Origin: Loxodes magnus
Lineage: Eukaryota > Ciliophora > Karyorelictea > Loxodida > Loxodidae
Direction: 5' to 3'
NCBI GenBank assembly: GCA_946699065.1
Contig: CAMPDV010001259.1
Coordinates: forward strand, 62,001 to 126,000
DNA length: 64,000 nucleotides
The position numbers were made by a program, and so were the translations under genes. The notes beneath the pieces are model-generated. The model had not been told where the DNA came from and did not search any database. It was given only the letters and a program-made list of their open reading frames with translations. Positions 1 through 64,000 of the stretch are shown here, piece after piece. Every line of letters starts with the position of its first letter. Position 1 is the first letter of the stretch.

Positions 1-3000
1 TCGTCAAGTTATCTCACATTTTCTACGAGAACTTCATACTTATGTTGTAGAAGGGTTGACGTGTCGAAGCTTTATATTTGAAGAATCTTCTTAAATAAAG
101 TAAAATTAATATAAACTTTACATGTAGTTAATGATATCTTCTATATAAATCTGCTTGTATTATTTTATTTATATCGCTAATAGATTTTTCAAGCTTCACT
201 TTACATATTTTAAGCAAAATGGGAGGTCCACTCATTATCCCTTTGCCAATGAGATGATCCGTAACTACCAAAGATTCCAGACGAACTGAAATCAAAGGCT
301 TGGCGTCTACTCGGGCGTAATATACGCTCACTGGCGCCCATTACATATCGTCACATATTGCTAAAGACATAAATGGATTCAACTCCCAATTTATTTATTC
401 TTGGTAGTATTAAAATAGTTCTAAAATCCTTTTATTTTATTAAGGTTTGTCTACTATTATTAAATTTAAAAGTTTAAGTAAAAGTTCTATTCTTCATTAC
501 TTCTTTAATAATAATAATAATTCATATGTCTTTACTATATTTTTATATAGCTAATAAAACTGTTTATTTACGTTTTATCATCAGTCCTACTTTACTTATT
601 GTTCATTTTTCTTCAGATATTCAATCTATTTATTTCTATTAAGGGTATTTCTTTCACAAATTGCAGTGCTTTTGTAGATATAGCATCTTTTACTTGTTCT
701 AGAAAATATCTTTTTTGTTACTATATTTCCATGGGGTTCCTTATAAAGGCTTCTACAAGTTCTCTTCTATTAATTGGAGAATTTGAATCTCATTTTACTC
801 AATTTTTCTCGTCTTGCTCTCTCATTATTCAAATCTCATTTTCTAATCCTGTCATTCGTTCATGGACTCCGACTTTAGTTCTTCAGTCTACCATATGGAC
901 TTATCATCATCTTCATGCTTTATGTTATCCTGACTAATTACAAATATATCTTCTTTCTATTTGTTTAATTAATCTTCAAACTTTTTTATTTATTAATAAG
1001 TTATCATATTAACTGTGTCATTAAATAAGATTCCATTTATTCTATTTAGATATCATCTAGGTAAAAGGTATCAAAGTTTGCTTTGAATTTTCGTACTTTG
1101 CCTTATTGTTAATTTTTTATTACATATTTATTTGTTTCAATGATTCAGTTGAAAAGTAACTATTTTCAGTTTTAAATGGACGCGTTTAGAGCTATGGTAA
1201 CTTTTCTGTTTGGAATTTTATTCTCAGGTCCTACTTATTCTTTGATGGGAGAGAGCTGCTTTATTCTAATTTTAGGATTTTATATTTTTCTTTAGTTTTA
1301 CCATTTTATCGTGTTTTTATGGTTAAATTTATTAAGAAGAGCAGTTAAAAATTGAAGGGGACATAGTAAGAGAAAATGCTTCTAGTTTCCTTTCCTGCTC
1401 AGAGGTGGTAAAAAACCCTTTCTTGAAGTCTGTTATTTTTTATATATTTTTAATTTAAAAAACTAACTTTTTCTTTAACTTCTTAATTACAAGATTAATT
1501 TAATTCTTTTCAGTATGATTTGGTTAAAGTTTAACCATCAGAATGATATTTCTAAAATCAGTTGAACTTTCCCTCTCTTTTTCGTTTTTTCGTATAATTT
1601 TACGTTTTTTTTGATGGAGATTTGTTCTAATTATATTACTATATTTTAAGAGTTAAATGTTTTATAAAATATTATTCTCACATTAATAATATCTTAAACT
1701 TGAGTCATATTAGTTTAGCTCTAATAATCTTAGAACCAAGGTGCAGTTTTTATTTGGAATATATTTCCCTTTAGTTCTTAATTAATCCTCAATAATTATT
1801 TTCCTTTTTCCTCTTATTTTTAACTGTTACTAGCGTAATTCTAATTTCGGTATTTATAATAATACATCAGATTCTCATAATTTTAACCTTAATAATTAAC
1901 TTAGAAAAATTTATAAAATTACTACTCTTTTACTATGTTAGTTGAAGCATCTAAACTCTAAATTAAGTTTAAATTAGTTTATCTATACCTATACCTGCTG
2001 TTTTATCTCATTATTATAAATTAGTTTTTAATTGAAAGTAGTTTTCTTAACTGTTGCTTAACTGCAATAAACAAATTTATTAATTCTAGTCTAGCAAGCT
2101 CTAAATGATTAATTGCTTTCTGATATAATGATAATCATAAACTCTAATCAGAGTTCTGTTTACTTTTCCTTTCATTTCATTTTCATAGCTTAATTCTAGA
2201 ACATTATTTTTAGATCTTCATATTTTTTAGTCAATTGCTAGATTTATTATTACTTTAGTTATTCTCTATCATTTGCTTTTTAACTATTTACCTATTAATC
2301 AGAAATATGTTTAAGTTAAGCTTAAATACTTTTTAAAGTACTGAATTACGATTCCTAGTAGATTTTTTAATTTAATGCTCTTAATTATTTAAATATATCT
2401 TTAGTCATTTTAATGTCTTCTGAGATATCTAGCTCTTTAGAAGATTCTATATCTTAATCATACAAATCTTATAAACATTTTAAATCTAAGACGCCAATCT
2501 AATTTTTTGTCTATATTAGTACTTCTATTCATATAAAGTATTCTTCAATAATGTTCACGCTTTAGAGCTATACTTAGTTATTTTGAAGGAATATGAAGAT
2601 ATTTATTTATTAGTTACTAGTTACAGTTCCTTAATAAATTTCTTAGCAAGTTCATAATTTCTTCAGCTCTATATAGTTAAATCTGGTTTAAATCTATTCC
2701 TTTAATGTAATCAAGCAGTTGCCTATTCTATTCTTTTAGATAGAAGTTTCTTTATTTTTAAATAAAGAAAAGTGGCTAAAAATAAATTTTTGCGATTTGA
2801 TTTCTTCCTCCATTTTTGTGTAAGCATATTAGCGTTAAATTAAAAGTTGACTATTATTAGAGAAGGCAAATGGGTAACTATATAAGAAGTATAATCTCTT
2901 AAGTATTATTAATATAAAGAGGATATTTATATGTATTGCTATAAGCTTTGCTATTATTAGTTTGCTATTTATTGAAGCTTAAATTTAAGTAGATAAATCA

Positions 3001-5190
3001 ATTGCTTGCATGCTTTCTAATTTCTTAGCTTTAATATTAAATAAGATATATACGCTTTAGTATGATTTATTAATCCTAGAAAGCTTTTCTTTATTTAGAC
3101 TTATTATTCATCGAAAAGCTTATCTGATATATCCTCTAAGAGCTAATCACATCTCTAATTATAGGTATTTTTATATAAAAATGATATTATAACTAATCTT
3201 ATCTTAATTAACCTTTGTTCATCTAATTAAATTCCTAACTAGCTTATACATTTTTTATTAACATAGCTAGTAAGTTTAGAATAGTATAGCCATTGTTATT
3301 TCAAAGAATCAGCTAGCAATTTTCATAAGCATAATACCTATTATTACTAGGTAAATCTGCTTAATTTACTATTTATATTTATTACTTTTTATTATATGAA
3401 GCACTGAGTTTGGAAACTTATTTATAATAGCAACAATGAGAATTTATGATTACTAAGGAAATATTAAGTTAGATGAAAAAATTGTTTTGGATAGCATTAT
3501 TGTAATTTATAGTTGACTGATGTAAATTTAAAAGCGATTAAACATTTTTAAGATTGCTTGCTTTTTGATTTATAGTAATTAGATAGGAAGTTAAATCTAT
3601 GTAATCACACAGTAACCTAATAAACTCTTTTACCTTTTATTTTAGTTAGCATTGGTTATTTTTACTACGAATATTAGAATATTCTGCTATTTAAACTACC
3701 AAAATTTTATTAAGTTTAACAAAGATCAGACTTTAAAATAGGGGATTTTAATATGTTTAACTTATATCATTGATAAAGAGTTTAAAGATACAGTCAACTT
3801 GATTAGTCATTAAAGAACAAATGACTCAGAAATTTTAAAGTATTTATTTCTAAATTTTCAATTGTAAGCATTGACTAATTTAATATTCCATTTAAATAAA
3901 TACTTAGTAGACTAAATTATAAGGATATTTAGCATTTATAAGCTAGCTTTATTATTACTTTATATAAAAGATATAATATTTATTTAATCTTCCCCATGTT
4001 TACAGCTTAGACTTGTAATTGTTATATTCTATCATTGCTAATATAATCAATAATTTAACTAGGAATTAAAAATAACACCTATACCAATATTATTTAAATG
4101 CCTTCAGATCTATGTATCTAGGAGTAGTATAGGATTTATTCAGTATTGTTTGGATTTCAGCTTTGAAATTTTAGAGAAAGAGATGATATGAATTTTCACC
4201 ATTTATATGTTAAAAAAGGGAAAATATAATCCCTTAATTTCATTCAAACCTCTATTTTTTATCTAACCTTTTAAGCTTCTAAAGTTTATACTTATAGCTA
4301 AAGTTTAAAGAATACTTTCAAAAAATTGTAATAAAACGTTTCTTATTCGTTATAGGTATATATATTAAGTAACAAATCACTTAAAAATAGTATTTTAGTT
4401 CAGAAATTTACTCTCATGTTGCAAGTTAAAAATTACTTAGTTTGCTTTTAATTAAAATTATATACTATTTCTTGAGCTTCTACACTAATTATTTGTCCTG
4501 TTAACTTGCTAAATTAACTAGTTATATCATTTTCAGCTTGCTGATTATTCCTATCTTAATTTATTAAATAGCTTTTGATTAACTTATTATCAGCTTAAGA
4601 TCTCCATTAGTTAGATCATAATACTTTTAAATGAACTTGAGTAATAAATATAATAGCATTGTTCTATTTTTCTCTTATAATGATACATATTAAGGCTAGA
4701 AGTATCTAATTATATACTCTAGAGATACCTTGTATAGAAAGCTAAGGGTATTGATAATATAACTTAATTAGAACTTTCTACTAAAAATGAATCTTTAATC
4801 TTTCTAAAATTAGTAAGTTTGAGACTTTAAGAAGATAAAGTTTAGAAAAGACTAAAATCTGGATATTATAGAGGGGTTTTTGAGACTTATGGTAGGGGTT
4901 AGAATTGTAGATAGAAAACAGAGTGAAGATGAAGAATATCTTAAGTATTAGAAATGCAATGTAGCTGTAAATCTTACAATTACAAGAATTATTTCTATTT
5001 TCAAAAATGAAGTAGAAGAGAAGAGATAACAGAGGCTTAAACTCTAGAATTAAGTAAATTAAGAAGGCTTATAGAGCATATAAATAAGAGAAAGATAGGA
5101 TAATGGAAATTAATAAGGAGAAAGTGGAGATGAATACTTATGAAATATAAAGGAATTACATAATAAACCAGTAGCAAGCTTTGTTAATAT
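1..5190. other. AT-rich stretch, no secure gene
   Basis: I recognise no conserved domain here on either strand. The minus strand at about 600-1050 can be read as a protein only by accepting about a dozen TGA codons as Trp, far too many for a normal protein, so it is not called. From about 1900 to 4800 the sequence is a monotonous mix of TTA, CTA, GCT and TAA words that could be decayed coding sequence or spacer; without a dedicated stop codon the frames cannot be ranked. Confidence 0.4.
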
Positions 5191-5830
5191 GAAACTTTAA
5201 TTTTATAAATCGAAATGTAAACGCTTTTAGAAACTTTTGAAATCATTCAAGATAAAAGACTACGATGATTTTAGACCTTTAGTTAATGACTAAGTCAAAG
5301 CTTATAAAAACAGTATGAAAAGATGAAGAATGAGATAAAGAAATCTAAACTAACTAAATTAACAACTTTATAGATGCAAAATATGTAGCTGAAAAGGACT
5401 ATAAATTCTAGATTTGGGAAGAGAAGAAGGAAGGATAAACTTTAAATCCCTAGACTTAGTCCTAAGCATTACTTATAATTGTAAAATAATCAAAAATGAA
5501 ATCACTAAAATAACAATTTCCTAATAATTTTTTAATTATAATACATTAATAAATTTTGACTGCTTTTATTAAAAAGCTTGAGAAATTAATTTTTAATAAA
5601 CCGATTCAATAAGTTAAGATCCTTATAACTTGAAATATTATTAGTAGCCTTTGTATTAAGATGAAAGGGGAGAACATTTACTATTCTTAATTATTGCTAT
5701 ATATTAAAAATTTGCAAACCGCAATTATATCGCTTGAAAATTTAAGTGAGTAGCTTAGTTGGTATTACTACTAACAAAGATAATTGTCAAATTATTCAAA
5801 TTATAACTACTCTCAAATACAATTTTCTTC
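5190..5830 (+). other. Possible decayed coding region
   Basis: The plus strand here has stretches that look like protein in different frames, for example FIDAKYVAEKDYKFQIWEEK near 5360-5420 and FQKLLKSFKIKDYDDFRPLV near 5230-5290. No single frame carries through and no family is recognised. It could be an old gene with frameshifts or short introns, downstream of the convergently read CBM20 gene at 5916-6653. Low confidence. Confidence 0.2.
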
Positions 5831-5915
5831 GGTTCTTAGTAAAATGTAATGATAAATTCTTATATAAAGAGAAAAATAAAATGATAGCATTTTAATGGAA
5901 TTAAGAAGAGAAAAC

Positions 5916-6653
5916 TCAAGGTAATAGCAAAATTAATTAAGAACTTTAAGATTCATTTTTGATATATTCAATACTCTCTTACGATCTGTGACTTTCACTC
6001 GATGTATTTTCACTTTTTGGTGCCTTAAATGCAAATTTTTACTAATGTAAAATTTATTTTACTTAAAGATCCTTCATTTTCTATGTCCTCTACATGTTAT
6101 TTATCTCTTTCATTTAATCTTCTGCTAATGAAATTGCTATTCCTAAGCATTAAATGATAGACTGAGTTTTATATCTTTCAGAATTCGTATTATTTTCAGA
6201 GGACTGTGTCGAAGCTTCTGATTCTTAAGCACTTATATCTGGAAAGGAGGATTTATTTTTAATAGGAGATTCTTACTCTTCACTTGATTACACGCTTGTT
6301 TTTCCTCATTGCTAGATTAAATTAAATAACTTAAAGTTGTTTTTAATCTTACTCTCTAATATTTTTTCGTCAAATACTCTATTCTTTCCTTCTTCCCACT
6401 TCTATTCTTTTACAGATTGACACATGAATTTATATTCAAAGACTCCTGGTTTGTACAGAAACAATTTTGTAGTCCACAATCCTTCTCCATCATACTACAA
6501 TCTAACACCTTTTGATATATTCCAGTTTCCAAGAAAGTGTTTATCCCCTACTAGCACTATACTTTCATCAGATTTAGTATAGTAATGTATCTTTAAATTA
6601 ACTTAGTAATTATTGCTGACAGGCTCTTTAGCCTAACACAAGGCATATTCCAT
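5916..6653 (-). CDS. CBM20 (starch-binding domain) protein, copy A
   Basis: With TAA/TAG read as Gln, the minus strand encodes a protein of about 245 residues starting MEYALCQAKEP. Residues about 20-115 match the starch-binding module CBM20 in order: VNLKIHYYT, VLVGDKHFLGNWN, VRLQYDGEGLW, EYKFMCQ and KWEEGKNRVFDEK. The conserved LGNWN and KWEEG aromatic positions that contact glucan are present. A Ser/Gln-rich tail follows, with no enzyme domain, so the likely role is binding starch-like storage glucan, or targeting a partner to it. The start is chosen because the paralogue at 14976-15653 has ATG at the aligned position. An in-frame TGA at 6306-6308 aligns with TGG in that paralogue and is read as Trp; the TGA at 5916-5918 is taken as the stop. 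The C-terminal limit is uncertain because TGA is ambiguous. Confidence 0.72.
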
Positions 6654-6740
6654 TTGAGCCTAAAACAAATGAGGATTAGATTCTCTCAACTAAGTAACAC
6701 ATCTAAACATCCTTAAACGAGCAGGAGTTTTATTCCTCTA
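6654..6740 (-). promoter_or_regulatory. Conserved upstream segment of CBM20 copy A
   Basis: The roughly 80 bases upstream of the start codon are conserved with those upstream of copy B. Both contain AAGGATGTTTAGATGTGTTA followed by GTTGAGAGAA. Conservation outside the coding frame suggests 5' UTR or promoter sequence kept in both copies, or simply the edge of a recent duplication. An upstream exon is possible but no convincing splice pair was seen. Confidence 0.35.
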
Positions 6741-9358
6741 ATGCTAGCTTTAATTAATCCAAGTAGACATATTTTATATTTAACAAGCAGTTCCTTCTTA
6801 AATAGCTAGCACTTATAATTAAACTATTATAGTTTAAATAAAGTAAACATATCCATAATACTTAATAAATGTATTCGTTTCCTACTATTTTCAATCTTTA
6901 TTAAATTGAAATTTAATTATCTAAACTCAATTTATTAGTCTACTCTACTTACAGATTTATTAATAAGCTATCTGTTTAAAACTAGAGGATGATAAAGATG
7001 TGTAGAGTAAGGAAGAAGAATTAGAAAACTCATATTGGATAAGAAAGATTTTTAGATAAGATGTATGAAGATAATTAGTTTATTAGTAAATGAAATAGAT
7101 TAAAGGGGAATAAGGTAACTATTAAATTAAAAAATGCTAGCTATATAACTTTAAGAATAATAAAGTTAAGTTGTTATTTAAAATTGATAGATAGCTATAT
7201 GAGTATTTTCAATCAAGGCTATTATGATGTTGGAAGTCTAGCTAGTAATAAAAAGGAGAAGATGGTATCTATCTGTGATATATAGAAGAAAAGGAAGGTC
7301 GAACAGGATATAAAAAATGGGTAATTTGGATGTTAGTCTTTTTGAGCTAGAATGTGTTTAAAAATTATTGAATAAGTTTATTAATTAATTTTGGTATAAT
7401 TTATACTTATAGGCATAAGTCTATCTAATAAATCAAACGATAACTGTAAAACATAATTTTAACCTTAGGACTATTAAAGTGTAATAAATAAATACATTAA
7501 GACATTTACGTGATTTAAGAAGTCAAATTAAATAAGAATTAACTGGCGGTGTGTTTTAGCTAGGATACAATGAGAAATGTAATCAAAAAATATTAATAAA
7601 TCTAAGTAATATAATTATCCTAGTAAAGGCTAGAGATTAATATAGCTAAATATAACTGAGTTGAGAACTAATGAGCTTTTATACTCATATTTATTTATCC
7701 AAATCTAGAATAATATGCATCATGTTCTTTTAAAAGTCTAATATTGAGAGCATATTAATAAGTTGCTTTTAGTTTGATTTTTAATTAATATTCATAATTT
7801 TTGGCATTAAACCCATTTAATAATTCATTTAGCTAAAAAATAAATATAAAAGTTAAATCTTTGAAAGTTGGAATGGAAAATAGGTTTTTACTAGAAAGAT
7901 TTATTAAAAATGATAATTTCATTTTAAAAGCTCTAGGAATAATAGACCTTCTAGTTTACTCATGGTCTTTATAAATGCATGATTGAATGATTAAAGTATT
8001 ATTGATATATTCTATAATATTAGAATAATGAGTTAGGATATTTATCCTATCTAAATTAATTTCAAAGCTTAAATAGACATTTATTATTAACCATCTATAT
8101 TTGTAAATTACATTTATTAAATCCCACTAAATTATGTTTATCATAATAGTCCAAACTTTTTAAGAGTCAATAAGAGCACTTCATCTCATCGCTATTCTTA
8201 TAGTTTTATAATACTGGTTAAGCAATTTCTTAGTAAATCGAGTAGCTATTTACTTTAACTTCTTAGTCAAAAGTTATTAAATCAACATCCAGACTTAAAG
8301 TTCTAAATAATTTTGATGTATTAATAGCTTCTAAATGTATTAACAAAATAAAAGGATAGCAACAAGGATTTTCCTAGCTACTAAGGTTACTTTAATTATC
8401 CTTAAATTAGGATTTTTTAAGCTAATAAGATCTGAGCTGTTTGGCTCGATTTCTTCTTATGTACTCAAACGATTTCTTGCTTTTGAAAGTTAAACTTAGA
8501 AATAGAGTTAATTTATAGGGAGATTTTTTTTGAAGAAAAAAGACGGAAAATTTATTTAATCATAGTAAAATAGTCAAAACAAGTGGGCAGAAAATAGATA
8601 TTTCAGACGTGATTTGAATAAAAAAAATATCTTTCATATGCAGGAAAAAAGGAATAGTATAAAGAAATTATCTGCAAGGGTAAAAATCAAATTATTCGCA
8701 CCTTGTTCTTTCTACATGAATCAGTTCAAACAAAAACAACCTGCAAAGTTCTATTTTCAAGCTAGCAAAGTTAAACTTTTTAAGCTATTAAAAAGCAACA
8801 TGAAAAAAGGTATTAATGAATATTGAAGCGCATGAATAAAAAAAATAACCATATATAAAATGACTTAATAGCTTTATATCAATGATTTTTGTTATATTGA
8901 TAAAAGTCATAAATTAAAACATAATTGATCTATCTTAAATCAATTATTTGATTGTTAGCTAGCTGCTTAAAAATTAAATTAAAGTAATCTATTGTAGATT
9001 AGAGAGCATCTTTAAACTATTTTCTTTGTGGTATATTAAAATTCTATTTGATATATTTTTTATTATTAATTTACTCTTTATTAACCATGATTTAAATAAA
9101 ACCTTTTTATAAGAGATTTGAAATTATTGAGGCATATATCTATCTATAAAAGTTCTTTATCATAATATATATAAACTAGCTTTCATGTTTACAATTTGAA
9201 ATAATTGGACATTCTTTTGAAATTTTCGTCTACTTTATATTTGAATTTTGTCAAGTAATAAAACTAAATGAAAATTTACCCTATCTAGATTATTTATCAT
9301 ATCAACATTTCCAGATTTAATAAATTTTTATTTTTCCATCTTATATATAAATAAATAT
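6740..9358. other. AT-rich stretch, no secure gene
   Basis: No conserved motif was recognised. The frame at 8614-8826 that is open under the standard code is short, Lys-rich and without similarity to anything I know; open length has little meaning here. I see no repeat shared with the rest of the window. Confidence 0.4.
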
Positions 9359-9745
9359 GATTATAGAGCGCGTTCTATCTTGTTGGTGCGCAAATCGTTC
9401 AATATTAATATTAAAAAAAGTGTTCTCATACTTCTTTTTTTTCATTCTAGCCTTCCAATAAGTCACGTCAGCTTCTCCAAGTGGGTTCTACTTATTATAA
9501 ATTATTCTTGAACCAAATGTTCATGTCTTATTGAATAATATCTAAATAAGAAATAGTAATTAAGTTATTAGCAGGCCCGTCAACCAAACGTTCATATTCC
9601 TAGCGAAAGGCCTCAGGCAAGTTAGGCTTGTCCCTTCCGAGCTTGTACATCCTTTCCCGTAGTAGCATCTAGTGCGAGATTACTCTCAATGCAGTATACA
9701 CATACACTGAACCAGGTTACCTGCTAATTTTCCTGATTATGACCG
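9359..9745 (-). mobile_element. SINE-like retroposon, family C copy
   Basis: A roughly 390-bp element read on the minus strand, ending in the shared 3' hairpin (9359-9393, diverged) and an ATTTAT-type tail just below 9359. Its body matches the element at 46386-46781 in reverse orientation: shared blocks include the near-palindrome at the 5' part (TGCAGTATAC.. here), the GCGAGATTACTC block, the CAAGTTAGG block and GCAGGCCCGTCAA. No protein is evident. It sits head to tail with the family D element at 9777-10268. Confidence 0.65.
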
Positions 9746-9776
9746 ACATCCATAATTCTTATAAATAAATAAATTT

Positions 9777-10268
9777 GATTATAGAGCGCGTAGCACTCTC
9801 ATTGGTATGCAGCTCTTTAAAAAAAATGTTTCGTACTGACAAGGATGTTTGTTACTGATAAAATTATCAGATACTGGTAGACCTTGTTCAATACTGGTAT
9901 AATTATTCAGTACTGATAAAAATGTTCAATACTGATATAATTTTAGAATACTCGTAATCTTATCTACTTGTTGGAGGTCTAAGGACATGGCAGGATTGTG
10001 TCTCATTGCATCACCAAAGCAGAGGACGACATGTGTCAATTATGGGTACTTAAATTCCCCACCTCTGATGAAGCTCGCAATATTATTTCTTTTTCGTTCC
10101 AGATTTAAATCTAAACTAAGCCAGTGCCAAAGGTTTAACAATCTTATGTCTCGAGGCCAAACCAAAGCAGAGGAAGACATAAAGTCGATTATGGGTACTT
10201 AACTTCCCCAACCTCTGATGAAGATGACCTTGTTGTTCACCTTCGAACAACTATGGCGGTTTTAAAAA
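9777..10268 (-). mobile_element. SINE-like retroposon, family D
   Basis: Read on the minus strand, this element ends with the shared hairpin (9777-9819: TAGAGCGCGTAGCACTCTC then GGTATGCAGCTCTTTA) and an ATTTATTTATTTAT tail. The body has internal duplications. About 57 bases containing AGCAGAGGA, GGGTACTTAA and CCTCTGATGAAG occur twice (about 10017-10078 and 10160-10225), and a 12-base CAATACTGGTAT-like unit is repeated about five times at 9835-9950. The duplicated block contains the core also seen in family A. The 5' end near 10262 has GGCGG followed by TTTTAAA, similar to the CCCTATTTAAA end of families A and B. Confidence 0.6.
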
Positions 10269-11604
10269 ATATATATAATAAAGTTTATTTATTCCCAATG
10301 TAGTGATCATTATTAACTAGCATACGAAAAAACTAGCTTCAATTAAGCTTAATATTCCTTTTTTCCCTCTTAGTTTGGCATAAATTTCCTTCCTCCAAAT
10401 TAGTTAAATCTTTATTTTTTAAGTGCTATTTAATAAAAAATTCGAGGATAAAGTATTTACTAGATTTGAAAACTTTAAAAGTTTTGAGTAAATGATTTTG
10501 CTGATATGTCAAGAGTATGTCTAACCAACTTACTTATAATTACTCTTTGCTAAAGTATTTTTTCAATTTACTTGATCTTTTTTATTAGAAGGACTAAGTT
10601 AACTGTATAGAAGTATTTTTATTATGGACACATTTTTTCATTTGATTAAGTTTCAAGAATCAACTGAATCTAAGCTTAAGCTTTTATTTGGCTTTCAATA
10701 AATAGATAAAATCTTTCTTTCTGGAGATAAGATTAATGACTAAGCTTTTTAGCTTTAATCAAAGAAACTTAATTAGAAGATAAAAGGAAGGTATTTCTAA
10801 ATTCTACTAAGCACAATAAATTAAATGCTAGCAACTGAAAATATTTATTAATATATACTAGCTCTTAGACAGTTCAACTCAAGAGACTCTAAAATAAGAA
10901 TTAATAAGTATATCAGTTAAATAAGGAAAGATCTTTAGTTGATAGGAGTAGTTATTTAATACTCTTGGTAGAGGTTAAGTTAAATAAGGGTTTTTAAATA
11001 TAAAGCTCTTTTATAGACAATTTAGCCTTTTAAAAATCAATTTCTTATTTAAATTATTAATTACCTTGTCTCAGTTTATATAAGCATAAAGGATATCCTC
11101 AGATAAGTATTATAAATAATCTATCTCTAAAAATAAGCAATAAATTTAATAAAAAATATCTTAAGTTGGAATATCTTTTTATTACTTGCTAATCATTCTG
11201 CTTATACTTCTGAATGGTTTATTGTACAGAGCTTATTTAATTTTACTATTTTTATTTTTTAAAAAGTCTCAAAATATTTAGACTTGAAGCTATTTGGCTT
11301 TTTAGCATTCCTAGCTCTTTTGTTGTTAATTAATTAATTAAAGCATTTTTATTTTGGTTGCTAACTTAATTTAAATTTTTAATCTGCTAATCTTTACTAT
11401 TTTAGCTTTCATTTTACAATCAAGTGCAATTTTTATTTCAAAATAGCTTAGATTCAACATAGCTTTTGAGTTCAATCACAAATTATACCTTTAATCCAGA
11501 TTCTTTTTTTAGTTAATCGATTTAATTTCCTCCAAAGATAAAAAAAGAATTAGCCTTATGATTTAGATTTGTCTTTAATAGTAATTTCTAATAATTGTTA
11601 GATT
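10269..11604. other. AT-rich stretch, no secure gene
   Basis: No domain, repeat or RNA recognised. The sequence between the SINE pair and the GC-rich element is plain AT-rich DNA. Confidence 0.4.
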
Positions 11605-11945
11605 TTAAGTTAATTGGTAATAATTAAAAAGATGGTGGGAGCTGAGATTGACCTTCTGAATCGTACTTTCTGGTTTTATGGCTAGGAACAAGTTCCTTTC
11701 CTGTCGCTGAGAAAGTCCCTGGTCAAAGTCAACCTTTGCAAGGGAACGCCTTCCTTTTGATTATCCACTCCTGGTAGGGGCTTGAAGCCTGGCTGCCCAT
11801 AGCAATGGAGCTCCCTGGCAGCTGCTTTTCGAAAGCAACAGGATATCCCCGTTATCCCATGAAGGGAGTGTTGGGGTCGTTAAACTGCAAGAAGTTGCAG
11901 TCCAAAAACTCTTTTAGTTTAAAATTAAATTAAGTTAATTGGTAA
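11605..11945 (+). mobile_element. GC-rich dispersed element with 16-bp target duplication
   Basis: A roughly 300-bp block clearly richer in G+C than its surroundings runs from about 11621 to 11929. It is flanked by exact direct copies of TTAAGTTAATTGGTAA at 11605-11620 and 11930-11945, a target site duplication. Its inverted relative lies at 56312-56605, alignable throughout (shared words GATGGTGGGAGCTGAG, CTGGTTTTATGGCTAGGAAC, TAGGGGCTTGAAGCCTGGCT, CAGGATATCCCCGTTAT). It lacks the hairpin and ATTT tail of the SINE families. It could be a retroposed structured RNA; I do not recognise the source and see no clear pol III B box. Confidence 0.65.
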
Positions 11946-12350
11946 ATTAAACCCTAACATGGTACTTTTACTAAGCAAACATTTCTTTGTAGACTTAAAT
12001 CTAATTTCTTAAATGATCAATAGTTGATAAGTTGATTCTAGCATTTATACCTAAGACTTTCTTAACTTTAGATTTAAAAATAGCAAACTCTCTTCAATGC
12101 TGATAAGTTGAATAATAAGTTATGGTATAAAATTTAAATTTTGCCTCTAAAGCAAAAATCTATATTTGAGACTTAAAGATTTCTGTCATATAACTAGTTA
12201 AGAAATATTTTACTAACTAGATGCTTTATTGAATTCTAATCATTTAGCTTTTAATTTCTTTCTTAACTTAATCTAATGAATAATAATTATAAACTAGAGG
12301 AATAGCATACTTGAACGGAAATCTTGACTTAAAATTAAAATTTTAGGTAA
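11946..12350. other. Spacer, nothing recognised
   Basis: AT-rich sequence between the GC-rich element and an ORF1 copy. Nothing recognised. Confidence 0.4.
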
Positions 12351-12359
12351 CTGATTTTA

Positions 12360-13074
12360 ATAAACATTTATAGCAAGATAATTTCTTTATTTCTATTAGA
12401 ATTTCTAACACTTCTGATAAAAATGTCATACGCTTCCACAGCAGAAACATTTCTTTTTTATTTTGAATTATTTTCCTTGATTTGTTTGCTCTTTCTAGGC
12501 TTCGATTTCCATTTGTATAGCTCCAGTTTCACTTTAATTTTCTTATAACTTTGCAATTTCTCTTCTACTTTTCCGAGTCTGTTATCCAGTTCAGTCTGTT
12601 TCTAAAGTTAATTTTAGGATTCGTTAGTCTGACTTTGTGAGATATTCCAAAAGGCGTTAAGATCTCTTTCCTAGGACATAAGTCTTGACTCAATTCCTTC
12701 TGCTAGTTTCTGCTTTGCCATCAACATATCATTGTCCTTCTTCAATCTCTTACCTCTTCCTTGAGGTTCACTACCACTTTGATGAGCTATTCCTTGCTCA
12801 TCTGGCCAGAAGGGTTGAACTCTGATACCTCCTGGTGGAGAACAGAAATCATCTGTTTCCTCGGTTTCTCGCTTGAGGTTGGAGTTTCCGTGTGTATATT
12901 CTTCAAGGTTGGCTTTCGTTCATTTTGTTAGATTCCAAGTTGTTAGTTCAGTGTTGGTTAAGGTTGTGATTGAGAAGATTGTTAAGATTATTAAAATTTG
13001 GTTTCTTGCTTCCTCCATTCCTTTTTGGCTTAGGAAGAGGTGGTATAGAAGCCTGACTTGAAACCTTCAACCAT
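12360..13074 (-). pseudogene. LINE ORF1 (zinc-knuckle nucleic-acid-binding protein), type 1
   Basis: The protein starts MVEGFKSGFYTTSSQAKKE at 13074, has a Gln-rich linker, then QMSKEQLIKVVVNLKEEVR, a coiled coil with LKKDNDMLMAKQKL, and a CCHC zinc knuckle CFCCGSV-x-HFYQKC near the C-terminus (12400-12440). This is the layout of ORF1/Gag-like proteins of non-LTR retrotransposons, which coat element RNA. The residue x is encoded by TGA at 12426-12428, the same place as in the copy at 34227-34229. One frameshift lies between EEVR and LKKDND. A TGG at 12647-12649 (AFWNISQ) aligns with TGA in two other copies. No ORF2 follows, so this is a fragment or an ORF1-only element. Confidence 0.7.
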
Positions 13075-13843
13075 TGTTTTTAAATTTACCTTTTAAAATA
13101 AATCTAATTTATGCACTACTTCTTAGACTCTAATTAACCACTATTAAATATAATTTCCTTAACTATTTTTATTCATCTGTTTATAAATTAAAGCTTGCTC
13201 TGTTAAAAGATACTAGTGATGATAAATTATTTTAGCTTAACCTAACTTTTGTCTTAATTTTTATTTACATTCCTCTTAAGAACTCTTTAACTATAAATAT
13301 TTATTTTGACTATTTTAAGTTAATCTGGCTATCTCAAGAAGGCTTATTATTAAATTCTCAGGCAACTTTTGCTAATTTATTTTTCATCTAGTTTATACCT
13401 TCATAAGTAAAGATTAATCTCTCCTATTTACTAAAATGCTTATGTATTCCCTTAAAGAGATATATAAATAATTGAGTTGCTTGTTCTTAGCCTTCTAAGT
13501 TTTCTATAATTCCAATATTTTTTCTCTTGCTTTCTAAACATTTTATAGAGTTATGACCTTTAATGGTTTCATTAGTAAAAAAGAATTATAAATAAAGCTG
13601 AAATACTCGGTTTATACTAATGGCTAAAAGGCATTTAGTCTTCCAAAGAGTTTGAATAAACAAAGGCAATGCAAATGGTTTAAAATAGTATTTTCATGAG
13701 GAAAATGATTACTATGGACAAGACAACTGATTTAGACTGCTTTAGCAAACCTTTTAGATAAGATAGAAAAATAGTTCAAAATGATCTATTCTATTTTATT
13801 GTAGAACAGAGCAAATATATCTAGAGATTATAATACTTCCTAT

Positions 13844-14638
13844 ATGCATAAACTTGGTGAAGAGCTAAAAAGATTGTTAGATCAGTAATAGTTAATAAGC
13901 TTTACAGTTGCTGATGAAAAATTTTCCTTCATCCAAAAATATTTAAACATAAATAAGACCTCGAAGACACCTAATCCTATTAGCTGCAAATCAATTAGTT
14001 ATAAACTTAATTTAGGCTCTTATCTTAATAATGCTTTAAAAGTAAATTTCAAAAATAACTCAACCTAAATTATGAATAACAGAGGAATTATATAAAGCCA
14101 AATGATTTGAAAGCTTAAATTTCCAAGTTAATACTTTAATAAACTATGTCTATATGAAGTTTTAATGACAAGCAATTCTTTTGTTTATTATCTTCAATAT
14201 TACACATCAAAATGCTTATTTCTTTATACTATTGAGAACTTATTAAGAAAACACTTTTGGATTTATTAAAATCCATAATTATTATAAAATCAATTAGTTG
14301 ATTAGATCTTATATATGCTTGATAGGTTTAAATTAATAGCAGTAGACTATCTCTAATGCTAATTATACATCTCATATCACATATTATCTTAACTAGATGC
14401 TTTTAATTTTATCCTGTATATTAAAATTTAAGTCTAACTAATGTATAAATGCTAAAATGCTTTCCATATTCCACTGTCTCTTTTTTCTCCTTACTAATAA
14501 AGGATCTAACAAACCTTTATTTATGTGATTTATTATGAAAATAGTTAGCCTGCACTATATCTCCTCTTACTGGTTTATAGCCTTTAATATCTATTCCTTA
14601 TAAAAAATAAGTCAAAAGTAGCAAATTTAGTAGAATGA
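13844..14638 (+). CDS. Candidate protein of unknown function
   Basis: The frame ending at TGA 14636-14638 gives about 264 codons with a single internal TGA (14108-14110), although some eleven further TGA triplets lie in the other two frames. Residues read like ordinary protein, for example MHKLGEELKRLLDQQQ, ISFTVADEKFSFIQKYL and LMTSNSFVYYLQYYTSKC. The frame can be extended upstream to about 13760. No family was recognised and there is no signal peptide or clear membrane run. The ATG at 13844 is arbitrary. Support is the avoidance of TGA only, so confidence is low. Confidence 0.3.
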
Positions 14639-14889
14639 TAAATCTTAAGCTATAATACTAAGTATTATGCTCTATCCTTTAGATTTTATACCTACTCTTA
14701 TTACATTTTTCTAAGTGCTTCATTAAGTATTCAATAAACTTGCTAATGTATAAATTAAAGAATGATTAAGATTTGTTTAAGTTAATTAAACTATTTTAGC
14801 GAAATTCCAGTGACAAGCTTTTAATTGAAGATTGCTAGCTTTATTATAAAAATAAATGCATAGTAGGGTAAGCAAACAAAGGGTGTAAC

Positions 14890-14975
14890 AGCAAAATAAA
14901 AATTCTGCTAATCTAAGGATGTTTAGATGTGTTACCTAGTTGAGAGAAATGAATTTTTACTTGTATGAAGCGGAG
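14890..14975 (+). promoter_or_regulatory. Conserved upstream segment of CBM20 copy B
   Basis: Counterpart of the segment upstream of copy A: TCTAAGGATGTTTAGATG, then GTGTTACCTAGTTGAGAGAA. The alignment carries a one-base length difference just before the start codon, which argues that it is untranslated. Confidence 0.35.
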
Positions 14976-15653
14976 ATGGAATACGCTTAGTAATCAGCTA
15001 AAGAAACTGCTATCAATCATTACTAAGTTAATTTGAAGATACATTACTATACTAATCCTGATGAAAGATTAGTGATAGTAGGGGATAAGGCTTTTCTTGG
15101 AAACTGGAATATATCATAAGGTGTTAGATTGTAGTATGAGGGAGAAGGGTGGTGGTCTGCAAAATTGTTTCTGTACAGGCCAGGAGTCTTTGAATACAAA
15201 TTCGTATGTCAGTCTATAAAAGGATAGAAGTGGGAAGAAGGAAAGAACAGAGTATTTGACGAAAAGATATTAGAGAGTAAAGTTTAAAAAAGGGTGAAAG
15301 TATTTAATTTAAACTAGAAATGGGGATAAACAAGCGTGTAATCAAGTGAATAATAAGAATTTTAAACTAAGAGTAAATCCTCTTTTCTAGATATAAGTGC
15401 TTAAGAATCAGAAGCTTCTACATGGTGTTCGGAAAATAGTTTGAATTCTGAAAAATCTCCATACTTGGACTTATAATCATCAAATGGAATGAAAGATCTT
15501 AATTAAATAAAATAAATTCAAAAAAGTTAATTTCAGGTAAATAAAATAGATATAACAAGATCCTTCAGTTAAAGAAACATTAATTAGAAGAAAGATATCA
15601 CGGAAATCCTTAAACAATGCAACTACAGCAAGCAAAAGTCTTCAAATATTTGA
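14976..15653 (+). CDS. CBM20 (starch-binding domain) protein, copy B
   Basis: Read with TAA/TAG as Gln this is a protein of about 225 residues starting MEYAQQSAKETA. A complete CBM20 fold signature covers residues about 18-110: VNLKIHYYTNPDERLVIVGD, AFLGNWN, VRLQYEGEGWWSAKLFL, GVFEYKFVCQ and KWEEGKNRVFDEK. The tryptophans of LGNWN, GWW and KWEEG are present. A Ser/Gln-rich tail follows (ISAQESEAS is shared with copy A), then the copies diverge. The Trp of QKWGQTS is TGG at 15321-15323, whereas copy A has TGA there. TGA at 15651-15653 is taken as the stop; if it were Trp the frame would run to about 15860. CBM20 modules bind starch or glycogen; no catalytic domain is attached. Confidence 0.75.
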
Positions 15654-18410
15654 AGACTTATCAATGAAGTTAGAGATAAGAAATTTAAATAATTTGATTA
15701 TATCACTCAGACTTTTTTTACTTTTCACCCTATTAAATTATTATCCTTATTTCTTTAATTCTTTTTAATTATCTAGATTAAAAATTCTAATCTCAAATGC
15801 ATCTCAAATAATCTCAACTTAATGCCTTATTAAAGTTCTCTTAGTAATTTAAAATGTCATATCTGATATGATTTCTAAGTAACTTGTTAAAAACACAAAA
15901 TAAACCATAAACTTATAAGCTACAAGATTCAAAGTCTAGATAAAAAAGACTATACTAAGGAATTATTTAGCAGCTATGTTTGACAAGTTCATTTAAGTTT
16001 CTAGACTTGTTTTACTAGTAACTCACTTCTTCTTAATTTGTCAAGGTTAACTAAAATACAAAGAATTTGTAGTCACTAGCATTTGCTATTTATAGCCTAT
16101 TTAAAGTCAATTTGGAATTTTATACTTTTAATTAAATTAGTTTTGACTCCTAAAGTAATAAGCACTCTTAATGATTAAGGTATCTTTATTACTAGTATAT
16201 TTTGGTTATTAATAAAGAGATTTAATTACATCTGTTTTATATTTTTAGATTAGCTTCTCTATTTTTATTATGGTGATAATTAATTAAATGCATGGTAGCT
16301 TATGAAGTTATAAGTTTATTTCTATACCAGGAGCTAAGATTATAGTTGCACTTCTTTTACTCTATTTCTTTGATTTGCTGTTTTATTACAGTCTGCCCAA
16401 TTTTAATTATTAGCTTCTCCAGATTTTATTTATTTCATACCTTTAAGGCTATAGCAACTTAGCTCTTTCTAACAGAATGATATTTTTAATCTTATTCTGT
16501 TGAGTTGTATAATATAAGAGCGTAGGCTAATAATAAGCATCTTAGGTAAAAGACTAAAGAGGTACTTAGTAAAAGTATCTAGAAGTAGAAGGAAATGCTA
16601 TCTATTAATTTACTAGTATGCAAAATAGATTAAGCTCTACCTTCTTAATAATACACTTAAAATAATAAGGGAAGACAACCTGAAAAATTGCTGCTATTAG
16701 AGTAAGATCTGCTAAAGGCATAAATTTAAATAAAATAATCTAAGAATCGCATTAGAGAAACTAAAATGGACATAGTTAGTCTTAATAAATAGTTTATTAG
16801 GATTAGGTTTTAAATAGCTTTAATATTAATACTTAAGAGTTAAAATGTATAAGCATTATATATTATAGAATGCTATGTGAAATTATTGGTCCATTAGCTT
16901 AAAAGTCTGATAAATTTAAAATAGTAAAAGGAATTAATAATTCAAATTAAAATATTAAGAACTAATGTCTGGGCTTATGCTTCGAAGTTAAGGTCATTTA
17001 ACAAACAATAAAAATAAAAAATGAAGGACAGAAATAGTAGAAATATCTTAGATCTTTTTATTTTAGATTAACAGAGTTCACTAGAAGATTGATTCTCTAT
17101 AAAAGTAATAAAAAGTTATAAGATCAGGAGATAACTAAAGAAAGATAAGATATTTAGTCTATGACTATTATTCACTCTTAATAAACATATAAAATGAACA
17201 ATATTAAGAACGAACAATGCATCTTATTTTAATTATTAATTTCAACCTTGCATAAATAAGCTTCTTATATCACACGTATTTCTATTTCAAAATCTCCAAT
17301 TTTTATAAAGTCATTTCTTTTGTAAGCCTGACTTTTATTGTTTCTTCTTTCAAGTCTAGTTTTATAGCCTTTATTTTGCTAAGCTGCAAAATTTATATAA
17401 CTTTTAATCTTTATGCTAGTAATCAAATTTTCTAAAAATATATCTTCTTTTTTGAATCCTTCTCTGAACACTTTTAGAAAATACCTTAAATTTAAGTTTG
17501 CACTCTTTGATTCTCTTCTAAATTCATCTTAACTGATAAAAGTATAAATTATTTCCTTCCTCTCTTTTATTTAAAAGCTTAAAGGCTTTAACTCAAACGA
17601 TTTAAAAATTAACGAATCAGCTAAATTTTTAGCTTATAGTCATTTAATAATTTTCATACTACTCTTTATAAAGCCAACGTTATCTTGGATATGATTCATC
17701 CTTTTTTTATTTACAGTTAGAGTATAAATTACAAGGATAATTTCAATGTTAAGCATATTCTATCTTGAAGATTGCTTTTAATAGCATTGCAGTAATTAAA
17801 GTGTATAAGGGAATATTTTATAAGATGCAAGTACTAATAATAAAGTTTAGTTTGCTATATTCATATCTACTTTTAGTATCTTTCTCTAGAGAACGAACGA
17901 TATATCTATAAATTTTGCCTGCTTTATTTATATAAAAGGGATTAAGTATGATCTCCTATGTTATCGTTAATTTGGAAATGTGTTTTATGTCCTATACTTT
18001 TATATTAGTCTCAAAAAGTCTGATATTTTCAATAGAGTATATAGTCATTCTGTTTATTATCTAATTCCTTACCTTCAGAAGTGTTAGTAATTCTTAAATA
18101 TTACTAAGTCTTCGTAATAATAACTTAGATGCTAACTCTCTTTATATTACCTTAACTTTAGATTAAATTCGTTATCTCAAATACACTTTAAAGATCAAGC
18201 TCTATCACAATAGTTTGACTGTAGCTCTCTAAAATTTGCTGATAATTACTTAGGTAATTTACAATTGTAAGTATCCAGCTTTATTAATACCAAAGGTATG
18301 AGCATTATTAGCATTATAGCTTACCATTTATTTCATTTATCTAAAGATTAACCCCCAAAGAAATCCTCCCTTATTGCTTTTTTAATACCTAATAACTAGA
18401 AGAAGCTTAA
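15654..18410. other. AT-rich stretch, no secure gene
   Basis: No conserved domain identified. The minus strand around 15840-16430 and the plus strand around 18180-18400 contain protein-like runs (for instance ADNYLGNLQLQVSSFINTKG on plus near 18240-18300), so decayed genes or extra exons are possible, but frames cannot be fixed. Confidence 0.35.
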
Positions 18411-18473
18411 GCTAATAATAAGATTAGTATAGCTATTTACATATCACTGAATCAACTCTAATTTAATGAATTA

Positions 18474-19379
18474 GTACCTGACTATAACTACCAAATGCTA
18501 TGTGATTACAATAAAAGAGCAAACTAATAGATAAAATTATTTAAATAGAGATAAGGAATAAAAGGAACTAACGCGAAAATAGCGTAAGATAAAGCTAGAG
18601 GGTATGATTTAAGTGATTAGCTATATAAATCAAGTATTATAAAGATTACCTATATAGAGGATAGAGATAATAGAGGGATATTATTAGATCGTATGTATTA
18701 TATTATATAAAATAAGCTTAATAATTCAAGTCTGATAAGGATCTAGCAGTATCTGTATATTAATTTCACGAGTTTTATTCATATCTTTAAGAAGATTATT
18801 TTAAGAGATTAAAAAAGACTTAAAATATAGTAGAAATAAGAATTTTCAATGCTTTGTAATAGTTTATTGAGATATATGAAATATAGTGTCAATGAGTTGG
18901 ATCAAAGTTTATTTATTTATCAGGAAGTTATTGATAGTGCTATATTAATTTCTTTTATGGTTATATATAAGATATCTTATTATGATAAACCAAGCAAAAC
19001 ATAACATATTAGTAATAGCAATGAAAAGACATTAAAACTACATTTAGAAATGTCTTAATATTTTCTTTCCAAACTAAAGGAAATTAAAAGATTTTAATAG
19101 GTATCAAAGATAGAATTTTAAGTAATTAGAGTAAAGTTAAATTTTCAATTTTTACATAATTTGCAAGCAATGGTTCATTATATAAACGGTTATACCTACC
19201 CCTTCAAAACTCTAAACTTAAAAAAGCTTTAAAGATAAATAATAAAACTATACCAGCAATTTTACTATTGTACTATGAAAATAGAGAGTAACTTGAAGAA
19301 AGCATATTAATAATTAGATAAATATAGATAAATTTATCCTAGTCATCATTAAGATCTTTATATGTCCTTAATATTTTGA
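18474..19379 (+). CDS. Candidate protein of unknown function, about 300 residues
   Basis: From 18474 to the TGA at 19377-19379 this frame has no internal TGA, while the other two plus frames hold about eleven in the same interval. That avoidance is the main support. The translation looks like real protein, with runs such as NYQMLCDYNKRANQQIKLF, KIAQDKARGYDLSDQLYKSS, FSMLCNSLLRYMKYSVNELD and ESNLKKAYQQLDKYRQIYP. Its 5' limit is unknown; the frame continues upstream (AIYISLNQLQFNEL at about 18432) and the first in-frame ATG is at 18495. The start has a faint resemblance to PAS-like segments of large ciliate membrane proteins, but I would not name it. Gln is encoded almost only by TAA/TAG. Confidence 0.4.
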
Positions 19380-21250
19380 TTAAAAGTATTTATTTATATT
19401 AAACTTTAGCTTTGATTAGCTTTAAAATTCTTAATTAAAAGGGGTAAGGCATAAAATAATGCTAATGACATCTAAGAATTATGTGTTTCTGCCAATTTCT
19501 CTATAAAATTAGCAGTCCTTGCTATTTTACATGCTAGCACTTAATTTATAGCATAATCCTATTTTTCTATAATCTAGATATTTTCAATTAATTTAGCTTT
19601 CAGCAAAGACTTTAAATGATGAGTGTCTAATTTATTATACCTAAAGATAATAGAATTGGCTCTATTACTTATATCTTTTTAAACCTTTAGAGTATTTTAA
19701 AAGCTTAAAGTTTGTAGAGCAGTTGGGTTTTAGGATTAAATCTGAAATAATTTATTCACTTTAAGCTTAAAAATAAGGATTTTAAGTATTCTGCCATCCT
19801 TAGTACTTTTTCCTTATCTTGATATAAATTTTCTATTTCTCCTTTTTCTGAATAAAATAGATCTGAGAGTCAGGTAAAAATTAAGTAACTAAATACTTAA
19901 TATAAGCAATATTAGCAGATGTATGATAATCACTTAAATTAGTTAAACAGACAGAAGAAAAATAAGCTATTAAGGATGATTTTAGATAGATATAAGGAAA
20001 ATATTTAACCTATTGGCAAATAAATTGAATTCGAAAGATAAATTGCCATTTTCATTAGTATCCATAGACAAAAAAGATTCCATTATAAGCCCTGCCTTAT
20101 GTTTCTACATTAAACTTCGAGCAAGTTCCATTAAATCATAAAGTAATCCTAACTACAGGTCTTAAGTAAACTATTAAGAATCCCTCTTAGAGCATGATTT
20201 TATTTTCTCCTAGGTATGAAATTAAATTTTTTAAACTTTTAGGAGATTATTTAGTATACTAAGTTGAGAGAAGCACATAGTGATACTCCTAAGAACTTTT
20301 TTCTTTCTATTTACGCGCTTTTAAATTTTTTTTCGGACTTGAATATTTTAAGTTAGAATGAAACTTAGAACTACTGAAATCCTAATACTTATATCTCAAA
20401 AAAATCAGCATGCAGCTACAAATTTTATATTTTATCGAATTTTTCATGAATAAGGAAAAAATAGCTAGCAGTCCAATTGAGTGCATAAAATAACTATAAA
20501 GCTATTTCTAAGAATGAAGACAAATAAAAATAGTAATAGCAGAATAATCCGAAGCAAGGTTAATACTTAAACTACCTAAAATTAGAATTAGCAGCCTACG
20601 CCTCATTAAGGTTAATTAGTATTCTATTTGCTATTCTTTTTATGCTAAAAGTCTAATTACAAAGGAATTGCAAAAGCTTAATTCTCCTTACACAACTCTT
20701 CCTTTTTATATTATCTAACTTTAATCCATTAAATTGGATATAAATAAGCTGATTTCACTGTTTTATAATCATAGCTTCATTTGTTTTTGTTAGTTATTGC
20801 TATTTTCAACTATCTAATTTAATTAAACTAATAGAAACTTGAATAATCAACTTAAAAGTCAAAGGGATAAAAATGCTACTTTGGATAGTTTAATAAGACA
20901 TTCTAAAATCCCTCTAAAATTAATTAAAGCTGAATATCGATTTTAATGAATAGATAGTTTGCTAATTAGCAATACTTGCTCATATCTAAATTCCGTTATT
21001 TTAATAATAAGCATCTCTCTTTATAAGAAGGATACGTTTGTATAGAAATAAGCAATAATTTAAGAAATAAATAGATGATTTTCTTATTTCTAGTCTAGCT
21101 AAAATTATATAAATGACTAAGTATGCTTATTATAGTTTAAGTAATAATATCGATATTCTTAATACAGATAGATTACTAAGTGGGGATTAGATGTGCATTT
21201 AATAATTCTTAGAAAGATAGCCCTGTTATTGAGAATTTAAGCACAATAAT
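19380..21250. other. AT-rich stretch, no secure gene
   Basis: No motif, repeat or RNA recognised. Confidence 0.4.
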
Positions 21251-21379
21251 GATAAGTGGATGCTTTAGTTAAGAGTAAACTTAATTTTGTATTTTCTTAA
21301 GTTTAACTTCAGTTCATTAACTTTCAATTACTTTCTTACAACTTTTCATAGCAAATTGTTTATGTTAAATAGTTGGTTT

Positions 21380-21700
21380 CAGCTTTCTTTGCGCCATCTA
21401 TAAGCTTAAAAATTTGTCTTCTCTTGGCATTATAATTTTCGCTTTATAACTTGGGGAAATATAAAACCTTTATTCTTGCTTTCTAATCTTTTGTATAATT
21501 TCAGCTTCTTAAGAGTTATTAGTAAGCTAAGCCTTAATTTCTTTGTGATATATTAAAATAGTTAAAAAGCTTCTAAACCATTAGAAGCCTATTAAATAAA
21601 TTTATGATTGCATTATTCAGAAAACCTTGCAACAGTATTTAATTGAGATTCTTCGACTCCAAATAGCAAAATATTTTTATTATTAGCTTTGAATCTTCTA
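21380..21700 (-). pseudogene. Decayed receiver-like (response regulator) domain
   Basis: The minus strand begins NKNILLFGVEESQLNTVARF and continues to QASNGLEAFQLFQ, which resembles the first half of a two-component receiver (ILLVDD..N...ASNGLEA). A second frame downstream gives EAEIIQKIRKQ, KAKIIMPREDK and RKLKPTI, resembling the IR helix and the conserved Lys-Pro at the end of the fold. The acidic pair has become GV and the phospho-acceptor Asp with its NMP motif is missing, with a frame change at that spot. Ciliates carry many hybrid histidine kinases, so a dead copy is plausible; this rests on short matches. Confidence 0.3.
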
Positions 21701-22324
21701 CACTTTTTTCTCCATATTACTGATTTATATAAGCCTTAGGAGTCACTTCTTTGATCTATTCAATCACCTACTTCAAAAAAACTAAAAGTTCTTTTTTTCG
21801 ACATAATTATTCCTAAATCCAACTCTTCAATTTTTAACGAAAGATTCCATCTTTTCTTACTTCATTAAGCTTTTTCTCCATAGAGTTATAGAAGACACAA
21901 TAAATTTAACTTTTTTCAATGTTCTCTTACTTTGATTATAACTTTAAATTTATTTAGCTATTTCTTTTTCTTAGCTTTATCTGTTCTCAGATATCTTTCC
22001 TACCTTTAATTAAAATTTCTAAATAATTCTCTTTTGTGCTTGTGATAAAAGCAAAGCAGCTAAGGAGTTAATTATACTTTTAGAATGAATGTCTTTATCA
22101 GTCAATCTTTATATTTTAACATCTTAATTAGAGTATTTAGAATAGCCTTTCTGATTCTTAGTTCTTTACTTTTGGAAATTAAAGTGTTAAAGTTACATTA
22201 AATTAGCTTCCTTTATTCTTTTCCCTCTCTAATGCCTATATCCTTTCATTGTATAATCAATTATGAAAAAAGAAAGCTTGAAGTAGGTTTTATATTAATA
22301 TAGAAGCCAAAATTATAGAATTCT

Positions 22325-22519
22325 ATGTCCTTTGGATCTTTCATCGAAAGTTTTGCTAGGAGTATGCTTTCCGTCAGCTCTTCGAATTGGTTGACTTTTG
22401 TTTCTAATAATTCTATTTTAACATTTTCTGACTATTTATTTCCAATTTTTTGTTCTTGTATGTTGATCATCAGGATTTCGGTTTTTCTTTCAAGTTCTCA
22501 TTCTTATCTTAGTAATTAA
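22325..22519 (-). pseudogene. Coiled-coil fragment
   Basis: One minus-strand frame reads as a Glu/Lys/Leu-rich coiled coil (ELERKTEILMINIQEQKIG, VKIELLETKVNQFEELTESI, ending KLSMKDPKDIEF), with one TGA near its start. It lies upstream of the receiver-like remnant on the same strand and may belong to the same dead gene, or to another ORF1. No family assignment. Confidence 0.25.
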
Positions 22520-22529
22520 AAGTTTTCTT

Positions 22530-25500
22530 GTTACATAACCTTGAGTTCTTAAAGTATTGTCTATTAACCTTAATTTGGCTGAGATAAATCTTTTAAGAAG
22601 CTTTCCATTTCTATCTATACATAAGGCATAATTTCATAACATATGTCTAGTAAAAATTAATATTAATAAGCAGAATTTCTATGAATAAGATAGGTAGTAA
22701 TTATAAGGGGAAATTAATGTATCATAGAAGTTGCTTCTTAATGATTAGAGCTTTAATTTTTAAATTAAAGAAAGACTTAATCGAGTTATTAAATTTCAGG
22801 CCTAAATAATCTAAAGAATGTTTTGGTAACTTTTTGAGAAGATAAAAAGAGAATAGATAGAAGGAATAACTTGAATAGAAGCAAAAACCTTTAGATAAAC
22901 TATATTTGTAAGTAAAGATCAAGTTTAGATTTTGATTAAAGCAATAAGAATGAACAATAATCATCTAATAGTATCGGATCAGAGACTTCTTACAGCTCTT
23001 TTGATTTATTTTTAGTTTAGTTAAGATACTCTTTAAATTACTATCAATTGTTTGATTATTAAGCAAGATAAATTAATAGTACTTGCTAGATAAGAGTAAT
23101 CAATTGAGACTTAATTCTATTGTTTTAGTATGATTATTTCACACTTCTAAACGAACTTTTTCCTAGAATTTTAGAAGCAGTTTGAGAGTTATTGCAACTC
23201 ATGAAATTAAGTATGAAAACTTTATTAAAGCCATGTCTAAAAAATGGAAATTATTTAATCCTATCATCTGAATGCTTTTGTTAAAGAAGTAATTTAACAG
23301 ATAAGGAAGACCCTGTATCATATTATTTTAATTCAGAAAAATTTGTATAGTTCAATGACTCAAAATAAGAGACGAGATAAACATGGATTAACAACTACGC
23401 TTAATTTAATTCTTTAATTAATATTTTTTAAGATCCAACGATATCTTCTAAAATTTTTAGTGTCTGACTAAATGCATTCATTTTGTTTTAAATAGCAGTT
23501 ATTTTTATTCCTGCTAATTTGAAGTATTTGATCTACTTGGCTTTCCTAAAGTCCAAAATTTTAAGAAATCTGAAATAGAAATTTTTCCACTCCTTGTATC
23601 AAATTCTTTATTTTTAAAACATCTTCTTTAACTTCTTATTCACTATCTTTTTGATTTTTTATAGTGCTGAAAAAAAATTATTTTGGTCTGCTTCTTCTTG
23701 TCCAAGCATAGCTTAACATCTTTCGAATTCCAACCATTTAATTTACGTCTTCTGGGAACCTATTGAAGGTATTAAGCACTTTCATTTTGCCCACACGTTT
23801 TTATGCTTATTTTCACGATAAATCTAATTTGATTGATTCGAGTTTCGAAAAAGGAATGTCCGTCCACTATATCTTTTCATCGAGTATTTTAAAATCTTTG
23901 CTCAGATTTATTATAAAAGCAAATTTCCGATCAATGTTCAAATATTTTAACTTTCTTTCAGAATTGTTTTTCTCTTTCATTCACGGTTCTCGTGAAATTT
24001 CTAGAAGAATCTACATAGCTTTTTGGACAGTAATTCCAAACTGTCCGATTCGTAGAAAGTTTCGTCTTCAATCTAATTGATTCTCAAAAATTAACACCCT
24101 CTCTATTCCTAACTATTTAAATCAAATTAAATCTTTACAATTCTTCCTAAGCTTACAATTCTGAAGAGTTACAAGTGGACTTTAGCAGTGTTGTTGTTAT
24201 TACTGATTCCATCCTTAATAGTTTTTTTCTCTTCTTACTGCTATGCTCAAATAACTTCTTTTATATTTACTAACCTTTTACTTAGCTAAATCATTCCATT
24301 AAAGAATGTTATTCCTAGATTTTAGATTAAAGTAATTCAATTTTTCAAAAGTTTTTACTCATTTTCAAGTAAGTGCAGATTATTATAACCAGCATTGCCG
24401 AAATCACACCAACTATAATTAAACCAGGACTTTTAGTAATTAATTCCGGTAAAGCATGGATACCTCTCTAATATGTAGCATAAATTATTTATAGTTTCTA
24501 GTGAAGTTTCTGATATCTTTCTCAAGAACTCATTTAGACTTTATTAGTCATTAAAACTTCTTCTATCTTTAATAAACTTTTTTTATTCTTTTTGCTTCTT
24601 CTCAAGAATTTGCAAACTGAGCCTCTTTGAAATATCTTACTTAAACTTTCTATAAATCAGAATTAGAATTCTCAAAGTTCTTAATGCTTCTTCATTACTA
24701 ATAATCTTTAATCTTCTACTAAAGAAACTAGAAGACTGTATAGTTGTCCATAAAAGAAGACTATTGCTACGAAATGTGTTTAATTCTTCATTTCTAATAC
24801 TTAAATGCGTACAAGTTAAAGTTAAGCTTAGCAAGAATGCTTTAGAGCATTTGAAAATTCCGAGTACTACTGATAAATTGATCTTTCTATAAGCTTAATC
24901 AGAATTTGGCTTTTCCCAGTGTAATCTAAGAATATCATTTTCTAGTCCCTTAATTTTATGCTAATTGAACTCTTTTTATCTTTTATAGCCTTAAGTGAGC
25001 AATATTTTCTGACTGATAGTTAGCTAATTAGAGCTTTTTACGTTTTATAAAACACATACTATAAAAAAATTTCAACATAGGTACTTTTTCGTTTTTTAAC
25101 ACAAGAGGATGAATACAAAAACCATCGAATTAAAAGCCTAGGAAATCTTGAAGCGAAACTACTTATTTCCCTAATTCTTTTATCAGTTAGAGTATTTTAA
25201 ATTTCAGTATTAAAAGCGATTTTATTTTTTTTGAAGCGAAAAAAGCTGAAAAAGCTCAAGTCTAGGAATATTTTAGCATTTGAAAATAATTAAATACTAA
25301 CTTTTTTCTATTTCTCCTTTTTGAGTTTCTAAACATTCACAAAATCCTTAATTTACTTTTATAAAAAGATCTTCCTCAGTTTGAGTTTTGAAGATTCCTA
25401 TTTTATTTAATTAAAATTTAATTAAAAATTAGTTTAAGTCTAAATAAATTTTTACTTAGCTACTAATGTCTCTCAGTATTGACTTAGATAAAGCTTTTAA

Positions 25501-25770
25501 AGTTATAGGAGCTTCATCTTTATGGTTGTCTTTATATAGAATAATCTATCTATAATTAAAGAACTTTTGGTTCATACAGATTGTGTTATTGATTAGTCTG
25601 CAATTAGTTATTAATTTTTATTTTCCTGCTTAGTAAAATTAGCTAAGAGTGTAAAAAAGTTTTAGACTAAACTTTATAACTTTAAATCTCTAAAATAGCA
25701 AGAATCTTAAATTAAGTATGTTAATAATCTCGTTCAGCGAAATGCTATTTAAATAGATAGTAATAAAAAA
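22530..25770. other. AT-rich stretch with possible gene remnants
   Basis: The plus strand at about 22710-23030 reads LNRVIKFQAQIIQRMFWQLF, FVSKDQVQILIKAIRMNNN and similar, with one TGA. The minus strand at about 23700-24080 gives FNRFPEDVNQMVGIRKMLSY and LELLSKKLCRFFQKFHENRE in different frames. These may be decayed genes. No domain could be named and no intact reading frame is supported. Confidence 0.3.
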
Positions 25771-25776
25771 TAGAAT

Positions 25777-26600
25777 ATGTCAGCATTAAAATCAGGATTT
25801 TTCACGGCTCCAAAAAGGCAGGAGTTAGTGGTATTCTAGAGAGGCTAGGACCAGGAAAAGGGAATCAAAAGGGTCATCCATCAAATCGAATCTTCCACTT
25901 TTGAGGAAAAACCTAGGTAATAGGCTAAAAGTATTATGCGCTCGGAAGTCTCCAATCTCATCACAGAATAGCAAATAAACTTGATTAAATGATAAAAATG
26001 GTGCTAGATCTCCAAGAAGAGGTCAAAAAATTGAAGAAAGATAATAAGAAACTGATGGAAAAATTTGTAATGAAGAGGAAAGAGAATTGAGACTCATGAT
26101 CTAAAAAAGAGACCTTGATATATTTAAATATTTCACAAGATCTGAACAATTAATCATAACACTAACAATAGAAGCAGAAAGAACTGGTCAACAAGATAGA
26201 AAAAATAGAAGAAAATCAGCAAAAAGTGCAGCGTTAAATGGACCTTCAAGAATAAGGAAATGACCCAATGATAATCGAATAGAAAAGAACTCAAGATTTA
26301 AACTTAAACGAGAATCAAAAGACGTTATTATTGTAACTCTTGAACGCATCTTTGGAAAAAAGGCTAGAAATTAAAAAAATTTAAATAAGAAAACTGAAAC
26401 TAATAGAAGAATTTGGAGAATAAGAAAAAGATGCAACAACAACCAAAACTAGCAAGGAAAAGATTACAGTGCAACAAATTTGAAAACATTTTAAAGAAAA
26501 AAGATACCAATCATTATCTAAGCGAAAGGATATCTCATTACAGTATGTATAGCAAGGAGAAGAGTAGTAGAAAAATTTAAACTTTTATATTTAGCCTATT
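25777..26600 (+). pseudogene. LINE ORF1, type 1, decayed
   Basis: Begins MSALKSGFFTAPKRQEL and contains SEVSNLITEQQINLIK, then after a frameshift VLDLQEEVKKLKKDNKKLME and LNISQDLNNQSQ, all aligning with the ORF1 copies at 12360-13074 and 33595-34480. The coiled-coil part is well preserved but the zinc knuckle expected near 26400-26500 is not recognisable. It lies upstream of an ORF2 3' fragment (27100-27560) in the same orientation, so the two may be remains of one LINE with a decayed middle. Confidence 0.6.
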
Positions 26601-27560
26601 GAAAAATCTAGAGGTTGGTGGGAAAGAGACTGAAATATCTCCAATAACGCGAAACATTTGACTATATTTTTTTAAAATCACTTATTTCTTTAATAATTTA
26701 TTGAAATTGTTCTTAATACAACTTATAATTATTTTGGCTTACTTGCTAGATACCTAAACCCTAAGACTATTACTGATTTGCTTATATATCTATATTTACC
26801 ATTGCAAGTCGAATTAGCATATCTAACATTTGGCTATTCTTACTTTTATATGTATTTATCTAGATCTTTAACTAATATCGAATGATCTTTTTCAAAATTG
26901 ACTGGTAAATATATTAATTTACTTCTAAAACCATTCTATCAACTTTCTTTTGAGATTTCTATTCCACCTAAGTCTCTTTTAGTTCCTTCACTTGCTTACC
27001 GAAATGATTTTGTTCATTGAAAATGTTTAGCTAATAATCCAAACTTGAAACTTATTCAAGACTGATATTGAAAACTTATAATGAATCCTACAAGCTACCA
27101 TTTAAATAGCTTAAAGGCTAAGAATGTCAATAACGTATTGATAATCCTATTGTATATGTGGATAGTATGATACATTCGAGCACATTTTTAGATGTTTATA
27201 CTATTCTAATATAAGAGATTGACATTCGTAAAAGATTGGGAATTTTTACTTAAGAAGACTTATATTATATGATTAAGGACTAATAAACTCCTTTCCAAAA
27301 TCTTATTTGAGATGTTTAGATTTATAAGTAAAAATATTTCACAAGAAGCTTATGTCAAGAAGACAAAAATTATTAGAAATTGGAAAAGTAAAGAAGGAAG
27401 AAATAAAAGATGAGACTATAACAAGAGTAATTAAAATTGATGAAACCAAGATTATAATTAAAAAGCATTAAAAACATTTACTAAGTTCTATAATTGAAGG
27501 AAGCAATTCTTACAGTTATAGATGTCAACAAAAACTCTTTTTTAGTTTAAAAAATTTAAA
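26600..27560 (+). pseudogene. LINE ORF2 C-terminal remnant
   Basis: At 27145-27235 one frame reads YCICGQYDTFEHIFRCLYY, a C-x-C...H...C finger that matches CTCGEYDRLEHI in the LINE ORF2 at 38767-38787 and a third copy at about 48730-49170. Downstream the sequence is nearly colinear with that third, inverted copy for about 450 bases, through a Lys-rich segment. Reverse-transcriptase motifs were not found upstream, so this is the 3' part of a decayed element. Confidence 0.55.
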
Positions 27561-27989
27561 ATTAAAAAATCTCCTAAATACATTATAAGCATGAGTGACA
27601 ACTATACGAAATCTACTTCTCTTGATGAGCACCATAGTAATAATAATTTGCCCAGTTAAAACACTGATTAGTATTCATTTATAAACTTATCAAAAAATTT
27701 AATTTTTAGAAATTATTTATGATAGAATAATATTGAAAACCTAGAAATAAAATACTATAATTATAAAATATAATTATAGTATTTTAATTATTAAAAGAGG
27801 TTAAGATAGGTTAACTAAAATTAAGAGGAAAAATAAAAAAATTTGCAAGTTATATTAAAAATTTTATAATTTAGCTAGTAAGTAGATTCTTAACGGTCAA
27901 AAGATGGTAAGTGGATTTGTTATTTTATTATATAAGAAGTGCTTTATAGAATATAAAATATATTTACCTATGGCAGAAAACGCTGAGAT

Positions 27990-28609
27990 TAAGAGGCAGA
28001 CTAATAGGTAACTAAGGAAAAATAGTAGATGGATTAATGTTCGACCTAAGTAAAGAAGAGAATTTTATTTTTGAACAATACTGCACGACAATAAAATTAG
28101 AATTAAAAATTGAAGACAAAAATATATTTATAGATGATGGTAATAATAATCAAAAAGGGAAGAAAAACATTAATCGTGCAATTTGAGAACATAGAGTATA
28201 CATAGAAGATAGAGAAAGAATGGAGTAAATGATAACAACTCTACAGTATAGAAAAACATGATTTGATGAATATATAGTAGGACCACCCAACTACCTGAGA
28301 TACAATAAAAATAGAAAAGAAGAAATACGCTACATATTTAGAATAAGAACGAGATGTAATGGGAGCCAGGATTGTTTAAAAGAAAGACACCTAGTTGCGA
28401 CAAGCAAATGCCCTTTCTGTAATGATGCAAGAGAAAACGAAAGGCATATCATAGAAAAATGCTCAGATTACAAAGAATCAATAAAACGTAGATAGATAGA
28501 AGACAGAAGAACAAGAGATATTGAAGAAGAAAATGATGAAGATATGGAACTAATAAGAGAAGAATTTTTATTACCTGAAGGCTTTCTTGAAGAAATAGAC
28601 ATGTATTGA
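27990..28609 (+). pseudogene. LINE ORF2 C-terminus, second type (5'-truncated copy)
   Basis: A coherent frame runs from about 27990 (GLMFDLSKEENFIFEQYCTT) to TGA at 28607-28609. It contains TWFDEYIVGPPNYLRYN, RTRCNGSQDCLKERH and KCPFCNDARENERHIIEKC. The last is the CxxC...H...C finger typical of the C-terminal zinc-binding region of non-LTR reverse transcriptases. Two internal TGA codons fall at likely Trp positions (T-x-FDEY and AI-x-EHR), while the final TGA ends the protein after EEIDMY. The polymerase domain is absent, as expected for 5' truncation during target-primed reverse transcription. The 3' hairpin and tail follow directly. Confidence 0.7.
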
Positions 28610-28680
28610 AACATTTATTAAAGAGCTGCGCACCAACGAGGTGCTACGCGCTCTATAATCAAATTTATTTATTTATTAAA
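28610..28680 (+). mobile_element. LINE 3' end: hairpin and ATTT tail shared with SINEs
   Basis: Eleven bases after the ORF2 stop begins AAAGAGCTGCGCACC, loop AACGA, GGTGCTACGCGCTCT, ATAATC (28620-28660), then an ATTTATTTATT tail. The arms pair as AGAGC with GCTCT, GCG with CGC and CACC with GGTG, with small bulges. The same structure ends all four SINE families in this window, so it is most likely the site recognised by this LINE's reverse transcriptase. Confidence 0.7.
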
Positions 28681-29690
28681 TTTGTTAAATAATAAGAAGG
28701 AAATGATACTATTTTTGAAGATTATAGAATGAGTGAATATTTCAAAATGAAAAGGAGATAAGGTGATTAATGGAATAAGGTATAAAGAATAATAATAATT
28801 AAAATTTAATATGTTTTTACCATATTTCATATAGTTAATAAAAAATGTTTTGCAACTTCCATCTCAATAATCTTGATTCAATTTTCTTTAATTTTTCCTT
28901 CTTCACTTGCTCACTAACCAAATTTTTCCAATAACTCTTCCTTGTTCCTCATTTTGCTCTAAGCTTTGGGTTCTTCTGCGAAGCAACTTTGAATGAAAGT
29001 ATACAATTCTTAAGTCAATTTATTAAAGTCATCTTCGATTAGGGAAGATAAGATAAATGCAATTTTGGTTGTAAGTTATAAGTTTAAGTAAATCGTAATC
29101 CTGAAAATTTTAAATCTTTCTATGAAAATGTTAATTTATTTAATCTTGAAATATTTAAAGCTACTGTTCTTTGTTTTGCTAAAAAGAAATACTAAATTAG
29201 AGTTGGAAACAGTTTAAGATTTCGTGTAAAGTTTTATATAAAATTTGAAATGCCTCATCGCAAGGTAATATTCAAAACGTAATCAATTCAAGTCAATAAA
29301 GCAAGATTCATTAAAAATAGAATTAGGATTTTGTAAAGCACATCTTGCTACTTTTCTTTAGCTAGTGATTATATTTTTTATACTCCGAAGAAAAGCCCAA
29401 GGAATTACTTCTGACCATACTCTGTCTTCGGTTGTATAAATGTTCAAAAAATCTATTTAAAGTTCTTTAGGAATAATAATTTAGATACTTATTTATTTAA
29501 ATTTGTTTAATTCTTTAAAATTTATTCAAGAACAATAATATTAACTTCGTCTTATTCTATTTTGAAAAGTCAATATTTCATAGTAAGATATTTTTTAAAC
29601 TCTTTTTGGTGTTAGTATGTATTTTTCAATCATTTTCCAAAACCTATTAAAAAATTAATTTAATTTAATTAACTTAATATTGTTTAAAAG
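28681..29690. other. AT-rich stretch, nothing recognised
   Basis: No domain or repeat recognised between the LINE 3' end and the ORF1 on the opposite strand. Confidence 0.4.
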
Positions 29691-29699
29691 CAGAATCAT

Positions 29700-30491
29700 A
29701 TCCGCAGTTCAAATAATAGGTCTAAAAGTTTAGTCCTTCTTATCAATTGTCTTGAGTTTCTCTTCCTTTCATTTCCTACCCCATAGCTGATTACATTAAA
29801 GTAAATCTACACTTGAAAATTCTCCCTTCTCGATCACATCATAGCCTCTGAGCTCTTTGTAACTCTCTAAGTCAGTATTATCTTTTAAATTATTGAATTT
29901 ATCTACAATTTTTTTGCAGATGATAACTACTTTTACAAAAGTAACATCGCTTTTTAGGTTTTCAGTTCTATTATATGTTACTATCGTCCTTTAGTAAATC
30001 TTTTCATTTTCAATGTCCATTCTATTATGCTAGGGAATCAGCTGACTCTATTGGCTTTATTTGCTCTATATTATGTTTTCAAGGAATTAATTTTACTCCT
30101 AAATCTTCTTTACTTAGGAGTTCGTCTGACTAAGTTGATCTTTTTAATAATTTCAGAGAGCAGTGTGTTCTCTTTCCTAATTGGCCATTCTAAGGTCTAG
30201 AGTATCCTAAAGCCCGTATTAAATCTGCTCAGTCAGCTTTTCATTTTCCTTTCGTAATTTTCTAACCTCTTCCTGGAGGTTTAACACCTTGACGAGCTAA
30301 TCCATGCTCATCTGACCAGTAGGGTTAAATTCGGAGACCTCCTGATGTAGGATAGACTTGACCTACTTCCGAGGCGGGAGTTGTCCCAGTATGGGTGGTT
30401 TTGAAGGTTTATTTGTTTCCTAACACTATTGTTAGGCACCAACCTCCTAGTTCTTTGGAGCTGGAAAGAATCCCTTTCGGAGGTTCGGCAT
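29700..30491 (-). pseudogene. LINE ORF1, variant with CCHC knuckle
   Basis: From ATG at 30491 the minus strand reads MPNLRKGFFPAPKNQE, a Pro/Gln-rich stretch, then LHQEVSEFNPTGQMSMDQLV and a coiled coil VLNLQEEVRKLRKENEKL. This matches the type 1 copy at 12360-13074, although the N-terminus differs. Near 29900-29960 a shifted frame gives the zinc knuckle CYFCKSSYHLQKNC, a perfect C-x2-C-x4-H-x4-C. One frameshift separates it from the coiled coil. The TGA at 30153-30155 (ALxNYQK) aligns with TGG in AFWNISQ of the 12.6 kb copy. Confidence 0.65.
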
Positions 30492-30494
30492 TTT

Positions 30495-31210
30495 TTTTTT
30501 GTTTATTAAAAAAAAATTAATTTAGCACTCTTATATAAGCTTTAAAAATTTTCCAAATTTATTCCGTCCCAAAATTTTCCTATAGTGTAAAACTCAGAGC
30601 AAAAAAAGGTTTTTTTTATTTTCGCAATTTTTAAGCTTTAGATAACACGAAAATTATAAAGGAAATAACATATATTAGCTATTATTGTAAATTTTTTTTT
30701 CTTGCTGTAAAAAACTTTAATTTACAAATAAAAAATTAATATGATGATATGAAATTCAATATATGCTTAAAATAAAATAACATGAAACTTAACAATTTAA
30801 TTAATCATCTCAAAATTCAAAAAAATCCTTGGACTTAGAACACAATTAAAACTTTTTTTATTAATGATATACTTAAAAATAAAAAAAAAATTTTGACTTA
30901 GAAATAAATAGCTTAAAATTAGAAAATTTTTTATAAAATAATTTGGAAAGTTATTTAAAAAAATAACTTAGAAAATTAACTTAAATTTATTATAATTAAT
31001 TAAATACTAATCAAAAAATATTATAAACTTGAAAAAGATTACAAAGCTAAAATCTTTTTTAACTTTAATAATGAAATCTATGAAATCAAGAAGAAACATA
31101 CTAAAAAATAAAAAAGAGAAATTTTAATTCTTAGATATAAAATTTTAAATATTATGTTAAAAAATTTCGCACTTCTATACTTCTTTATTCTCAGCATTCT
31201 TAAGCACACC
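30495..31210. other. A-rich intergenic island
   Basis: Very A/T-rich, with long A and T runs and almost no G+C. It separates an OR​F1 copy from the 3' end of the WD40 gene. No gene signal. Confidence 0.5.
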
Positions 31211-31212
31211 AT

Positions 31213-33369
31213 TCATTCTACAATTCTAAAATTTTAATCCATAGTCAGCATACATTCTATTCCAATATGTCTAAATAACTAATTAAAAATTAAACTTACC
31301 TAGACTTATTACTAACTAGCATTATTCTAAACGACATTTAATAACCTTCCCATATTCCATCTTCTAATGACGTAATCTTTTGTTGAACTTCCATTTTCTC
31401 AATGACCTGTACTCGATACCAACCAATTGTTGTCCTTAGAGAGAGATAAACTTCCTGCATAGTCCGAATTATTTAAGACACAGACACATTGCCCATTATT
31501 GATATTTCATATTCTTATGGTCTTGTCATAAGATCCTGATAAAATTTTCTTATTGCTCATTGAAAAAATAACTGATTCCACATAGGAAGTGTGTCACCGA
31601 AAATACTCTGAATGACTGGATATAGCCACAGCATATACATAATGTGTGTGACCACTCATGGTCTTACAGGTACCTGTCTTGACGTCCCATAGTTAGTACA
31701 TTGTTAAGTCTTAGAGTTCCATAGTCTCACCGTATTAATCTGCACTTCCCGATACGATGAACTCTGAATGACTGGATATAGCCACAGCATATACATAATG
31801 TGTGTGACCACTCATGGTCTTACAGGTACCTGTCTTGACGTCCCATAGTCTCACCGTCTAATCTGCACTTCCCGATACGATGAACTCTGAATGACTGGAT
31901 ATAGCCACAGCATATACATAATGTGTGTGACCACTCATGGTCTTACAGGTACCTGTCTTGACGTTCCATAGTCTCACCGTCTAATCTCTACTTCCCGATA
32001 CAATGAACTCTGAATCACTGGATATAGCCACAGAATATACAGAATTAGTGTGACCACACATGGTCTTACAGGTACCTGTATTGACGTTCCATAGTCTCAC
32101 CGTACAATCATGACTTCCCGATACGATGAACTCTGAATCACTGGATATAGCCACAGATAATACAGAATTTGTGTGACCACTCATGGTCTTACAGGTACCT
32201 GTCTTGACGTCCCATAGTCTCACCGTCTCATCATAACTTCCCGATACGATGAACTCATTGTTAGGTGAGATGGCAACCGAAGTGACAGTTGAGGAGTGTC
32301 CAGTGAATATGTGAGGATATTCCGTAGTGATAGAAGTGAGATTGGCGTTAGATAGGTCGCAGTTTATGAATTTAGTGTTACGGAGGTTAGCTGATGTTAG
32401 GTTGGATTTGGAAAAATTGCAGTTTGTGAAGGTGGTGTCCGAGAGATCTGAGTTAGATAAATCAATGTTTTGGAAATTTTATTACGTAAAGTTGTAATTC
32501 ATGTAGTTTAACATTGTTATAGCATTTGCAGCTGCTTATTACATTTAAGGTTGATTCTTAGCTATATTTTAAATCTATAAAAGAGATTATTTTAGCATTT
32601 ACTACGGTAATTCCTATTCCTTTCAAATCTTGAAATTTACTTAATCTAACTAATCCCTTACTTGTATAAATTTATCTAATAACTAACTCTATAACTGCTA
32701 AACTTAATTCACTAGCTACTTTATATACACTTAATACTATTCAATTGTCTTTTAATTTTTTTAATTTTAAACTCTTAATTTGCTATTTTCTTAAATGTAT
32801 TGTTTAAAGTTTATTATATTTTTTGTCTCAGTCTAAGCCTTTTAAATTTCAGCTTTAGTTTTTTCATTTAACTAATTTCAATCTAAACTTTGCATATCAA
32901 CATTTTCATCTCCTGCTTTTAATTTATTTTAAAGATCTTGTAATTAAACTCTCTCTTAATTATATGATTCTGATAAAGTTTTCAATTCTCTTTAAATGCT
33001 GTAAATGCTAGCCATATGCTATTATTCTAAGTCTTGGATAACTTAATTCACGCATTAGATTTTGGCATTATTTAAATTTAACAATTCTACATTTATCTCA
33101 TTCTCAAGCGATTATAATAGGTCTATTTTATTTGCTATCATGTTTTATTTTATAGTGTGTACTAACTTTTCATCACTTCTAAGCAAGGCAGGATGTTTTT
33201 TAGTAACTTAACCACAATCATTCATTAAACACTTTATTTACTACGACTATTAATGTTACCTTTAAGCACATTCAAAACACATCAAGTGATTACATGGTAG
33301 TATCATTGGTATCTTAACTTATATATCAAACTAACCCTTACAATCTTAACATTCGCTAATTTTAGACAT
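31213..33369 (-). CDS. RING-coiled coil-pentapeptide-WD40 protein
   Basis: A long frame, coherent under TAA/TAG = Gln. Domain order: RING-type finger at residues 1-50 (MSKISECQDCKGQFDI, LPCNHLMCFECAQ, KCLMNDC); Gln-rich coiled coil to about residue 280; pentapeptide-like repeats at about 290-345 (NIDLSNSDLSDTTF, CNFSKSNL, SANLRNTKF, CDLSNANL); then about seven WD40 repeats (SGHTNSVLSVAISSDSEF, IVSGSHDCTVRLWNV). Such a layout suggests a ubiquitin ligase whose propeller binds a target; this is inference. Internal TGA occurs at LDxNQLNEK, FKIxKEQELP, TIRIxNINNG (31507-31509, the canonical WD Trp) and GHxENG. WD units of 123 bp are nearly identical. A possible 21-nt GT-AG intron lies at 31279-31299, and TGA at 31213-31215 ends the frame homologous to the paralogue's end. 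The last repeats carry small insertions and deletions, so full integrity is not certain. Confidence 0.75.
31610..32270 (-). repeat. Near-identical 123-bp tandem repeats (WD40 units)
   Basis: Copies of a 41-codon WD40 unit begin (plus-strand landmark GAATGACTGGATATAGCC or GAATCACTGG) at 31610, 31766, 31889, 32012 and 32135. Spacing is exactly 123 bp except for one 156-bp interval that carries a 33-bp insertion. Units differ at only a few bases, far less than WD40 repeats usually do, which points to recent duplication or gene conversion inside the gene. Confidence 0.8.
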
Positions 33370-33594
33370 CTTAAAACTTTTTTATAACCTACCAAAAACA
33401 CTGAAATTAATATACTAACTTAAACCTTTAAACTTAGAAATAAACCTTTTAAACACTTAAGCACCATATAATTAAAATTTAGCTTTTATTAATAAAAAAT
33501 ATAATCATACAATAAAAAAAGGATTATTAAGCTTATTTTAAGATAAATCTATAGTTATGTTATTTTATAATTTTATGCTAATTTTGAAAAAAAA

Positions 33595-34480
33595 ATGGAA
33601 GGATTCAAAAGAGATTTCTACACCACCTACAAAAAGTTGGAGGGAAATCTGAATCCAATCTTGGATAGTCTTCTTTCCCTTAACCCTGACCTTTTTTCTT
33701 AATACTAATAACCTGGAGAGGAACAGAAATAAGATCAGAAGATAGCGCATGCAACATTCCAACCTCATAAGAGAAACCAAGGAAGAAGATGAAGTTTGGT
33801 CTTCACTAGAAGGTCTCAGAGTTTAATTCTTCTAGACAGATATGTATGGAATAGTTCATCAAAGTGGTACTGAACCTCCAGGAAGAGGTCAGGAAGCTGA
33901 AAAAGGACAATGACAAATTAATGGAGAGTCTGAAGAAACAAGAGGAAATCGAATCTAGACTCATGTCCCAGAAAAGATATTTAAAAGTTTTCTGAAGCAT
34001 TTCATAAGATCAAAACAACCAATCTTAAAGCTAGCAATAGAAGCAGACAGAAATTGGGAATAGAATAGAGAAAATAGAAGAAAACTAGAAAAAATTACAA
34101 CTTCAAATGAAGATAAGAGAGCATAAAAGTGACCCAATATTGATTGAAGAAGAAATTATCATAAATTCTTAAAGAAAATAGAGGCAAATAAAGATTAGAA
34201 AAAAATGCTTTTGTTGTGGAAGCTTGTGACATTTATATCGGAAATGTAAGAAGATCTAGCAGAAAAAAAGAACTATTGGATCCAAAAAGAAAGACTCGAT
34301 AAGAAGTAAGATTAAACCGAATGTATTGCAGTCCAATTGGAGAAATATATAAAATCAAGAAAGATGCGATACAACAAGAACAGGAAAGGAGAGGAGAGGA
34401 AGGTAACCTGGAAAATTCCGAGTTCCCAATATCGCTAAAATTGGTGCTGCCAAAAAATTTTATTTAACAGCAAGGAACAT
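33595..34480 (+). pseudogene. LINE ORF1, type 1
   Basis: Starts MEGFKRDFYTTYKKLEG, related to the MVEGF..GFYTTS start of other ORF1 copies. A frame change follows, then FIKVVLNLQEEVRKLKKDND and IESRLMSQKRYLKVF, then TGA at 33993-33995 where the 12.6 kb copy has TGG (AFWNISQ). Next comes SISQDQNNQSQ, IEKIEENQKKLQ and the zinc knuckle CFCCGSL-x-HLYRKC at 34205-34250, with x encoded by TGA (34227-34229). After another frame change SPIGEIYKIKKD matches the NGEIYKKK of type 2 ORF1. At least two frameshifts make it a pseudogene. Confidence 0.65.
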
Positions 34481-34819
34481 GAACTTCTGTCTTCCTGACG
34501 GGGTTGAAATACCTCAAAATGGAAAACTTAAATTTATATATTATTATTATAAATTTTGTTCTATTATTAATATATAATATAATAATAACTTATTAACGTG
34601 ATATCACCATTGTTTGAATTATCATGAAATAAAAATTTACTGTTTTTTCTGTATCTCTCAGTTTTTTTAATCGAAATTGATTACCTTCTTCTTGGTTTTC
34701 CTTTCGAAGGTTGTAGAATAAAACTATAGAGGAATTCTCATTCATGTGCAATAAATTTTTACATGAGTTCTAAATTTTTCTAAAATTAAACTATAAATTA
34801 AAATTGTTCTCAGTCTCAT

Positions 34820-35065
34820 CTTTTACAATCCACCCATGTAAAGGCATGATATCTCTAAGAATCCAACTTCAGAACTTGACAAATCAAGCTACGCTATTAA
34901 GTCGTTAGCCATTCTTTCATGCTACTAGAGAGAATCCTTGGGCAAGTTAGGTTTATCTCTAAAAGCCTCCACCCTTATCCGTGATGTCATTTAATACGAG
35001 ATTATTCATATGACTGTATACACTGCGACAGATTATCTATTAATTTGGCTAACGATTTAGTATGC
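34820..35065 (-). mobile_element. SINE-like retroposon, family C, 3'-less fragment
   Basis: Matches the middle of the family C copies at 9359-9745 and 46386-46781: the GGGCAAGTTAGG block, the CCACCC/CCGTGATG segment, TACGAGATTA and GACTGTATACACTGCG. The hairpin and tail at the lower-coordinate end are not recognisable, so the boundary there is uncertain. It lies just upstream of a family B copy in the same orientation. Confidence 0.5.
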
Positions 35066-35157
35066 TTATTTATTATAATAATAATATTATGCAAATTTTA
35101 ACTTAAATTTTATGCTTTAAAAGAAATGTAACTACAAAAATGAAAATAAATAGACTC

Positions 35158-35480
35158 GATTATAGAGCGCGTTGCACTCTCGATGGTATACAGCTCTTTA
35201 AATTAATTTTATTCAAAGTTAATAACATTTCTCATTGGATGTATTCTTCATTACTTCACTCCTTTGGAAATTCTGTCTTCTTATAGGGTATGATCGAAGT
35301 GATGTCCCAAGAGATCTAATCGTCTGACATCTTTCATCAACCGTTACTCAATACCTCCTGTTTTTTCCTATTTGGTTCCTGCCAAGATTCTTGCTCAGTT
35401 TGTTGCCCCTGAAGTACTTCCTGATACTTGATTTTAAGTTAATCTCAGTTGGAGGATTACTCCTTCCTATTTAAAATAAA
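35158..35480 (-). mobile_element. SINE-like retroposon, family B copy 1
   Basis: Minus-oriented, with the hairpin at 35158-35200 (TATAGAGCGCGTTGCACTCT, then GGTATACAGCTCTTTA) and the 5' end at CCTATTTAAA near 35475. The body shares GGTTCCTGCCAAGATTCTTG and the GACATCTTTCATCA block with the other B copies at 37291, 49839, 58689 and 59421. Confidence 0.65.
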
Positions 35481-37290
35481 TAATATAATAAAATATAAAA
35501 ATCAATAAAGTGTATAATATAAAAGCTATTATACCAATTACTTTAGTACTAGAAAACTAAAATACATATTTAGCAAATTTTAGAACTGATTGATATAAAA
35601 CAAATTAAACTAATTAGCAGAGATAACTGAATAGTTAGTTCTTCAAACTAAAAAATAATTATTTAGATTTGTCCTAGAAACAAGACATAGATAATTCACT
35701 GATTCAAAGGATGTTACTAGTATTGTAAGAGATATTAATATATTAAAGATAGAGTTTAGGAGTCTAAAAAATAAAAGCCAGTAGATTTATACAATGGAAA
35801 ATAGCAAATAAAAAGTATTGCAATTTATATGCAATATTATAGAGATAAATTAAAAAAGCTTTAACTAAATCTTTGATAAATATTACATTTTCACTAAAAA
35901 AAGAAATTAAGAAATACTTAACATGACTGAAGAAAGATACCTATGGATATACAATTTTATTCTTGTATGAATAAATTTTAACATAAAGCAGAAAATGCAA
36001 ACGAAGATTTTAATAAAAATATTTAAATAAATAAAAAACTTTAAAGCAATTATAAATTTAATTAATTAAATCTATTATAAAACTTTATGCAAATAAATTC
36101 AACATTTTAAAATAATACTTTTAAAATATAGCAGTAAAAATGAAATTATAATTATTATAAAAAGTAACAAAAATATCTAAAAAATTAAAAAACTTTAATA
36201 ATTTTTACTGGCTAACATAAATTTAAAAAAAATGCGTGAATTGTTTTTAATTAAAAAATATTAAAAAAATTAATATAATGTTGAGTAGAATTAAAAAAAA
36301 TTTAAATTCAAATAAAAAATAAAAAATAGGATTGTATTGTTCATCAAATTTGTATTAAATTAAAGGTCTAAATAAGAAAAAATAAGAATAGAAATTCCTA
36401 AATTCATTTTAGTAATGAATTAACTCTACATTGTAAACTTTACTGATAAATTAAAATAATTATTACACTATTTTCTCCAAATTTAGAACATATACTTCTC
36501 ATGTAATAGCATACTACTGTTAGTAATACCTAAATCGAATATACATAATGCAAACGATGATGTATTTAAGTTCTATTATAAACGATTAGTGAAAGCTATA
36601 ATTTCGTAGTTCTTGATTGTAACTGTATGAAGATAATTTCATGGAAAAATAAAGACCTCAAAATTATAGATGAAAATTTTCAACGAGTTTATTCAATTTA
36701 TGATGGAAGGCGAAGAAGTATCTAACATCTATGTGAAACCAATTATCACTGAAAAGCCATTTATATTATTGTTAGAATCTAGTAAACAGATAAATAAATG
36801 ATAATCCTATTGGCATTTATACATTTCCTCAGGCATTACTTACATACTTAATGAACTGAGTATTTATGTTTAAAAAAAGCAAATTAAAACCTCTCTGTCA
36901 TCTACACAAAACTCTCTAAAAGCCAGTTAAAATATTTAAAAGTCTATGTCAGCTGGCTGTTTTTTAATCATACTAATAAGAGGTTAAGATCGCATTTAAG
37001 ATACTGAGCTTATTAGTCTTAAAAATAAATTTTTCTATTAAGGAGTATCAATATACAAATAACTTGCGTACATTTATCTGACTCTTAAATATGGAGAAAA
37101 AAAATCCGTTAAAAAAGCAAAGATTATCAAAATATGGTATAAAAAATTTAATAAAACTATTATAAATAAAATTAATCTAAATTAAAATAAAAGAAAATAA
37201 ATCAAATTATTAAATTTTTAATTAGTTTATCAAAAAAATGAAATTACATTTTTATTTACATAAATAATTATATATATATATTATATTAAA
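35481..37290. other. A-rich stretch, nothing recognised
   Basis: AT content is very high, with many A runs. No protein motif, RNA or repeat recognised. Confidence 0.45.
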
Positions 37291-37607
37291 ATAAATAGGG
37301 AAGAGCAATACTCCAATCGAAATTGACTTAAGAACTGGCACCAAAAGGTAACCTTATACGAAGAACTGTGCAAGAATCTTGGCAGGAACCAAGAGAAGAC
37401 AAGACTGAAGAGACATCAAGTAACGTTAATGATGAAAGATGCCAGATATTAAGGTCTCTTAAGGAGCATTTCGATAACGGCCATATAGAAGACAAGATTC
37501 GCAAAGGATGCTAGCACTGTGAAAGGTTTCAGAAATGAAATTTTTTAGCATTAAAAAATCTTTTTTAAAGAGCTGCGCTTCATTAAAGTACTACTCGCTC
37601 TTTAATC
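37291..37607 (+). mobile_element. SINE-like retroposon, family B copy 2
   Basis: Starts AAATAGGGAAGAGCAATAC and ends with a diverged hairpin (37567-37607: AAAGAGCTGCGCTTC, ATTAA, AGTACTACTCGCTCT). Shares ATCTTGGCAGGAACCAAG and GATGAAAGATGCCAGATA with the other family B copies. A tail of T-rich sequence follows. Confidence 0.65.
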
Positions 37608-37615
37608 TTATTCAT

Positions 37616-38555
37616 ATATTTTTTATTATTAATTTATTCTCTTACTTATAACAATAAAATTGACTAAAAATAAAAAAAGAAAAATTTTTAAAGAAATAAA
37701 ATAAAAAAGCTAAACATAAATTCTATTTTAAAATACTTTTAACAAAATAGATAAATAACAAAGAATTAATATTATTTTAACTTGATTTAAGTATAAATCT
37801 AGAAGCTACGATTTGCTATATAATAAAATATTAATTAAATATAAACATTTAATCGGATATAATAGAAGCATAAAAAAAGTATAAATTATTTATACTAAAT
37901 ACAAACATATAAACAACTATGATATTTAAATATTTAATTTTAACATAAATATTTATTAACTAACAGAAAATGAAAAATTTCTTAATTGGCTACGAAATCT
38001 AAAATAACTAAAATCCCTACCAGTAATAAAATAATTAAAAGAAAAAAGAAAAAAAACTCCTCACAATTGGTTTAAAGTTTATGAGGAAAAAAAGATGAAA
38101 ATTATAATAAATGAATTAATTTAAAAGAATAAAATTTAAAAAAAATTATGAAATTTTAAAAAAAATTTCAACAAGCAGTAGAAAAGTGCTACTGACTTTT
38201 TTATTAGAAAATAATTATTTTATCATTTAGTTTCAAAACTAAAACTAAAATCTATTGACTAGTAATGGTAAAAAACTATATATTAAGAAAGAAAATTTTC
38301 AAAATTCGATATAAAAAGAAAAGTTTCTTTGATGTTTTAAAAAATAAAACTTAAAAATATAATTTAAACTTGAGAAAAATAAGTAAAATATAAACTAAAA
38401 ATTATCGTAAGAATTATATCCTCGATTTATCAGTTTCAAAAGAAAAAAAAAAAAAACTTAGACATTTTTAATCCTTAACAGTAAAAAATACAAAACTTTC
38501 GAAATCTAAAAGAGAAAAATTAAAAAAATCCTAGAATCAACAAAAAATATTTAAG
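37616..38555. other. A-rich island, nothing recognised
   Basis: Long A runs and very low G+C. No gene signal. It lies beyond the 3' end of the LINE ORF2 that follows on the minus strand. Confidence 0.45.
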
Positions 38556-38559
38556 TACA

Positions 38560-41500
38560 TATCATGAATAAATACGTAAACTCTCAAGATGACTTATTTT
38601 ATAATATTTATCTAAAGATCCTAATATTCTAATTATTTTCTAGGGAATTAATTGATATATATCTGATCATAAAGTATCAGTTTTCTAATATCATGATTCC
38701 CGACCTTCTATCAAATTATTCTCTTAAGTGTTAATAATACATACATATCATTATATGTTCAAGTCTGTCATATTCTCCGCATGTGCATTTTTGATTGTCG
38801 ATAGGAAAATGTCGGTCTTATAAATCCTTCAGAAAATTGTAAGACTTGGCTCTCATTTTATATATGCTTTTAATTTCTCTTGTGTAATGCTCATCAAATA
38901 GTAAATGTGTTATTTCTGGAAACTGAGTCGAATTTTTTAATTATTAAGCAAAAATATTAACTGTAATCATTCTGTTCATTCTTTGAATCGAATCTCTATA
39001 AAGCCTAGCTTTTATTTAGTTATTAGCATGTTTATCAAATATTTTTTGATTATTGTTTATAATGTGTTCACTTAAATTAATATTATAAAACTGAACCATC
39101 TTTATCGCGTCATTATAGTATTAGTACTCTTCTTTTCGGTTATATTTAAATATTCTTCCAATTTTCAAATTAATTTTATCCAAACTTTCTTTTCAATTTT
39201 GTAAAAAAGTTTGAGGAACCTTAAAACCATAATATGTTAGAAGGGAAGTAAGTTTAATTCTGCATAGCATGATTCATTAAAAGATCTTGATTATGTTTAG
39301 AAAACTTTTCTTAATATGAATCTCATACTTGAATCAATTTTATTAAATATTGAAGTGATACCTTTTTAAATAGTTCAAGATATTAATTTTCCTCTATATT
39401 CTACTTTAGGTAAAGTAAAGAGTCGATATAGATTTTTAAAATGTCAAGGTTTCACATTTTTATATCTAATCTATTAATATACAGCTTTCTTTACTTCAGC
39501 TAAATATTTAAACCCTGCTTTCTTGCAGTGATTAATGGAGTTCTTTTTTTAATGCAATAATTTTCCTAAATATGTGGCTCATTGTTTTTAAATGATTGGT
39601 TTATTGCTAGTTTATAATTCTAATTTTGTTTCATTTCCTTTCTTTTTCAAAAATTATATAGAATCGCATTTGATAATATTTATATTTAACTATGTTCATC
39701 TAAAAACTCTACTTGTTTCATTTATTAGATTCTACATACTTCTTTCCGATTTTGATAATAGGATTAAGTCATCTGCCCATCCTCTACATGCTATACTGTT
39801 ATCAAAATTATTACGTTTAATCCAAAGATATTAGCTTTGTTTTCTAAATATCGAATTATAATATCATAGTACAACAAGGCTAATACTGATCTATGGGAAC
39901 TACCTTATATTACTCCATTATTGAATTAAAATATTTTTGGTTAAGTTCCGTCTATTAAAAAAGATGAGATAATGTTATTATAAAAAGATTACAAAACATT
40001 TATAAATCTTAGAGGTAGTTTTAACCTTTTAATTAATCAAATAGTAATTTTCTCTCTATAGAATATAACATTTTCTCCACATCTATAGAGTTACTAATAA
40101 TTTGGTTTTTCCCTTTGCTTATTTACGAAATATGTCTTTTATTTACTAAATAACTAAAATTATATTGTTGTTGATTTTTTTTTCAAAAATCTCATTTAAC
40201 TTTGTAAGGGACTTATCTTATAATTTTAAAATTGTGTTTATAAGAGAAATAGGTTTTTAACTTTTTCAATCATCTTTGTTTCCTTTTTTGAAAATAGGAA
40301 AAATGAATGAAGAATTTAGTTTCTATAATATTTTTCCGAACCTCAGCTTGTTATTCAGGAAAGAGTGAAAAATAAGGTAAGATAATGTCCTCCATATTTG
40401 AATAATTCACCTTTAATGCCATCTAGGCCTGCTGCTTTACCATTAAGTATATCTTGAATAATTTGCTAAATTTCTTTAAGAGAAAAAAGCATGAATAGTT
40501 ATTAATGTACAGGGAGTTGTTTTTGAATCTCATTATTATTTTTATAAATTTTCTATTCGCCTATTACTAAAATCAATCTAGTCATGTGTCAAGTTTTAGT
40601 GCTTGGTAAAAACTGAATTTTCTCTTTAATAAATAAAATCTTTTTTAGTTATTAATTGAAATTCATTTTATTTCTTTATCTAGGATTCAGTAATTCTTGA
40701 CTATGAGAACATTACTTTTTGATTTTCGTTAAGAAGAAATTTCTTTTTTGCTTTACTGAATAAGAAAATTTTAAAAGATGGTATTTGTAATTTTTTTAAT
40801 GCTTATTCACAATATTTTGACATCAATGATTTTTTAATTAGCTCTTCCAAAATAAAAATGAGCTTTTTTATAAGCTGCATTTGCTCTTTTAGCATTAATA
40901 CACTTTCTTGTTAATTTTTTAAGTAGTTAGTTATATTGCAAATCAGGAATTATTGATCCAAGTTCTTAATCTGTATTTTATGCAATATTTACCCCACGAA
41001 TTCGTGTTAATCCTCTAAATTATCCTAACCCATTTAAAAAGCTCAAAGTAAGATTACGAAATTTTGTTTATACCTTTATCTGCCAATTGGATCTTAAAGT
41101 CTACTAATTTAGAACTTTCTTTAAAATATTTTTTCATTATATAGATATTTATAGAATATAAAGCTTTCAATTATCGGAATATGATCAGATAAAAAGCAGC
41201 GCTATGAACCTAAAAATTAGAAAATTAGTTGATATTTAAATGATTACTTATTATAATATAATCATTCAAGAACATTTAACCTGTACCTTTATGTATTATC
41301 GCGTTGCTTTTCACATTATTAACTATCTCAAGATCGTTCTGTTACAAGAATTCTTTAAATCTTAAAGTTTTATAATAATCATTTCAAGGATTATTTCCAA
41401 AATTTTGAAGAAGACTATTGAAATCTCCGATTAGTATATATGGATTATTTTAAATTATGCAAGCAAAGTATTAATGTAGTCATACACTTAGTCTTTTGAA

Positions 41501-41600
41501 TCTACACTTTTATTATTATACTTATACTTTAATCGTTTTGTATTTCCCTTTTAATTCTAATTTTTATCTAATAATACATCCTTTAATCTACCCTAAATCT
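38560..41600 (-). pseudogene. LINE ORF2: AP endonuclease and reverse transcriptase
   Basis: Replication enzyme of a non-LTR retrotransposon. In order on the minus strand: the C-terminal half of an AP-type endonuclease (PYILIGDFNS at 41418-41435, HKGT, then SDHIPII at 41169-41189); a linker; reverse-transcriptase block 1 (NGKAAGLDGIKGELF, 40400-40446); block 4 (GVIQGSS, 39896-39916, where the conserved Gln of the QG motif is TAA); the catalytic GWADDLILLS (39768-39779, the YADD motif as WADD); and a C-terminal finger CTCGEYDRLEHI (38767-38787). The endonuclease N-terminus is missing and a frameshift lies just before SDHIPII, so the copy is dead. Trp in NPxNDYY is TGA (41384-41386). ORF1 lies just upstream on the same strand. 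No SINE-type hairpin was seen at its 3' end. Confidence 0.8.
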
Positions 41601-42429
41601 TATTAATCAACTCTTAAATTTAATTTTAAATTTTAAGGCTAATGGAGTGTTCCCTTAAAAGATTCATAACCCCCTGTATTACCTCTTGCAGGGTCTCGGA
41701 CTCCCCGGTGTCTCCACCTAAGTTCACTTCCGGCTTTCCGAATGATCTTTGAGTTATCTTTTTCCGTCATAGCTAACCATCCGAGGATGGGTAAAACGTA
41801 GTCAATTAGTTTCAAATCTTTTATCTAATTTGCATATTCTCCTTGCATCGTCTTCAAAGGTGATATTAGCTGCCGCATATGTGGCACTTCTTTTTGAAGA
41901 ACTTTTATTTAGTCATGGGCTGTTCTTCTATTATCATTTGATCTTGATTTTTTTAGGATTGTTAATTCTCTAATTTTGCTAATCTTTATTTAATTTCTAT
42001 AATTTGCTAGAAGGCATTTTCATATTTTTGAAAATCTATTTCCATTTGTTCATCTAGTCTTACGATATCGCATTCTATTTCTTAATACCTATTATTAATG
42101 TCCTATTTTGTTATAAATTTAGAGTGCGGCTTCTCATCTTCGACATGATCTTGTAAGTCTTGTTATATGTTTATGACGTAGTGTTCGAGATTCTCTACTT
42201 TATCGGTGTAGTCGAAAATGATCTCTACAAGTTATTCCTTATCTAACTTCATTAGTTATTCGAATGTATGCCTCTTTTTTGGAATTTTGGAAGGTAGTTA
42301 TTTTTCTTCTGAGATTTGGCAATATTATTTTTTTTAGATCTTGGTTGGTGTTTGTTAGTTCTAGAAAGAATGATCAGAAGGGCTATGGATTGCCTTTTTT
42401 ATAAGAAAACCTTTGTTCCAATTCTCCAT
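41601..42429 (-). CDS. LINE ORF1, type 2, open throughout
   Basis: From ATG at 42429 one frame runs without interruption: MENWNKGFLIKKAIHSPSD, a Gln-rich linker, a long coiled coil (EQLMKLDKEQLVEIIFDYTD, EIECDIVRLDEQMEIDF, IKQRLAKLENQ), then the zinc knuckle CHICGSQYHL-x-RRC at 41845-41886. After it come RQKI-x-NQLTTFYPSSDGQ and a basic/acidic tail. The two x residues are TGA (41854-41856 and 41812-41814). The related ORF1 at 51.4 kb has TGG at both sites, so they are read as Trp. The protein would bind element RNA in the cytoplasm. It precedes ORF2 in the same orientation, as in a bicistronic LINE. The 3' limit is uncertain. Confidence 0.75.
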
Positions 42430-43005
42430 CTTTTTTGTATTAATCAACTCTTAATTATATAAAGATATGGAATATCTTTTTATCTTAATTTTGGCAATTT
42501 ATTTACTTTTTTACCTATAGATATGCTTTTTAGTTATCTATTCACGGTACAGTTTTTATTCCCCTATCTAAAGATTTTCTAAGCAATTTTAGAGTAATTT
42601 TTACAATTACTTTCATTCTTATTGGCTACACTATTTTATCAAAAATCTTAATAAATTCAAAATTTCCTTTAATTTATTCAACAGTAGATTCTCCAATTTA
42701 TTTCTTGAAGGTTCTCCTTCTTCTCCCTATTCATCATTTTTGTATTAACAGCTTCTTCATTTTTCAATAAAGAAGAATCACAAAGAATTTGATTTATCTA
42801 ATTTTTTACTTCCTCCATTTTTTATCTAAAAAATAATAAATTAAATTTGACTCATTTTATTAATACGTTTGGGTAGCATATTTGCTTTTACAGTTTCTAT
42901 AGTAATAATATTTTATAATTATATATACTTTTAGATGTTTTATTTTTAATTATTCTATCATAATTAAATCTTCAATGTAGTTTTGTTAAGTTTTATAAAT
43001 TGATA
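42430..43005. other. Spacer, nothing recognised
   Basis: AT-rich sequence between the LINE 5' end and the WD40 paralogue. Nothing recognised. Confidence 0.4.
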
Positions 43006-43009
43006 CTAA

Positions 43010-45211
43010 CCAGTGTCCTAGCTGGACAAATCATTATATTGAGGTACTCATTAAGTGAAAAGGATGTCATGTGGTTGTTAATCATGCTTATAGAGTATAT
43101 AGGTAGTTTTTTAAGTGGATTAAACTGTAGCTTGTAGGATTTGTTAATCAGTTTTCAATATCTGACCTGAATAGCTCTAAAACTTTATTCAGGAATCTCA
43201 AAATTTGGAATTTTAGTAAAAGAGATTCAGTGAACGAAATCAGTTCAATAAGAAAGTAAAGGAGATAAATGAAATATAGATGAAACAATAATCTCAAAAG
43301 GAAAGTAGAAGAATACTTTTAGTAGAAAATTAAATATCTTCCAGTCAATTTTGAGAAAGACCATTTGATATTAGTTAAAGATCTAGATAATTACATATAA
43401 AAGGAGTAATAGTTAAATATAGGATTTATTAAGGCTACTTATAAAGTTAATAGATATCTAAATAAATCAGTAGAAGTCTTAGGGTTTTACTAACTAGTAA
43501 GCAAATCGAATTAATTATATTTCAAATTAAGAATAGTTCCGTTAAATTCTTAATGAAATAAGTGACATAAAGAGAGTATAAAGCTAAGCTAGCAATGATA
43601 ATAAAAGATTATTTATATAGGAACAAATTTTCAATATTTTAATATTCCTAAAGCAAAAAGAAAATGGGATATCGATGACGAAATTAGCAAATATACTAAT
43701 TGATTTATATTTCAAAGAAAGACACTAATCAATTAATAATATAATTATATGCATTCTTAAGAAATTTAATAAGTAAGAGTGTAGCCAATTGCTTCTACTT
43801 AGTCGATTTAAGATTCGAGAAATTTAACTTTTAATTAGATACGATAATTCCTTAATGAATTTAAATAATTAAATGTATCTTTTTAAAGTTTAAGTTAAAA
43901 TTCTTTAAGCAAACTAGAATTATTAAATAGACTCCTATGTCATTGGAACTGTCTCAAATAAGTGACGAAGAATTTTAATAAAAACTCAAACAAATATTTA
44001 AACTAGCTAAAAACCAGCTAACACTAAGCAGCTGCTAATGTCATGACTTTACTCAGTTAGATGAATTTCTAATTTAAGATACTAAATTTCTAAGGTATCA
44101 GCTTATCTAATGCTGACTTATCAGATATCACCTTCAATAACTGTAATTTCTCCAAATCATATCTCCAATTATCAAACCTCCGAAACTCCAAATCCCTCAT
44201 CAACTACGATTTCACCAACGCTTATCTCATATCCGTCCCATCTGATTATTCTCATATTCTCCAAGGTCAGAATTCCTATGTCTTTTCAGTAGCTATTTCC
44301 TCTGAGAATAACTTAATAGTATCTGGTAGTTATGAAAAAAACATAAGAATTTGCAACTTAATAACAGAAGAGTGTAAAATTTCGATGAGTGGTCACACGT
44401 CTTAAGTTAATTGATGTAGCTATATCAAGTGACGGTTTGGTTATAGTTTCCGGAAGTCATGATGAAACTGTAAGAATTTACAACTTAATGACATAGGAGT
44501 GCTTGAGTGAGATTATTGATCACATATCTGATGTCTCTTCAATAGCTATATCAAGTGACGGTAAGGTCATGGTTACCGTAAGCGCAGAAAAAACTGTGAG
44601 GAGATTAGATGGAATCACAGAGGAGTGTTTAAATGTGATGAATGGTCACACGTCTGTAGGGTCTGAGCTGTAGCTATCTCTCATTATAACAACTTAATAG
44701 TATATGGAAGTGCTGATCAAGCCGTTCGACTATGTAATACTAATATTGGTTAATGTTTTTAGGAATTTTCAGGACATTCTCATTATATGTTATCGGTTAA
44801 TTTCTCAAGCGATGACAGATATATAATATCTGGTTCATATGATAAAAATATAAAGATTTGGAATGTATCATACAGTTAATCAGTATGTACATAAATTTTT
44901 ATGATTTAGCTTGTAATTTGGCCATATTAAGAGACAATAGTTATTTTGTATTGAGTATAAGCCATTGTTATATAGTAATTCACATATGGTCAAGTGTCAA
45001 GGAGATGGAATATCAGAAGATTATTGACCTAAAAACGAGATATTGGCTTGAATAAGTAATAATAAAGTTAGGTAAATTTAAATTTACATTATTATTTTAT
45101 TAATAGATTGGAATAGAATATATAGTGATTATGGATTAAAAGATTCAGGAATATAATAAGGTTAATACTTAGATGAGTGTGGAGGATAGATGTAGATATA
45201 TTAAAAATTGA
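43010..45211 (+). pseudogene. Paralogue of the WD40 protein, frameshifted
   Basis: The plus strand encodes a relative of the 31.2-33.4 kb gene. A Gln-rich coiled coil is followed by HQAAANVMTLLSQMNF, where the intact gene has QQAAANAITMLNYMNYNF; then pentapeptide-like ISLSNADLSDITFNNCNF and SYLQLSNLRN; then WD40 repeats ([59 protein letters not shown]). Frame changes near 44408 and 44655 break the propeller. A 35-nt GT-AG intron at 45072-45106 sits where the paralogue has its possible intron (exon ends NKQQQSQ here, ASQQQVQ there) and is needed to reach the shared IGIE frame, which ends at TGA 45209-45211. The RING finger is not recognisable at the start, so the 5' limit is approximate. Confidence 0.6.
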
Positions 45212-45214
45212 GGA

Positions 45215-46385
45215 CCCAATTGAGAAATAATTTTAATTTTTATATTAAGTATTTAAATATTTTAGCTTTTAATTATGATTATTCTTTTATTTTTAAGTTA
45301 AAAAGTTTTAATATTAGAAATTTTTTTAAGTATAATGTTAAGATTTTATTGAGTAGAAAAGTAAAGTTTAATTTCTTTAATTTAAATATGAAAAAAATTT
45401 AAAGAAAAAGCTTTTTTATTTTTAGACTGAGCGCAACGAAGGCAAATAAGAATAAAAAATTTGAAAGTTATTTTTTTCTTAATTTTGTACTAATAGGAAA
45501 AGTATTGGAGTCATCTTTTTGAGTAAAGATAAGTTTAATAAAAATGTTTTTATAATTTTTAAACGTATCATTTAAATAGAAATAAGAATAGAGACATACT
45601 AATTTAAAAAAGTTTAAATTTTGGAATGCTTTGAAAAAATTTTTAAAAGCTAATATAAATTTTTTATTTTGATAAGTTCAAGGATATTTTTAAGTTTTAA
45701 TTACTGATTTAAATTATTTTCTGACTAGAAAATATTATTATTATTTTGAATTAAGAACTTTTATGATATTTCTTTGGATAATTTCACATCCTTATGCTTA
45801 AATTTCCAAAATTAAAAAAAAATGTTAGCAAAGCTTCTTATACAAGAGAAGTTTTTTTCTGACTGACTGAAAGTTGGGAAATCGAGTTGAAAAAAGTAAA
45901 AAAGGACTAATGTTTAAAGAAAAAGAAAAGTACATAAAAGGGTATTGAGGAAAATAATTTAAATTAAATCTTACCTAAGAAAAAATTAATTTAAAAGGTA
46001 TTTTGTATAAAAATGTTGAATTATAAATAATAACTTTTTTGGTTATTTATTTAAAAGAAAAAAAATTTTGAGTGAAATAAAAAATTTTATGATAATTTTT
46101 TTTTCGCTTTAGAACATAAAATTTTTAGGCTATAAAGATTTAAATTTGCTTTTAATCAAGTTATTTAAAAATAAATTTAAAATATCCCTTTAAATATCTT
46201 TTTTTAGAATTTCGAAAAAATTAAAGAAATTAAAGAATAGAAGGAGATTTGGACATATGCTAAGAAACTGCTGATATTTCAAACGAAAGCAATGACAAGA
46301 AAATTTAAAATTATGATAATCTTTTAGTAACTTATATTTAACTCCAGAAGGATTATTATATAATTTATTTATAAAATGGATGTCA
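45215..46385. other. AT-rich stretch, nothing recognised
   Basis: Low-complexity A/T-rich sequence. Frames open under the standard code at 45208-45402 and 46190-46399 have no family resemblance, and the latter overlaps the start of a SINE. Confidence 0.45.
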
Positions 46386-46781
46386 GCCGCGTCAGCCAAA
46401 TTAGTAGGTAATCTGGTGCAGTGTATACTGCATTGCGAGTAATCTCGTACTAGATGCCACCACGGGAAAGGGTGGATAAGATCTGTTGAGACGTACTTAA
46501 CTTACCCCGAGGGTTCTCTCTAGCAGTATGAAAGTTTGACTGACGGGCCTTCTAATTACCGACTTAATAACTATCTCTTATTTGGACCTTATTCAAGAAG
46601 ACTGAAGCATTTGACTCAAGATTTTAGAATAATTTTTAATAAGAAGATTCCCCATTTGGAGAAGCTGACATTACTCATCGGACCTCTTGAATTTTAACAA
46701 GAAACATGAGAACATTTTTAAATATTAAATATTAATATTGAAAGAGCTGCGCACCAATGAGGTGCTACGCACTCTATAATA
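46386..46781 (+). mobile_element. SINE-like retroposon, family C copy
   Basis: Best copy of family C. It begins near GCCGCGTCAGCC, then TAATCTGGTGCAG, the perfect palindrome TGCAGTGTATACTGCA, the stem-like CGAGTAATCTCG, CCACGGGAAAGGGTGG, and ends with the hairpin AAAGAGCTGCGCACC, AATGA, GGTGCTACGCACTCT at 46741-46780 and an ATTTATTTAT tail. Compared in reverse with 9359-9745 it aligns along its length. No coding potential seen. Confidence 0.7.
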
Positions 46782-46994
46782 ATTTTTATTTATTTATACA
46801 GAAAAAAAATTTGTAAAGAGAGTGAAATCTTGATGGACATTGCTCATGCTCAGAAAAGAAGAAATCATAATATGATTGGAATTTAACTCGACTGAAGAAA
46901 ATACCTTTAAAAAAAGATGATTGTATCACATCCAGATATTAATTAAAAAAAATGATCCTGAAGACTGGAAATATAATATTAAAAAAAAATGTTA

Positions 46995-47283
46995 TTATAG
47001 AATGCATAGCCCTACAATAGGGCGCATCTCTTTAAAAAATTCAATTTATAAGTCTCTTCAGTCTCCTATATTCCCAAAATATCCTCTCTTCTATATGCAG
47101 GCAAGGTTACAGTTCAAAATCTGCAAAGCAAAGGACTCCAACAGGCGATTACAGGTAGATTTCCAACCCATGATGAAGAGATTAGTCAGGTCCCACATTT
47201 AGAACAGGTTGCTTCACAGTCAGTTCACCTTTGGGCAAATCTTCTCACGACCTTAAAAGGTAAGGTCCACCCTATTTAAAAAA
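46995..47283 (-). mobile_element. SINE-like retroposon, diverged family A copy
   Basis: Minus-oriented. The hairpin is rebuilt as TATAGAATGCATAGCCC, TACAATA, GGGCGCATCTCTTTA (46995-47034), still a stem though its sequence has drifted. The core GCGATTACAGGTAGATTTCC followed by ATGATGAAGA and the terminal CCACCCTATTTAAA link it to family A. It sits next to a typical A copy in the same orientation. Confidence 0.55.
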
Positions 47284-47409
47284 AATTATAAAAATAATAA
47301 GATTTACGGTGATTTACCTGATTGAAAGATGGAATCACTATAATTCATTTCTATTATTATTATTATTATTAAATAAGCTTCAAAATAATAAAATTAAATA
47401 AATAAATTG

Positions 47410-47765
47410 GATTATAGAGCGCGTAGCACTCTCGTTGGTGCGCGGCTCTTTAAATTAATTCTATTAAATGTCGAAAAAAATTTATAAATCTCTTTTTCCT
47501 TGTTTCCTCTTCCTGCGGTACGTTCCTTTAATTTTTCCTTCCAAAGCATAGGATACAATATGCGATTACGGGTACATTTCCTCGACCTATGATTGAGAAA
47601 ATTTTCTCCTGGCATTCAGAATTCTCCAGCTTGTTGAATCTTCCTTCTCTTTTTATTGATTTCTCTTCCTCCAATTTATCCTCCGTCCTCGCTAATTTTT
47701 TAGTTGCTTTGCTGAGTCTCCAAGCAGTATTCGAAGGAAAGGGCTTTCCACCCTATTTAAAAATT
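47410..47765 (-). mobile_element. SINE-like retroposon, family A copy 1
   Basis: Minus-oriented, about 355 bp. The hairpin at 47410-47452 (TATAGAGCGCGTAGCACTC, then GGTGCGCGGCTCTTTA) is preceded by an ATTTATTTAATTT-type tail on the minus strand. The 5' end is CCACCCTATTTAAA near 47750-47762. The core GCGATTACGGGTACATTTCC is at about 47564. The short frames here that are open under the standard code differ between copies and are not conserved as protein. Confidence 0.7.
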
Positions 47766-47774
47766 TATATATAA

Positions 47775-48720
47775 GAAAGATGAACGAGATAATTTCTCTT
47801 ATATGAAAAAAATGCTAGTTCTAATAATAATAATAATTTAATAACGTGGCTTCACTTAAATTTGGTTCATCATGGATTAAAAGTTTAATGCTGAATAAAA
47901 GCATTAATTTCAAATTTTCTTGAAATGTCTAGCATAAATCTTGATGATTTTACTTTTTTCATTCTAATAGTTTCCTATAGGTCAATTCCCATTCATTTCT
48001 TATTGAATTCATTAACTGCATATTAGATATATAGGGCTCTTTATTTAGCTGGAATATTTTTTCTGAAAATTTTGGCTGCCTAATTGCAATAAAATCTGAA
48101 TATATTATTATACATTTCTTAAAAGTTTAAAATTCTCCTAATACATAATTTTAAGTCTCAAAGTATAGTCTGCTGGTCGTAGTTTAGCTGAGATAAATCC
48201 TTTTAAGAAGAGACATTTTTCTAGAAATTTTTCATTTTATATTATAATAAATAAAACATAAAAAAACAAACCTATTGAATAAAAATAAAAAATGTCTTTT
48301 ATCCTATAAGTTTACATTCATTCATTCATTCGTAACAAAATAAAGAATTTTTAAGAAGAAAAACTTTAAATCTAGCAAAATTGAGTGAAACATAGATTAA
48401 CATTTTTTATCGTAATTATTCATGCTTAAGCGAGTCCTTATAATATCATTGCAAATAAATTAAACTAAATCATTATAATTTAATTCTAGATAGAAAAATA
48501 AAAAAATTACCTTACAAAAATAAAGACAAACTAAGGGAAATAAATACTTCTATTTAGAAAAAATAAGAAAGATAAAAACTTAATTGAATTCTTAGTTTGG
48601 TAAACTTCTTCAATTAAGTTGAAAAATGTTCTAAGCCAAGCCCAATCTTAGTTACTTTATTTTAATAACTTTTTTCTTTTATTTTTTCTTCCAAAAGTGT
48701 TGTTAATTTCTTAAATTTTA
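47775..48720. other. AT-rich stretch, nothing recognised
   Basis: No repeat, motif or RNA recognised. Confidence 0.4.
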
Positions 48721-48729
48721 ATTTTTTAA

Positions 48730-49180
48730 ACTAAAAGTATGTTTTAGCATCTATAATTGTAAGAATTGCATCCTTCAATTATAGACATTAGTAAATGCTT
48801 TTAATGTTTTTAAATATAATCTTGATCTCATCAATTTTAATTACTCTTGTTATAGTCTCATCTTTATTTCTTCCTTTTTTTGCTTTTCCCATTTCTAATA
48901 ATTTTTTTCTTCTTTACATAAGCTTCTTGTGAAATATTTTACTTATAAATCTAAATATTCCAAATAAGATTTTGGAAAGGAGTTTATAAGTCCTTAATCA
49001 TATAATATAAGTCGTCTTAAGTCATAATTCCCAATCTTTTACGAATGTCAATCTCTTATATTAGAATAGTATAAACATCTAAAAATGCGCTTGAATATAT
49101 CATATTCTCCACGTATACAGATGGGACCATCAATAGGATAATCAAGATCTAAAAGATATTTTCCAAATTTATAGGATTAA
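48730..49180 (-). pseudogene. LINE ORF2 C-terminal remnant, inverted copy
   Basis: The minus strand is nearly colinear with 27100-27560 on the plus strand. It begins YPIDGPICIRGEYDIFKRIF, aligning with PIDNQKCTCGEYDRLEHI of the main ORF2 and YCICGQYDTFEHIFRC at 27.1 kb. The finger has lost a Cys (CIR) and the His, so it is decayed. The rest is a Lys-rich tail and 3' sequence shared only between these two copies. Confidence 0.55.
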
Positions 49181-49199
49181 CTCTTATATTAGTATACGA

Positions 49200-49835
49200 A
49201 ATTTTAATCCAAAGCTAGCAATCTATAATCAAATCATTCTCAGTTATTCATATCAAAAAGCACTTTTATAATACTTATTCTTAAGACTTAACATTTAGAA
49301 TTCAGATTAAAGCTATAAAATTTTTTTTGCCTAATCATGCCTTTTTTAGCTCTTATCTATTATTTGAATCTTGGAATATAGCTAGAAAAAATATTTTTTT
49401 AGCTAAGCTTTGTTTAATCTGCATTTTATATTTTTTAGTGCTTCTAAGATTAAAAGCTCAATAAGCCATCCTAAATTAAATTTTCTCAAATAGAGTTCCT
49501 TATAGATATTAGCTAAGTATAAAAACAACAAAATTTCTTAAATCATTCTGTTTTTACTCAAGAGATAAAATAGCGAATGTAAAGAAGCAAGTTTTAAGAT
49601 TTCTATAAATTTGCTTTATTGAGTGTCATTATTGAGAATTTCGGTAAATGATTTTTAATTATAACTAAGATTATTTAAAGTGCTTAAATAGCATTAGCAG
49701 GAACAAGTTACTTGCTATTATTAAAATTGATAATAGTAGTTTAAAAAATAAACAATTTTACAGTTGAGGTAATTATGAAGCATTAAGATATTGATCTTAA
49801 AAGCTTAATAGCTTTATAGTCTTTATGAAAATCTT
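49200..49835. other. AT-rich stretch, nothing recognised
   Basis: No repeat, motif or RNA recognised. Confidence 0.4.
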
Positions 49836-49838
49836 ATA

Positions 49839-50098
49839 TTATAGAGCGCGCAACTCTTTTAGTAAATTTTTTTTATTTAAAAAAATTTCTTTATTGAAGT
49901 TTTCCTAAGTGATAGCATTCCCTTTTGTGTTTTGTATTTTACAGGGCAGAGATCGGAGCGCTATCCTAAGAGACCTTAGTATCTGGCACTTTCAACATTA
50001 ATTCTAATCGATATCTCTAGTTTTATCCTTCTTGGTTCCTGCGAAATTCTTGCTCTATTTCAATATAAAAATTACTCCTGCCTATTTAAATTAAATTA
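49839..50098 (-). mobile_element. SINE-like retroposon, family B copy 3 (decayed)
   Basis: The hairpin is reduced to TATAGAGCGCGCAACTCTTT (49841-49860), having lost the loop arm. The body keeps GAGACCTTAGTATCTGGCAC and TTGGTTCCTGCGAAATTCTT, and ends at CTGCCTATTTAAA near 50085. Confidence 0.55.
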
Positions 50099-50099
50099 T

Positions 50100-51160
50100 A
50101 TAAAAACTAATTACCCACTAAAACACTATTTTAAACTTTTTTAAAGCTCCAAAATAAACTTTATAAACTTTCCCATTAATTTTTTTTCGCAATGCTAGCT
50201 CCACCAATCTTTTAAAATTTAAAATTAAAAAAGTTTATAGCTTCAAAAGGTGATCTTTATGTCCGATAATATTAAAAATGCCTTCTCTTGAACTATATGA
50301 TGCTAAGACTTTATTAGTCTGTTATTGCATTTGAGATTTGGACTTTATCACTGAACCTATTGCATCTATTTTATTTTTAAAATTGCTTAATTTATCATTT
50401 TAAATTTTTTACCTACATACTAATCTTTTATAAAATTATCATGAGCGTATAAATATTTACTCATGATAATAAGATAAAATATCTAATCATAAGCTTATAT
50501 AAATTTATATTTTATTAATAAGCTAAAGCAATTTTTATTGAGTGTATGTGTATTTAATTTCATACTATCTTATGTTTTTTCGATTATATTTAACATTTTT
50601 TTAATTAGAAAAGTTATTTTTAATAATTTTTTTAATCGTTCTAAAATTTAATAGAAATACGCTTTTTTTCAAATTTCTCACTATTATTACAGTAAATAAA
50701 CTTTTTTTTTCAATATTTAATTTTAGCATTTTTGGGGTTTTTTTTCTTTTATTTTTTGTTTTTCAATGATTTTCGAAATAAAACCAACTCAATTATTTTA
50801 AAAAGAAAATCTCTTTATTTTTTATTTAAAAAATCCTGAAAGTTGAAAAAATGTAAGTTTGCTTTTTGATACTCTTGAGTTGTATTTTTAATCTTTTAAC
50901 TACTAATTAGCAAAAGATTTTACTTAATTTTATTGTTTTAAAGACATTTATATTTTAAAATATTTGGCACTATTCTTAGATTTATTTTATTTTAACAGTA
51001 TATGCTTAAATGGTATATGTAAAGTAATAAAAAGAATTCCAAACTTACTTGATTTTTATGTCTTTTTCTGTAAATTATTTTATGTTATCCGGTTTAATTA
51101 TCATATTTTTAGGTTTGAAGAACTATAATTTATTACTATTTTATTTTTATATATAATACT
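50100..51160. other. T-rich stretch, nothing recognised
   Basis: Long T runs, very low G+C. No gene signal. Confidence 0.45.
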
Positions 51161-51163
51161 TAT

Positions 51164-51696
51164 AATCCATGCTCCTAGAAACCTAAACCAGGCTGCAATG
51201 AATTTCAGAATTTCAGAATTCGATAGGCAGCTGGAACAATTATACGAATCGAATGAAAATATTCATATCAAATTGGAAAAATTAGAGACAAGTGTAAAAT
51301 AATAGGCTATGCAATCTATTCCAATGGAGATCGAATAAGAGAATAATAAGCAAATTGAACAAACTAAAGAGAAATATTTTAGGAAAAAATGTTACATCTG
51401 CAGGAGAACAGACCACCTATGGAGACGATGCTGGAAGAGAAAGAAGATTTAATAGAAAATATGGAATGACCTAACCTTTTACCCAACCAGGAATGGAGAA
51501 ATTTATAAGAAGAAAGCAAGCTATATGAAGAGACAACCATTCTGAAAACTTGTCAGTGAAGGGAGGAGAAGACCACCTAGAGATCAAGTTCCTATTGGTT
51601 GGATAGGGAAGTAGGAAGCTTTTAAGTAGACGATCCTTCTTTAACACTTTAATTTAATTTAATTTAATTTAATTTAATTTAATTTAATACTTATAA
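51164..51696 (+). mobile_element. ORF1-only retroelement, 5'-truncated, with target duplication
   Basis: Direct copies of TAATACTTATAA at 51164-51175 and 51685-51696 bound this insertion. Inside is the C-terminal two-thirds of a type 2 ORF1 (NQAAMNFRI, RQLEQLYESNENIHIKLEKL, the knuckle CYICRRTDHLWRRC at 51390-51431, QKIWNDLTFYPTRNGEIY, RDQVPIGWIGK). About eight AATTT repeats follow (51651-51688). No ORF2 sequence lies between ORF1 and the tail. The Trp codons of HLWRRC (51420-51422) and KIWND (51462-51464) are TGG, and align with TGA in the 42 kb ORF1. A TGA in QPF-x-KL replaces CGA of the 57 kb copy. Confidence 0.75.
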
Positions 51697-52840
51697 AAAT
51701 ATTTACTTTACTAACTAAATATAAAGTTATAAAATAAATGAATTAACTGTTTTGAAAATATAACTAGTTTTAATTAATTATAGTTATAGTTTTTAATTAT
51801 TCTCTAAAAGTTGTGCCTATAATAAGTTTTAAATTAATAGGCTTTGAATTTTTAAATATTTTTCCAACTATTTACTTTAAAATTATAGAAAGAGATAAAA
51901 AAAGTAATTCTTTAATCTTTTTATATTTTTTAAACAGGTAAAGACAGTTAGTCAATTATTTGACTAAAAAACGTTAATTTTTTCTAATTAAAAATAGCTT
52001 ATAAATTTGTAAAAGTTTTATTTAGATTAAATTCGATAATTTAATAATATTTATTACATAATATTATTTCATTTATTATAGTTATTATTAAGGTAGATAT
52101 TAATTAATTAATCTATGACCAGAAAATTGAATCAATTTAAAATTTCATTTTGTCTTTTTTAATCTTAAAATCTTAAGGTTAAGTTTTATGCATATTAAAA
52201 AATTATTTTAAAAAGCATTATTTGAAGTTTAAAATTTTTTTGATTGCTATAAAAGATGATTATTATAATTTTTTTTAATTAGTGTTTCTCTATTAATCAT
52301 TTAATATATCTTACATTTCAGTTTTATCTAAATGTATTTGATTTTTAGTAAAGGGTTAGTATCATATTGAGCTCAGTATATTTTTCTTATAAGTTCTTTA
52401 AGGATTTATCCAAAATTGGGCAACTATTTTCATGTTTTCATATCTTATTTTCTTCTCAGATTCTTAAATTAAATTTGATTACTAATCAAATTTTTTGGAG
52501 AGTGTATTATGAATACTTCTTCTTGGTTTTTAGATAGCTAATTAGTAATCCTTTTTTAGTAATTCTTGTTGCTTTACTTCCATCTTCACTAAAGTTTATT
52601 CTTTAATCCTTTTTTTATTGATCTTTTGATTAATAACCATCATTGTCTCTCACATTTCGATAGTTTTTTTACCTAGATGTTCTACAAAGATTCAACTATC
52701 TTCTTTAAGTACTTAAAACTGTTTAATTTTTGTCTGCTCAATTACATAATTAAATTTGGAGTTAGTTATTTTATATCTAGGATGCCCACTTGCTAAATTA
52801 GTTGCTGCACTCCGTCCTAAAGTTTTTTATTATATAATTT
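51697..52840. other. AT-rich stretch, nothing recognised
   Basis: No motif or repeat recognised. Confidence 0.4.
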
Positions 52841-52842
52841 AA

Positions 52843-53215
52843 TTTAAATAGGATGGAAACCCCTCTCCTTCGGATGCTGCTGGAGGCCCAGCAAGGCAAC
52901 AAAAAAATGAGCGCAAATGGAGGATAAATCGGAGGAAGAGAAACCAATAACAAGAGCAGGAAGATTCATCAAGATGGAGAACTCTGAATGCCAGGAGGAA
53001 ATTTTCTTCATCATAGGTCGGGGAAATGTACCCGTAATCGCATATTGTATCCTATGTTTTGGAAGGAAAAATTAAAGGGACGTACCGCAGGAAGAGGAAA
53101 CAAGGAAAGAGAGATCTATAAAAATTTAAAATTTCGACATTAAATAAAATTAATTTAAAGAGCTGCGCACCAACGAGAGTGCTACGCGCTCTATATTCCA
53201 ATCTATTTATTTATC
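52843..53215 (+). mobile_element. SINE-like retroposon, family A copy 2
   Basis: Plus-oriented. Starts TTTAAATAGGATGGAAACCC, contains CCTTCGGATGCTGCTGGAGG, then CATAGGTCGGGGAAATG and TACCCGTAATCGC (reverse of the family core), and ends with the hairpin AAAGAGCTGCGCACC, AACGAGA, GTGCTACGCGCTCT at 53157-53195 and an ATTTATTTAT tail. Closely matches 47410-47765 and 59977-60340 in reverse. No clear target duplication found. Confidence 0.75.
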
Positions 53216-56200
53216 TATCAGCCTACAAAGATAAAATTTCAATTAAATATCTTATTGTTAGTTAGATTATTAATTTTGGGTTAATTTGTTTCTTAGATAT
53301 CATTTTATTATTCTATTGTTTTGGTTAATTGCCCTTTTTTAATTGCTTTGCGAGAAGACTTACCTATTTAATTATTTCGGGAAGCTTAGGTTTAGATAAG
53401 GAAGATTAGAGTTTAATTTTTAACAATGTTTGTGCTGGATTGCAAAGTCTATGGTGTTTAGCATTGTCTACATATTATTCGAAAAAAATCAACCTCAAAA
53501 ACAACTTTTCGGGAGGACCTTTTGTATTTTACTTAATTATTTTCGGATTTCTACAATTTTAATCTCTTATACAAACCAAATTTTTAATCTTAATTTTAAA
53601 GAAATCTATATAACGTTAATTTTTTTATTTCTTTCATTATTTCTAAAATTAGTTTATAAGTATTTAGAAAAAAGCAAATATATTATGAGATTTAAAGCAA
53701 CAAAAATGAAGAACTTAAAAAATATTACAGTATTGTAATCTCATCATCTAAAGAAAAAAAAAGCTAAATCTTCGTGTCTTACGAAAAAAATTTTTGTCCG
53801 ATAATAAAGTGAGAATAGTAAGTATGTTTATTAAACGAAAATATTTAGACATACTAAAAAAAGTAATCTAGTTTATAAATTATCCTTTACCATGATATTT
53901 AAATAAAATAAAGAATCATAAGATTTTTTGAGAAACGAAATAGAAAATAAGCCTTTTAATTTATTTTTTTTAATATATATATAGTTGCATTTTATAATTT
54001 ATGAAATAGAAATTATCAAAAATTTATATTATAAATTAAAATAGATATAACATTAAACTTTTAATTTATTTAAAAAATTAAAAAAAGTGTAAAAAGAAAA
54101 AAATGAAAATGAAATAAGTAAAAAAAATGATAAAATGGAGGTAAATACTAATTTATATAAAATGCTTTTTTTACTTTTTTTAATTTGAGTTTCTAGCATT
54201 TGAGTAAACTTAATTATAGACTTCTTTTTTAAAATCGCTTTTATGGGAAGTTAATTAAAAAAATAATTATAAGTAAAACAAAAATTTAATAATATGCTAT
54301 ACTTGAATCTTAGTTATTGTTGATATAAAAAAATTAAACTTACTAGCTTATTTCGATAAGTTTTAAAAGGCTTATAATTATTCTTAAATATAAGAATAAT
54401 AGAATTAGCTATGAAAAGAGTGTGAAATAATTGATAGTTGATAAATTAATAAAAGATATATTTAAATGCATTCAAATATACTTATAGTAAGATTGATAAA
54501 GTTTGATGATTATGAAAAAGAATATTTAAATAAAGGATTTAAATATTCTAATAGAAAATAAATAAAATCTTAATTTATTTTTAATAAAATTAAAAAGTAA
54601 AGTGTCAAAAAATAAGTGTAAGGCCTCAATTATGTGATTTTAAGTTTGGAGTATTTATTAAAATATTTTATGCTTTTATAAGAATTTTCTTTTTAAATAA
54701 TGATTAAAGTGAAAAATAAATTGTCTTAAACTATCATTAATTATGTCTATTATTATTTCTATCTTACAGACTTTAGATATTAATATCAATTACTCTTTTT
54801 AAAACTCGGTTATCATATTGTAAGTATTACCAAGATCGGAATCGAAAGTGTTGAAATTAAAGTTAGCCACTATAAAGCTTGATAATAAGGTATGTATAAA
54901 TAATAAATTGATCCTTGTCCTTATTTTTAAAATTTACTAAACCAAGTAATTTTTTAAATTTTTTGTTACTATTAAATTCTAAAGAGTAAGATATTAGTGA
55001 AATTAAAGATAAAAAATCAAATTTTTACTTAAATCTATATTCTAGAAAAATAATATCATTTTAATCAACTGTTTTTACAAGTATTTAAGTTTAGTTTTCA
55101 GCGATTCTCAATAAAATTAAAATAAAGAATGGAAACTAATTTTTCTTCTTTTGAATTACTAATCCTATTACTATGCAAAAACTCTTTATCTCAAAAAACT
55201 ATATCCTCGATGCAATACGAATTGATTTGATAATTTTAAGTTTAAATTAGATTCAGTCTGATAGAGAAATTTTGTTATAGCAGAATAATTATAAAAATTA
55301 AGAAACTTAAATGAGTAACTTTAATCTAATGGAGAGATCTAAGTTTAATCCTATCTTAATTAAAACTGTATTTATACTTAAATGAAGCAGCGGAGAATTA
55401 GAACAGTTTTAAATGAATACTAGTTAGATTAAATTCAAACTGCTTATTTTAAACTTAGCTTTATAATTTATTATATTAGAATAAACTTTATCGTCACTGA
55501 CTCTATATTACCAATTAAAGATTATACCTTAAATTAAATGACTAGTATTTAAATAAAAAAACTAAAATAAGTAATTTAGCAATAAAAAGCGAAAATGGAA
55601 GTTTTAAATTTGAGCATTTAATTAAATAGGTTAATAAAATTATGAAATTAATATAGCTTTTCAAGAGTGAATTTTATTAAAAGATAGGAAATTCAAAGGA
55701 TTAAAATATGATCCTAAAGCTAAATTTAAAGTTTAAAGGAGTAAATTAATTAATAATAGTAATTTCAGAATATAAAATAGGTAATTTTGCCAAGATCACT
55801 GAAAGTTTATTTTGTAAAAAAATGTCCCATAATGATCACATAGACTTTTATAAGAATCAAAAAATCCACAGAAGGTAAGATCTATATAATGGTACTATAA
55901 AAAGACTGGATATTAAGTAAGATTATGCTGGATGTTTTGAAATAAGTATAAGCTGAAAATTAGAAACTCTGAAGCAAATAATTAAACTATGTGTTAATCC
56001 TGAAAGCGGCTTATAGATTTAAGGTATTTAATGAAAAATTTTTATATCCAAATTTGAATAATTCTAAAGATGTTGGCATTGGCAAATATATGGCAGAAAT
56101 ATATATTTCAGCTCAATGCCTAAAATGAGAACTGGCGAAAAGTTCACAGGATGAAGCGTAGCAATGTAACTCATAAAGGAGAAAGATTGTGAAGCTTTCT

Positions 56201-56311
56201 GTTTGAGAAACTAATTTCAATTATTTTAAGCATTTATTCAGTGATGAGTCTTTTTAAAGATTGCATCGCTATAATTAATTATTACTGTTATTTTTTTTAA
56301 TTAATTTCAAC
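53216..56311. other. AT-rich stretch, nothing recognised
   Basis: The frame at 53430-53738, open under the standard code, is hydrophobic but without recognisable family. From about 53750 to 54700 the sequence is an A-rich island. No domain was recognised on either strand. Confidence 0.4.
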
Positions 56312-56605
56312 TAAAAAAGTTTTTGGACAGGAAACTCCTTTCCGATTGCACGACCCGACGCTCTCTTTTTATGGAATAACGGGGATATCCTGTTATGCTC
56401 CAAGCACAGCTGCTAGGGAGCTTCATCGCTATGAGCAGCCAGGCTTCAAGCCCCTACCAAGAGCGGATAATCTCAAAGACAGCGTTCCCTTCAGAAAATG
56501 ACTCTGAACAGGAACTTTCTCAGTGACAGGAAAGGAACTTGTTCCTAGCCATAAAACCAGAAAGTTTAGTCACGAAGTCCATTCTCAGCTCCCACCATCT
56601 TTTCA
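56312..56605 (-). mobile_element. GC-rich dispersed element, second copy
   Basis: Read on the minus strand it aligns from end to end with 11621-11929: GATGGTGGGAGCTGAG at the 5' end, GGCTAGGAACAAGTTCC, GGTAGGGGCTTGAAGCCTGG, GGATATCCCCGTTAT and a terminal TCCAAAAACT. Differences are spread evenly, so both copies are old or derive from different sources. No target duplication is obvious here. Confidence 0.65.
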
Positions 56606-56609
56606 ATTA

Positions 56610-57247
56610 TACTACTATTATTTTTATAAAATTAGAATAAATGAATTAAAACTATGAAAATATGTTTAATTTTAAGTGAGAATTAAATTTTACTATAATT
56701 CTTTAAAAAATCTAAAATATAAAAATAATTAATTAATTGACTTTTTACCACTGCTAATAAGATTACCATGAATAAGAGCTTAGTGCTTAAAAGAAGTATG
56801 CACTTCGAACTTGCTTGGATCTTCACTGTTATGAGCCTTGTTATTTTAAGGTTATTTTCTTGATTTATTCCTTTAAGATAAATCCAATTTATTTTTATAA
56901 TCTCATTGATTACTTTTTTAAAAATAGGGATCTTTTTCATTTAATTGTGAATATTTTTATCTATAAAACAATCCTTCTTAATTGCAATAAATCCTGAATC
57001 AATTTTCTCATTATTTTCCTATTATTTTCTTTTCTCTTGTCTAAATTAATAATAACTTAGTACTTTATGTAATTTCCGCTTGTAATAGTAACATATTGTT
57101 ATTCTTCGTTAAGGAATATATTTTGCTATAGATGCTGTTCAATTTACATTAGGTCATTTAGTATTTAGAGTTTGTGTTTTTTAAAATTTCAGGTATTTAA
57201 TTAATCTTATAATCAATTCTATCTATTAAATTATACCTTAAACAAAA
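56610..57247. other. AT-rich stretch, nothing recognised
   Basis: The overlapping opposite frames at 56683-56940 and 56815-56997 have no recognisable product. Confidence 0.4.
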
Positions 57248-58200
57248 TACAAGAAAAGTATTAAATTAAATTAAAGTGTTAAAGAAGGATCGTCTATTTA
57301 AAAGCTTCCTACTTCCCTATCCAACCAATAGGAACTTGATCTCTAGGTGGTCTTCTCCTCCCTTCACTGACAAGTTTTCGGAATGGTTGTCTCTTCATAT
57401 AGTTTGCTTTCTTCTTATAAATTTCTCCATTCCTGGTTGGGTAAAAGGTTAGGTCATTCCATATTTTCTATTAAATCTTCTTTCTCTTCCAGCATCGTCT
57501 CCATAGGTGGTCTGTTCTCCTGCAGATGTAACATTTTTTCCTAAAATATTTCTCTTTAGTTCGTTCAATTTGCTTATTATTCTCTTATTCGATCTCCATT
57601 GGAATAGATTGCATAGCCTATTATTTTACACTTGTCTCTAATTTTTCCAATTTGATATGAATATTTTCATTCGATTCGTATAATTGTTCCAGCTGCCTAT
57701 CGAATTCGTCAATTCTGAAATTCATTGCAGCCTGGTTTAAGTTTCTAGGAGCATGGGTTTCCTCATCTTCTAAATGCTCTTGCTGTTCTTAAGCTAGTTC
57801 TTCAATCTGTTCTTTCAGATCTTTATTTTTTCCTATTAATGCTAAGATAAGCTTAGCCATTTCCTCCTTCGTCATTCCTAAGATTTGTTCTTAATTGAGT
57901 TCTCCGAGGTCCATTTAGGGGTTGAATGTCCTAATCTAGGCCTGAAAGTTACTAATATTTTGCTTCTTGGGAAGATCCTCAGTCGATATTGTTGCATGTT
58001 AGTGTTTCTAGGGTTATCTGGGGGGTGTTGTTTAGAGTTGCTCCTATATGGTTTAAGAAGAAGGTTAGGTTTTGGAAGATGACGTATGGTGTTTAGAAAT
58101 TTAGGTTTCCTGCTTCCTCTCTTCCTTTTTAGCTTAGAAAGAGGTGGTATAGAAGCCCTTTTCGAAACCTTCTACCATATTTTTTTTACAAGAAAAGTAT
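57248..58200 (-). mobile_element. ORF1-only retroelement, full length, 14-bp target duplication
   Basis: Exact direct copies of TACAAGAAAAGTAT at 57248-57261 and 58187-58200 bound a 925-bp insertion. On the minus strand it opens AAAAAATATGGTAGAAGG, so the ATG is within ten bases of the 5' end. One uninterrupted ORF1 follows, then about three AATTT-type repeats against the target duplication. There is no endonuclease or reverse transcriptase inside. This is the complete version of the truncated element at 51164-51696 and must have been moved by enzymes supplied in trans. Confidence 0.8.
57275..58179 (-). CDS. LINE-type ORF1 protein, type 2, intact
   Basis: Reads MVEGFEKGFYTTSFQAKKEE, a Gln/Ser/Pro-rich region (EQLQTTPPRQPQKHQHA), NPQMDLGELNQEQILGMTKE, a coiled coil (AKLILALIGKNKDLKEQIEE, RQLEQLYESNENIHIKLEKL), the CCHC knuckle CYICRRTDHLWRRC near 57525-57570, KIWNDLTFYPTRNGEIYKKK and a basic C-terminus RRRPPRDQVPIGWIGK. 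No internal TGA or frameshift was found, and Gln is written with TAA/TAG many times. ORF1 proteins bind and chaperone element RNA. The C-terminal end is unclear because no TGA precedes the tail; the frame runs into the repeat tail and the flank. Confidence 0.75.
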
Positions 58201-58204
58201 AGAA

Positions 58205-58685
58205 CCAATTATTATATTAAAATGAATTGTCACATTTTAAAATTTCCTTATAGCTTATTAAATCTTAAGTTCGTTAATAAAAATTACTAATAGTTTATGC
58301 TATCATTTAAATCTCCATCTAAAGGAAAAAATTGATGGCATTATCTTACTAAGAGTTATTAAGTTTTAATGGAGAATTCATTTATTTTTATTAGCTCTTT
58401 TATATACTAATCTTTTATTTTCTATTTTTAAACAATCAGAAAAAGTTAATTATAGTAAACATTTTGTTTTTTTAAATAAAGATTAGTTTTAAATATTTAG
58501 TTTATAATTTAAATTAAGATAAGTAATTTGATAAATATTTTTTTAACTCTGCTTAAGTTATTACTAGAGCTAACTTTTAGAAGTTTCTTTAGAGTTAATT
58601 CATTTTTATTCCATTGCCTTTATTTTTTATTAGTGTCTCAGTTTTATCACTAATCATTCTATTTTATTATATTATATTATTATAT
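58205..58685. other. AT-rich spacer
   Basis: Nothing recognised between the ORF1-only element and a family B SINE. Confidence 0.4.
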
Positions 58686-58688
58686 ATA

Positions 58689-58997
58689 AATAAACAGGAA
58701 AGAGCAATCCTCTAACTGAAACTGAATTAAACTCTGGTACCAGCAAGTACTCCATAGGTGAAGAACCAGCAAAGAGAAGAGAAGACACGAAAAGATAGAA
58801 GAGGCATCAAGTAGCATTAATGATGAAAGATGCCAGATACTAATGTCTCTTAGGATAGCATTTCGATCGCGGTCCTATAGAAGAAAAAACTCACAAGGGA
58901 AGGCTAGAACTGTGGAAGACTTCAGCAAGGAATTTTTTAACTTTAAAAATCTTTATTAAAGAGCTGCGTATCATTGAGGTGTTACACGCTCGAAAAT
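58689..58997 (+). mobile_element. SINE-like retroposon, family B copy 4
   Basis: Starts near AAACAGGAAAGAGCAATCC and contains GATGAAAGATGCCAGATAC and TCTCTTAGGATAGCATTTCG. It ends with a hairpin at 58958-58997 (AAAGAGCTGCGTATC, ATTGA, GGTGTTACACGCTC) in which paired changes (C to T opposite G to A) keep part of the stem. An ATTTATTTATTTA tail follows. It lies in inverted orientation to copy 5, about 420 bp away. Confidence 0.65.
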
Positions 58998-59420
58998 CTC
59001 ATTTATTTATTTACTTAGAATCAAATTTAATTTATGTCTCATTCTAATCTTCTTATATTTCAGCTCTTTTATTAGCTTAATATTCTGATTTCGTCTACAT
59101 TATACTGTCTCTATTTTCTAAGTCTTATAAATGATAATTTATTCTATCAAATAAACTAAAAGTGTTTCAATAATATTGAAGTTTTATGCATAATTATGAT
59201 AATTAAATAATTTAGCATGCTAATTAAAAAAAGTTCTTCTGCATAGATAAAGTCTCCTATTCTTATTCTTCTTGCTAATTTTCTTATTATTGATTAAATA
59301 AATTTATTTAATTTTCTTCTTGGAACTTGAAATTCTACAAATCTCTTTCTTAATTCCTTTAAAAGTTTAACTTATTTTCTACTTTAGGAATTTAGTTTTT
59401 AGTGAATAAATAATAAAATC

Positions 59421-59738
59421 GGATTACAAAGCGTGCTATATCTAAATGGCGCGCAGTTCTTTAGATTAAGCTTTTAAAGTCTTCAAAATTTCTCCATGAA
59501 GGTTACTCCAGAGTTATTCCTCTCTTGAAAATTCTGTCTAAAATGAGGCCATAATCGGAGCGGAGCTCAAGGTAACCTAATCTTTTGCATCTTCACATAT
59601 AGTATTACTTGATATCAATGTCTTGCTCTTCTTGGCTCCTGCCAATATTCTTGTGCTGTACTTCACTCCAGAGTATTTCATTATTCAAAAGTTATGAAAT
59701 ACAGTTTGAAGGATTGCTCCTCCCTATTTAAAATCAAT
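59421..59738 (-). mobile_element. SINE-like retroposon, family B copy 5
   Basis: Minus-oriented. Diverged hairpin at 59421-59462 (GGATTACAAAGCGTGC, then GGCGCGCAGTTCTTTA). The body has CTTGGCTCCTGCCAATATTC and AACCTAATCTTTTGCATCTT blocks shared with the other B copies, and the 5' end is CTCCCTATTTAAA near 59725. Confidence 0.6.
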
Positions 59739-59976
59739 TTTGAATAATAATTTATTTTAATTAACATTTTTACTTTCTCATCTATATCATCTATATCTTA
59801 AAAGACCAATGAAAGTTCTTTTATTTAAATTACTAGCGGCTAAATTTTTTCAGACTTTGATATTTTTTAATTAATCTAGAAATATAAAAATTAAGAATCA
59901 ACTTTAGGATTTTTATATATAGTTAATCCCTATAACTAAAGGAGCTATTGCCATAAATCATATAAATAATAAATTG

Positions 59977-60340
59977 GATTATAGAGCGCGTAGCACTCTC
60001 GTTGGTACGCAGCTCTTTAAATTAATGTTATTTAATGTAAAAAAAATTTATGGATTTCTCTATCATTGTTTTCTCTTCCTGCATTACGTCCCTTTAATTT
60101 TTCCTTCCAAAGCATAGGATGCAATTTGCGATTACGGGTATATCTTTCTCCGACCTATGATGAAGAAAATTTCCTCCTGTGTTCAGAGTTCTCCAGCTTG
60201 ATGAATCTTCATTCTCTTTTTATTGATTTCTCTTCCTCCGATTTATCCTCCATCCGCGCTCATTTTCTTGTTGCCTTGCTGGGCCTTCAAGCAACATCCG
60301 AAGGAAAGGGATTTCCGCCCTATTTAAAAATTTTATATAA
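59977..60340 (-). mobile_element. SINE-like retroposon, family A copy 3
   Basis: Minus-oriented. Hairpin at 59977-60019 (TATAGAGCGCGTAGCACTC, TCGTT, GGTACGCAGCTCTTTA), core GCGATTACGGGTATATCTTT at about 60128, CCGACCTATGATGAAGA, CATCCGAAGGAAAGGGATTT and the 5' end CCGCCCTATTTAAA near 60330. Very similar to copies at 47410 and 52843, so this family was active relatively recently. Confidence 0.75.
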
Positions 60341-60349
60341 TAAAGATTA

Positions 60350-62100
60350 GAGAAAATCTAACCTAAAAATACAAATTATCTAAGTGATATCAAATACATA
60401 CTCTAGATTTATAACCTCTAAGAACTCTCTTTAAAATAGTAAATTACAGATATGTGTAGATAACTGCGCTTTTAATAAATATAGTGATTGCTTGTCTTAC
60501 TAATTTATTAAATCAGAAAAATTAAAAATCAAACAGGGATATAAGAACATAAAGCTAATATAAAAAAAATAATTTTCGAATGCTTTTTTCTGTCTCCTTT
60601 ACTAAAGAAAAAACTTGAAACTATAGTGATTATATCTACTTATAAGTTACAAGAATCAAAGATTTTAGATATAGTCATTCCTTTTCTAATTAAAAGTATT
60701 TCAATTTAAAATGATTATCCCTTTTATATTATATAGCAAAAGCTCTAAGAAAAACTAAGGTTCAGAAAAGGAGAAAAGAGAAAATATCAGATTTTTCTTT
60801 GATGGATAATACTTAAAAGTCTCTTATAGTAAAAGACCTTTAAAAGATTTAAAAGCAAGAACTAATGAGGATAAAGCTTAATTTTATAAACAACATCTCA
60901 ATTAAATACATAGGAAGTTTTAATTATCGTTTGATAAAGTAAGTGAATGATATGTAAATCTAGCTTTAAATTAAGAAGACATAAATGAAAAGGAATAATT
61001 GAAATTTAATTATGCTTATTCTTAACAATATACTAAATATAAACTCAGGTAAAAATAGCTTTAAAGATATATAATTTGATTTTAGTGTAAATTAATAAAT
61101 TAAAATAATAGAAAATGGTTTAATTTAAATAATCAAGCAGAAATAGACAAATCAATACTAAAAGATATATATAAATCATAATAAAAATCCAAAGTTAACT
61201 TGCTTAAGATTTAAATTAAATTTAATTTAATTTAAATTAAATTCAGAAAAGAGATCTCAAAAATTTACAAAAGCTTCGAAGAATTTTATCTAATTTGCTG
61301 AAAATTTTGATAAAATGATATGAATTTCAAAAAAGCTTGTAGTTTTATCTCTTCTAATTAAAAGTGTTTTATTCATTATATTTAGATTCTATCTTACAAT
61401 TTAGAAATGTAATAGAAAAATAGATTAACGAGATATGTTAAAGAAACTAGGATATTAATATTATAGGAGACTCTCTATAGGCTTTTTTATTTCAAATATG
61501 ATAATAAAAATTAAACTTTTATATGTTTCTTTAAGCGAAATAGTTTGTTTTTAGCAATGCTTTTTCTATTGATTATTTTTTGGTGAAACTAAAATCATCA
61601 AAATGCTTAATTTTAGAGTTTAATAAAATCATATTTATAACAATTATCTATTGAAGGGTCTTGAAATAAATTAATAAGCATTTTTTAAGGTTTTTTAGTA
61701 TTATTTTTATATTAATTAATGATAATCCTTTGAAATTTATCAATTTCTTTCTAAGTAATTATATCCTAAAATTTAAGCATTTATAAACATTAGTTATTCT
61801 TTTTTTCAAGCAATTTTTAGATTTAATTCCAGAGCAATGCAAATAAAATTTCTATTTACTATTTTATGATTTTTATAATTAAAGCTTTAATTATAATTTT
61901 TAAGCAATCTTTTGAATTTATTACATTCAGAATTATTTTTACAGCTAAAATAAATTTTTTTCGCTATCATTTATTAATTAATTATATGGTTAAATTAAAC
62001 AATTTATCATCTTTCCTTTTTAAGTTTGAAAAAAGAGAGGTAGATCTTTTAAAATATTGTTTTCAGCTTATTTCTTATAATTTCCCTTCAAACGACTTTA
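60350..62100. other. AT-rich stretch, nothing recognised
   Basis: No motif or repeat recognised. Minus-strand frames at 61900-62100 look protein-like (STSLFSNLKRKDDKLFNL), but in a different frame from the candidate just above them. Confidence 0.35.
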
Positions 62101-62103
62101 TAT

Positions 62104-62760
62104 CAAGTTTTTCTGCTTTGGATTAAATTGAAAATTTATTTAATAATTCTCTAATCTATTTTATTATCTTTATACTCCTTTAATAACTAATCCAAATAGA
62201 ATGATATTACCTTATAAAATTTACCATCATTTGTATTAACATAAATAATTACCTTTGATTATATGATAAATTGGATCTTTATTTTATTAGCACTAATATA
62301 TCTAGCCTTTATCTCCTTGCTTTTATTTAAAATGTAAATTTTGATTCTATCTGTACGAGTAACTTTTAATTGGTATGCTTTAAATTTCATAATATTGGTT
62401 TTATATTTTAGTCTATTATAACTAAACAAGTAAATAAAGATTAAAAGCTCTTTAAGGTTTATTAATTGTCTCTCGTCTTCTTTTTCCTTAATTTTAGTAA
62501 TGTATGTTTTTCAGTGTTTCTTTATGAATTACTTGTATATAGAGAACTTATTCATATACTGATAAATTATAAAAAAAAGCTTAAATAAACATTCATAACT
62601 GGAAGATCTTACTTACACCATAAGACTGCGAAATATGGCATCCAGACTTAAAATTCTGATGATCTGATCCTTCAAATCTCTCAAGTATATCGAAGGATCT
62701 TATCTAGGAAATTTACTTTTTTAGTTTGTCGTCGATTTTTATGTTTTAACTTAAATTAGC
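62104..62760 (-). CDS. Weak candidate coding region, unknown function
   Basis: One minus-strand frame runs across about 219 codons with two TGA codons (62593-62595 and 62227-62229) and protein-like content such as SFDILERFEGSDHQNFKSGC, HISQSYGVSKIFQL and KDPIYHIIKGNYLCQY. No domain is recognised, the ends are arbitrary, and downstream similarity jumps to another frame. It may be part of a decayed gene. Confidence 0.22.
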
Positions 62761-64000
62761 TTTGTCAATCTTTATTTGTACTTAACTATAGCTATTATAA
62801 TTAGTCTTGATAAGCTTAGTAAACTCAACTAATTTTCTGAGTTAGTGTCCTTTTTCTAAGATACTATTTCTTATTCTTGAGAGTATAAATCATAGATACT
62901 TCCTCGAGTATTGATAACTATTTAATAATAAGTCTTCATTTTATCAAATCTCTTGTATATTACCATTCACTGATAACTTGAATGCTAATTCAAACCAGAT
63001 AGTGCTTTCTTTTACTTTCTATATAGATATTAAGTGAAATTTTTCTATAGAACTATCAGAGTAATCACTATAATACAAAATCATCCAGAAAGTACCATCA
63101 AAATTCAGATTATTTAATCTTATCCTTTATCAAAAAAAGTTTAAAGCTAAGAGGAAATTATTCCAAGTCATAAGAGCGAAAAAACCAAACTAAAGACAAT
63201 TTAGTCTTTCATAGTTTAAAAGTTTTAGCTTATACAACAATAAACCAAACAAACTTAAAAATTTGTATAAACTAATGAATTAACTTTCCTGTTAAAATGT
63301 CTTAAAGACTAATTAAGCAATGTAGCAACTACTTGGAAACAAACTTTGAAAGATATATAGCTAATAGATTATCTAATTACAGTTCCAGTCATAACTGCCG
63401 TAATAAAGATTTATAAAAGGTGAAAAGACAAGCAATTAGTTCCTGAAATTAGGTATAATCTTTAAGATATGAAAATTCTTATTTAACATATCTGAAATTC
63501 ACTTTAAGCAGCTTGCGTCTTTAAGACCTTCATCACCAAGATCTTTAGATTTTTTTATAAGGAATAAATGAACCTAACTTACTATTATAAGCAACTATAA
63601 TAAGCCTGATAAATAGCAGAGTATCAGATCTAATAATTCCTATTATGAAGGTATCAAAAAAGCAGATAAATTACCTGCTAGCATAGGAAAAAAGAAATGA
63701 TATATAGCTAATGATTAAAAAGGATTATATAAGCAATGATATTTAAATAAGCAGCTAGTAATAAAGCTACTGCTTTTAGATATGATTAAATTAGCATATT
63801 AAGTTAGAAATATATAGACTATTATCTAAGTTCTACTTACATATATAACTATTTCAGAAAGAACTATTATAAGAAAGTTAAGATGATATGATGGCTCTAA
63901 AGGCATAATCATTGACTAGGGTAAAAATTAAGAACTAGAATAGCAATAATTTATTTTTTAATAAATAGCTAATATTTTAGGATAAGTTAAGCTTGTCATT
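62760..64000. other. AT-rich stretch, nothing recognised
   Basis: No conserved motif, repeat or RNA gene seen up to the end of the window. Confidence 0.4.

Follow-up and report, generated by a model that had tools for sequence, protein, structure and literature searches.

The window, by which we mean the whole 64,000-nucleotide stretch of DNA that was analysed, probably represents nuclear DNA of a ciliate with the karyorelict-type genetic code (NCBI table 27), in which UAA and UAG are sense codons and UGA can be either sense or stop. UGA inside its genes is probably a sense codon, most simply read as Trp; this reading is supported because reading frames survive TGA more often than the frameshift rate predicts and because a canonical WD40 position prefers Trp. 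The code itself is already known from published work on karyorelicts, Loxodes among them. In composition the window is AT-rich and resembles ciliate DNA (25.8% G+C overall, 33.4% in seven coding segments), and it holds several retrotransposon ORF pieces, one pair of CBM20 genes and two WD40 genes.

Coordinates of the features, with the codons that bear on the code
Feature	Position	Strand	Details
CBM20 gene A	14856..15653	+	265 codons, no internal TGA, 6 TGG, 22 UAR
CBM20 gene A end	15651-15653	+	TGA
CBM20 gene B	5916..6770	-	284 codons, 24 UAR, internal TGA 6306-6308
ORF1 type 1 copy a	12386..13071	-	2 frameshifts, TGG 12647, knuckle TGA 12426
ORF1 type 1 copy b	33592..34290	+	1 frameshift, TGA 33993 (Trp in copy a), knuckle TGA 34227
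ORF1 type 1 copy c	29860..30515	-	1 frameshift, TGA 30153 (Trp in copy a)
ORF1 type 1 copy d	25777..26400	+	4 frameshifts, TGA 26341 in knuckle
ORF1 type 2 copy a	51168..51632	+	5′-truncated, 98.2% identity to copy b
ORF1 type 2 copy b	57216..58178	-	321 codons open, 24 UAR, 4 TGG, no TGA
ORF1 type 2 copy c	41643..42429	-	262 codons, no frameshifts
Probable ORF2 C-terminus	28040..28609	+	internal TGA 28184, 28259
WD40-1	31335..32652	-	439 codons open, pentapeptide-like head
WD40-1 in-frame TGA	32623, 31594, 31507, 31399	-
WD40-2	44025..44900	+	frameshifted relative

That UAA and UAG are sense codons follows from the 22 and 24 of them in the two CBM20 frames and the 24 in ORF1 type 2 copy b. 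When they are read through, the CBM20 genes match PF00686 (E 4.7e-14 and 6.5e-15) and the WD40/pentapeptide proteins are recovered. Their likeliest meaning, most simply, would be Gln, which is the commonest partner of UAR in right-frame ORF1 pairs (19/79, with Lys at 18/79). Within the gap-free block of 184 codons (552 nt) shared by the CBM20 genes there are 17 UAR positions, nine of which have another codon in the second copy, in no case CAA or CAG; the CBM20 profile scores 55.2 bits with Ser tried at the UAR positions, 55.0 with Gln, 54.9 with His and 54.8 with Lys, which does not set Gln apart from the other three.

If UGA were only a stop, new TGA codons and frameshifts would both be null mutations. 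Non-coding repeats show 91 frameshifting gaps per 775 substitutions, and the mutational expectation here is 5.5-6.3 frameshifts for each new TGA. Counted by eye, the coding sequences contain 16 in-frame TGA codons and 13 frameshifts. The binomial P of this split is 4.7e-7 for an expected TGA share of 1/6.8 and 1.8e-5 for one of 1/5.2. Merging the sites common to several copies leaves 14 TGA among 27 events, with P values of 6.6e-6 and 1.5e-4 at the same two shares. The 16 exclude TGA 12742 (preceded by a 1-nt deletion), 29962 (frame ambiguous) and 44664 (at one frameshift in WD40-2), together with the TGA at gene ends and those past the alignable part of each ORF1. Two single frames, each chosen for being open, display the same excess: ORF1 type 2 copy c carries three TGA and no frameshift in the 223 codons tested (P ≤ 9e-4), and WD40-1 carries four TGA and no net frameshift in 439 codons (P ≤ 1e-4).

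CBM20 gene B alone, with one TGA and no frameshift, is not significant (P up to 0.057). Its internal TGA, on the reverse strand, faces the forward-strand TGG at 15321 in gene A and is followed by 129 open codons before the TGA at 5916-5918. The two genes are 83.5% identical over 562 ungapped nucleotides, with approximately 93 substitutions; about 11 frameshifting indels would be expected at the neutral ratio and none was observed. The median pN/pS of the pair is 0.63 (interval 0.42-0.96), and the interval for the part after the gene B TGA, 0.32-1.73, spans 1. Homology between the C-terminal tails of the two proteins is moderate (1 of 2000 shuffles reaches their alignment score, but an off-phase reading already gives 59 versus 63.5), and no weight is placed on it.

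A sequence-only reading had proposed that UGA encodes Trp on the grounds that TGG and TGA are exchanged between paralogues, changes whose occurrence in unrelated genes it considered hard to attribute to chance nonsense mutation alone. All 12 codons that it listed are present, namely TGG at 15321, 51420 and 51462 (+) and 12647 (-), and TGA at 6306, 41854, 41812, 30153, 31507 and 12426 (-) and at 33993 and 34227 (+). Its conclusion is likely, but the exchanges are an insufficient reason for it. In the non-coding repeats (4,686 alignment columns, all frames, both strands), 127 TGG trinucleotides have as partners TGG in 47 cases, TGA in 26, TAG in 11 and another triplet in 43, which makes TGG/TGA the commonest change of TGG there and the swaps, on their own, weak evidence for UGA as Trp.

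The tabulation of residues opposite in-frame TGA that the same reading suggested, made here with the homologues in the window, places Trp opposite six of the 13 partnered TGA and other residues opposite the remaining seven. Two of the three TGA in ORF1 type 2 copy c, at 41854 and 41812, correspond to Trp in copy b, and the third, at 41767, to Tyr (TAT). The further partners other than Trp include CGA, from which the TGA at 51543-51545 in ORF1 type 2 copy a is derived, TGT (31399, by-eye alignment), codons for Val and Leu at 26341 and, at the rearranged junction of 31594, a Gly position. Counted per pair rather than per site, TGA in right-frame ORF1 pairs faces TGG four times and another non-TGA codon nine times. 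Because neutral decay predicts that up to 29-43% of TGA derive from TGG, the match to Trp is not significant by itself. The knuckle codons at 12426 and 34227 are indeed TGA, but the position is Tyr (TAT) in ORF1 type 1 copy c, Asp in type 2 copies a and b and Tyr in type 2 copy c; as it is not a Trp position, these TGA have no bearing on a Trp meaning.

A further indication comes from WD40-1, where TGA stands at the canonical WD40 Trp position (31507-31509), as had been claimed, and the homologous codon of WD40-2 is TGG (44859-44861). With ten residues tried at this site, the PF00400 score is highest for Trp (37.5 bits), followed by Tyr (36.0), Phe (35.0) and the seven others (31.0-32.7). WD40-1 has undergone a net insertion of 33 nt near 31700 and a deletion with its junction at 31594, and with these two rearrangements the gene could be in decay as well.

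In the window UGA also seems to mark the ends of genes. Both CBM20 genes terminate at TGA, as does the probable ORF2 C-terminus, whose TGA at 28607-28609 is followed by a 3′ hairpin and whose identification fits a zf-RVT match below the Pfam cut-off; no TGA precedes the tail of ORF1 type 2 copy b. The sequence-only reading passed over these gene ends, and over the fact that the code published for karyorelicts has UAR as Gln with UGA as Trp or stop. In cases described from karyorelicts and heterotrichs, UGA is read by near-cognate decoding by a tRNA-Trp whose anticodon is CCA and whose anticodon stem has 4 bp, and termination prevails near the transcript end. By analogy, UGA near a transcript end would stop translation, a mechanism taken from that work and consistent with the gene ends here. 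Under table 27 a TGG to TGA change in a coding frame would be synonymous, and we propose that the TGG/TGA pairs between copies exist because such changes build up. Several of the copies are transposons that have decayed, so that some TGA, such as that at 51543, are simple mutations. The retrotransposons of such a genome, this suggests, would carry the ambiguous UGA codon.

It is possible, although rather unlikely, that the window instead uses the common ciliate code (table 6), with UAR as Gln and UGA as stop only, such that in-frame TGA are nonsense mutations in dead transposon or gene copies, as might be the case in a germline (micronuclear) genome. In its favour are the frameshifts in the type 1 ORF1 copies and WD40-2, the prevalence of TGG/TGA among the changes of TGG in non-coding repeats, the lack of Trp opposite seven of the 13 partnered TGA, the origin of one TGA from CGA in a young truncated copy (51543), and the absence of TGA from the open ORF1 type 2 copy b. 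Against this, TGA is several-fold over-represented relative to frameshifts although both would be null, an argument that is statistical rather than biochemical; a single frame is kept through three TGA in ORF1 type 2 copy c and through four in WD40-1; and the frame and conserved residues of CBM20 gene B persist beyond its TGA.

A Condylostoma-type code (table 28), which adds UAA and UAG stops near transcript ends to table 27, would leave the coding evidence identical. Copies a and b of ORF1 type 2, which have TAG and TAA codons right before the TTTAA tail and no in-frame TGA between their last shared codons and that tail, would agree with it, the TGA at 51543 in copy a being a mutation. We nevertheless consider it highly improbable, since TGA ends both CBM20 genes as well as the ORF2 piece, and a heavy load of LINEs has been reported from both nuclei of Loxodes (PMC11441545). 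There is also a slim chance that sense UAR and a frequent sense UGA came together independently in an undescribed ciliate lineage, in which UGA would be tolerated at Tyr and Cys positions too. If so, UGA would make up approximately one-third of the Trp codons in the transposons of that lineage, with a meaning looser than in known karyorelicts.

Searches of the window returned no tRNA gene and no Rfam match at gathering thresholds. Among six telomere-like patterns counted on one strand, GGGGTTTT alone was present, twice. Searches for relatives gave no matches in genome contigs or viral contigs (one viral query being off-frame). Beyond the CBM20 and WD40 genes, 35 proteins translated from portions of the window, among them ORF1 type 2 copy b in the right frame, yielded nothing above Pfam family cut-offs, including no reverse transcriptase or endonuclease domain. 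Apart from zf-RVT, the best matches below cut-off, to IS1 transposase, EnY2 and an Ig-like model, were taken as chance.

The features described above resemble most closely table 27 as used by the karyorelicts Loxodes magnus (PMC11441545) and Parduczia sp. (PMC4967479), in that UAA and UAG are sense and most simply Gln, in-frame UGA is tolerated and would best be read as Trp, and genes seem to end at UGA. The Loxodes genome is also characterised by very short introns (mode 17 nt). The 33.4% G+C of the coding segments fits this reading, the coding sequences of Loxodes magnus having 33.5%, and the retrotransposon pieces recall the load of that genome, with more than 30,000 LINE-classified repeats (PMC11441545). 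UGA is used more heavily here (16 UGA and approximately 30 UGG in the frames) than in Parduczia, where its usage is 0.12% (PMC4967479), perhaps due to the dominance of transposon copies among the frames. Condylostoma magnum shares UAR as Gln and UGA as Trp, but there all three codons also serve as stops (PMC4967479). In the excerpted text of PMC6935857, karyorelicts are listed with UGA as stop and no Trp use; the Blepharisma code, as given in that excerpt, has UGA as Trp in common with the window, whereas UAA and UAG, sense codons here, are stops in Blepharisma.

Reading through UAA and UAG (UAR) revealed a pair of CBM20 copies (PF00686, E = 4.7e-14 and 6.5e-15) and a WD40 protein whose head is pentapeptide-like, together with a broken relative. 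It also gave several copies of a retrotransposon ORF1, in which a zinc-knuckle-like motif was assigned by eye; among them, ORF1 type 2 copy b is open for 321 codons with 24 UAR and no TGA. Because this read-through yields recognizable proteins, UAR are sense codons here. Translation of the window with table 11 gave no frame of 200 codons. The likeliest meaning of UAR is glutamine: in right-frame ORF1 pairs, UAR faces UAR 21 times, and its non-UAR partners (n = 79) include 19 Gln, 18 Lys and 8 Glu. In the CBM20 block, both copies carry UAR at 8 of the 17 UAR positions, and opposite the remaining nine CAA or CAG never occurs and AAA occurs three times; residues substituted for UAR score similarly there (S 55.2, Q 55.0, H 54.9, K 54.8 bits), Q not being set apart.

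The sequence-only reading had proposed that UGA encodes tryptophan from TGG/TGA swaps between paralogues, which it held hard to explain by chance. All listed codons are as it described, and 6 of 13 partnered in-frame TGA codons lie opposite TGG (6306, 41854, 41812, 33993, 30153 and 31507, the last matched by TGG 44859 in the broken WD40 relative). The exclusion of chance fails, as TGG stands opposite TGA in 26 of 127 instances in non-coding repeats of the window, more than twice as often as opposite TAG (11). By computation, TGG would be the source of as many as 29-43% of new TGA under neutral decay, so that the 6/13 share is not significant. The other 7 of 13 face something other than TGG (Table), and three in-frame TGA (32623, 28184, 28259) have no homologous partner. 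Per ORF1 copy pair, the partners are TGG (4), TAT (3), ACG (2) and TTA, GTA, AGA and TTG (1 each). The swap sites are real, and the tryptophan reading is partly supported; the argument against chance does not hold.

If UGA served only as a stop, TGA and frameshifts would both destroy a frame, and their ratio would therefore be mutational, whatever the earlier selection. With the measured spectrum, 14 non-coding repeat pairs (at least 150 columns, identity at most 95%; 775 substitutions, 91 frameshifting gaps), which are non-independent and whose gap positions are set by blastn scoring, give a neutral expectation of 5.5-6.3 frameshifts per new TGA. A cruder ratio of ~4.2, worked by hand from 130 TGA differing between repeat copies over six frames, gives a second TGA share of 1/5.2. 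The coding relics hold 16 in-frame TGA versus 13 frameshifts, counted by eye, relying on homology for tracking frame and with a WD40-1 local insertion that is internally out of frame yet restores frame afterwards (binomial P = 4.7e-7 for a share of 1/6.8, 1.8e-5 for 1/5.2). Merging sites common to copies leaves TGA at 14/27 (P = 6.6e-6 and 1.5e-4), and also removing 51543 and 31594 leaves 12/25 (P = 8.1e-5 and 1.1e-3); at a hypothetical 8/21, P would be 7.4e-3 and 3.5e-2.

Single frames were also set against decay. ORF1 type 2 copy c (41643..42429, -) passes three TGA from its Met onward with no frameshift (P <=9e-4 at the most favourable age), and WD40-1 (31335..32652, -) is open through four (P <=1e-4), both values being optimistic because these frames were chosen for being open; the CBM20 gene at 5916..6770 (-), with one TGA, is not significant (P = 0.057). 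The CBM20 pair aligns ungapped over 562 nt at 83.5% identity, where ~11 frameshifting indels are expected at the neutral ratio; median pN/pS is 0.63 (0.42-0.96), and 0.76 (0.32-1.73) downstream of the TGA.

At the canonical WD40 Trp position (31507-31509), PF00400 scored W highest of ten residues tried (37.5, then Y 36.0, F 35.0 and the other seven 31.0-32.7); the scored segment also includes TGA 31399, outside the PF00400 stretch (residues 1-30). UGA may also act as a stop at gene ends, as the frames of both CBM20 genes (15651 and 5916) and of the ORF2 piece (28607) run into TGA.

Frameshifted relics, TGA codons with partners other than TGG, and hairpin module copies
Feature	Position (strand)	Frameshifts or partner
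WD40-2	44025..44900 (+)	5 frameshifts
ORF1 type 1 copy a	12386..13071 (-)	2 frameshifts
ORF1 type 1 copy b	33592..34290 (+)	1 frameshift
ORF1 type 1 copy c	29860..30515 (-)	1 frameshift
ORF1 type 1 copy d	25777..26400 (+)	4 frameshifts
Other relics		0 frameshifts
TGA	41767	Tyr
TGA	51543	Arg
TGA	31399	Cys (alignment by eye)
TGA	31594	at junction, Gly expected
TGA	12426 and 34227	Tyr in ORF1 type 1 copy c
TGA	26341	Val in ORF1 copy a, Leu in copy b
Hairpin module	28620-28658 (+)	
Hairpin module	53157-53195 (+)	
Hairpin module	37567-37605 (+)	
Hairpin module	47412-47451 (-)	
Hairpin module	59979-60018 (-)	
Hairpin module, further diverged copies		

Several sites carry a hairpin-like module of 39-40 nt (AAAGAGCTGCGC...GCTCTATAA) with an A/T tail behind it, one copy lying directly past the ORF2 end; four copies gave folding z-scores of -3.5, -0.7, -2.0 and -2.4. 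It also terminates all three copies of an interspersed repeat of ~390 nt (47395-47793, 52823-53213, 59963-60357; 86-88% identical); a LINE reverse transcriptase may recognise the module as a common 3′ end. The ORF1-only element at 57216-58178 (-), copy b, lacks ORF2, its ORF entering a (TTTAA)n-like tail with no in-frame TGA ahead of it; a 5′-truncated ORF1-only copy at 51164-51663 (+) is 98.2% identical to it and runs out in that tail as well. At 31605-32350 (-), a WD40 blade is expanded into a 123-nt tandem repeat (61-95% identity to the reference copy) in the gene that also carries the pentapeptide-like head; an off-frame reading of this repeat is the sole 200-codon frame under table 4. ARAGORN found no tRNA genes and Rfam no families at gathering thresholds in the window, and searches of viral and genome contig collections, two of them with off-frame queries, gave no relatives.

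UGA recoding is itself already known. In excerpts of PMC11441545, karyorelicts including Loxodes use table 27, in which UGA is the only stop and encodes Trp when distant from the poly(A) tail; Loxodes magnus is given an intron length mode of 17 nt and >30,000 LINE-classified repeats. Other papers describe UAR as Gln and UGA as Trp in Parduczia and Condylostoma, with peptide evidence in the latter (PMC4967479), and a tRNA-Trp with a 4-bp stem in Loxodes and others (PMC13092985). For karyorelicts, PMC6935857 gives Gln as the meaning of UAR and lists UGA as a stop. The window most probably derives from Loxodes or a different karyorelict. Its overall G+C is 25.8%, and seven of its coding segments have 33.4% G+C, compared with 33.5% given for L. 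magnus CDS in the same excerpts of PMC11441545.
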